Source of the DNA: a virus
IMG/VR virus record: IMGVR_UViG_3300030090_006102
Location: 1-41,500 of that record
Strand: one strand, 5' to 3'
DNA: 41,500 bases
The notes beneath the pieces were generated by a model, which made no database searches, was not told where the DNA came from, and was given only the letters and a program-made list of their open reading frames with translations. The translations under genes were made by a program, and so were the position numbers. Position 1 is the first letter of the stretch. Each line of letters opens with the position of its first letter. Shown in pieces: positions 1 to 41,500 of this stretch.

Positions 1-3000
1 GGCTTGTAGCTGTAGCATGACCCAAAGAACTAAATCCACCACCTGCTCTTTCAGTGGCTGTTGTCTGAGCCGTCCTAAATATTGCTTGATGAGCCGTTGA
101 ATCTGCAACAGTTAAAGGAGCTTCTGGAGCTGTTGTTCCTATACCAACATTACCGTTAGCAAGTACACGTATACGTTCACTAGCTGTTGCCCCTGTTTCG
201 CCAGTGAAAAATTGAAGCAAGCCGCCTCTATCAGCCCTAAATCCTGCGGACTCCTCTCCCGTATTGTAGCGAGCCGTTGATCCGTCGGCTGCAATATATA
301 AATTTGAACCTATTAAAATCGTTGTTCCATTCGCGTCATCGTATGTTGATATTGCGGCGTCAGTAGTCACCGAATGTTGATTTTGGAATCGGATTTTTGG
401 GGTATCAGACTCGTCAGCTTTGAAGGATAGTAATCCCTCTGGCGCATCTGTTCCTATGCCGACATTACCGTCGGACAAAATCCGCATCTTCTCGGCAAAT
501 GTTCCATCTTTTCTAGTTTGAAAAGCTAGATCGGCAGTTCTATTTGCTGAGGTAGAAAAATCTTCTATAGCAATTGCTTGGATTAAAGCCCCAGCAACTT
601 TGTTTGCAGGAGCAAAGTATAAGTTTGCTGTATTATTAGCAGTAGCGTTACTATTAGAAATATAAAAATTAGTAGTAGTAGCATGAGTACTTTGAAACAT
701 TGCAACATCAGTATTGCTAGTTACAACTTTTAATTTAGCGTTTGCGCTTGTTGTTCCTATACCAACATTACCTCCAGATGGATTTAATGAAAGAGATCTA
801 TAAGCAACGGAATCGGCGGCTTGGATTTTTCCATAATCAGATGCGTCATTATACGCTAAATTTAAACTACCAGAAGACGTTGCGTAGGTGTCGGTAACGT
901 GCATACCAGTTGTTCCGCCCTCAACTTGTAACTTACTAATTGGATCAGTAGTGCCTATTCCAACTTCGTCAGTGATAGTAGTAGGATAAATCTCTCCATT
1001 GGTAGCATCACGAGTCCAAAACGAATCACCAGTAGTACCTTGAACGCCCTGAATTCCTTGGATACCTTGAATTCCTTGAATGCCTTGGATACCCTGAATA
1101 CCTTGAGCTCCAGTTTCGCCTTGAATACCCTGAATACCTTGAGTTCCGGTGGTTCCTTGAGCACCTTGCGCCCCCGTTCCAGTAGTACCTTGAACACCCT
1201 GAACGCCTTGTCTACCCTGAATACCTTGGATGCCTTGAATACCTTGAGCTCCAGTTTCACCTTGTATGCCCTGAATACCTTGAGTTCCAGTAGTACCTTG
1301 AGCGCCTTGCGCTCCAGTTCCCGTAGTACCTTGAATGCCCTGAATACCCTGAATGCCCTGAATGCCTTGAGTTCCAGTGGTACCTTGAGCGCCTTGCGCC
1401 CCTGAACCTCCGCTTGTTCCGGTAGCGCCTTGAATTCCTTGAATACCTTGAGAACCGGTACTTCCTTGAGCACCTTGAGCGCCAGCACTTCCTACTTGAG
1501 TAAAAACTTTATTGTTACTATCAATAACAAGATAGCCTGTTTCTGCAGTCTTTGCCTTTAAGTCTTCTACAGTCAAAGCTCCTGATACCAATAAATCTCC
1601 AGCTAAATTGGTATTACCGGCATTAAAGAATTTTGCAACAGGCGGATTATCGTCTGATTGAGGATTGAAATGTATTGCGTTGTCGCTTCCAACACCATAA
1701 TACTCTAAAGACATTCCAGCGGTATCAGAAGTAGTCTCACTAAATTGAATAGAAGGCCTATTGCTTGTTGCTGCTTTTAATAATAGTAAAGTCTCTTTTT
1801 CATTTAATGTTCCAGCTTTTTCGATTTGGACAGGTATGCCAGCATCATCAAGAGTGACATATTGACTAATAGCTAAATTATCTTGAGCTGCATTGTATAC
1901 CGCAACACCACTATTAGTATCTCCATCAAATAAACCTGTGGGAAAACCTGCCCCAGTAATACCTCCTACAATATCACCTGATGTAAATCTAAGAATATCA
2001 CCAAAAGGAGAAACAGAATCAGGGCTAACAGTACGAACAGAAAATTCGTAATCTGCGTAATCATGAACAGGGTAAACAAAATGAGGCTCATATTCAGGAA
2101 TAATCATTCCTGAGTAATTAGTTGCCACTAGAACACCAGTAAGTTCACCCATAACGATACCTCCGGTGCCAGCTTCAGGACCGCTCACAGGCCCACTTGG
2201 GCCGCTTGCACTATAGTTAATAGACCCTGTTAATTCATCTAAATAACTACCTGAATAAACATAACCCGATATCAACCCTCCGCTTGGCAAAATTTCATAT
2301 TTTTGCGATCCAGTATTAAATTCGCCTCCCCAAAATACTCGTGACTTTACAGTATTGCCTGCAGCAATCGCTACCTCGTAAACAGTGCCTTGTCCGGTTA
2401 AAAATCCCGGTCTTAAATTATCATAAGGATTTAAAATTAGCGTATGGTCTAACCATTGTAAACCAGTAGTTTCATATGACGAAAAAATCGGAACAGCATC
2501 GGCCCCACTATAAGCATAATCTTGTAACGTAGTATTAACATCAAAAAATCTTTTATCAAGACGCCCTGTTCCTGTGCCATGAATAAATCTCTGTACTCCT
2601 CTTACCTCCGGAACATCTACTTGCACAAAATCACTTTTATCAAAAAGATTGCCACTCTCTATTACTTTAAGTTGGTAATAATGATCGGCGCTAGATAGAT
2701 CTTTAGAAAATTTTCCTACTATTTGAGTAGTGATACTTTTGTTTACTGTATCTCTAGCAGCTACTACACGGCCTTCAAATCCACTAGTGTCTATATTATA
2801 CTGAAGAGGATCAATGGTAAATGGCTTGACCGACGAAGGATAGTAATACGCTTCTCCAGATCCAAAAGTATCTTTTAATACTGCGCCATAATAATAACCT
2901 GAATCCGTAGGTGGATCAATTGTAAAATTTAAACTTTGATTCTGGTATGCAGTTAAATCATATCGATAATAAAATTCGGGCTGAGCAAAACCTGAAATAT

Positions 3001-3667
3001 CTTTAATTCTAAAATCTTCTTGGGTCGAAGCATATATCTCAGCACAAACTAAACCTGAAGTTTTAGTAGCGCCTAAATTTAAAGAAATTTCTTCGCCAAT
3101 AGCAACATTACATCCTGTAACATCGGGAGCTTTATTATTTAAAAAATAAATTCCCGTGTTTTTTCTACCATAATAATCTGTTGCAATAACCTCAACTTGA
3201 AACCTTCTGTAATTAGGAGATGCGTCTAAAGGGTCGTTGGTAGGTTCTTGGTCATAAGTAGAAAACCATGTAGACAATAAATCTCGAGATAATTCAATCT
3301 CGGGCACTTTACCGTCACCAGTAAAAAACGTATTAACCAGTTCGCCTGTTTCGGTACGAACATTAACTTCAAATCCCTCAAATGCACTTAAAGAAGCTAT
3401 CTCGTCTGATGCAAATACACTATCATCTGCCGGATTTACTAAATGCCATTTAATTTGAGGGGTTTCAGTAAAAAATTCGCCACTGGCTACCCTTATAGAA
3501 GGATCAATGCCGTTGCCACTACTAAATAAGGGTAATTGAGCATTATAATTAAAAGGCTCCGTATTAGGCATGAACTCTGATTCATTAGCCACATAGAACC
3601 CTGAAACTTTTAAGGCCGCACCATAATTGGGCGGCTCTAAATTAACGAATTGTTTAAATTTTGGCAT
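1..3667 (-). CDS. Collagen-like tail fibre / receptor-binding protein (C-terminus beyond window)
   Basis: Reading from ATG at 3667 there is an open frame of at least 1222 codons with no stop before the left edge, so the gene is truncated by the window. The N-terminus begins MPKFKQFVNLEPPNYG. Residues 1 to about 720 are a mixed beta-rich region rich in Tyr, Gly and Asp, without a family I recognise. Residues about 725-878 are a collagen-like Gly-X-Y tract (GIQGIQG, GTTGTQG, GAQGAQG) with a few Gly-X-Gly interruptions. After it come fibre repeats of the type GNVGIGTT-x-P-x-x-x-L-x-V, seen in many phage fibres. The gene starts 2 bases after the stop of the J-like gene, so it is the distal gene of the tail-tip operon. 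Inference: a trimeric fibre carried by the tail tip that contacts the host surface. A C-terminal intramolecular chaperone might lie beyond the edge, which I cannot see. Confidence 0.88.
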   Translation of the reverse strand, partial: MPKFKQFVNLEPPNYGAALKVSGFYVANESEFMPNTEPFNYNAQLPLFSSGNGIDPSIRVASGEFFTETPQIKWHLVNPADDSVFASDEIASLSAFEGFEVNVRTETGELVNTFFTGDGKVPEIELSRDLLSTWFSTYDQEPTNDPLDASPNYRRFQVEVIATDYYGRKNTGIYFLNNKAPDVTGCNVAIGEEISLNLGATKTSGLVCAEIYASTQEDFRIKDISGFAQPEFYYRYDLTAYQNQSLNFTIDPPTDSGYYYGAVLKDTFGSGEAYYYPSSVKPFTIDPLQYNIDTSGFEGRVVAARDTVNKSITTQIVGKFSKDLSSADHYYQLKVIESGNLFDKSDFVQVDVPEVRGVQRFIHGTGTGRLDKRFFDVNTTLQDYAYSGADAVPIFSSYETTGLQWLDHTLILNPYDNLRPGFLTGQGTVYEVAIAAGNTVKSRVFWGGEFNTGSQKYEILPSGGLISGYVYSGSYLDELTGSINYSASGPSGPVSGPEAGTGGIVMGELTGVLVATNYSGMIIPEYEPHFVYPVHDYADYEFSVRTVSPDSVSPFGDILRFTSGDIVGGITGAGFPTGLFDGDTNSGVAVYNAAQDNLAISQYVTLDDAGIPVQIEKAGTLNEKETLLLLKAATSNRPSIQFSETTSDTAGMSLEYYGVGSDNAIHFNPQSDDNPPVAKFFNAGNTNLAGDLLVSGALTVEDLKAKTAETGYLVIDSNNKVFTQVGSAGAQGAQGSTGSQGIQGIQGATGTSGGSGAQGAQGTTGTQGIQGIQGIQGIQGTTGTGAQGAQGTTGTQGIQGIQGETGAQGIQGIQGIQGRQGVQGVQGTTGTGAQGAQGTTGTQGIQGIQGETGAQGIQGIQGIQGIQGIQGIQGVQGTTGDSFWTRDATNGEIYPTTITDEVGIGTTDPISKLQVEGGTTGMHVTDTYATSSGSLNLAYNDASDYGKIQAADSVAYRSLSLNPSGGNVGIGTTSANAKLKVVTSNTDVAMFQSTHATTTNFYISNSNATANNTANLYFAPANKVAGALIQAIAIEDFSTSANRTADLAFQTRKDGTFAEKMRILSDGNVGIGTDAPEGLLSFKADESDTPKIRFQNQHSVTTDAAISTYDDANGTTILIGSNLYIAADGSTARYNTGEESAGFRADRGGLLQFFTGETGATASERIRVLANGNVGIGTTAPEAPLTVADSTAHQAIFRTAQTTATERAGGGFSSLGHATATS
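1035..1495 (-). repeat. Gly-X-Y coding repeats with a higher-order unit of about 144 bp
   Basis: This coding repeat encodes the collagen-like stalk of the fibre gene. The short unit is 9 bases (Gly-Ile-Gln, Gly-Thr-Thr, Gly-Ala-Gln). A longer imperfect unit of about 144 bp is visible twice in tandem: each copy runs GETGAQG, then several GIQ triplets, then GTTGTGAQGAQGTTGTQG. Gln-rich X-Y positions replace the prolines of animal collagen, as is usual in bacterial and phage collagens. Repeats like this are prone to length change by slippage. Confidence 0.9.
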
Positions 3668-3669
3668 TT

Positions 3670-6600
3670 TTAATCACTTAACCCTGCATTTATTCTCTTA
3701 GATGGATCATATCTATAAATTTCAAAAGTCATATTGCTTCCATCTTTTTCATCTCCTACCAGTACAGTTGCCGAAGTATTATCGTACCCCTCTAAACTAA
3801 AACGCACTTTTTCGCCAGAAGCCTTATACACTTCAACAACATAACCTCCTGTATTAGTAGAATTTACACCATTACTGAGAGCTAAAGCACTAAAATCTAA
3901 CTCAAGATATATATTAACAGTATTACTATTCTGTAAGGCCCCTAAAGTAGAAATATTAGGAAAACGAGCATCAAATTCGGGCAACACTAAATCTTTATTT
4001 ATTTTAACAATGTTACTAGTAGGAGCAGGGCTTCCTGTCAAAGCCGAAGGCAACGAGCCCACCTCAACTTTACTAACTGTCGATTGTTGTGTTCTAGTGA
4101 GATCTTGCTGATCATCTACCGCTTGAAATTTACTGCGGTTATACATCATCGCAGTTATTTGGTACTGGCTAAAATTTTGCTCTAAAGAAGATAAAACTCT
4201 ATATTCTACTTCTTCAATTTTATAATTATCTGAAGTGTTTTGCGCCGACCAAATAAATCCCTTTTTAATTAAGTTAAAATCTTCGTCTGTAATTTCAGAT
4301 ATAGTGACCACATTAGTTTCACTTACTGAAGCTATTGTGAATTGTTTTATTTGCGTCTGCCTTGTAGAATCTATTTCTTCAGTGGTTATTCCTTCTGTTG
4401 GAACTTGATTTTCTACTGCAATTTTTAGTTTAGAACTTGCGGACTTATTTAATTCTCTAATAGTAGTATTTTCTTTAGGCACAATAAAAGTTATTTTTTG
4501 CCCTACTATATTTTGTTCTATACCTTTATCTAATGTAACTGAATTTGCAGCGTAGTTAATTTCTTTGATTCTACCCCCATATCTTTGAGATGTTTTAAGT
4601 TTATCTTGAATTTTTATAACATCTCCGGGCTTTAGGTAACTTCCTTCTTGCCCAGTCGTAAATTGAACCGTATCGGTTTCTGTTTGGTTTGTATAAAGCA
4701 TCCATTTAGCTAAACGATGAGCTTGAGCTTTTGAAGTAACGCCTAGCGCCATCACTTCTTTTTCATTAACACCAAATTCACGAATTCCGGCTGCATCCTC
4801 TACATACTCTACTTTTGACTTGAAGCTATCATCACGATCATTATAACGTACAATGGCTGTGGTGGCCCTAGAAGTAGAGGAACTCCCACTATAAATAAAA
4901 GAGCCATCAGCAACATTAGCATTAGTAAAAAGCATTACTGCTTCTTTAGCTTGGTCGTTAGATGCAAAAATGTACCCTGATGACCAGTACAGCATACCTC
5001 TAAAAATAGCAGCAATATCATTTAATGCATTAAAAGCATTCTTTTTTTGATCTAAATAAATATTACAACTAAAGCGGGGCTCTAAAAGTGGTAGTCCATG
5101 AAATTGGGTTGTAGCTTTACCTTGGGTAATATCGGCATCTAAAGGCTCTCCGGCCATATAAGTTTGAACAAAGTCAGATGTACTATTTTGTTGGTTTGTT
5201 AAAAAATCAAGAAGATAAGCATAAGCGTTTTCTTCTTTACTTTTTTGTTGCTCTAAAAATGATTCCTCTATATCAGGATATTGTTCAAAAACTTCTTCTA
5301 CGTCTGGCGGTCTAACTATTTCAAAAGTAAAATCTTTTGTAGAATCGTTATAACTTGAATTAAATATAAGTCGTTTGGCTGCCTTGTCCAAAGAAGTCCC
5401 ACTCGCATTTTTAGTTCTATGAAAACACACTAAACCAGCTTCAGGATATCTTTGTTTTAATACTGTTTCTCCTAATAAAGTAGTGCTGTCATTTATAGTA
5501 ATAATTACGCCGCCAGCTTGACATGTAAAATCTAAATCTGAATATTTTCCAGAATATCCAGTTGGAACAAACTCATCACAATATTTAGCAATACTATATA
5601 AATTCCATTTATCAATAAATTCACTTTTAAAACCATATTTACCTATTCCGTATCTTTCATTTGTAGCTAAATCATAAAAAATCCAAGCAGGATTATCTGT
5701 CCACTTTTTTGTGGTAGCAAAATTGCCATCCCAATTACCTCTATATTGACGTGTTTGATTATTATAGTTATTTGGAACAAGTACCTTGGTCATTTTAACA
5801 TCATATCTGCGATTAGGAGGTTGAGAAAATGCACGCGCATCAAAAATCATTCCCATTAAAGCACTGTAAGGATAAGTTAGGTTCTGTTCTACAATTTCAC
5901 TAATAGTCTCAACTGTTAAATTTTTTTGTAATTTCACATTTCGTGCGCTTAATTCGCCATCTATACGAAAAACCTTAACGAATCTGTCTCGTCGATTTTC
6001 CTCTAAAGCCGGAGGAAGGTAAATATTATGACTTCTAGTATAGCCACCTGTTGAAATTCCAAAAATCCCTCCTGCGTAATAAACAACTGAACCGCCTTCG
6101 CTTACGGTAAGCTCATCATCTACATAACCCGTTTTGATTATAAAATTTACTGCTACAGGAGACTGATCTCCATCACTATGATTATATACTAACCCTCCTA
6201 CAGATAAATTTATTTGAACCCAATCTACGCTATCATTGCTAATTGTATGATTAGCATGCACAACTTGATTAGCTTCTGCGCCCCTTACATTATTAACTGA
6301 GTCTATGTCAGCTACTACTGACACAAAATTCTTCCGAAAAGAGTTCCCATAGTCGTTAGCCCATACAGTAGATAAATTAAATTCTTGACCATCGTCATCT
6401 ATAACAAGAAACTTACCCCCACTTCTAGATCTCTCAGAAAATTTTTCATGTCCGGCCAGTCCGGGCAACTGAGTTCCTAAGTTAACAGTTTGAATAGCGT
6501 TAGAAAAAGAAAATGCAGGATTTTCAAATTTAGTTAATGCTCGCTGATTCTCTAATCCTACTCGAAAATCTGCAAAAGTACGATTGTAATTTAAAGTGCC

Positions 6601-6882
6601 GGAAACTGTATTTTTTACAGGGACATCATTCAAATAAACTGCTTTAAATCCATCTTCATTTTTAGTAGAATCAGAAGTAATTCGTATTGTATTGCCCGCA
6701 CTGTCACATAAACCTTCTATTTCCCCTTCGCACAAAACATCTACTGTTTGATACATCGAGACAGATTCTAAAGCGCCATTCTGTGTAGTCGCATTTGGGC
6801 ATACTTTTTTAAAAGTAATATTTTGTCTATCTCTTTTAACTTCTGCGCCGTCCCCAACAGTTAATCCATTAATGAGTGCCAT
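3670..6882 (-). CDS. Lambda J-like tail tip / host-specificity protein
   Basis: The 1070-residue protein has the length and organisation of lambda gpJ relatives, which form the central tail tip, close the tube and carry host-range determinants. The N-terminal part has the typical run of a short beta segment with VLCEGEIEGL followed by VYLNDVPV. The middle has the J-type block around YLKPGDVIKIQDK after a LAKWMLY helix. The C-terminus is Thr/Asn/Ser-rich and beta-like. The ATG at 6882 lies 16 bases after the stop of the I-like gene, and the stop lies 2 bases before the fibre start, so it sits in the lambda-like string L-K-I-J. No Shine-Dalgarno sequence precedes it. The family call is strong; the exact receptor-contact region cannot be assigned. 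Confidence 0.87.
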   Translation of the reverse strand: MALINGLTVGDGAEVKRDRQNITFKKVCPNATTQNGALESVSMYQTVDVLCEGEIEGLCDSAGNTIRITSDSTKNEDGFKAVYLNDVPVKNTVSGTLNYNRTFADFRVGLENQRALTKFENPAFSFSNAIQTVNLGTQLPGLAGHEKFSERSRSGGKFLVIDDDGQEFNLSTVWANDYGNSFRKNFVSVVADIDSVNNVRGAEANQVVHANHTISNDSVDWVQINLSVGGLVYNHSDGDQSPVAVNFIIKTGYVDDELTVSEGGSVVYYAGGIFGISTGGYTRSHNIYLPPALEENRRDRFVKVFRIDGELSARNVKLQKNLTVETISEIVEQNLTYPYSALMGMIFDARAFSQPPNRRYDVKMTKVLVPNNYNNQTRQYRGNWDGNFATTKKWTDNPAWIFYDLATNERYGIGKYGFKSEFIDKWNLYSIAKYCDEFVPTGYSGKYSDLDFTCQAGGVIITINDSTTLLGETVLKQRYPEAGLVCFHRTKNASGTSLDKAAKRLIFNSSYNDSTKDFTFEIVRPPDVEEVFEQYPDIEESFLEQQKSKEENAYAYLLDFLTNQQNSTSDFVQTYMAGEPLDADITQGKATTQFHGLPLLEPRFSCNIYLDQKKNAFNALNDIAAIFRGMLYWSSGYIFASNDQAKEAVMLFTNANVADGSFIYSGSSSTSRATTAIVRYNDRDDSFKSKVEYVEDAAGIREFGVNEKEVMALGVTSKAQAHRLAKWMLYTNQTETDTVQFTTGQEGSYLKPGDVIKIQDKLKTSQRYGGRIKEINYAANSVTLDKGIEQNIVGQKITFIVPKENTTIRELNKSASSKLKIAVENQVPTEGITTEEIDSTRQTQIKQFTIASVSETNVVTISEITDEDFNLIKKGFIWSAQNTSDNYKIEEVEYRVLSSLEQNFSQYQITAMMYNRSKFQAVDDQQDLTRTQQSTVSKVEVGSLPSALTGSPAPTSNIVKINKDLVLPEFDARFPNISTLGALQNSNTVNIYLELDFSALALSNGVNSTNTGGYVVEVYKASGEKVRFSLEGYDNTSATVLVGDEKDGSNMTFEIYRYDPSKRINAGLSD

Positions 6883-6898
6883 AATATTTTTTCAGGGT

Positions 6899-7657
6899 TT
6901 ACGGCGTCACAGGCCCAATATTGTGAGTTATTGTTCGATCGTAAGGATCTTTTCTTTCGTTAGATATCTGAATTACTCCATCATTAGTAGGATTAATTTT
7001 AGAATTGGGGTCATTGATAGCTCTAGCAATTGCGTAGAGACCTTGCCCTCCTCGAGCTTCATCATACAAAGCCCTATCAACATTAGACAAATTAACAGAT
7101 ACTACTCGACTACCTATTTGCATGCGTCCGTAGCCTACAGGAACAACGACCCCTTGTTTTGTGATATTTTCTGCCTGACCAAACATAAATGAACTTGTTT
7201 GGGCTGCGTCAGGATCATCGGGAGCCATTAACTTAGAAATTAATAAATTTAGACCGAAGGCCAAAGCTGCACTTAAAACAGTGCCTACAATAAAAGTGGC
7301 TATTTTTCCTCCAATTGTAGCTGCTGTAGCTATTGTCGCACCCGCCGCAACAGTCATGCTAAAGCCCATTGCTCCCACAATCGCCGCCGTAGCACTTGCT
7401 ATAAATGCTCCCATTAATACAGGTATAATCAAAACAGATTTATTACGCACATCTATATTGCACGCTACATCAGGATCAATCTCCTTATTATTTACAAAAA
7501 CCGCAAATCGCCTTCTGCCATTTTTAGCTAAATAGCTTCTAAATTTGCCTGTATTAGCCTCGATAGCGCTTAAAACCTCTCTTAAATTCCTAGTTTTAAA
7601 AGAAAAGTTAGCACCAACGATTTCTCCTAGTCGACCTGCTAAAGAAACGGTAGTCAT
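6899..7657 (-). CDS. Lambda I-like tail assembly protein
   Basis: The 252-residue protein matches the lambda gpI layout. The N-terminal domain of about 80 residues (LAGRLGEIVG, then FSFKTRNLREVLSAIEAN) resembles the ubiquitin-like fold of this family. A long hydrophobic Ala/Gly-rich segment follows (about residues 80-140). The C-terminal part contains VPVGYGRMQIGSRVVS, a block typical of I proteins. In lambda, gpI is needed for tail-tip assembly but is not found in the finished virion. The gene sits directly upstream of J. The start at 7657 is preceded by the recurrent GTGTATAAT motif rather than a ribosome binding site. The hydrophobic segment could also suit membrane contact during ejection, but that is speculation. 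Confidence 0.82.
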   Translation of the reverse strand: MTTVSLAGRLGEIVGANFSFKTRNLREVLSAIEANTGKFRSYLAKNGRRRFAVFVNNKEIDPDVACNIDVRNKSVLIIPVLMGAFIASATAAIVGAMGFSMTVAAGATIATAATIGGKIATFIVGTVLSAALAFGLNLLISKLMAPDDPDAAQTSSFMFGQAENITKQGVVVPVGYGRMQIGSRVVSVNLSNVDRALYDEARGGQGLYAIARAINDPNSKINPTNDGVIQISNERKDPYDRTITHNIGPVTP

Positions 7658-7674
7658 TCTCTATTATTATACAC
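7658..7674 (-). promoter_or_regulatory. Start-proximal GTGTATAAT motif upstream of the I-like gene
   Basis: On the minus strand the sequence is GTGTATAATAATAGAGA, ending immediately before the ATG at 7657. TATAAT ends 8 bases before the start codon. It belongs to the set also found at 24791, 26618, 30120, 32249, 32699, 36221 and 38280. It is either a late promoter giving a very short leader or a translation signal. Confidence 0.5.
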
Positions 7675-7676
7675 AT

Positions 7677-8072
7677 TTAAAGTGAAAAATAAATCGACTT
7701 CTTGTTTTTTGGAGAATAAAATGAAAAATTTTTTTCTATATTGGAGTATATCAAAAATGGCTTACCTAACTCTGTGGCCATCTCGATGTCAGCCCCGCTA
7801 GGCTTGGCTCCTCCTAAACAATGAGAATGAAAGAAGAATTTTATTTCATTGTAAAATAAAACATACTCAGAAGGATCAACTATAAATGTTTCTTGGGGAT
7901 TTTTTGATAAATTTTTAAAAAAATATAATTTATCTTTAGTGGCCGCTCCACAAATTTCAAAATCGCAGCAATTAGCTATTTTAGAGATGCTTTTTAGAAA
8001 AAAACTATTAATATCTATATCTGTCAATTGATGGAAATCCTCCAAATGGTAAACCGGGAGCATATACTCCAT
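7677..8072 (-). CDS. JAMM/MPN+ metalloprotease, lambda K-like tail protein lacking NlpC
   Basis: This 131-residue protein carries a complete JAMM zinc-protease signature: Glu39 in E-I-C-G, then His82-Ser-His84, seven residues, Ser92-Gly-Ala-Asp95. The spacing H-x-H-x7-S-x2-D is canonical. Lambda gpK combines a JAMM domain with an NlpC/P60 peptidoglycan hydrolase. Here the frame stops after the JAMM domain and no NlpC domain is present, so only the protease half is kept. It overlaps the 3' end of the L-like gene by 65 bases in another frame. The ATG at 8072 was chosen because the next Met (residue 4) changes little; a TTG at residue 16 would reduce the overlap but cannot be excluded. The gene order L-K-I-J supports the call. 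Confidence 0.85.
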   Translation of the reverse strand: MEYMLPVYHLEDFHQLTDIDINSFFLKSISKIANCCDFEICGAATKDKLYFFKNLSKNPQETFIVDPSEYVLFYNEIKFFFHSHCLGGAKPSGADIEMATELGKPFLIYSNIEKNFSFYSPKNKKSIYFSL

Positions 8073-9468
8073 GCTCTAAATAGCGACATTTGCAAGCATT
8101 CAGGGTTTTGGCGCACATATCTGCTCTCCATGAGGCTTGAGCGTAACGAGGATCTTCAGATGTTGCTACCTCTTGAATACATACGAAAAACTGATCAGGT
8201 CTGCTTTGTAAATTTTCCTGAGTGTCTGTTACTTCTTTTTTGGCAAGATTCTCTATTTTCGATATTATTCTTACGACATCTCCTGCAACATACTTGGTAG
8301 ACCCTGCTACGCCATCACCTAAAGCACTACTTAATACTCCTGAAACTGAGGTATCCCCAGATTCAGCGGCAGTGTCAAGCTTTAAAGTTATATCACCAGT
8401 AAATACGATAGTTCGATCTTTTTCTATATCTCCAGTTAATGCATCTATCGAAACTGTTTGAGCCACCGTTCCTGTTTCATCATCTACTACCGTGCCACTT
8501 AATACGCCAGAAACAGAAGTAGCACTTGCAGAAGCAGCACTAGTTAGTGTAAATTTAGCCCCATTAGAAAAAGTAATAACTTTTTCATTAGCTATAGCAA
8601 CAGGAAGAGCATCAACAGTCATCGAAGTTGCCCCATCTGCGTAACCAGAGCCATTATTAATTTTTACGCTAGATAACGTGGCGGCACCATCTGTTGTGAC
8701 GCTTACGCTATCTTTTATATAATCACCGCACCATACTAACGTTAAATTATATCCTGTTGGAGTTGTAAACTTTTTATTATTTTCATCTGCAATAGGTATC
8801 CCTAAATTAACTTGATTATCATTAGCGAAAAATTGAGCCGGGGAAACCACACTACCATCTCCCATAATTACATTTTGATTTGAAAAATTACTTCTTTGCC
8901 CATAGCGACAGCCGTTTCCTCTGTATTGCCATGGACAATAATCAGCAATCATTACTCGAGCAGGAACTTGCACATCCTCTAATTCTAGCGGTGATATAAG
9001 CTCCCATTCTACAAAGTATTTATTTTCTGTAACTTTTCTATTTATAGTAAAAATGTCATCATCAAATCTTGAAGCAGGATCAGGAACTCCAAAAGGATTA
9101 AAATTGTTTGGAAAATTTTCATGATCTAAAAATTTCATGAAAATTCTTTTACGTATAATAGTATTACCAATTAAATCAGACCTTCTTTTTATAGCATCAG
9201 TTATAACTCCTTGAGGATTGGCCATAATTAATTTAGGCCTTGGCAACGAACCGTCACCTTTTGTTTCCCACCCATCGGTCTCAATAGGCATTGGAAAATA
9301 AGTTTGAAGTTCTCCTTGCGAATCTCTTAATACAATATCATTTTCATTGTTTTTGCCCGGATGAAAACGATAAAGCCCATCTTGTTCACCTAAATCAATT
9401 TCATACAATTCGATCAGGGTATCGGGCTCTAAATCAAGTAAAGATGCGTTGTGTGCTTGTGTAGACAT
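8008..9468 (-). CDS. Lambda L-like minor tail protein with an enlarged iron-sulfur domain
   Basis: The protein keeps the hallmarks of lambda gpL: a C-terminal cysteine domain and the terminal block LPFGGFPS. Cys178-x8-Cys187 (in CPWQYRGNGC) and Cys452-x6-Cys459 match the two cysteine pairs that bind an iron-sulfur cluster in lambda gpL; Cys461 is an extra neighbour. In lambda the pairs are about 20 residues apart. Here 264 residues separate them, filled by beta-rich repeats around ITFSNGAKFTLT and VSGVLSG, one of which is also found at the end of the upstream adhesin. At 486 residues the protein is about twice the lambda length. The gene starts 6 bases after the preceding stop with no clear ribosome binding site, and its 3' end overlaps the K-like gene. 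Confidence 0.86.
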   Translation of the reverse strand: MSTQAHNASLLDLEPDTLIELYEIDLGEQDGLYRFHPGKNNENDIVLRDSQGELQTYFPMPIETDGWETKGDGSLPRPKLIMANPQGVITDAIKRRSDLIGNTIIRKRIFMKFLDHENFPNNFNPFGVPDPASRFDDDIFTINRKVTENKYFVEWELISPLELEDVQVPARVMIADYCPWQYRGNGCRYGQRSNFSNQNVIMGDGSVVSPAQFFANDNQVNLGIPIADENNKKFTTPTGYNLTLVWCGDYIKDSVSVTTDGAATLSSVKINNGSGYADGATSMTVDALPVAIANEKVITFSNGAKFTLTSAASASATSVSGVLSGTVVDDETGTVAQTVSIDALTGDIEKDRTIVFTGDITLKLDTAAESGDTSVSGVLSSALGDGVAGSTKYVAGDVVRIISKIENLAKKEVTDTQENLQSRPDQFFVCIQEVATSEDPRYAQASWRADMCAKTLNACKCRYLEHGVYAPGLPFGGFPSIDRYRY

Positions 9469-9474
9469 ATTATT

Positions 9475-12400
9475 TTACCATTGCGGCCCCTCATTGAAAC
9501 CGGCAAAACCATTTTTAAGAGATACAGTATTTCTTTTCGATTCTATAGGATATAAAGTACCACTAGTACTAGCAGGAATATCTGCAGTTAAAGTACCCCT
9601 AACATTAATTGGAGTTCCAGATTGATTCGCATTTCGAGTAAATGTAAATATAGCTCCATTTGAAAAAATAATTTTTCTTCCCGCGAATATGTATTCAGGA
9701 GTCGACGTAAGTCTTATTCTTACGCTTTGTAAGTTTGCTTTATACTCTGTTGAATGAGAGGTAACAGTGTAGTATCGCACTGCGGGGACTCTTAATTTTT
9801 GATTAGCTATATAAGAAAAAAGAGCCGCCCTTTCGTCTGGCACTAAACTCTTTTTAAAAACTATAATGTCACTAATTCCCCCATACCACCCCGCATAAAC
9901 ATTATTGCCGTTAGCAGCTTCTAATCCACTATTTTTCCCGATTATAGGTTCGCCAAACCATTTGAATCTTTGTAAACCGGGCAACACTTGAGAGTGCACT
10001 TTATTTAAGTCATTAAAAATTTCATAAGTAATCCCTCCTGAATGCCTTGAAGCAGAAATGCTATACATCCATGCTCTATTAGGGCTTTTACCATTTGTGA
10101 AATCAGAAAAATATGTAATCTTATTGTTTAATAAACCAGTGTTTTCCGAGATCATATTTTTTTGTTGATCTGTGTAGTATAACAATGAGCTTGGCCCTAA
10201 CGTCCACTGATGCAATCCCCAGCCCTTACCTGCCTTTCTACCCTCCCTCGTACCCGTACCATCTACAAAAAATTTACCAGAAAGGGGGTTATCGTTATCA
10301 TTACCCTCAAATATCCTAAATGCACTTTTATTCCATTTTAATGCTAGTTGGCTAGGGGTGTCCCCAATCATAGCGCCGGGATAAAGAAAATAAACAATTT
10401 CAAATCCATCCATATCCATTTCTAATTTACCGCTTACATTTCCTAAACCAACGAGTTTACCTGCAGTGGCGCCTGTAGCACCAAAAAATACTATATTTTT
10501 TTCATTAAACGGTTTGGTGTAAGAAATTGAATTAGTTGTAGTGCCAGCTTCAATATATAAAGGCTTTTTGTTATTTGAGCTACCGGTCCAAGGAAAAGTT
10601 ATATAAATATTCGCATCATTTTTTGATGTCCATTTATCTACATATTTATATGAACCAGAGGTAGTTAGATTGAATTTAGATGCATCTGAGGATGTAAACC
10701 ATGCTAACAAACTAGGAAAATTAGTGGTAGTAGGCTCCAATGCTTCAGGATAATCTAACAAAGAGTTGAGATTTGAATAGTTGCTATTCCCAGTAATAAT
10801 TTTTATTGCTTCGCCCCCTTTTCCACCCAAGCCCGGTTTTTCGTCGGGCTCTGTTTTAAACAATGCTCCGGCATTAGCATTTAAACCATCTATGCCATCT
10901 TCTCCGAAAATTCCACCATTGGCTCCGGGCGATAATTTAATAGACATGTCAGCCAAAGAGCCATATCCTGCACCCTCAGAACTGCCTTGTCCGGTTGCAA
11001 AACGAGCAGTAGTGGAACCTTGTTCGCTTTTGAGGCTTGTCCCTCCTAATGAGATGCCAAAACCTTGACCTCCTCCGCCGAAACCGGCCAACTGAGTGCC
11101 TAATATATCTGAGTATTTTAAAGTTAGGCTTACGCTCTCGTTGCTCGAAGTTGGATTTTTCACCATTGCTAGAGCTGTTCCCTCGCCAGCGTCTCGACTT
11201 CTTCTTACTAGTTTATTTTCTCCATCTGCTCCTTCTCTAATATATGCGTCATATTGGTTATTATCATTCCTAAAATAATTAGCCAATAAGTAAGTAGGAT
11301 CTAAAGTAAAAGCTTTAGGAAAGAAAAATGGGTCTCCTCCTCCGCCGCCTCCTCCGCCGCCATATATCACCGATTCAGGATGTTTTCTAATTCGAAATTC
11401 GCCTATACTAGTATCGTTGATGTGGATGGCGGGAGATCCATCTCCTCCATCCGTTGACGACATTGCATCACCTTTGGTAATTTTAAAATAATTTCTATAT
11501 TGAAGTTTGGCTTCTGACCCTAAATCTCCTATATTTATATCCGTGAACCCGCCATCTCCGCCACTTCCCCCTGCACCGTAAACACGACTTCTCGCTTTTA
11601 GAGTTAAGACACTCTTGATTTCAGTGCTACCATATTTTAATTGACCTCCAGTTGTTATCCCAGCTGTACCCTCGGTAACGGAACCTACAGTCGTATCTTC
11701 TGGAACTATAAAGTTAACACCAGTAAATGCATAATCTGCATGCGTATTATCAAAAGCATTAACCGTTGCTCCTCGATTAGTAAGCTCGTCATCAAATACA
11801 GTTTTTAAATTTATGTCTTGTTGCCCTTTAGTAAAATAAATATCTAACGATTGTGGAGAAGAGGTCGCATTTGCAATGTCTGGAGCTTTAGCAACATTTC
11901 CGCTAAGCAATCCATAGTTTATATCGTTATCTGTGATAGCAACATCAAAATTATCTACAGGATATCCATATACATAAGGACTTTCATAACTTATATTATC
12001 ATCTCGATCTATATACTGGCTTTTAATTCTAAAATAATAATTAGCATCAAAACCTAAATCAGAAACAGTATATTCTCCATAAGGAGAAGGAGGATTGGGC
12101 TCGGTGCCTCTAGTATGCAACTGGGCTATTCCTGTATTAGTAGCATATTTTTCATAAGTAAATGGTCCAGATATAGATGGCCCTGAATAAGTTTTTTGTT
12201 CAAAGTTTATATCAAAAGTAGTTAAACCTGTCCATGACCCTGTGGAAACAGAACTATCCTCAATATTTCCTGCATAATCAACTTGATAACGTTTAAAATA
12301 ATAACCCGTACTAGGGTGTTGCCAACGTAAAACACATTCCGGCTTACCGTTTCTACCATAATCAGTAGTGACCAAAAATCCTGAAGGATGCGCAGGGCCG

Positions 12401-12867
12401 GTGGTAAACCATTCAGGACTAGCTGGCCCCGATACAACTTGTTTAAAACCAGTGACTTGCCCTGTTACATTCACTCGTATAGACCCTTCGCTGTCACTTT
12501 GACCATCGAATTGAGACACTGTACTTAAAGTGAAAAAGTTTTCGTATTTTCCATTTACATCCGGGCCTGTAGATAGATTACTAGTGGTGGGTCCGCTAAT
12601 GTTATCCTGAACAAAAACAAACTCAAAAGGAATAAACTTACTTTTGCCCGCTAAGAGAGTAAAATGTTGTCCTGAAGGAAAATCAAAGATGGTAGGGGTA
12701 GCAGCATCATTATAACCAACTGTTGTCTCTATTGGATGAGACCCACTATTAGTTAGATAGAATCCTGTACGAATGCCAAATCCAGTAATGCCAGTAAGCA
12801 CCATTCCTGTCGTAGCAATAAAATCATTGCCTTCTCCTCTACTAGTAACTTCGCTTGGTAATGACAT
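9475..12867 (-). CDS. Large multidomain tail adhesin (Ig/Fn3-like, glycine-rich, lectin-like)
   Basis: I do not recognise an exact family for this 1130-residue protein. The order of parts is: an Ig-like beta region (about residues 10-130); a fibronectin-III-like stretch (about 140-310) around CVLRWQHPSTGYYFKRYQVDY; a glycine-rich region (about 425-690) with runs such as YGGGGGGGGGD and FGGGGQGFG; a concanavalin/LamG-like region (about 715-1030) opening with LLAWFTSSDASKF and DKWTSKNDAN; and a C-terminal beta motif IIFSNGAIFTFT shared with the next protein, L. It lies between the M-like and L-like genes, starts by a TAATG overlap and stops 6 bases before L. Glycine-rich loops recall phage receptor-recognition proteins. 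Inference: a tail-tip adhesin binding surface glycans. Confidence 0.72.
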   Translation of the reverse strand: MSLPSEVTSRGEGNDFIATTGMVLTGITGFGIRTGFYLTNSGSHPIETTVGYNDAATPTIFDFPSGQHFTLLAGKSKFIPFEFVFVQDNISGPTTSNLSTGPDVNGKYENFFTLSTVSQFDGQSDSEGSIRVNVTGQVTGFKQVVSGPASPEWFTTGPAHPSGFLVTTDYGRNGKPECVLRWQHPSTGYYFKRYQVDYAGNIEDSSVSTGSWTGLTTFDINFEQKTYSGPSISGPFTYEKYATNTGIAQLHTRGTEPNPPSPYGEYTVSDLGFDANYYFRIKSQYIDRDDNISYESPYVYGYPVDNFDVAITDNDINYGLLSGNVAKAPDIANATSSPQSLDIYFTKGQQDINLKTVFDDELTNRGATVNAFDNTHADYAFTGVNFIVPEDTTVGSVTEGTAGITTGGQLKYGSTEIKSVLTLKARSRVYGAGGSGGDGGFTDINIGDLGSEAKLQYRNYFKITKGDAMSSTDGGDGSPAIHINDTSIGEFRIRKHPESVIYGGGGGGGGGDPFFFPKAFTLDPTYLLANYFRNDNNQYDAYIREGADGENKLVRRSRDAGEGTALAMVKNPTSSNESVSLTLKYSDILGTQLAGFGGGGQGFGISLGGTSLKSEQGSTTARFATGQGSSEGAGYGSLADMSIKLSPGANGGIFGEDGIDGLNANAGALFKTEPDEKPGLGGKGGEAIKIITGNSNYSNLNSLLDYPEALEPTTTNFPSLLAWFTSSDASKFNLTTSGSYKYVDKWTSKNDANIYITFPWTGSSNNKKPLYIEAGTTTNSISYTKPFNEKNIVFFGATGATAGKLVGLGNVSGKLEMDMDGFEIVYFLYPGAMIGDTPSQLALKWNKSAFRIFEGNDNDNPLSGKFFVDGTGTREGRKAGKGWGLHQWTLGPSSLLYYTDQQKNMISENTGLLNNKITYFSDFTNGKSPNRAWMYSISASRHSGGITYEIFNDLNKVHSQVLPGLQRFKWFGEPIIGKNSGLEAANGNNVYAGWYGGISDIIVFKKSLVPDERAALFSYIANQKLRVPAVRYYTVTSHSTEYKANLQSVRIRLTSTPEYIFAGRKIIFSNGAIFTFTRNANQSGTPINVRGTLTADIPASTSGTLYPIESKRNTVSLKNGFAGFNEGPQW

Positions 12868-14111
12868 TATGATAAAGGCCCGAATGCGTTAAAATATGGA
12901 TCAACCGTTATTAAAGTTGAAAAACTTACTGATTCATCTAAAAGATTTACTGGAAATTCAATAAAGTTTACACTTACATTATTGTTTTCTGCATAAGCTA
13001 ATTGGTGCTCCCATTTAGGACATACAAATACTTTTCCTGATATATCATACGGAGCAGGCGGTTTGAATTCAAATTGATTTTTGCCTTGATGTGTTTCTAA
13101 AAAATGGACCATTGCTTTAGCCTCTTTATCTGTGCGAGAATTAAAACTTAATTCTAAATTAAGCAAACCTTTATTAAGGCCATCTTGGGTTCTTATATAA
13201 TAATCACTTTGCGTTGGTTGTTTAATATAACGAGGCGCTGAGTTAATAGTAATGCCTTCATTTAATTCAAAATAAAAGTTATCTTTTGTCCACATGGATG
13301 TATACCCTCCATTAGGGCCATTAGCATCAGTCGCAGTTGTTTCGCTATCCCCACTATAATAATACCAACCTGACGCTCGAGGAACATAACCATCTCCACT
13401 TAGATAAACAATATCGTGCTTACTGTAACTTTCTCCAGCTTCCCAAAATCCTTGCGTTTGCGCAAAAGGTATATAATATTGTTGCCAATTTAAAATAGAT
13501 TGATCTTCTCTAAGTAATGTAGTGCTAGTAGAATTAACATTGGGATAATCGTATCCACGCGAAATTTCTTCTATATAGAATTCGTGCTCTTCGTCATAAG
13601 GAGCAAAAGGAGTATGAAAAATTCCAGTATAAGCTCCACTTGGCTTTTCTCCTTTATTAAATGAATCTTCTAATAGATGAACTAAAGCTCGAGTTTCTTT
13701 ATCGCTTCTTTTATTGAATGGCAAATTAAATTTAACTTTTAAAGAGTTTTCGCTTTTATTAGCTATATTGTAATAGCCGTCTCCATATGTAATATCATAG
13801 GTTTGATTTTGGTAACTGACAGAAGCGTTATATGAAGGTTCAAAAAATAATTTTTGTGTCCATACGCTAGAAGCTCCAGCGGGGGAATTGGCAGCAGTCG
13901 AAGTAGCAGCAGTATCTCCACTATAATAATAATGACCTGTAGCGGCACCCAGACTTGCTGCTGTGGTTGGCACTGGAGGAGTTCCAGCTACCGTATAACC
14001 ACTAAAAAATACTATATCATACTTAGAGTAGTTAATGCCTAACTCAAAAGAATCTACAGGAATATTGGTAACTCCTGAACCATAAACATATGATTGACTT
14101 GCATTAGACAT
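12867..14111 (-). CDS. Tandemly duplicated lambda M-like minor tail protein with carbohydrate-binding-like inserts
   Basis: The 414-residue protein consists of two similar halves (about 1-205 and 206-414). Each ends in a module like lambda gpM: FNKRSDKETRALVHLLE in the first half and FNSRTDKEAKAMVHFLE in the second. The second half continues with FEFKPPAPYD and VFVCPKWEHQLAY, matching the pattern FLE-x-H, PP, C-x-KW of gpM. Each half also begins with a 50-65 residue block, SYSKYDIVFFSG to W or SYSKHDIVYLSG to W, resembling chitin-binding CBM5/12 modules. Lambda gpM is about 109 residues, so this is a duplication plus insertions. Start and stop both lie in TAATG overlaps, so it is translationally coupled to both neighbours. 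The M call is good; the carbohydrate-binding role is inference. Confidence 0.78.
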   Translation of the reverse strand: MSNASQSYVYGSGVTNIPVDSFELGINYSKYDIVFFSGYTVAGTPPVPTTAASLGAATGHYYYSGDTAATSTAANSPAGASSVWTQKLFFEPSYNASVSYQNQTYDITYGDGYYNIANKSENSLKVKFNLPFNKRSDKETRALVHLLEDSFNKGEKPSGAYTGIFHTPFAPYDEEHEFYIEEISRGYDYPNVNSTSTTLLREDQSILNWQQYYIPFAQTQGFWEAGESYSKHDIVYLSGDGYVPRASGWYYYSGDSETTATDANGPNGGYTSMWTKDNFYFELNEGITINSAPRYIKQPTQSDYYIRTQDGLNKGLLNLELSFNSRTDKEAKAMVHFLETHQGKNQFEFKPPAPYDISGKVFVCPKWEHQLAYAENNNVSVNFIEFPVNLLDESVSFSTLITVDPYFNAFGPLS

Positions 14112-14908
14112 TAATAAAACATCCTTCCTGTCATATATTCTTGCGACACACTAATTGTGCCATCAATATATCCTCCCTCTGTAACACTTAAATTTTGACT
14201 AAAAATTTGACCAGAGCAACCAAAAGACGCAATTGGAGAACTGCCGTAAGTATCTAAAACATTAATAGTTAGTTCTGCATGATTGCCTGTAGATTTTATT
14301 GCATCGCCAACATCTTCCCCAGCAATAGATAAATTTATTCTTACATTTTCTTTTGTAACTCTTGCTGGTAACTCATTGCCTACTGTCATTACAGGATTCC
14401 TTTCTGCAGCCACAGAATAATCAAAAGATACTTTTTTATTAATTTTTGTGTCAGTTCCTGCTATGTAAGAACGCAAGCTATGAGAAACATTAGTTTCATT
14501 TCTTAAATTGTTATCGCTATCCCCTTCGTCATCTAATACATTTAATTCTCCGTAAATATCCAATTCAGAACGAAATAAAATTGGGCTATATGGGGCTACT
14601 GAAAAGCTTAAGCTTTTGATATAGCCGCTAGAAAAAGTCATGCCTGCTAAGCTTCCATCTAGAGGTTCACCAGTATGTTCGATAGCACTTAAAGGATCTA
14701 AAAAAGGATGAAAAGCTCCAGTACAATAATGGCTAAATGCCAATGTGCCTTTTACTGGGGAAGTGGGCGCATATCTTATAACAGAGCCGGTAATGTTAGT
14801 TACCGGTTGCAGCGCCGCTTCTACTCCCAATTCCGCAGACTCGGCCATAATGTTTGTGTCTGCGATTTTGAGTAAAGCGTTTTCGTATTTTATAAATTTA
14901 GTGGCCAT
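14111..14908 (-). CDS. Tail-tube-like structural protein (paralogue of the 16830-17768 gene)
   Basis: This 265-residue protein has a two-part beta layout parallel to the product of 16830-17768. The first half has VKGTLAFSHY, a DPL/TGE segment and GYIKSLSFSVAPYSP ending in IYGEL, which lines up with LQGELSMTRD, DPV/TGE and GYLTSYSINCDVQDVP ending in VFGQL in its paralogue. The second half has FDYSVAAERNPVMTVGNELPA then VRINLSIAG, the same arrangement as the other paralogue. Both resemble, more distantly, the plus-strand tube proteins at 28.6-31.7 kb. Inference: an extra tube-fold ring at the tail-tip end or a fibre-attachment ring. TAATG overlaps bind it to the neighbouring genes on both sides. 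Confidence 0.6.
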   Translation of the reverse strand: MATKFIKYENALLKIADTNIMAESAELGVEAALQPVTNITGSVIRYAPTSPVKGTLAFSHYCTGAFHPFLDPLSAIEHTGEPLDGSLAGMTFSSGYIKSLSFSVAPYSPILFRSELDIYGELNVLDDEGDSDNNLRNETNVSHSLRSYIAGTDTKINKKVSFDYSVAAERNPVMTVGNELPARVTKENVRINLSIAGEDVGDAIKSTGNHAELTINVLDTYGSSPIASFGCSGQIFSQNLSVTEGGYIDGTISVSQEYMTGRMFY

Positions 14909-16827
14909 TAAAGAGTATCATCAATATAAAATTCAACAGTTAATGTTACTGTAGCTTCTGCAGATCCACTATCAGCTTCTATCATAAAAGCCAAGTAATC
15001 TCCTTGGTTGAAGTCCAGCTTGGCTCGTGGGTAAGTACTAGTATCGGTTTGAGCTGTGAAATCAGCATAACCTTTTGTAATAATAGTATTTTTTGCAGTG
15101 CCTGTATCTTCAATTTTAGCATTTTGAAAATTAGCTGAAGTAACAGTAGTTAAACTATTAGTAGTTACTGCGGTCTCATCAGGAAGAGCAGCCTGACTAT
15201 AAATATACATATCAACATTACAATCATCAGTTGCACTCGCATTACGTGCCGCAATTCTAACACTTTTAATTCTGCCGTCGTGAGGTGCCGCAGTTGCAAA
15301 TTTTGCAGTGATAAACCCCGCTGCTGATCCAGCGCCCGTAGTATCAACTGGCGTTGAAAAAAGAGGACTATAAGTTTGGGTGCCTGCAAGTATTTTATAA
15401 GGTACACTAAAAGTCTGAACAAATCTTCCTCGACAATAATTTCCTACTGTCGTGCCCCCTTTATCATAATACGCATCACCTGCAACATTGCCCTTGAAAG
15501 TAACATTGCCGCTTTCATCTAAATACATTTCATTATTTGCAAGTGTGCTATCTATTTTATATATCGAATCTCCACCGGCAACAGCTGAACCGGTATAATT
15601 TAAAGCGAAATAATGAGTAGAGCTTGCACCACTCGGCCTAAATGCTCCAGCAAACCATGTCATTATTTCAGAAGAAATAGTATTAGTAAAACCTAATCCT
15701 TGAGATTGATTAACGCTAGTAGAATTAGCTGTACTGCGGAATAAAAGTTTTGAGCCATTACCAGAGGATGTAGACTGCAAAGCTGCTACTATTCCCTGAC
15801 CCGAAGTTTCAGTAGCTTCTAAAACTCTTGTCCCAACTGCCGCATTGATCCCTACTTTGCCATGAGTAGAACTTCCTTGAAAATTTATAGATGCAGCACC
15901 AAGTGGATCACCATCATTGTTAATTCCAAAAGTAGTACCGTCCCAAACTAAATAATGATGATCGCTTCCATTACTTAATTGTAATAAAGTTCTGACTGTA
16001 CCACTAGAACTATTTTGTAATCTTAGAACAGGAGTGGTAGCTCCTGCTGCTTCTTTGATATCTAGCTTTGCTACAGGAGAAGTTTGATTTCCAATGCTTA
16101 CTCTTTTATTACTAGCTTGAATTCTTAAAGCAGGGTTAGCAGTACTCCCGTCAGTATCAAAATACATGAAAGTAACATTTTGACCTGCAGTTTTGTTTAT
16201 GTTAAGTGCAGCAGCAGTGGATTTAATTTCGCCTGCGGACGCATCTAAAACTACAGGGTAACTTCCATTAGAAGCTATAGAGCCATTAACATCTAATTTA
16301 TAGCTAGGACTTGTATCCCCTATCCCAACATTTCCATTTCCTAATAAATGAATCCCGGGCGTGCTTCCCACATCTTCATAGTGGGCCATAGTAAAACGAG
16401 ATGCATCATCCGTGGTATCATAATAAAATCTAAAAACAACAGATTTATCATTAGCTGCATCTGTTCCAAAAATTATTTGACTATACCTACCATCTGTGGT
16501 AGCTGAAGGATTTAAAATATTAGCTAAAGTAAGGTTAGCATCGCTAGCGCCTCTAACGGACAAATAAGCACCGGGAGCTGTAGCAGCGCCGGGGCCAACG
16601 CCTACGTTACCTCCATCGTGAATTTTTATTCCGTAAGTAGAACTATCATCTCGCAACACAAGGCCAGTAGCGTCAGCAGCATCAACATTTCTTTTTTTAT
16701 TGAGATCGCTGATCGCTAGTCGTTTCGTAGTAGGATTGCTTGCATCCAAACTATAATCGCCCATAAACAGCAAATCATTGTCTGCTGGAGGTCCACCTAA
16801 ATTACCATATTCTAGTATTTTGCCCAT
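14908..16827 (-). CDS. Tail fibre-like protein with GNVGIG repeats
   Basis: The 639-residue protein contains fibre repeats: GGNVGVGPG, GNGNVGIGDTSPSYKLDVNG and VSIGNQTSPVAKLDI, each followed by beta-rich stretches. The same repeat type occurs in the large fibre at the left edge. The N-terminus (MGKILEYGNLGGPPADNDLL) is a short attachment-type segment. The last 160 residues look like a globular beta domain ending in VTLTVEFYIDDTL. The gene lies between two tube-like paralogues, starts 2 bases after one and overlaps the other by TAATG. Inference: a side or tip fibre fixed to the virion by its tube-like neighbours. Confidence 0.75.
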   Translation of the reverse strand: MGKILEYGNLGGPPADNDLLFMGDYSLDASNPTTKRLAISDLNKKRNVDAADATGLVLRDDSSTYGIKIHDGGNVGVGPGAATAPGAYLSVRGASDANLTLANILNPSATTDGRYSQIIFGTDAANDKSVVFRFYYDTTDDASRFTMAHYEDVGSTPGIHLLGNGNVGIGDTSPSYKLDVNGSIASNGSYPVVLDASAGEIKSTAAALNINKTAGQNVTFMYFDTDGSTANPALRIQASNKRVSIGNQTSPVAKLDIKEAAGATTPVLRLQNSSSGTVRTLLQLSNGSDHHYLVWDGTTFGINNDGDPLGAASINFQGSSTHGKVGINAAVGTRVLEATETSGQGIVAALQSTSSGNGSKLLFRSTANSTSVNQSQGLGFTNTISSEIMTWFAGAFRPSGASSTHYFALNYTGSAVAGGDSIYKIDSTLANNEMYLDESGNVTFKGNVAGDAYYDKGGTTVGNYCRGRFVQTFSVPYKILAGTQTYSPLFSTPVDTTGAGSAAGFITAKFATAAPHDGRIKSVRIAARNASATDDCNVDMYIYSQAALPDETAVTTNSLTTVTSANFQNAKIEDTGTAKNTIITKGYADFTAQTDTSTYPRAKLDFNQGDYLAFMIEADSGSAEATVTLTVEFYIDDTL

Positions 16828-16829
16828 TC

Positions 16830-17768
16830 TTAGTCCTTATTGTAATAGTCTTTAAATTCTAAATTTACACTTAAAACCCCGTCAACACTTGATTCAATAC
16901 TCTCTGATACTAAATGTCCTGTTGTACTTAAAAATTCATATCTTGTTATGCCATCACCATCGTCTCCTAAACAGTCTCCGTTATTATCTTGTAAGCAAAG
17001 TTTATCTCCCACCACTGCATGTCCATCTAATGTGTCTTCTTTGGCTCCTAATCTAATTTCAACTCCTAAAGTTTGATAATTACCGCTGCGAATATTATCA
17101 ATCATGTTTGCGGTTTCATAATCATCCATCTCAATTGTCAAATTGGTGGTAATTTCTATTGGATATTCAGTAAGAACTTCAGATGGGGCATAAAGTGTTT
17201 CGCTTGTTTTTTGATCTAATGAATAAATAGGAATGCGATTAATATTATAATCTTGAGATACAGAAACAGCTCGGTTAGTTCCCGAGCCATTAAAAGTTAA
17301 AAATACAGCTTCGTGATTAACAAAGCCTAAATTTTGAAGGGGAGCGGTTCCTGAGTAATCTAATTCCCTTTCCCTTTCCCCGCTCCCCAACTGGCCGAAA
17401 ACAGCAAATGTTGTCTCTATCGTAGGGACATCTTGAACATCGCAATTTATACTATAACTAGTCAGATAACCAGTATTAAAACCATAAACTTTTTCAGCTC
17501 CATTCATTTCGACATCATATAATAATGTGCCAGAAACAGGAGCTTCTCCTGTAAGACCCAATACGGGATCTTGATAAAGTAAATCGCGAGTCATCGATAA
17601 CTCACCTTGCAAAGGTTCAGCTATAACTTCACGAATAAAGCCTGCGCCTAAAGCTCGTACTTGTTTTTGTCCAACACTATATCCGGCACTAACATTACGA
17701 ATGCCAGATACACCAGTCCCATCAAGATAAAAAATTTGTTCGTAACTTGGTGAAGCGTTATTGGGCAT
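16830..17768 (-). CDS. Tail-tube-like structural protein
   Basis: This 312-residue protein follows the tape measure directly, sharing one base with its stop (TAATG). It has two beta modules: residues about 25-150, with FIREVIAEPLQGELSM and GYLTSYSINCDVQDVP, and about 170-300, with VSVSQDYNINRIPIYSL, EYPIEITTNLTIEMDDYE and a final VNLEFKDYYNKD. The second module resembles the C-terminal part of the plus-strand tube proteins (VPMSRTILGRLGNTFG, then PMNIDISVSAILSEL). In lambda the gene after the tape measure is M, so this and the next two genes are additions. A distal tail protein-like or tube-fold ring is likely; I cannot name the family. Confidence 0.62.
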   Translation of the reverse strand: MPNNASPSYEQIFYLDGTGVSGIRNVSAGYSVGQKQVRALGAGFIREVIAEPLQGELSMTRDLLYQDPVLGLTGEAPVSGTLLYDVEMNGAEKVYGFNTGYLTSYSINCDVQDVPTIETTFAVFGQLGSGERERELDYSGTAPLQNLGFVNHEAVFLTFNGSGTNRAVSVSQDYNINRIPIYSLDQKTSETLYAPSEVLTEYPIEITTNLTIEMDDYETANMIDNIRSGNYQTLGVEIRLGAKEDTLDGHAVVGDKLCLQDNNGDCLGDDGDGITRYEFLSTTGHLVSESIESSVDGVLSVNLEFKDYYNKD

Positions 17769-20700
17769 TATACTCTAGAATGTTTACTTAAAGAGCCGCC
17801 AAGTCTTTGTTCTTTACTGACTACTTCTAATACAGCGGCACGAATTCTTTCGGCTAATTCTTTTCCTTGTGTAGCTTGGTCTACATTAGATTGCTGACTC
17901 GCACTTGCGTTACCGGTACTTTGAGATCCGCCTTGACCTGTGCCTCCTCCGCCGCCAGTGTTGACACTGATTGAAATGTTATTAGTATTAGCTCCGGTTT
18001 GAGAGTTGAGTGGCGCGGGAGCAACCGGTCCGCCTGCTTGCATTGTGGGTATAAGTCCTCCGTTTAGTCGGCCCATAAAACCAAGACCGTATTTGCGCAC
18101 CGCGCGATTGTTCATTACAAACTCGCCACCTGCCATGTAAGCTGGAACGCTATCACGATTCATAAAACCGCGCCCTATGTGACCGCCTTTTTGACGATCG
18201 GGTCCGGCACTATACGCCCATCGAGCCTCTTGTTCGTTAGCGTACATTCCCGTAATGTCTTTCCACTTTTCGCCTCCGCCAACTTTTTCTGCAAAACTTT
18301 GTGTCCTTTTTTCTGCCATTTTGTTAGCACCCATACTCATTAATTTACCAACTCCCATACTAACTGCTGTACTCAAGAAGGTGGAAAGTAATTGTTTCTT
18401 TTGTGCTTTTTTCTGTGCTTTTTCTGCTAAACGAGCTCTTTCAGCTTCACGAGCTTCGGCTAATTCCGGATTATCAGAAGCGAGGAAGAATCCGCTCATT
18501 CTATTACTATGAACACTTTCGTCTATTCCCATCATGCCGCCACTTTGAGCAAAACGAGGGAAAGCCCCAAAGTTCATTTGATCCAAAGTGCTTCTCCCTA
18601 CTCCTTGTACGGCCTTACGATTCAGTACATATTCGCCCGGCTCTAACATAGCAGGCACTTTATCTCCAGTACCTGAACCGGGAACGAATGAACCTCGTTG
18701 AGATTTTCTGAAGCCGGAACTTGTACCCATACCAATTAAATTAGTAAAGTTACTCATTGAATGCTCAAGCGCAGCTCGACGCATCATCTTTAACATATCG
18801 ATGGCTACTCCGCGCATCGCATCCCCAAAACTTTCAGCTTTGTCCATAGCGCTTTCCATCGCACTTACCATTCCATCACGAAAAGCAGTTGGTAAATCTT
18901 TGCCCAGTCTCGCATATATATAATCAGTTTCCTCGTAGATGTCTAGCATGCCTTCTTTGAATTGAGTTTGAAAGCTACGCGCATCTTGATCAAGACCTAC
19001 CTGCCTATCTGAAACTAGCTGGCGAGTATAGTCTGCTATTTCTTTTTCGTTTTGCAGCCTTTGAGAGCCATATTCAATATCTTGCTGCAATTTATCAATA
19101 TTATCTCTTAAGATTCTATTTTCATCTCCTGTCGCCTCTGCTTTTAAGTCTTTCAATTTTGTAATAACTTCTTCTTGACTTGTAAGACCTTGTAATTCTT
19201 GGGCTAATTGCTGCGCGGCTTGCCTTTCTGCTTCAAAGTCAAAAGCTGTACTATATTTTCTACCAGCAGCAGATCGCTGCCCTTTTCGACCCATTATTGA
19301 AGATTTTTCTTTATCAAATGCCATTTGAGCCGGAGTACTAAACATATCTGCACCGGCCATCTGGGCATCTTTAAGGTTTGCATAACCAAGTCGTGTAGCA
19401 TCAGCTTCTGTGAAAGTCGGGCGATCACCCAGAGCAAGCATATCTACAGAATCTATTAATTGGTTCATTGTATCGCGTAATCGAGTCTGACTATCTACCA
19501 AGTCAACATTAGCTTGAATGACCTGCTTTTGAACTAACAACTCTGAAGCACGCTGAACATTTTCCTCTAACATCGCAGCTTTGCGATTCCGAAATTCCAT
19601 ATCCGCTATGCGCTGTTCTATACCAGCTCTCGCAACTCCTCGAGCTCCTTCGGTGCGAAAACCTGTGCCACGAAATGAACGGGGATCGTTCAATACATTT
19701 TCACGTAATTCAGCAATTCCTCTATTTCTACCCAACTCAGCATCTAAAGCACCCATACGCCGCGCGGACATCATGCGTCGCATTTCGTCATTCATTATTC
19801 TTTCTTTTTCTGTATTTTCTCGACGTTTTTGCTCTAGTTCGATTTTGGAGTTTGTAATTGTTTGCTCTAAATCAAGATTAGTTCTTTGTTGAGTATATTC
19901 TGTTCTCAAAGAATTAATAAGTTTATTTATTTTTTCTTGTCCTTCTAAATTTTCAGATGTAAATTGAGAATAAGCGTCTAATCCCGCGATTATATCTTGC
20001 CCAAAAAGTGCAGACGCTTGTTTAAGTTTTGCTAACTGTTCGTCGCCTACCGCACCTCCTGCATCTCTGATTGTTTGAGCTATTCTAGTTGCATTCTTGG
20101 CGGCTGTGGTAGTTGTTAGTTGACGACGTTGAGTTTGGAAACTGGCATCACTTTGTGCTTGCTGAAAACCTCCAATTCCCAAACCTAAATTAGCTCCTCC
20201 TAATAAATCCATTCTTTCTGACACAAAAGCTTTGCGTACTTTTTCAATATTATCTAAACCATTAGCTATATTGTTTAAAGTTTCAACCATGCGCTGAATA
20301 CCATTTTTAATTCGAGTAAAATTCTGAGCGGCTTCCTTTGCCTTTTTCCCAGCTTCTACTACGTCCGGAGCTATTTCGCCAGCGCCTTTAGTAAGACTTG
20401 AAAACCAAGTTGAAATACTTCCAAAAATTTGTTTTGTTTCGCCTGAACCCCTTTTCCCAGTTCTCATGGATTTACCACGAATCATGTCGATTATGTCGCC
20501 ACTAAGCATAGCGTTCATTTCGTCATCAGTTATATCTGTGAATATTTCGCTACGCTCTCTAAATAATTTTATCAGATTGGCTCTAGCATCCTCTTGATAC
20601 GAGGCCATATCATAGGTTCCTATTCCCGCAAATCCTCCCGTGGGATCTATTACGGCAGCTGCCTCTTCCATTTGTTTCAAAAAGGCATCATCTACATTCA

Positions 20701-23700
20701 TCATTCGGAACATATCGCCAAATTTATTCATGAACTCTTGGCGTATTTTGTCAATTGATTTACCGGTCTCTTTATTAAAGGCTTCAGTTCTATACTCTTT
20801 AAACCTCATTGACTTTTCGCCTGTGCTAGTAAAACCTTGTTGTCTTAGATTTTCTAAAGCTTGCTCATCTAATGAGTCAGTATAAAAATTTTTCGTCTCA
20901 AACCGAGGTACACGCTGATTTCTTCCTCTAGGTTTTTGTCGTTTGAACGTTTCTACTTCTCGTCCTTCTCCAACACCAACCTGTCGAGTACCTATCTGTT
21001 GAAATCCTATATCAAACCCTTTGCCCATTTGGGCAGCTCGTTTAGCCACAACTCTTCCTGTCGTAGCTGCTTGATAAGCTCTTAATGCTGAAGTTAAAGC
21101 GTTAACGTCTGTACCTGCGTTTTTAAAGCTTTTTTCTAGTTCAGTACCTTTGATCTGATCAAAGTTTTTGGCCAATCGTTTTTGAGCATCTTCTAGTTCG
21201 GCAACAGTACCTCCCGATTGAATATCTTTTAATGCTTGTATATATTCTTGAGCTGCGCTACTAGTCTTAGTTGTTTCTTGTTCGTATTCATCTGCACTCT
21301 TTTTAAGCTCTTCTAAACTTGCACCAACGTCATTAACATTCATAGCAAAACCAACTAGTGCTCCTCCTGCTGCACCAACAGCCGCTCCCCATGGTCCAAA
21401 TATCATGCCCATAGCTGCACCTGTACCAGCTCCTGTTAAAGCTCCAGATGTGCTGGTAGCACCTCCTGCTTGTTCTACTGCGCCAGCTAACATTGGCAGC
21501 CCCATTGTCAAGCCCATTCCAACCCCCATGCCGCCCATACCGCCACCCATAGCGCCTCCCATTCTACCCATTATACCGGGGCCTTTTGAGGCGGCCATTA
21601 TTTTAGCTTCAAGTTTTTTAGCTTGAACTTTGCTCATACCAAGAGTACCCGCTAAAGCAGTTATTTCTTTTTTCGCTTTTTCTGTCCCCATAGCGCCGCT
21701 TTTTAAATCCATGGCTATTTCTCTAGCCATCATATCAGCAACAGCAAAATCATCACCAAGCCTAGAAAGCTTCATGACTACTCCATCAACAGTTGTTTTT
21801 AGTCTTGATAGATTCAATTTGCCAATATCACCGCCTTCGGCAAAATTAGGCACATAACCTCTTGCCGCTCCAACAACATCCTGTAATCCTCTGGGCTCAT
21901 CTCGTGTATTGGTTACAGCTAATCCAGCTGGATTATTAGGCCCAGTTAATTTACTTGAACGTCCCACACGAATAGATCCTAAAGGAACTCCTGCGGCAGC
22001 TTCTCTTTCTACCGCATCTCCAAGTGCAGCAAAATTAGGAACATAGCCTCTAGCAGCGCCCATAGTGATCGGCAGGGTCTTACCAAAATTCTTTATTATC
22101 TGTTCAGCTATCTTTGCTCTATTTCCTGTCGACCAACTTGACTTGACATCTGCATGAGTAGCTGCTGTCTGAGTAATTCCAAAAAGCTGTTCCGCATTTC
22201 TTCCTGCTGTTCCAGATAAAAGAACATCTAGAGTCGAAGTATTAGCATCACCCTTTTCATATCTTTGGCCCACTAAACGGCTAACAATAGCCTCAAATAA
22301 TGCACCTTTGAACGCGCCCATCGCGCCAGCGCCACCCTCTTTTAAAAATGTTCCTTCTACTTTTTTTCTGCTAACAGGTATTTTGGCCAAAGACGGACTA
22401 TAAGCCATAATCACACTTTCTGCCGCTTTAACTAAAGCATCATCTAAAACATCTTCAACTTTAGATAACCTCCCTCCCTTTTGCGCTTCTTTGCTCGCTG
22501 TAAGACTAGGCCCATAACCACTTAATATCATTCCGTCTATATCTTGACCCGCAACGGTGGAAGCTAATTTTCGCAATTTGCTGTCGCCGCCGAATAAGTA
22601 AGGATAGTTTTCAGATTTAAATCCGGCTTGCGGCACAAGCATATGTGCCTTACTTGTAGCATTTAGAAATGTGCCTGCTACAGTTTTTTTCTTACCCCCT
22701 CTTTCTATTCTTTGCGCAACACTTCCCGGCCTCATAGTTTTACCGGTTATACCAAACATGCCAGCTATAGTACGTGTTCGGGCTAGATCGGCTTCTGCAT
22801 ATCCTCGGCCATATTTTCTCATACCTTGCAATTCACGTATAGCATCGGCACGATTCATATCCGCAAAATTAGGCACATATCCCCCAGCTCCTCTGATTGG
22901 TTTTGCACCAGCAGGCATTCCGTACTGCGCAATCATATTAGGATTAAAAATAGCAGAGCCGCCGCCTTTAAAGTTAGGAACTATATGCTCTCCAGTATTA
23001 GCAATCATAGTTCCTCGAACTCCACCGCCAAAAGCAAAATTAGGAATAGCTACAGGTTTAGCAGAACGATTAACTCCTCCTACTCCGCGCGCTATATCAT
23101 TAGCTTCTCCCGCCATACCGGGAATAAAGCCCGATGCACCTCTTCGCCCTTTAGTGCCGCCCGAAGCTGCCGTAATGTTAGTGTATGTTCCTTTGGGCAT
23201 CTGCGCCAACATTCTAGCAATATTTCTAATAGATTCTTCTTGAGAATCTAAATCTGTTTTAGCAGCCTCTGCGTGAGCTGCGAATATACCTGCTTGAACT
23301 GCCGCGTTACCCTCGTGAGCTAAAATTTGAGAAGCTAAATTAGCTTCGGTTTTCATTGCGTTAGCAATAATTTCTTCTAAGGTAGCCCGTTTTTGCGTTT
23401 GGGTAGTTATTCCTGCTAATGCAGGTAATGATTTTAAAAGATAACCAGTGGTGTTTATAAAAACTTTACCTATCAACCCTACTACTGCCACTAGGCCGGG
23501 ACCACCAATAACATTTTTAATTCCCTTTAAAAGACCATTTGCTATTTCGCTACCCGCACCTTCTCCATCAATAAGATCATTAAGGCCTTGCATTGCAGCT
23601 TTTAAAGGATCTAATATACCTTTGGCAATAGGCTCAAAAGTAGCTTTACCGATATTTTGCTGTAAACGTTGAAATTCTAGACCTGTTTGAGTTACCAAAG

Positions 23701-24790
23701 CGGACAGAGTTTGATTTAACTTAGCAGTAGCTTGTTCGGCTTCGTTCGTAGCACCTGTGGAAACTTTAAGGGCTTGACCAAAAGTAGATTGCTGCTTGCC
23801 TAAATCTCTCAATATAGCAGATAAAATGTTAGCTTGAAAAACACCAGCCACTTGCTCTCGTAAGTAAGCTTGACTATTATCTGTTAATCCTTTGTAGGAT
23901 TGTGCAAAATTGTCTAAAATTTGAATAGCTGGTAACGTATTACCTTGCACATCTTTAACAGCTACATTAAAAGATTCTAATGCATCTAAAGTACTTTGAC
24001 GTTGCAAACGGGTAAAGATAGTTTTCATGGCGTTACCTATAACTGCACCGCCTCGACCCGTACTTTGTTGCACCGCCGTTACCATAGCATTCAACTCATC
24101 AAATCCCACTTTAGCATCTTTAGCTGAAGAACCTACACGTCCGATAGCTTCTACAAGATCGCGAGCACCAACAGCAAATTTTGTTTCCACAGCCACAAAT
24201 TTATTAACCGAAGAGGTGGTTGTAACCATTGCATTGTCAAAAGCATTAACTGTAGCAGTTAAAGAACTCACCGCTTTATCTGCATTAATTCCAGTCAGGC
24301 GAACTAATGTCAAAGCGTCCGCCGTTCTTTTTAATGTTTCTTCAGTTTTTAAACCTTGACGGGCGAATTCCAATGCAGCCTTAGTAGTATCTTGAAAAGC
24401 TGTAGCGTTTTTCTTTCCTATCTTAAATAACTCATTTCCAAACCCTTCAAGATCTTTTCGGGAAAGTTGAAGGATACGGTTAATATCTGAAAATTGTTTT
24501 CCTACCTCTATAGTAGTTTTAGCCAGCTCTTTAAACGCTTTAGAAATTCCGCCTATGACTGCAGTAGAAGCACCGAACGCAATAACACGCGCATTTGAAG
24601 CAGCTAGAGCTGAATCAAATTGTTTAAGGTCTCCGGTAATACGACCCAAAGGCTGACGAAAACCTTTTTCATCAATTTTAAGCTTTAAGCCGCCACTTTT
24701 TTTCATAGCGTCTTCAGCAATCTTTCGGCCGCGCTCTACCTCGCGCATCCAGTGCCTTTTGTCAATCCCTACTTTTAGATCTACAGACAT
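17768..24790 (-). CDS. Tape measure protein with embedded nuclease-like domain
   Basis: At 2340 residues this is the largest protein here. Residues about 50-380 form the helical tape-measure core (ALEFARQGLKTEETLKRTADAL, FDELNAMVTAVQQSTGRGGA). From about 550 to 985 come loop repeats ending in PNFA or PNFK (about residues 583 and 604, then GYVPNFA with Tyr638, Tyr916 and Tyr979) and an apparent globular domain between them. A Gly/Met/Ala-rich hydrophobic stretch lies at about 1075-1160, then long charged coiled coils to about 2000. Near the end are two loops of the type VPA-x-x-x-x-GE-(Y/F)-V, at about 2045 and 2215. If all residues were helical the length would be about 350 nm (0.15 nm per residue); embedded domains make that an upper limit. 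The start is preceded by the GTGTATAAA motif. Confidence 0.93.
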   Translation of the reverse strand: MSVDLKVGIDKRHWMREVERGRKIAEDAMKKSGGLKLKIDEKGFRQPLGRITGDLKQFDSALAASNARVIAFGASTAVIGGISKAFKELAKTTIEVGKQFSDINRILQLSRKDLEGFGNELFKIGKKNATAFQDTTKAALEFARQGLKTEETLKRTADALTLVRLTGINADKAVSSLTATVNAFDNAMVTTTSSVNKFVAVETKFAVGARDLVEAIGRVGSSAKDAKVGFDELNAMVTAVQQSTGRGGAVIGNAMKTIFTRLQRQSTLDALESFNVAVKDVQGNTLPAIQILDNFAQSYKGLTDNSQAYLREQVAGVFQANILSAILRDLGKQQSTFGQALKVSTGATNEAEQATAKLNQTLSALVTQTGLEFQRLQQNIGKATFEPIAKGILDPLKAAMQGLNDLIDGEGAGSEIANGLLKGIKNVIGGPGLVAVVGLIGKVFINTTGYLLKSLPALAGITTQTQKRATLEEIIANAMKTEANLASQILAHEGNAAVQAGIFAAHAEAAKTDLDSQEESIRNIARMLAQMPKGTYTNITAASGGTKGRRGASGFIPGMAGEANDIARGVGGVNRSAKPVAIPNFAFGGGVRGTMIANTGEHIVPNFKGGGSAIFNPNMIAQYGMPAGAKPIRGAGGYVPNFADMNRADAIRELQGMRKYGRGYAEADLARTRTIAGMFGITGKTMRPGSVAQRIERGGKKKTVAGTFLNATSKAHMLVPQAGFKSENYPYLFGGDSKLRKLASTVAGQDIDGMILSGYGPSLTASKEAQKGGRLSKVEDVLDDALVKAAESVIMAYSPSLAKIPVSRKKVEGTFLKEGGAGAMGAFKGALFEAIVSRLVGQRYEKGDANTSTLDVLLSGTAGRNAEQLFGITQTAATHADVKSSWSTGNRAKIAEQIIKNFGKTLPITMGAARGYVPNFAALGDAVEREAAAGVPLGSIRVGRSSKLTGPNNPAGLAVTNTRDEPRGLQDVVGAARGYVPNFAEGGDIGKLNLSRLKTTVDGVVMKLSRLGDDFAVADMMAREIAMDLKSGAMGTEKAKKEITALAGTLGMSKVQAKKLEAKIMAASKGPGIMGRMGGAMGGGMGGMGVGMGLTMGLPMLAGAVEQAGGATSTSGALTGAGTGAAMGMIFGPWGAAVGAAGGALVGFAMNVNDVGASLEELKKSADEYEQETTKTSSAAQEYIQALKDIQSGGTVAELEDAQKRLAKNFDQIKGTELEKSFKNAGTDVNALTSALRAYQAATTGRVVAKRAAQMGKGFDIGFQQIGTRQVGVGEGREVETFKRQKPRGRNQRVPRFETKNFYTDSLDEQALENLRQQGFTSTGEKSMRFKEYRTEAFNKETGKSIDKIRQEFMNKFGDMFRMMNVDDAFLKQMEEAAAVIDPTGGFAGIGTYDMASYQEDARANLIKLFRERSEIFTDITDDEMNAMLSGDIIDMIRGKSMRTGKRGSGETKQIFGSISTWFSSLTKGAGEIAPDVVEAGKKAKEAAQNFTRIKNGIQRMVETLNNIANGLDNIEKVRKAFVSERMDLLGGANLGLGIGGFQQAQSDASFQTQRRQLTTTTAAKNATRIAQTIRDAGGAVGDEQLAKLKQASALFGQDIIAGLDAYSQFTSENLEGQEKINKLINSLRTEYTQQRTNLDLEQTITNSKIELEQKRRENTEKERIMNDEMRRMMSARRMGALDAELGRNRGIAELRENVLNDPRSFRGTGFRTEGARGVARAGIEQRIADMEFRNRKAAMLEENVQRASELLVQKQVIQANVDLVDSQTRLRDTMNQLIDSVDMLALGDRPTFTEADATRLGYANLKDAQMAGADMFSTPAQMAFDKEKSSIMGRKGQRSAAGRKYSTAFDFEAERQAAQQLAQELQGLTSQEEVITKLKDLKAEATGDENRILRDNIDKLQQDIEYGSQRLQNEKEIADYTRQLVSDRQVGLDQDARSFQTQFKEGMLDIYEETDYIYARLGKDLPTAFRDGMVSAMESAMDKAESFGDAMRGVAIDMLKMMRRAALEHSMSNFTNLIGMGTSSGFRKSQRGSFVPGSGTGDKVPAMLEPGEYVLNRKAVQGVGRSTLDQMNFGAFPRFAQSGGMMGIDESVHSNRMSGFFLASDNPELAEAREAERARLAEKAQKKAQKKQLLSTFLSTAVSMGVGKLMSMGANKMAEKRTQSFAEKVGGGEKWKDITGMYANEQEARWAYSAGPDRQKGGHIGRGFMNRDSVPAYMAGGEFVMNNRAVRKYGLGFMGRLNGGLIPTMQAGGPVAPAPLNSQTGANTNNISISVNTGGGGGTGQGGSQSTGNASASQQSNVDQATQGKELAERIRAAVLEVVSKEQRLGGSLSKHSRV
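22063..22843 (-). other. PD-(D/E)XK-like domain inside the tape measure
   Basis: Residues about 650-910 of the tape measure look globular, unlike the helical flanks. A helix with Glu833 (GALFEAIVSRL), Asp855 in STLDVLLSG and Asp881-Val-Lys883 in HADVKSS has the order expected of a PD-(D/E)XK nuclease core: Glu, then Asp, then (D/E)-x-K. GYVPNFA repeats bracket it at residues 637-643 and 915-921. This is motif reading only. A structural or ADP-binding domain cannot be excluded. Confidence 0.42.
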
Positions 24791-24812
24791 AATTCTAATC
24801 TAATTTATACAC
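24791..24812 (-). promoter_or_regulatory. Start-proximal GTGTATAAA motif upstream of the tape measure gene
   Basis: On the minus strand an A-tract runs into GTGTATAAATTAG, which ends 9 bases before the ATG at 24790. The A-tract overlaps the stop codon of the preceding chaperone-like gene, so the tape measure may have its own transcript. No ribosome binding site lies between motif and start. Confidence 0.5.
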
Positions 24813-24818
24813 TTTTTT

Positions 24819-25811
24819 TTAGCCCTTTAATACCTTCATTAGATCTTTCATGTCCATTTTGCCACCTTTTTCTTTTAATTTTGCCGAGAGGCTTTCCCCT
24901 TCGGAGCCTCCAATGCCTAAATAATCGTAATCTTCCTTTTTGGCTCCCACTATTGTAGAAGCTCCGTCTTTATCAATATTCTTTAATTTGTCCTTTGCTT
25001 TTTCTTGCGCATTGACATAATCCATAATTTTTTCAGGGTCTCCCTTCATCCTATCTGGAATTTTACTATAATTTTCAAAAATGTTTTTAAACATCCGTGC
25101 GTAAATCACCAACTTTACTTGATTAATTGAGAGTTCAAAAAGAGGCTTAGAAAACATGTTATTAACGTTTTCACAAAAAGGCATGTAAGGTTGAAAAAAA
25201 TCTTGTAGAGTTACTTTTTGAATGTTAATATCATCAAAAACTCCATAAGAAGAATTATAAAGGCGAACAATTTCGGACATTTCCCCTCGGGTCATATCGT
25301 CAACTTGTTCTTGAGTATAATAAGTCTCTTGTAATTTTTTATCTTTGTATAGCGATCTAACTATATAATGATCTGATACCCTGCTATCAGCATATTTTTC
25401 GCAAGTTTGTCCTAATAACTCGTCGCGTTGCGCTTCGAGGTGCAATATTTTTTTACGGGCTTCAAATATTTCCTCATTAACTTTATCTATTTCTGCTTTA
25501 AGGTATAATTCTTTTTTGGTATTCTCTACTTGAGTAAGATAATCCTGCTGCTCTTTAATTTTACCCTCTTCTTTTGAGGTCCATAATTCTTCTTCTCTGA
25601 GTCGACTTAAAGCCTCAGCTTTCGTAGGAAGCCCTCTTTGTTTTGCTTTTCTATAAAAAGAGTTTCGAACATCTTCTATGTCAACCTGATCAAAAACAGA
25701 TAAATGTTTTAGATAAGCAGGCGTTTGTTTATAATAAATCTCCGACCAACCAAATACTAAATCCTTAAATAAGTGTCTAAAATTGACACTACTTTGGCCC
25801 GTCGATATCAT
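24819..25811 (-). CDS. Probable tail assembly chaperone (second ORF)
   Basis: The 330-residue, charged and largely helical protein has a coiled-coil region at about 70-135 (KIKEQQDYLTQVENTKKEL) and a Lys/Gly-rich C-terminus. I know no exact family. It lies between a similar helical gene and the tape measure, the place of lambda G and GT, whose products chaperone the tape measure. The ATG at 25811 overlaps the 3' end of the preceding gene by 23 bases. The frame relation is +1/-2, not the -1 used by lambda. Independent initiation or coupled re-initiation is the simpler reading. Confidence 0.55.
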   Translation of the reverse strand: MISTGQSSVNFRHLFKDLVFGWSEIYYKQTPAYLKHLSVFDQVDIEDVRNSFYRKAKQRGLPTKAEALSRLREEELWTSKEEGKIKEQQDYLTQVENTKKELYLKAEIDKVNEEIFEARKKILHLEAQRDELLGQTCEKYADSRVSDHYIVRSLYKDKKLQETYYTQEQVDDMTRGEMSEIVRLYNSSYGVFDDINIQKVTLQDFFQPYMPFCENVNNMFSKPLFELSINQVKLVIYARMFKNIFENYSKIPDRMKGDPEKIMDYVNAQEKAKDKLKNIDKDGASTIVGAKKEDYDYLGIGGSEGESLSAKLKEKGGKMDMKDLMKVLKG

Positions 25812-26562
25812 TTATAATTTTATCGAAATCTTCTTTCTTTGGATCATTGCTAAAATACCAATAACTTATTAAGGCAGCTAATTTGCCAGAAGTTAACTCA
25901 AATAAAGAATCTGAAATTTCATCTTTATTGTAATAAGAATCTATTTTAGCTTCAAAACTTTCTCCTTCAAAAAGAGGCTTATAGGTATCTTCATCGTCAG
26001 ACTTTTTAAAGTGACTTAAATGAGTAACGTACCACATTACAATTCGGTTTTGAGCTTTAGTGTCAGCAGTGTGATTAAAAAGACTTTGATAAGAAGACTC
26101 TAACGTTACAATATCACGTCTGGCTATTGCAATTCTAGCGCTCAATTTATCAATTTCTTCTCTTACAGCTTTAGGCAATCTTTTAACATTTTTATTTTGC
26201 AAGGTGCGTTGTGTGTATTCTGCTTCACAATCTGCTAATTCCGCATATAGATCTACAAGTTTATTCGCGTCACTTTCTGCTAGTAAACCTCCAGTATCAG
26301 AATATTTTTTGGCAAGCATAGCTTTGGTCAAAATACCTTTTTTTATACAATTACTCATCTCAATAGAAAATTCCATGTCAGCTTCTTCGAGTTCACGACG
26401 AGTGGGCTCTTTTATCCCAATTGTAAAAGGTACTTTTTTTTCTACTTTTTTGGTAACTTCCACTTCTTCTTCAACGCCTTTATCATTTTTACGCTTTTCC
26501 TTAGTCTTTTCTTCGACTTCACGCACATCTTCCACTGTAAAAGAGTATATTTCCTTGAACAT
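25789..26562 (-). CDS. Probable tail assembly chaperone (first ORF)
   Basis: The 257-residue protein begins MFKEIYSFTVEDVREVEEK, has a Lys/Glu-rich stretch (20-45) and then IGIKEPTRRELEEADMEF, followed by long helices. Its position two genes upstream of the tape measure, length and acidic/basic helical make-up suit a lambda gpG-like chaperone. It is the first minus-strand gene left of the inverted block and starts divergently from the head-closure gene at 26633. The ATG at 26562 has no Shine-Dalgarno sequence. Confidence 0.58.
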   Translation of the reverse strand: MFKEIYSFTVEDVREVEEKTKEKRKNDKGVEEEVEVTKKVEKKVPFTIGIKEPTRRELEEADMEFSIEMSNCIKKGILTKAMLAKKYSDTGGLLAESDANKLVDLYAELADCEAEYTQRTLQNKNVKRLPKAVREEIDKLSARIAIARRDIVTLESSYQSLFNHTADTKAQNRIVMWYVTHLSHFKKSDDEDTYKPLFEGESFEAKIDSYYNKDEISDSLFELTSGKLAALISYWYFSNDPKKEDFDKIINDIDGPK

Positions 26563-26582
26563 AAATCAGTAAAAATAATATT

Positions 26583-26592
26583 CTATATATAC
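26583..26592 (-). promoter_or_regulatory. Weaker minus-strand variant of the motif, divergent arrangement
   Basis: On the minus strand an A-tract is followed by GTATATATAG, 20 bases before the ATG at 26562. It faces away from the perfect plus-strand copy at 26618, so the 70-base intergenic space holds two A-tract plus TATA elements back to back. It lacks the second TG of GTGTA and is the weakest member I list. Confidence 0.35.
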
Positions 26593-26617
26593 TTTTTTTC
26601 TAAAGGTTTTTTAAAAA

Positions 26618-26632
26618 GTGTATAATATAAAC
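26618..26632 (+). promoter_or_regulatory. Start-proximal GTGTATAAT motif opening the plus-strand block
   Basis: GTGTATAATATAAAC directly precedes the ATG at 26633 and follows an AAAAA tract. TATAAT (26621-26626) ends six bases before the start codon, so transcription from a normal -10 distance would begin at or next to the ATG. It is nearly identical to the copy at 30120. The GTG of the motif is in frame and could be mistaken for a start codon. Confidence 0.58.
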
Positions 26633-27085
26633 ATGGCCAGTTTAATTTCTGATAGCGAAAAAGCCACACTTCATAGTGTAATGGACGATCAAGCGGATAC
26701 GTTTTCACGTGCCGTTACCATAGTCAAGGACCCCATAGTTACTGTTCCCACGCCTAGCTCTTCTTTTAATTCTATCTACGGTAACGCTGGAGCTACGACG
26801 CCCATAACCTATACTGAACAAAGCAGCACTATTCAAGCTCGCATTCAATATGGAGCACAAATGGATGAAGATTACTTTACGGCATCTAAGTCGCCAAACC
26901 AAATTAAAGTAGATATTCCTGAAGGATTAGTAAGAATGAAAATAAAAGCTTCAGATTATGCGACAGTTTCTGAAGCCAAAAGAGTAGAGTTTGATGACCA
27001 AAAATTTTCTATTTATAGTGATTTTAGAGGGCATGGCTTATTTGATACCAAATTTTATACTGTAATGTTAAAGAAAATCACCTAA
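26633..27085 (+). CDS. Probable head closure / head-tail joining protein
   Basis: The 150-residue protein starts MASLISDSEKATL. I prefer the ATG at 26633 over the in-frame GTG at 26618 because that GTG belongs to the recurrent upstream motif and would add only five residues. The C-terminal half is beta-rich (RMKIKASDYATVSEAKRVEF, then FYTVMLKKI) with the ending typical of small head-completion proteins. As first gene of the block it would follow the connector gene in canonical order if the block were flipped. Its stop overlaps the next start as TAATG. Function is inferred from size and order. Confidence 0.5.
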   Translation: MASLISDSEKATLHSVMDDQADTFSRAVTIVKDPIVTVPTPSSSFNSIYGNAGATTPITYTEQSSTIQARIQYGAQMDEDYFTASKSPNQIKVDIPEGLVRMKIKASDYATVSEAKRVEFDDQKFSIYSDFRGHGLFDTKFYTVMLKKIT

Positions 27086-27687
27086 TGGCAGTTTTATCCA
27101 ACAGAGATCTTGAGAATGCTACGCAGCAAATAGTAAAAGAAAACTCTTTTAAAAAAGAGGCTAAGCAAGTTATTCAAAAAGAAATAGAAAGTATTCATCA
27201 ACAATTTTTAAATAATTTTGATTCTCATCCTGTCACCTTAGAAATTCAGGGTGGTCCCATGGCTACAAATATTAGTAAAACATTAGGGGGAATTGGCAAC
27301 CTTTTTACTTATATTGGCTTTAGTGCTGGCAGCAATCCAATTGCCCCTTTGCGTAAATTATTAGAATTTTATCAAATTAATTATCACCCTCGAAGAGACT
27401 ACATGTCTGTTAAGATTGAAGTTCCAACTAAAGAAGAAGTTTTTGCAGCTACCCCTATGCCATGGGCAACAGGGCGCAGTTGGGCACGAGGAATAGAAAG
27501 AGGTATATCAGGATTAGGCCAATATCTTGTTAAAAGTAGTAGAATAGCAAAATCTAAGTCTGGTTTTGCAATCCAAACTGACGCGCCTGTAAGAGGCGGT
27601 AGATTTTCAAATACCTCTTATATGTCGGCTTTACTTAACGCATATTATAAAGAAATAGAAAAATTAGAGAAAAAAACTTTTTCATGA
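27085..27687 (+). CDS. Probable neck / tail completion protein
   Basis: The 200-residue protein has a helical charged N-terminus (residues 1-50), a Gly-rich middle (ISKTLGGIGNLFTYIGF) and a Trp/Arg/Gly segment WATGRSWARGIERGISGLG, reminiscent of HK97 gp10 or lambda Z-type completion proteins. The assignment rests mainly on position between head closure and tube genes. It begins in a TAATG overlap and ends in an ATGA overlap with the next gene, so the three reading frames are translationally coupled. Confidence 0.45.
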   Translation: MAVLSNRDLENATQQIVKENSFKKEAKQVIQKEIESIHQQFLNNFDSHPVTLEIQGGPMATNISKTLGGIGNLFTYIGFSAGSNPIAPLRKLLEFYQINYHPRRDYMSVKIEVPTKEEVFAATPMPWATGRSWARGIERGISGLGQYLVKSSRIAKSKSGFAIQTDAPVRGGRFSNTSYMSALLNAYYKEIEKLEKKTFS

Positions 27688-28532
27688 AAACAGTATATCA
27701 ACATGAACTTTTAAATAGCTTTTACTTATGGTTTGATAATTTTCTTACCAAAAAAGGAGATGCTTATAATACTTATAGTACAGATTTTTATTATTACTCG
27801 GACGAGCGAATTCAAAATAAAGTAGTGTTCGGCTCACCTTATAAACAATGGGTATATGATAAAAATATCACTAACGCGCATATTAACCCGACCATAAGCG
27901 GTGACTCAGGGGCGATTGCGGCTGGCACGAGCGGGCTTAAATTTGATTTTGATAATGGCAGAATACTCTTTGACTCTGATTTTGCGACTGGCACAAATAT
28001 AAGCGGCACATACAGTGTTAAAGATTTTAATGTTTATATCGCTAATCAAACCGAAGAATCAATGATTACAGCTACAAAATATAAAAGCAATAGCCGTTAT
28101 GGACGTACTTTAACTTATGTAGCTCCTTATGATCAAGCTACACCAGCCGCTTTTCTTTCTTTGGGCGCTACCACCAATGAACCATTTGCATTAGGAGGGA
28201 CGGATAATACTATTACAGATGTAACTGCCGTCGTATTTGCTGAAAATATATATCAATTAGATGGGGCTCTTTCTGTAATGGCTGATTCTGCACATTCAGT
28301 TTTCGGCAATATTCCTTTTACTGGCTCACCTTTAGATGAATATGGAGATGTAAAGTCTGCCTATTCTACTGGGTACGATTATACTAACGTTGCAGCGGAT
28401 GGAGATTTCTATATGATTAATAGCGTTAATGTTTCAAAAATATCTGATAGCGCAAATAAAGTAATACCTGTTGATCTTTTTGTAGGGTTTATGGATTTTG
28501 AAGTCTACAAATACAGGAACCCTCGAAGTTAA
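27684..28532 (+). CDS. Virion protein upstream of the tube genes, possible tail terminator
   Basis: I do not recognise this 282-residue protein. The first 60 residues are helical and aromatic (ELLNSFYLWFDNFL); the rest is beta-rich with Thr/Ser/Asp loops and ends in VDLFVGFMDFEVYKYRNP. It starts by ATGA overlap with the preceding gene and lies directly before the major tube gene, the slot of the tail terminator (lambda U). At nearly twice the usual terminator length it may carry an added domain. Confidence 0.4.
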   Translation: MKTVYQHELLNSFYLWFDNFLTKKGDAYNTYSTDFYYYSDERIQNKVVFGSPYKQWVYDKNITNAHINPTISGDSGAIAAGTSGLKFDFDNGRILFDSDFATGTNISGTYSVKDFNVYIANQTEESMITATKYKSNSRYGRTLTYVAPYDQATPAAFLSLGATTNEPFALGGTDNTITDVTAVVFAENIYQLDGALSVMADSAHSVFGNIPFTGSPLDEYGDVKSAYSTGYDYTNVAADGDFYMINSVNVSKISDSANKVIPVDLFVGFMDFEVYKYRNPRS

Positions 28533-28555
28533 ATGTTCTCAAATTCGAAAAAAAG

Positions 28556-28579
28556 TTGTAAATTATTTTAAATTTACAA
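28556..28579 (+). promoter_or_regulatory. Inverted repeat upstream of the first tube gene
   Basis: Perfect nine-base arms, TTGTAAATT and AATTTACAA, flank the six-base loop ATTTTA and end nine bases before the ATG at 28589. It is too AT-rich and lacks the U-tract of a standard terminator. The arms contain TTGTAAAT, a relative of the GTGTA motif in both orientations. It may be an operator-like or promoter element for the abundant tube protein. Confidence 0.4.
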
Positions 28580-28588
28580 TATACTATT

Positions 28589-30049
28589 ATGGCTAGAAAC
28601 AGAGTAATTTATCAGAGTCAGGCTCTCTTCATGAGCCCTACATCCACTGGTTACCATCAGCAAACAGGCAATAAATTTTGCTCTGTTGACGCTCCCGGTA
28701 ATACCAATTGGACAGGAGTTACGGGTGTCAGTTTACCAGACGGTTCAATACCGGTTGGTGGTGGCGCAGCCGTTGTTTTAAATAGATCCCTAATTGAGCC
28801 TCTTCACCGTGTTCAGTCTGCGAACTTTAATTTCACGATTAATCGCCAAGATATTAATGAATTCGGCAAACTGGCCAGATTAGATTCTATTGTGATGGAA
28901 TCACCCACCGTTGGTTTAGATTTTAATTATTATCTTACTGATGGCGGAAACGAACGTAAAATGGGTTTCAATATTCCTACTAATGGATCTGGAAGTGCTG
29001 GTAACGGCCCTGCAGGCGGAACCCGACCTAACGCAAACGCTGTAGCATGGACAGGAGATGGCTGTATATCTGGCTTTTCTGCCCTTTCTGGTTTGATCGA
29101 AGACACTCAAGGAAATAACTATTTTATTGTTACTTCTAAGGAAGGTACTGATGTTCAAGGAGATACAGTAGTAAATAATAATACTGATTTTGATGTTATT
29201 GGAATTGGTAATGGTTTCATTAGTGATTATTCTATTGATGCATCTGTAGGCGCTATTCCTACCGCAAGTGTTACAGTTGAAGCTTTTAACATTAAGGCAG
29301 ATGACTACATTTCGGGAACTAGCAGCACTAATCAATCTGGAGTTATAATTCCGGGTGTTAATGACACAGATGGCCAGTTAGTAGACGTTGGTTTCAACTT
29401 CCGTGGCGGCACTATTTCTACCACAGGAGATTATACTAATGGATCAGACGTCGCAGATAATACAATTACTGCATTACGTCCCGGCGACATTCTGTTAGAA
29501 TTCATTGATCCAGCTCCAGATGGTTCATTTAATACTGATGGTTTCACTGTATTAAGCGGTGATGGATCAGCTCATATTCAAAGTTTTGGCGTTACTGTTC
29601 CAATGAGTCGTACGATTTTGGGCAGATTAGGTAATACATTTGGATATGCTCGTGTGATTGATCTTCCAATGAATATCGATATTAGTGTTTCTGCAATTCT
29701 TTCAGAATTAAGGTCAAATAACTTATTTGAAAGACTCGCAAGTACCGATAAGTATGACTTCCGTTTGACTATGCGCCGTTCTGCTGGCACAGGCAAACCG
29801 GGTGCTGATGCTATAATTATTGATGTTAAGGGAGCTCGACTTGAGGGTGAAAGTTATAGTAACGCTATCGGAGATAACGAAACTGTAGACATCACCTTCT
29901 CTACACAAGTAGGTGGCTCCAATGACACCGATAACGGTATCTTCATGAGGGGATCGTATGCCAGATGGCCTTCTATTCCGTACTGGGTATTAGGAGATCA
30001 AAAATCTCAAAAAGGTGGCTTAGCTAACGAAGTGTTAGTTCCATCCTAA
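28589..30049 (+). CDS. Major tail tube protein candidate 1
   Basis: The 486-residue protein begins MARNRVIYQSQALFMSP. The N-terminal module has HRVQSANFNFTINRQDI and FGKLARLDSIVMESPTVGLD. The C-terminal module has VPMSRTILGRLGNTFGYARV, PMNIDISVSAILSEL and a closing VDITFSTQVGG. This two-module beta layout suits a tail tube protein with a duplicated tube fold. A paralogue of nearly the same layout follows. An inverted repeat lies just before the start and a strong terminator just after the stop, as expected for an abundant virion protein made from its own short transcript. The tube assignment is inferred from order, paralogy and expression signals. Confidence 0.66.
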   Translation: MARNRVIYQSQALFMSPTSTGYHQQTGNKFCSVDAPGNTNWTGVTGVSLPDGSIPVGGGAAVVLNRSLIEPLHRVQSANFNFTINRQDINEFGKLARLDSIVMESPTVGLDFNYYLTDGGNERKMGFNIPTNGSGSAGNGPAGGTRPNANAVAWTGDGCISGFSALSGLIEDTQGNNYFIVTSKEGTDVQGDTVVNNNTDFDVIGIGNGFISDYSIDASVGAIPTASVTVEAFNIKADDYISGTSSTNQSGVIIPGVNDTDGQLVDVGFNFRGGTISTTGDYTNGSDVADNTITALRPGDILLEFIDPAPDGSFNTDGFTVLSGDGSAHIQSFGVTVPMSRTILGRLGNTFGYARVIDLPMNIDISVSAILSELRSNNLFERLASTDKYDFRLTMRRSAGTGKPGADAIIIDVKGARLEGESYSNAIGDNETVDITFSTQVGGSNDTDNGIFMRGSYARWPSIPYWVLGDQKSQKGGLANEVLVPS

Positions 30050-30069
30050 TATCTTCAGAATATTAATTC

Positions 30070-30097
30070 AAAACCCCGCCTTCGGGCGGGGTTTTTT
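30070..30097 (+). terminator. Rho-independent terminator after the first tube gene
   Basis: An 11-bp stem, AAAACCCCGCC with GGCGGGGTTTT, closes on a TTCG tetraloop and runs into a T-tract. It lies 20 bases after the stop at 30049. It separates the two tube paralogues, so the second needs its own start signal, which is present at 30120. Confidence 0.92.
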
Positions 30098-30119
30098 ATT
30101 GTGAAATACTATAAATAAA

Positions 30120-30133
30120 GTGTATAATATAAC
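30120..30133 (+). promoter_or_regulatory. Start-proximal GTGTATAAT motif upstream of the second tube gene
   Basis: GTGTATAATATAAC directly precedes the GTG start at 30134, differing from the 26618 copy by one missing A. TATAAT (30123-30128) ends five bases before the start codon. Because a strong terminator lies 22 bases upstream, this is the only visible place for the next transcript to begin. It is the best argument that the motif is a promoter. Confidence 0.6.
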
Positions 30134-31693
30134 GTGGCTAGAAATAGAATAATTTACCAAAGTGAGGCTCTTTACATTTCTCCAGCCTCAACAGGCTATC
30201 ATCTTCAGTCAGGACAAGGGCGTGTCAGCTTAGCTAGTGGTGCGGGCCAATGGGATTATAACTCAAATTTGTCTCAAGACTCTGCGGCCCAAACTGGCTC
30301 ATTAAGATGGAGTGGCATCAACGATCCGGCAACCGGAAGAGCTCCAAGCACGTGGGCTCCTAGTGGGCCATACGGTCCTAGTGGCAGCGTTTATCGCACC
30401 CTTGTAGAACCATTGCACCGTGTACAAAGTATCAATTTTGATTTTAATATCAACAGGCAAGATATTAATGAGTTTGGTAAATTAGCTCGTTTAGATTCGA
30501 TTGTAATGGAATCCCCTACTGTTAACTTAAGTTTTGACTATTATTTAACAGACGGAGAAAATGAAAGAAAGATGGGTTTTAATATTCCCACAAGCAATGG
30601 GGATGGAGGTTTTCGACCAGTCAGTGCAAACTATTGGACAGGCGATCTAGCCGTATCGGGGCATAGTGCATTGTCAGGCCTTATAGATGATACTATTGGT
30701 AATAATTATTTTATTTTAGTTGGCAAAGAAGGAAAAGATTTAGATGGAGAGGCTATTACTAGTTATGTTTCAGACTCCACAAATTTTGATGTTATTAGTG
30801 TTGGCAACGGATTTATAAGTGATTACAGTGTTTCTGCAGCCGTAGGATCAGTTCCTACTGCCTCAGTATCTGTGGAAGCATTTAATATAAAAACAGATAA
30901 TAATGCGTCTGGTAATACTACTACTCATGGATTTATAAATGCCACAAACAATCCTCTTTCTTCTGGCAATGGCTTAAATTTTCCATCTATCCCAGCTGTA
31001 GATCAAAACAATGGCACAAGTGGAATTCAGTTGAGTGATACTGCTAATTTTGGTGATAGTTCATGGGCTAGTGTTACCAGATTTGCACGGTTTAGCGTAC
31101 CTTCTTATAATACTGGTACAGCCGATGTAGCAGCTTTAAGGCCGGGAGATATACTCTTCTCTATGAGTAATTCGGGAGATTACAAAGGATTTACCGATAT
31201 GAATGGGGCGGGTGAAGCTCATCTTCAGAGCATGACAATTAATGTGCCTATGAGTCGTACAATTTTGCAGCGACTTGGTAATACTTTTGGTTATAGTAGA
31301 GTAATTGATCTTCCAATGAATGTAGATGTAAGTTTATCCGCTGTTCTATCGGAGCTTAATGAAAATAATTTATTTGAAACTTTAGCGTCTAACCAAACTC
31401 ATAATTTTACGTTAACAATGAGAGAGCCTAATGCTTTAACAGGTGAACCGGGCGATACTGCATTAGTATTTAAAGTTAAAAACGCTCGCTTAGACAGTGA
31501 AAGTTTCAGCAGCGCGATAGGAGATAACCAAACAGTGGATATAGTTTTTACTACCCAAATTGGAGGCGCTAATGATACTGATAATGGCTTATTTATGGAA
31601 GGAAGTTATTCCAGATTTTCAACTTTAAATTACTTCCCGTTGGGATCTAAAAAGACATTAGATGCAGCTTACAAGGGTGATGGGGGACAATAA
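30134..31693 (+). CDS. Tail tube protein candidate 2 (paralogue)
   Basis: The 519-residue product starts at GTG 30134, chosen because the first residues MARNRIIYQSEALYISP match those of the previous gene's product position for position. The same two modules recur: HRVQSINFDFNINRQDINEF and VPMSRTILQRLGNTFGYSRV, with a longer, more variable middle (about 270-355). The first codons are also near-identical in DNA, so the duplication is not ancient or is kept by conversion. It may be a minor tube subunit, a first or last ring, or a decorated version. Its stop abuts the stop of the opposite-strand gene within the palindrome TAATTA at 31691-31696. Confidence 0.63.
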   Translation: MARNRIIYQSEALYISPASTGYHLQSGQGRVSLASGAGQWDYNSNLSQDSAAQTGSLRWSGINDPATGRAPSTWAPSGPYGPSGSVYRTLVEPLHRVQSINFDFNINRQDINEFGKLARLDSIVMESPTVNLSFDYYLTDGENERKMGFNIPTSNGDGGFRPVSANYWTGDLAVSGHSALSGLIDDTIGNNYFILVGKEGKDLDGEAITSYVSDSTNFDVISVGNGFISDYSVSAAVGSVPTASVSVEAFNIKTDNNASGNTTTHGFINATNNPLSSGNGLNFPSIPAVDQNNGTSGIQLSDTANFGDSSWASVTRFARFSVPSYNTGTADVAALRPGDILFSMSNSGDYKGFTDMNGAGEAHLQSMTINVPMSRTILQRLGNTFGYSRVIDLPMNVDVSLSAVLSELNENNLFETLASNQTHNFTLTMREPNALTGEPGDTALVFKVKNARLDSESFSSAIGDNQTVDIVFTTQIGGANDTDNGLFMEGSYSRFSTLNYFPLGSKKTLDAAYKGDGGQ

Positions 31694-32248
31694 TTAGTAC
31701 CCTACTCGCCCACGATAATCATAAGCAGAATAGATATCCCCGCTAGCGTCCACAGAAGCGTCTGTACCAGCGACTTGGACCGGCTCCGCATCATATATAT
31801 TATATTTAGCTACAAGCGTTTCTAGGCGCTCCTGAGCGTCTTTAGCGAAGCCTCGATAAGTCTTTGCGATTTCGTTTTTATTGGTTCGCGTAATCATTGA
31901 ATCTCCTTCACGCAAAGAAATAAAATCTACTGAACTATCTATACCTTTTAAAACAGCTCTTGCTTTTTTTGTATAATAATTATTGAGATAAATCTGCTTA
32001 TAGATATCTGCTTCTTCGAAGCGAAAATTGCCCGACGGCATAAGGACCGTATCATCAGGATAGTCAGTAGTACTTCCTGAGCCCGAAAAAGCCCTATAAA
32101 TGATAGTATTTAACAGCCCGACATTATTAGCAAGCCACCCTGAAATTGAAGCCAATGTGGAGTATCCTGTATCTGAGTCAAACTCATCATTATAAATACC
32201 CGTAGCAATAGTGCTAACCAAGTATGGCGTTTTAGATCGGTCCGGCAT
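31694..32248 (-). CDS. Probable head-tail connector / adaptor protein
   Basis: The 184-residue protein has a helical pattern with DSDTGYSTLASISGWLANNVG near the start and, in its centre, FRFEEADIYKQIYLNNYYTKKA, then SLREGDSMITRTNKNEIAKTYRG and a helical LETLVAKYN. This suits the small helical adaptors that dock on the portal. It is downstream of the capsid gene and converges tail to tail with the second tube gene with no spacer. The start is preceded directly by the recurrent motif. Function is inferred from place and fold impression. Confidence 0.5.
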   Translation of the reverse strand: MPDRSKTPYLVSTIATGIYNDEFDSDTGYSTLASISGWLANNVGLLNTIIYRAFSGSGSTTDYPDDTVLMPSGNFRFEEADIYKQIYLNNYYTKKARAVLKGIDSSVDFISLREGDSMITRTNKNEIAKTYRGFAKDAQERLETLVAKYNIYDAEPVQVAGTDASVDASGDIYSAYDYRGRVGY

Positions 32249-32263
32249 ATAATATATTTACAC
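32249..32263 (-). promoter_or_regulatory. Start-proximal GTGTAAATATA motif upstream of the connector gene
   Basis: On the minus strand GTGTAAATATATTAT lies immediately against the ATG at 32248, after TTTTTA. The spacing from GTGTA to the start codon equals that of the perfect copy at 26618 (15 bases). It fills most of the 21-base gap between the two genes. Confidence 0.45.
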
Positions 32264-32269
32264 TAAAAA

Positions 32270-32698
32270 CTAGAAACCTTCGCTCATTAATTTCTTTGCT
32301 TTTTCATGGTTTGGATGACTAGGGTCATGAATCGGCAAAGGGTCTTCCATACTAATTGTACGAGCACCTCGAGTTACTCTCTGAAATTCTGCCCGCAACT
32401 TATCTCGAAGTCTTGCTAAACTACCATCAGGAAAAACTCCTACCTTCATTGCTATATTTTGTAAATCGCTCAGATTAGAATCTTTCAATTGATTTTCAAA
32501 AATATTTGGGTCGTTAGTTCCAAATGGATTTACTGTTTTAATCCCTAACACTTCTTCTAATTTTTTAACCTTTTCCACTGCATCATCATCCATTTTACCC
32601 GTAGCAAAATTTTGTAAATCTTCTAGCTCGGGTTTCTTTTTAGAAGCCTTAGAAACTGTCTTTTCCGTCTTTTTAGCGGTTTTCTTTTTCGCTGCCAT
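32270..32698 (-). CDS. Small protein with lysine-rich tail and SAP/HeH-like domain
   Basis: The 142-residue protein opens with a histone-like basic tail (AAKKKTAKKTEKT, residues 2-25, rich in Lys and Ala). The second half has LSDLQNIAMKVGVFPDGSLARL followed by a helix, the helix-extended-loop-helix pattern of SAP, HeH or Rho-N-like domains. Such small proteins are common between capsid and connector genes in phages. The basic tail suggests contact with packaged DNA. It sits after the capsid-gene terminator and has its own variant of the start-proximal motif. The exact family is not recognised. Confidence 0.5.
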   Translation of the reverse strand: MAAKKKTAKKTEKTVSKASKKKPELEDLQNFATGKMDDDAVEKVKKLEEVLGIKTVNPFGTNDPNIFENQLKDSNLSDLQNIAMKVGVFPDGSLARLRDKLRAEFQRVTRGARTISMEDPLPIHDPSHPNHEKAKKLMSEGF

Positions 32699-32713
32699 GT
32701 TAATATATTACAA
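32699..32713 (-). promoter_or_regulatory. Start-proximal TTGTAATATA motif after the capsid terminator
   Basis: On the minus strand TTGTAATATATTAAC ends against the ATG at 32698. The G at the first position is T here. As at 30120, it follows a strong terminator with little room for another promoter. Confidence 0.42.
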
Positions 32714-32731
32714 CTAAAATTGGGTTTTTCC

Positions 32732-32766
32732 AAAAAAAAACTCCGCTCCCGGAGGGGAGCGGAGTT
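32732..32766 (-). terminator. Rho-independent terminator after the major capsid gene
   Basis: On the minus strand a 12-bp GC-rich stem (arms AACTCCGCTCCC and GGGAGCGGAGTT, four-base loop) runs into a T-tract of about seven bases. It begins 16 bases after the capsid stop at 32783. It would end the portal-to-capsid transcript and protect the capsid mRNA 3' end. Confidence 0.93.
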
Positions 32767-32782
32767 ATCAGGATTACACTGA

Positions 32783-33934
32783 TTACATAATTAAGCCCAC
32801 TAAGGCTCTGTTGTCCAAGACCATACGTCCCTCTTCCAAAGCGCCGTAATAACCGATTCTCTGCTGTCTAGCGGAGAACTGATCATCAGCCACCAAGTTA
32901 AATTCGGAACCAGTTTCGGAATCTACAGCAATAGCGCGAACCATCGCGTCACGACTGCGATCAAGACCAACAATGATTTCTTCAGTAGCACCATTAAAGA
33001 CGCTAGAAGCAGTAGTAGAACCGTTATCAAGATAATCGGTATTACCTGCAACTGTATCGAAGACATCATTGAATCTCTTGCCAACACCAAGCTCGAGGAC
33101 CTCTGTGATAGCTACACCGAAGAACTCAGTCAAGCCGCTTTGGCTAAATACTGCATTTCTCACAGCGTCAGTAGCTGGAATACCAGTACTGTCTTTATCC
33201 ATCGTTCCTGTTGGAGCTGCGGTGTTCATCGGGTTATAAGCCATAGCACGAATCTGCTCTACAACTTCAGGTGAAACCAGAAGATCAGTTAAAGCCTTAC
33301 GAGCGCCAGCAGGTGTACCACCGGACCATGAAGCGTTAACTCTCTTCATCTTCGTGAATAACTTATTCAAGTCATCCATGATGAAACGGTTAGCATTCTG
33401 AGTTCTGAACACGTTACGGTTTTTAGCTGTGAAAGAAGCATTACCGCTGGTCGCATTCGCCAGAGCTGTCATCAAGAGGTTGGCAGAAGTTCTTTCCTGC
33501 TTGAGGAGAACTTCCTGTGCAACGCGAGTAAAAGTTTTACCAATCACATCTAATCTAGAACGTGAAGCATACTTTCTATCGAAAGATACAGCACTATCTA
33601 AGTTGTAAGTGGCAAACTTCAGCTCGGAAGCTGTCGGCTGCACATAGTTTGTCGGAAGACCGCCTGCCACAGACTGGCTGTAGACTCGGATGTAATCTTC
33701 GTCAAAAACATCATAGTATAAATCTAACGGAATCGAAGGATTGTCGTCAGCATTATACTGTAACGGAGTAAATAAATTACTAATAGTCGGAGCGTTATTG
33801 ATAACTTCGGCCAAAACCGGACCAATAAACTCAGCTAAAGCAATTTGAGCTGCGTAGGCAGTCTCGCGATTGCGAGAGCCCATTGCTTTGATTAATTCGA
33901 CCTGCTCATCGGTTCTTTTTAATGTAATTTTCAT
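32783..33934 (-). CDS. Major capsid protein (HK97 fold)
   Basis: The 383-residue protein has the expected length and features: a helical N-terminal arm, then IPLDLYYDVFDEDYIRVYSQ (E-loop like), the spine-helix region VIGKTFTRVAQEVLLKQE, and A-domain elements LLVSPEVVEQIRAMAYNP and FFGVAITEVLELGVG. The gene follows the decoration gene and precedes a strong terminator, as for lambda D and E. It is one of the few genes here with a clear ribosome binding site (AAAGGAA), and its DNA is visibly richer in G and C than the surrounding genes, both fitting high expression. There is no long cleavable N-terminal delta domain, because scaffold is supplied by the separate protease-scaffold gene. Confidence 0.9.
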   Translation of the reverse strand: MKITLKRTDEQVELIKAMGSRNRETAYAAQIALAEFIGPVLAEVINNAPTISNLFTPLQYNADDNPSIPLDLYYDVFDEDYIRVYSQSVAGGLPTNYVQPTASELKFATYNLDSAVSFDRKYASRSRLDVIGKTFTRVAQEVLLKQERTSANLLMTALANATSGNASFTAKNRNVFRTQNANRFIMDDLNKLFTKMKRVNASWSGGTPAGARKALTDLLVSPEVVEQIRAMAYNPMNTAAPTGTMDKDSTGIPATDAVRNAVFSQSGLTEFFGVAITEVLELGVGKRFNDVFDTVAGNTDYLDNGSTTASSVFNGATEEIIVGLDRSRDAMVRAIAVDSETGSEFNLVADDQFSARQQRIGYYGALEEGRMVLDNRALVGLIM

Positions 33935-33945
33935 TTTATAAATAA

Positions 33946-33952
33946 TTCCTTT
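33946..33952 (-). promoter_or_regulatory. Clear Shine-Dalgarno site of the capsid gene
   Basis: On the minus strand AAAGGAA lies 11 bases before the ATG at 33934. It is notable because most other genes in the window have no comparable site. Confidence 0.6.
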
Positions 33953-33965
33953 CTCTAGTTAATTA

Positions 33966-34628
33966 TTATGCAACATCCAATGAAGCTGTTGAATCGAATG
34001 CGACCAACGCATATTGCGCGGTTCCTGTTCCTGCGAAAATGTCAGACTGACCATTTTGCGAAGTTCTATTACCAGTAGCCACAATGTGACCACAAAGAGC
34101 TGCGTCAAGATCAACTAAACGTTCGCGGTTATAACCTGTTAATTTACCCGCATTTGCAGAAACACCAACTACGTTGCCGGGAACGAAATTGCTATCTTTT
34201 TCATATGCGTTTTCATCAAAAGTGAACAAGCCCTTCGTAGCAACAGGGCAAGCCTGACCGCTAAGAACTGCTTGAAGTTCATCTTTCTTGATTGGGTTAT
34301 AAAGGAGTTTTTCTCCATTCTCGTCATTCTTCAACGTTTGATTGAGGGTGACGCCTAATACCGGAGCTCCAGTAGTTGCAGGTTGGAAACGTAAAGGTAC
34401 AGTTGGGTACTTGTCAGCGCCCAAGAACGGATAATCAGTTTTGCCCAAGTAATCACTGCCGATAAGATCGAAAGTATCTTGATTCAGATTACCGCTCAAT
34501 ACCTTGACTATTACTCCTGCACTACCATTGCCATTGGTCGTTGGATTATCATCAACTATTTGGTTCGCAAACAGATTGATGACATCAGTTTCGTTATATT
34601 GCCTAAATGGGTATAATCTAAGTGCCAT
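33966..34628 (-). CDS. Probable capsid decoration protein
   Basis: The 220-residue beta-rich protein (MALRLYPFRQYNETDVINLF, later GNVVGVSANAGKLTGYNRERL) lies between scaffold and major capsid genes, the place of decoration proteins such as lambda gpD. It is longer than gpD (about 110 residues). The Gly/Asn/Thr-rich loops and the closing Ala-rich strand suit a capsid-surface protein. Base composition resembles that of the capsid gene, which suggests high copy number. Stop and start of the neighbours are 31 and 14 bases away. Not recognised by exact family. Confidence 0.6.
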   Translation of the reverse strand: MALRLYPFRQYNETDVINLFANQIVDDNPTTNGNGSAGVIVKVLSGNLNQDTFDLIGSDYLGKTDYPFLGADKYPTVPLRFQPATTGAPVLGVTLNQTLKNDENGEKLLYNPIKKDELQAVLSGQACPVATKGLFTFDENAYEKDSNFVPGNVVGVSANAGKLTGYNRERLVDLDAALCGHIVATGNRTSQNGQSDIFAGTGTAQYALVAFDSTASLDVA

Positions 34629-34642
34629 AATGTTTTAATATT

Positions 34643-35368
34643 TTAGTAGGTTATTGAAATATTTTCGGTATTAAAAGCCCGTCTGAATTGATCTGACAGG
34701 GACTCTTCCGTGGAAGAAGCTTCGTTATTATTAGCGATGCTTGAATGCGGAACTTCAACGTTTTCCACAACTTCCTCTACAGTTTCTTCAGTCTCAGAAT
34801 AAGTCTCAGTAGCGATTGCAACACCCTCTTGCGAAGTAGTAGCTAAACGCTTTTCAAGCTCTTCCTGAACTTTAGCCTCAAATTGTTTTTCCTGCTCAAC
34901 TTTAAAAGCCTTGCTCTTATGTTGTAGAAGGGAAGCCAATTTGCCCTGATAACTTTCAAAAGCATCATCAGAAGCTTCAAGAGTCTTCACTTCATTCGCC
35001 AAAACCGTACGGTCTTGATCGGAAAGGTCGTAAAGCTCATCGATTGCTTCCATGCGACTATTGAATAGCTGTTCTGCCGCGGCAGCGCTGATGGAAGTTT
35101 CTAATGAGTTAATTTTTTCATTAGCCTCTTCCAACTTCTTATGAAGATCTTCAATCGAAGCTTTAGCCTCTTCTGCATCTTTCGTAGCTTGAACCTTTTC
35201 GGCTTCAATAGCTTCTCTTTCAGCGGTAAACTGTGCATCTTTCTCACGAATCTTTTCGATAACATGAGAAGCTACATTGGCTACAGCTTCTTGAGTGAAT
35301 TCAGCATTGTCCGCTAACTTCGAATCGAGAACCTTCTCGAACTCGGTTTTGAACTCTGTAATATCCAT
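34643..35368 (-). other. Possible internal start giving scaffold alone (241 residues)
   Basis: Met285 (ATG at 35368) opens the coiled-coil part with MDITEFKTEFEKVLDSKL. Hand counts of 60-base lines give 22-38% G+C on the 5' side of this codon and mostly 40-52% on the 3' side, so the composition changes at the ATG. No Shine-Dalgarno sequence precedes it, only an AT-rich stretch with ATGTAAAAAATACTA. This resembles lambda C/Nu3, where an internal start yields scaffold in excess over protease. Confidence 0.45.
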
Positions 35369-36220
35369 AGTATTAGTATTTTTTACATTATTAATTTCAC
35401 TTTGGGAAATTTTTAAAATATTATTTTTAAAATTCTTTTCATTTTCTGCATCAGCACGTTTATCGTTTATATCTAAATCAATGTTCTTCTGAACGATTAG
35501 CCCACTGACTTCTGCAGCAGGATTGGTTGTAAATCCAATTCCCAATGGAAATACATCTCCCACTACAAGCCTATAAATAGGAGTACCATCGTTTAATGCA
35601 CCAGATCCTTCAAATGCTTTCAAAAAGTGTTTCATTTCACTTATATGATTAGGATCAGTAATAATTTCAGCGTCTTTAAGATCTTGAGATCCTACTGCTA
35701 AAACGTAATCATTAAACCCAAGCTCCCAGCTAGCAGAAATTTTATTGAAATAAGAACTATCTTCCTCGCTTGACTGCAGAAGAACATCTGCGAAATCTTT
35801 ATTTACAGTTTTATATACAACTGCTGCTAAAGAAATATAATAAGGATCTTTGTTACCTAGGGCAGCTCCATTGCCTATAATTTTATCATTATTAAGATCT
35901 GTAAAGCCTGCGTTAACAATATGGCCTACAACTTTTTGTTTTTTATGTTCAATGTTTGTAGGTTTATTAACAAAATAATCTATAAGATCTACAGCTGTTT
36001 CAGAATTGATTCCGTCGCCATTTCTATTAAATTTATTTACAACCGCAGCATTAAAAGCCGCTCCAACTAAATCAATATTTCTCTCTAAATCAATAGACTT
36101 AGGGATAAGAGGACGTAAATTTTCTAAAGACGCTTGACTAATGTTCAGCTCGTTTTCAAGGTCATTTGTCGCATGAACAGTAAAATCGTATCGAGTTTTG
36201 TATTTAAAATTAGTCGACAT
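34643..36220 (-). CDS. Prohead protease-scaffold fusion
   Basis: The 525-residue product joins two parts. Residues 1 to about 240 look like a capsid maturation protease: His92 in NIEHKKQKVVGHI and Ser164 in ISASWELGFNDY are candidate catalytic residues in the usual order and spacing for prohead proteases. Residues about 285-490 are a long Glu/Lys/Ala coiled coil (FTAEREAIEAEKVQATKDAEEA) typical of scaffolding cores, followed by an acidic Glu/Val/Thr-rich stretch and a short conserved-looking C-terminal helix (LSDQFRRAFNTENIS), which often binds capsid protein. Fused protease and scaffold are known in many phages, as in lambda C/Nu3. The gene starts after the GTGTAA motif, between portal and decoration genes. 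Confidence 0.82.
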   Translation of the reverse strand: MSTNFKYKTRYDFTVHATNDLENELNISQASLENLRPLIPKSIDLERNIDLVGAAFNAAVVNKFNRNGDGINSETAVDLIDYFVNKPTNIEHKKQKVVGHIVNAGFTDLNNDKIIGNGAALGNKDPYYISLAAVVYKTVNKDFADVLLQSSEEDSSYFNKISASWELGFNDYVLAVGSQDLKDAEIITDPNHISEMKHFLKAFEGSGALNDGTPIYRLVVGDVFPLGIGFTTNPAAEVSGLIVQKNIDLDINDKRADAENEKNFKNNILKISQSEINNVKNTNTMDITEFKTEFEKVLDSKLADNAEFTQEAVANVASHVIEKIREKDAQFTAEREAIEAEKVQATKDAEEAKASIEDLHKKLEEANEKINSLETSISAAAAEQLFNSRMEAIDELYDLSDQDRTVLANEVKTLEASDDAFESYQGKLASLLQHKSKAFKVEQEKQFEAKVQEELEKRLATTSQEGVAIATETYSETEETVEEVVENVEVPHSSIANNNEASSTEESLSDQFRRAFNTENISITY

Positions 36221-36238
36221 ATTCGTATAAAGTTACAC
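36221..36238 (-). promoter_or_regulatory. Start-proximal GTGTAAC motif upstream of protease-scaffold
   Basis: On the minus strand GTGTAACTTTATACGAAT ends at the ATG at 36220 and fills almost all of the 22-base gap after the portal stop. It keeps GTGTAA but has a weaker TATA part. Confidence 0.4.
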
Positions 36239-36242
36239 AAAA

Positions 36243-38279
36243 TTATTTATTGAGAGAATTTTTTCTACTATGATGCAAAATAGCTGCAGCGTAATCATCT
36301 AGCTCATGTTCTGAGCTGATTTTTAATATCGGCTCCATAGGCTGTAATTTTATTAGTTCTTGAGGATCTGCAATGCACGCTTTCCCAGTTGAAAGCCAAT
36401 CATTTTTATCTTTAGAAACCACTACAGATTCGCAAACTCTTTCTAGCATTTCTTTTTGATTTTTATTCAAACGCTTCTTCTTAAATACCTTTTTAGCTTC
36501 CGTAGCTAATGAGTTGTACAAATCATTAGTCTTATCTGCAGTTTCTTTAATTGCGGTAACAGAATAACATTCTTTTGCTAAAGTTTTAGATCCTAATGGC
36601 CTTCCCGGATTAGAAGCGCTACGAGCTCTATTTTGTGGCTTGTTTAAAATTTCAGCACCCTTGGGATGCTTCATTTCTTCCACTTCCATATCCTCTTCGA
36701 GGGTCATTGGCATAGGCTGACCTCCTACAATTGGATTGTAATAACCTTTTTGACGGTCTTCTACAAATTTTTCTTGAGCGGCCTCTAACTCTTTACCTTT
36801 AGGAAATACTCCTGTTTCAATAACTTTAATCCCTTCTTCAGGAGGAAGAATTCCTAACTCCATCATACGAGTAATAGTGCGTTGAACTTGTGTTTGGTCT
36901 TGAAGATCAATAGTCTCAAATTTAGCCACAGGAGCGTTTTTAAAACCATAATTTTTACAAAGCTGTTTAATCTCAGGCTGTAGAAAAGTATTTAAAAATG
37001 CATCGCGCGATTCTTTAAGTCTCTGCAAAAACATTTGGGCTTTGATTTCAGTGCTAGCAAATTTTTCTTGACTTAAAATTATATTTTGAAGGCCTTCTTT
37101 AATATCTTGATTAACTACTTCATATTTAGCGGGTCCAATTACCTTTTGAATATCTGGAATAATAAATTCTGCTTTAGTAGTGTAGTCACTAACAAGAATG
37201 CGCCCAACACTTTGATTTTGGAAAAGTGATTGCATTGCCCGGATATTACGAGGGTTTACGCCTCCTTTGTCTGGAGTAGTTCCCATGGTAATCATTAAAA
37301 CTACATTCTCTATTGTGCGACAAATGGACTGATCAATCTTTTTCATTTCCATTTTAAATTCTATATCATCTAAAACTGGAAAACCAAAAGGCACAGCAAA
37401 GGGCTCATAATCTTGCTTTTTATAAAAAGCATATCTTAATTTTTCAGGATCTAATTCTACTTTTAAACCATTTAACGCCCATGAATCTTTTGCAATTTTT
37501 AATTTTATATCAGGATCAAGAGATTCATACAATTCTCGATCTTCATCTGTTTTAGGATTTTTAAGGCGTTCTGCTTCGTATTCACTTAACACTTTTGCGT
37601 ACAATCCTATATCAAAAGAAGTAGCTCTTTTCGCCACAATATCAAAAGGATTCAATAAGATATACCGAACAGGAAGTTTATTTGTTTTTAATGTTAACCC
37701 AAAATTTCTAACTTTTGAAAAGTCCTCTACATTAATTTTACCTTCAATGGTATATAAAAATACATTTCCACTCCTATAAAACTCTCTAAAAAATTGATCT
37801 TTTAAATTCCAAATTTTAATCTTTTTAAGCCATGCATTCACAAATGAGCGTGACTTAGCGCTACCTCCTTCTAGGTATAATGTAGAGTTGGCAAAATCTG
37901 CCATCATATCTACAGCATTTCTGAAAACAGCAATATTAGCGTAAGCTTTCTGAGTCAACTCTATGGCGTCTCGGACATTAACCCCATCTAATCCATATTC
38001 GTAAGGAAGCATTCCTGCGCGAATATTATTGTACTTAAACAGTTTTGGGGCAATAGCAATATTATTACGACGAGTAGTAGTACTAGACCCGGGACCTCCC
38101 GAGCGAGCATAAGCCTTTGATTCGTGATTATAGAATGATTCTCCTATCAACTCGGGTTGATAGTTACTAGCGTTGCTTGTATGCGCCAAACCTAAAGGAT
38201 CTTGAAGAGATTGTTCATGCTTTTCTTTCAATTTATTCCAATAATCCGACCTTTTCGTATATTTGCGTTTTTCAGCCAT
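36243..38279 (-). CDS. Portal protein
   Basis: The 678-residue protein follows TerL and precedes the protease, the fixed place of the portal. Typical portal features are the MLPYEYGLDGVNVRDAIELTQKAY opening of the clip/stem part, YILLNPFDIVAKRATSF in the wing, and a long helical region with DQTQVQRTITRMMELGILPPEEG near the C-terminal third. The last 120 residues are basic and charged and may form an extended barrel or tail; they contain two cysteines and a KKKRLNKNQKEMLERV stretch. The protein would form the dodecameric DNA channel at one capsid vertex. Start at ATG 38279, 17 bases after the GTGTA motif. Confidence 0.87.
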   Translation of the reverse strand: MAEKRKYTKRSDYWNKLKEKHEQSLQDPLGLAHTSNASNYQPELIGESFYNHESKAYARSGGPGSSTTTRRNNIAIAPKLFKYNNIRAGMLPYEYGLDGVNVRDAIELTQKAYANIAVFRNAVDMMADFANSTLYLEGGSAKSRSFVNAWLKKIKIWNLKDQFFREFYRSGNVFLYTIEGKINVEDFSKVRNFGLTLKTNKLPVRYILLNPFDIVAKRATSFDIGLYAKVLSEYEAERLKNPKTDEDRELYESLDPDIKLKIAKDSWALNGLKVELDPEKLRYAFYKKQDYEPFAVPFGFPVLDDIEFKMEMKKIDQSICRTIENVVLMITMGTTPDKGGVNPRNIRAMQSLFQNQSVGRILVSDYTTKAEFIIPDIQKVIGPAKYEVVNQDIKEGLQNIILSQEKFASTEIKAQMFLQRLKESRDAFLNTFLQPEIKQLCKNYGFKNAPVAKFETIDLQDQTQVQRTITRMMELGILPPEEGIKVIETGVFPKGKELEAAQEKFVEDRQKGYYNPIVGGQPMPMTLEEDMEVEEMKHPKGAEILNKPQNRARSASNPGRPLGSKTLAKECYSVTAIKETADKTNDLYNSLATEAKKVFKKKRLNKNQKEMLERVCESVVVSKDKNDWLSTGKACIADPQELIKLQPMEPILKISSEHELDDYAAAILHHSRKNSLNK

Positions 38280-38296
38280 GTTAAAATAGATTACAC
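38280..38296 (-). promoter_or_regulatory. Start-proximal GTGTAATC motif upstream of the portal gene
   Basis: On the minus strand GTGTAATCTATTTTAAC ends at the ATG at 38279, within the 53-base gap after TerL. Further upstream in the gap are two AACTTTAA copies. The ending TTAAC before ATG is shared with the copy at 32699. Confidence 0.45.
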
Positions 38297-38332
38297 TTAA
38301 AGTTTTGAAAGTGACTTTTAAAGTTACTTACT

Positions 38333-40198
38333 TTACATTATAAACTCAGGAACGAATGTTTCTATAACATCTTCTTGTTGCACATTTAAAGAATCAAAGT
38401 GGACTTTGGCCATCCAATTTGCTAAAACTAAAGCTGAATAAGAATCCTTTCGCGCTTTGTCTGGGCCAGTTTGCCGACGTAAATTAGAGGGCAAATCAAA
38501 TGTTTGAGTGCCTTGTGAAGTCGTAGTGATTTGAATAAGAGCACATTCGTTTTTAGTTAAATCAATCATATCTGATTGATGCTCAATGAAATCGATCATT
38601 TTTGCTCCAGCGGTTTGTTTGCTTTCTTCGCTCGTACGTAAAAACTTTAAGTCTTGAATAGGAATGCTTTTATTTTTTTGCCTAGTATAAGCGTCGTCTA
38701 TAGCCCTGCTTGCAAAATAAATACGCCGATGGTCAAAATTAGCTTGCAGTAATTCGTTAGCTTGACGAATCCAGTTACTTGTAGGCTTACGTAAAATTAC
38801 ATATTTATACTCTTTTCGGTTATATTGATTTTTATAAGCTTGAAGATCTCGTTGATATTCTTCGGGTTTATCTAATCCGACTTCAATAGTTTGTAGCTTT
38901 ATATTTTTCTGCTTAAACAAATCACTTTCATTGCAAGCCTGCAAAAATTGAACTCCTCCATTATAGTCACCGCATATTGAGATAATGTTAAAATTCTCTA
39001 GGCAAAACAAAAAATAATTAATATGATTTTTTAAAGAAGTTCCGGATAAAGCATAGCTATGCACCAAAGTACTTTTTTGTTCTTCGGGTTGTAATTTTAA
39101 AATCTGAATCGCAAAGTCATCTGAACTTTCAGTTTGCGACCACGAAGGGTCAAACGCTAAAATATATTCTGAGTCGGGATCTCCTTGAACTTCGATACAC
39201 GGAGATTCTCCATCAGCAATTGTGCACAATGCCATCTTGCTGGTTTTAAAATACCCGGAACTGTCATCAGTAAAAATAGCGCCAAATTCTCTCTCAAACT
39301 GAGATTGGCTCATAGTTGCTTTAGCTTGGTTTATAAGATTCTCATCATAAAGTTGTTTGGGGGCACAGTCATAACTATACTGCATAATGCAGCGAGACGC
39401 CTTATCTTTTTGCTGCTCAGCGGCTATCAAAAATTCAAACTGATTATAAAGTTTATAAAGATATTCAAACTTATAAGATGCAGATGAAAGAGCTATTAAT
39501 TTATTATTAGGCCATACATATCTTTCTTCTTCGGTCATTTGGTTTTCTTCTATAAGCCTTGTTTCTAATTTAAAAAGGTCATCTCTTTGAGTAGGATTTT
39601 CTACTACCGACAAAAACGGAACAATGACCTCATTATAAATTCTTTCAGGCATTAATAGAAACTCATCAATAATAATACGATGAAAACGAAAACCACGCAG
39701 TTTCTCACCATCACCTAATGGCAATGCGCGTATACGACTTGCACCAATTTCCATTAGCCACTCATCATTACTTTTAGAAGTTTTGGTGATACATTGACGA
39801 AAAAATCCTGCCTCTGGTTTATTTGCAATATCTTCAATTTTTTTGAAAATCATCTTCGCTTGTCGAAAAGATTTAGAAAGAATTCCTATCTCTACTCCTT
39901 GATTTAGTACAGCATCTAATGCTGCAAATATACCTGTAGTAAAAGATTTGGACATTCCCCGGCTCCATACTCCTAAAAAATAATCTGTTTCAAACATTGA
40001 CTTAATTGCCATATGCTGGAATGGAAAAAGTTTTACTCCCATGAGTAAATCTGTAGCGAAAGTAGTATTGTTGCGTAAAAATTCATACAGAGCTAGCTTG
40101 GCTTCTCTCTCGTCTAAGAACCCACCGATTTCCAAAAGCTCTTCATTGCTTCTGAGTTTTGGAGCACTTCTTTTTTGATTTCCTTCTTGCCAGCTCAT
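38333..40198 (-). CDS. terL: Terminase large subunit
   Basis: I place the start at ATG 40198 (MSWQEGNQ), whose ATGA overlap with the upstream nuclease stop matches the coupling style of the window. An in-frame TTG at 40216 would add six residues. The 621-residue protein has the packaging ATPase motifs: a Walker A-type loop SRGMSKS (residues 79-85), the LRGFRFHR segment and Walker B IIIDEF (Asp178-Glu179). The C-terminal RNase H-like nuclease begins with LAFDPSWSQ and continues with CGDYNGG and a late KARKDSYSALVLA, giving the acidic residues that cut concatemeric DNA. It drives DNA into the prohead through the portal encoded next door. Confidence 0.94.
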   Translation of the reverse strand: MSWQEGNQKRSAPKLRSNEELLEIGGFLDEREAKLALYEFLRNNTTFATDLLMGVKLFPFQHMAIKSMFETDYFLGVWSRGMSKSFTTGIFAALDAVLNQGVEIGILSKSFRQAKMIFKKIEDIANKPEAGFFRQCITKTSKSNDEWLMEIGASRIRALPLGDGEKLRGFRFHRIIIDEFLLMPERIYNEVIVPFLSVVENPTQRDDLFKLETRLIEENQMTEEERYVWPNNKLIALSSASYKFEYLYKLYNQFEFLIAAEQQKDKASRCIMQYSYDCAPKQLYDENLINQAKATMSQSQFEREFGAIFTDDSSGYFKTSKMALCTIADGESPCIEVQGDPDSEYILAFDPSWSQTESSDDFAIQILKLQPEEQKSTLVHSYALSGTSLKNHINYFLFCLENFNIISICGDYNGGVQFLQACNESDLFKQKNIKLQTIEVGLDKPEEYQRDLQAYKNQYNRKEYKYVILRKPTSNWIRQANELLQANFDHRRIYFASRAIDDAYTRQKNKSIPIQDLKFLRTSEESKQTAGAKMIDFIEHQSDMIDLTKNECALIQITTTSQGTQTFDLPSNLRRQTGPDKARKDSYSALVLANWMAKVHFDSLNVQQEDVIETFVPEFIM

Positions 40199-41142
40199 GA
40201 TTCTCTTGCGTCCCAAAAATACTGCATATCAGTTTGCCAAATATTTTTTCCCGAGAGTAGAAGTCGAGGTATAATTGAAGCTGCATTCTCTCTGTTTTCT
40301 ACAAAAATAAATTGGCATACCCTAGGATAATCATGACAGATATCTTTTATCTGTCGTAATGTATAATCAATATTCGAGCGTCGATTAAAAATTTTATTCT
40401 CCTTAATCATTTTTTCTACGCTAGATTCAACAACAACGAACAAGTAAGCATCCATTTCTTGAGCTCTAGAAATTTCACGACGAAATCTTTCTATATTATT
40501 TTTACCTAAAGTTCCCTGTAAGTCATTACCAGATTTTCTATCTACAAAAGTATAGTTATAGTGATCCCCTAAAACAGTATAATCTCCAATATCCAGTTTT
40601 AAAATTTCATTATTACATTCTTTAAAATTCAAAGGTTTTTGTTCTCGGGTATCAATTGCAATAGTCAAGTCTTCAGGCAATGAAAAAGTAAAAAAATCTC
40701 TAGGTAAATTTTTATTATATAACGGTTCGCAATTTATTTCTTGGCACGCCGCATTATAACTGCCCCATAATTTCCGATAGACTGCCAAAGAAGGTAAAAA
40801 AGAATTTTTAGTCTCTAAATGAAAGGGGCCATACTTTCTTTGTTTTTTAAGATGTCGTTTTTTTAGCAACGAGAGCGCATACTCTTTTACTTCATCTGGC
40901 GAACTTTCCTTACACCATTTGGTAAGTTGTTGCTTGGTGGAGAAATCTCTTTCAAAATATTCATCATATGTTTTAAACGGAAGGGGGTCACCTGTTAATT
41001 TATTTTTTCTTGGAAAATGTTTTGTGTAATAAGATGCTAAATTTAAATCGTGCTGCTTAATATGTTTGTGCAAAGAGGCTCGGCTGGCAAATTCTTTTTT
41101 GCATTCTGCGCATACGAAAACCTTAGATACCGTCTCTTCCAT
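40195..41142 (-). CDS. C2H2 zinc finger - ERCC4-type nuclease fusion
   Basis: The 315-residue protein starts with a perfect C2H2 finger: Cys11-x2-Cys14-x12-His27-x3-His31. The middle (about 60-145) is basic and helical, with KKRHLKKQRKYG and Trp/Tyr-rich YRKLWGSYNAACQE. From about residue 160 follows an ERCC4/XPF nuclease core: IDTREQ (Asp164, Glu167), IGDYTV (Asp187), VDRKS (Asp201, Lys203) with Asp207, and a later RFRREISRA helix. The usual ERK motif reads DRK here. Such nucleases cut branched or flap DNA. It starts by TAATG overlap and ends by ATGA overlap with terL, so it is co-expressed with packaging genes. Inference: resolution or trimming of replicated DNA before packaging, perhaps in the slot held by HNH nucleases in other phages. 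Confidence 0.85.
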   Translation of the reverse strand: MEETVSKVFVCAECKKEFASRASLHKHIKQHDLNLASYYTKHFPRKNKLTGDPLPFKTYDEYFERDFSTKQQLTKWCKESSPDEVKEYALSLLKKRHLKKQRKYGPFHLETKNSFLPSLAVYRKLWGSYNAACQEINCEPLYNKNLPRDFFTFSLPEDLTIAIDTREQKPLNFKECNNEILKLDIGDYTVLGDHYNYTFVDRKSGNDLQGTLGKNNIERFRREISRAQEMDAYLFVVVESSVEKMIKENKIFNRRSNIDYTLRQIKDICHDYPRVCQFIFVENRENAASIIPRLLLSGKNIWQTDMQYFWDARES

Positions 41143-41477
41143 TATATCGCATCTTCTTTACTAATACCTAAAACCCGAGCTTTCCAGTCGGACATTTTTT
41201 CTATTTCGTCAGCTTCTTTTTGAACTACTTGTTTTTGCATTTGGGCCATTTTAATCATCAATTTTCTTTCTTCCTCATCTTGGAAAAGCTGCACTAAAGA
41301 AATTATTGAGGCGTTTCTTTGTTGCTGGTTAGCAACTCTTTTAGCCCTCTCTCCATTTAGTTTGGCTAGCATTTTATCAATACGATTAATGCATTGATTA
41401 TATTCTTCCGCTTTGGTTTTCAGCATTTCTGTAAGCCGCATCGTAAGCTCATTTTGCCCTTCGGCATCATCAAACAT
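41142..41477 (-). CDS. Small helical coiled-coil protein, possible terminase small subunit
   Basis: The 111-residue product is almost entirely helical and charged (LTMRLTEMLKTKAEEYNQ, then MAQMQKQVVQKEADEIEKM). No DNA-binding helix-turn-helix is clear. Its place two genes before TerL and its size fit a small terminase subunit, but I cannot confirm the family. ATG at 41477; the stop shares one base with the nuclease start (TAATG). An in-frame-independent TAA lies just upstream, perhaps the end of the next gene beyond the window. Confidence 0.42.
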   Translation of the reverse strand: MFDDAEGQNELTMRLTEMLKTKAEEYNQCINRIDKMLAKLNGERAKRVANQQQRNASIISLVQLFQDEEERKLMIKMAQMQKQVVQKEADEIEKMSDWKARVLGISKEDAI

Positions 41478-41500
41478 TAAATTTAGTTTTTGCTTATGCT

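Follow-up and report, generated by a model that had tools for sequence, protein, structure and literature searches.

The tape measure protein of an uncultured siphophage carries, between two GYVPNFA motifs, a module (residues 643 to 916) that is probably enzymatic cargo, with a divergent active site of the PD-(D/E)XK type and delivery by way of the tape measure itself; we infer its fold, its catalysis, its entry into the cytoplasm, and its target. The GYVPNFA motifs delimit exchangeable in-frame cassettes. Could such a tape measure serve as a loadable scaffold for the delivery of several enzymes? On balance, we favor this broader reading, in which the motifs form slots, cassettes are exchanged in frame, and the new PD-(D/E)XK-like nuclease is a standard cargo beside a CCA-adding enzyme, a staphylococcal-type nuclease (SNase), a GNAT acetyltransferase, and a P-loop module, all of which would act in the infected cell.

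The window, that is, the whole stretch of 41,500 bases that was analyzed, is the entire virus record. Its longest tail gene is an open reading frame (ORF) of 2340 codons that lies upstream of the tail tip genes, has a PhageMin_Tail domain, and matched ten PHROG tape-measure families (best, 2.7e-37). The tail operon around it is lambda-like, with gpJ-, gpL-, and gpM-type proteins, and the presence of the gpJ-like protein marks the tail that holds this tape measure as lambda-like. The same record also has a terminase and a weak major-head match. The virus is an uncultured lambda-like siphophage that infects bacteria. A further protein of the tail region, 1130 aa long (window positions 9475 to 12867), had no match in Pfam or PHROG.

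Features of the tape measure region in the 41,500-base window (residues are those of the tape measure protein).
Feature	Position	Strand	Basis
Tape measure gene, 2340 aa, carrying the nuclease-like module	17768..24790	-	PF10145 8.8e-24; phrog_4211 2.7e-37
PhageMin_Tail (PF10145) domain, residues 125-309	23864..24418	-	Pfam match, E 8.8e-24
Motif VAIPNFA, P at residue 582	23036..23056	-	Sequence
Motif HIVPNFK, P at residue 604	22970..22990	-	Sequence
Motif GYVPNFA, P at residue 639, N-terminal boundary of the module	22865..22885	-	687 motif sites; cassette breakpoints in relatives
PNFA-bounded module, residues 643-916	22043..22864	-	Flanking motifs; AlphaFold2 pLDDT 83.9, pTM 0.72
Conserved nuclease-like core, residues 784-898	22097..22441	-	153 homologous domains among the matches listed
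Glu833, putative helix A (G829-x-x-F832-E833)	22292..22294	-	E 96%, D 4% of 128 listed
Asp855	22226..22228	-	D 98% of 129 listed
Asp881, first residue of (D/E)-x-K	22148..22150	-	D 65%, E 35% of 129 listed
Lys883 of (D/E)-x-K	22142..22144	-	K 100% of 128 listed
Motif GYVPNFA, P at residue 917, C-terminal boundary of the module	22031..22051	-	Sequence
Motif GYVPNFA, P at residue 980	21842..21862	-	Sequence
gpJ-like tail tip/host specificity protein	3670..6882	-	phrog_31 3e-137
312-aa protein, stop/start overlap with the tape measure gene	16830..17768	-	Frames of 316-324 codons after the tape measure in relatives
330-aa protein upstream of the tape measure, no assignable family	24819..25811	-	330-codon frame at the same place in relatives

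An earlier note on this DNA had proposed a nuclease-like domain at positions 22063 to 22843 (residues 650 to 909), embedded in the tape measure between PNFA or PNFK repeats. A globular module does lie there, with true boundaries that are wider than the note had drawn them. The repeats were found on both sides (at residues 582, 604, and 639 versus 917 and 980), and their part as module delimiters is borne out by the breakpoints of cassette exchange, which fall at the motifs. A related string, FPRFA, which resembles the P[NR]F[AK] motifs, occurs at residue 2078. The four putative catalytic residues that the note had named are at their expected places in the translated ORF, in the contexts ALFEAIV (E833), STLDVLL (D855), and THADVKSS (D881 and K883). 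Searched alone, the module segment had no match in Pfam, PHROG, or the PDB sequences; it is the only enzymatic module in the tape measure of the window.

Related tape measures were gathered by scanning viral contigs for GYVPNFA and GYIPNFA coding patterns (at least 120 stretches each). Since a first profile that contained the motif could have drifted, the core profile was built without PNFA and iterated until growth stopped. The family persisted after this rebuilding and comprises at least 153 domains (at least 129 unique) in at least 144 ORFs from uncultured phages. Many of the 129 listed domains are less than 25% identical to the window copy (the lowest, ∼15%), yet among the matches listed an E-D-(D/E)-K tetrad is present in 120 of the 129 unique domains (EDDK, 75; EDEK, 45), the remainder having DDDK (5) or another state (4). 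The most conserved columns among the matches listed were G829 (99%), F832 (91%), E833 (96%), D855 (98%), D/E881 (100%), and K883 (100%), and the same positions were invariant or nearly so in MAFFT alignments of 54 and 91 diverse members. In close relatives from several viral records, 65 to 83% identical over the module, the tetrad is invariant, with variation (V/A) at the position that separates D881 from K883. The four residues are thus kept in close and distant relatives alike, as the nuclease reading of the earlier note would have it. Judged from the alignments, conservation of the tetrad is far beyond chance, its pattern is that of the PD-(D/E)XK catalytic signature, and the strict interchange of DxK and ExK (65/35%) is what PD-(D/E)XK predicts. 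These data support the view that the four residues act like an active-site tetrad across a large and divergent family.

Strong purifying selection acts on the core. In comparisons with three relatives, dN/dS was 0.08 to 0.10 over residues 784 to 905, compared to 0.25 to 0.35 over the C-terminal half of the tape measure, all of these being rough values with dS near saturation. The N-terminal part of the module, 49% identical to that of loci L005 and L007, gave a dN/dS of ∼0.29, likewise a rough value near saturation of dS.

AlphaFold2 models were obtained for the window module with 54 sequences (pLDDT 83.9, pTM 0.72) and for a distant, compact family member, L036, with 91 sequences (pLDDT 87.3, pTM 0.82). 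The L036 model follows the order beta-beta-beta-alpha-alphaA(E98)-beta(D119)-alpha-beta(E145xK147)-alpha. A helix is predicted between the strand with the Asp and the strand with (D/E)xK, a clear first strand after helix A is absent, and confidence drops just ahead of the catalytic Asp. Because of the extra helix and the absence of a clear first strand, the predicted topology differs from the textbook alpha-beta-beta-beta-alpha-beta. Foldseek found no significant match in the PDB for either model and no match in BFVD for the window-module model. A confident non-nuclease fold, which the earlier note had named as an outcome that would count against it, did not emerge from AlphaFold and Foldseek.

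How does the domain compare with known PD-(D/E)XK enzymes? The residues appear in the superfamily's order, with E in putative helix A followed by D and (D/E)-x-K, and the same order (GxxFE helix, D, (D/E)xK) is found in Mrr_cat (PF04471), PoNe, and Hjc-like members; Mrr itself reads GxxFE ... VDI ... (Q/V)xK. The phage domain differs from these members in its predicted additions, a helix between D and (D/E)xK and a three-stranded N-terminal beta extension, and in that no member tested matched it significantly in sequence, profile, or fold. Profile similarity to a known member was not detectable in Pfam, where 54 and 76 family members matched no known nuclease family, in PDB sequence searches, which yielded nothing that places the domain in such a family, or in an hhalign comparison with the Mrr_cat alignment. 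The last paired helix A of the domain with the GxxFE helix of Mrr, not significantly (score, 13.0; 2 of 100 column-shuffled controls scored higher). Matches of the A4 profile to PDB lectins (E 0.02) were rejected as a chance overlap of the GxxFE string with haemopexin-type repeats. Divergent members of the PD-(D/E)XK superfamily often have no detectable profile similarity, so the missing match limits a claim of membership and not the likeness of the active site. Of the earlier note's PD-(D/E)XK reading, then, the conserved, ordered residues stand and the fold is putative, given that Foldseek was negative and the Mrr profile comparison not significant: the active-site likeness that the residues suggest is strong, and formal membership in the superfamily is unproven.

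Among all copies found, the domain is located exclusively in tape measures. Of the 144 domain-bearing ORFs listed, 122 have the tape-measure N-terminus in frame and 22 start at a contig or locus edge. As these loci had mostly been gathered by the PNFA pattern, the search was repeated with only two distant nuclease cores as queries; it returned 21 loci, every one a tape measure (20 include the N-terminus, and 1 is truncated). The nuclease-like core is present in 85 of 100 ORFs that cover the N-terminus and at least 1000 aa, and the module is most likely the commonest cargo of these tape measures. At single-sequence sensitivity, tblastn of the window domain and three distant relatives found none in 50,697 phage records (cultured phages), and the window domain found none in 72,556 plasmids. 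The core profile, which recovered 6 of 6 viral records as a positive control, found no cellular homologues in 585 bacterial genomes of two groups. In GTDB contigs, the GYVPNFA pattern had at least 120 matches; none of those listed has the domain or two motifs in one frame, and they thus look like chance matches.

The motif has the consensus A-(A/S)-x-G-(Y/F)-(I/V)-P-N-F-A over at least 687 unique sites. The part ahead of the first motif varies little in length among 46 complete tape measures (541 to 632 aa), whereas the part from the first to the last motif mostly spans 280 to 1050 aa. Between tape measures whose flanks are 70 to 97% identical, entire modules are gained, lost, or swapped, and the breakpoints fall at the motif. 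In L343, a P-loop module directly follows the first motif; L067, by comparison, has gained a nuclease module between PNFA sites, ahead of the same P-loop module. L110 has a third module before its P-loop module and a nuclease module after it, and in L082 the nuclease module directly follows the first motif, a difference of 289 aa from L110 between PNFA sites. DNA alignments break within the codons of the PNFA motif. In-frame recombination between motif repeats is a plausible way of cassette exchange; PNFA may act as a site of recombination or processing, as a linker, or in more than one of these roles. The motif DNA at PNFA sites of L343, L067, L110, L082, and L024 is a near-identical short direct repeat (CCAAATTTTGC core).

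Other enzymes occupy the same slot. L102 has a complete CCA-adding enzyme between VPNFA motifs (7563 to 8990; NCBIfam PRK10885 1.2e-41, phrog_2244 8.2e-58), which was also compared by tblastn to annotated phage tRNA nucleotidyltransferases, and carries a nuclease-like core as well (residues 741 to 843). In L326, a staphylococcal-type nuclease lies in a PNFA-bounded slot (8754 to 9344; PF00565 1.9e-9); the PD-(D/E)XK-like core was not detected in the available part of that tape measure. A GNAT acetyltransferase module (7.4e-5) was found in L291. The tape-measure N-terminus is the same in L102 and L326 and was not seen in L291, a fragment. P-loop NTPase-like modules have the motif GPAGSGKS and weak AAA matches below curated cutoffs. 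L067 has two nuclease cores and one P-loop module; with L102, it combines several unrelated enzymatic domains in one protein, a feature of polyvalent proteins. Tape measures are usually regarded as rulers and DNA conduits. To our knowledge, neither a CCA-adding enzyme nor a GNAT has a plausible periplasmic substrate, so the tail ruler most likely doubles as a carrier of enzymes for the infected cell.

Can the module be something other than a delivered nuclease? It is unlikely to be a metal-binding or structural fold with conserved acidic and lysine residues, one that either serves other phosphotransfer chemistry or is a dead remnant with no nuclease activity. The lack of a match to known nuclease folds or of a significant profile match and the unusual predicted topology are consistent with such a fold, but the order and spacing of G-x-x-F-E ... 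D ... (D/E)-x-K, with free interchange of D and E only where the last motif begins, follow the PD-(D/E)XK pattern, and all four positions are retained in 120 of 129 divergent copies among the matches listed, which would not be so in a dead remnant. A real nuclease that is active in the producing cell or inside the virion, for instance, in handling the end of the genome at the head-tail junction or in maturing the tail, rather than as a delivered effector, seems less likely still. Tape measures are made late and sit beneath the genome end, and the domain's presence in most tape measures of this type (85/100) would also suit a role there. However, the ∼15% of tape measures without it argue that it is not essential to assembly, the enzymes that share its slot (CCA-adding enzyme, SNase, GNAT, and P-loop module) have no obvious assembly role, and the module is exchanged like cargo.

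It is very improbable, in our view, that the tape measure gene harbors the module as a mobile element, such as an in-frame homing endonuclease or an intein-like nuclease with no role in infection. Homing endonuclease genes do interrupt tape measure genes elsewhere, for example, in phage ICP1 (PMC10448857), and the module here moves as a unit. Yet the reading frame of the tape measure runs intact across the module, neighboring cassettes with the same boundaries are nonnucleases, the boundary motif is common to all cassettes, and all copies found were within tape measures, none of them free-standing. With the frame uninterrupted and the 144 listed ORFs all being tape measures or truncated pieces of them, a homing endonuclease or intein was rejected.

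We return to the reading of a delivered cargo nuclease. The tape measure in the tail lumen would exit with or before the genome and would thereby carry its modules to or across the inner membrane. There, in a cell that has just been infected, the nuclease would act on nucleic acid, its most plausible targets being DNA of the host or of a competitor or a nucleic-acid component of the host's defenses. As is known from the literature, tape measures are ejected, are active at the inner membrane, and are able to carry enzymes. While the lambda genome is entering, the tape measure gpH makes contact with the inner-membrane site of injection; it was the sole phage protein robustly labeled there by ManZ proximity labeling (PMC13190303). 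The tape measure of mycobacteriophage TM4 has a working peptidoglycan hydrolase motif, Mt3, that helps infection (PMC1796659). Like the putative enzymatic module described here, the TM4 domain lies inside a siphophage tape measure; it degrades cell-wall peptidoglycan, whereas the present cargo, which includes nuclease-like, CCA-adding, GNAT, and P-loop domains, would have to reach the cytoplasm.

Polyvalent proteins are likewise long and hold disparate enzyme domains; their injection together with DNA has been proposed as a means of manipulating the host (PMC5512222). They are mainly described as capsid packaged or delivered by conjugation, and the paper does not use the term "tape measure"; here, in contrast, the carrier is a tail tape measure with modules bounded by one repeated motif. 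Tape-measure-like proteins also carry effectors in the Streptomyces contractile injection systems, as in Sle1 (PMC13277306) and Tme (PMC11126660). Sle1-type domains are exchangeable, and unfolding in the lumen, which may also apply to the phage modules in the tail, has been discussed for Sle1 (PMC13277306). The functional domain of Sle1 is C-terminal, whereas the cassettes here are central and are carried by the tape measure of a phage that injects DNA. What is new here is most likely the combination, in such a tape measure, of three known themes, namely, tape-measure enzymes of the peptidoglycan hydrolase kind, injected multienzyme proteins, and tape-measure-like effectors, with catalysis and delivery being putative. 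A literature search covering mostly titles and abstracts turned up no paper on VPNFA motifs in tape measures and no description of a nuclease cargo domain in one; tape measure and tRNA nucleotidyltransferase occurred together only in genome papers, with one or few mentions of each.

If tape measures do carry exchangeable cytoplasmic enzymes, siphophages would have a protein injection route comparable to polyvalent proteins and to the effectors of injection systems, and a motif search could list the cargo repertoire from metagenomes. With this family comes a candidate, amenable to testing, for a nuclease that is injected together with phage DNA. In a 2023 survey of mosaicism among phage proteins, tape measures gave a mosaic signal, but no genuine recent case could be confirmed (PMC10684548); the cassette exchanges at 70 to 97% flank identity, with breakpoints at one motif, are genuine recent cases.

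Several minor observations concern the modules themselves. The CCA-adding enzyme of L102 could repair tRNAs hit by host antiphage defense, and the SNase of L326 is a second, unrelated type of nuclease at the same position. The P-loop module is recurrent, ∼160 aa long between PNFA motifs (L055:8809-9282, L056:2349-2837, L067:2771-3265, and others), and is possibly a kinase. At L078:2320-3231, a module between PNFA motifs with no Pfam family contains LAHEMGHMVD, an HExxH motif, and on that motif could be a metallopeptidase cargo. Within the nuclease-like module, residues 643 to 768 (window positions 22487 to 22864) were replaced between close relatives and the core was retained, a pattern that would fit a specificity part being exchanged on its own.
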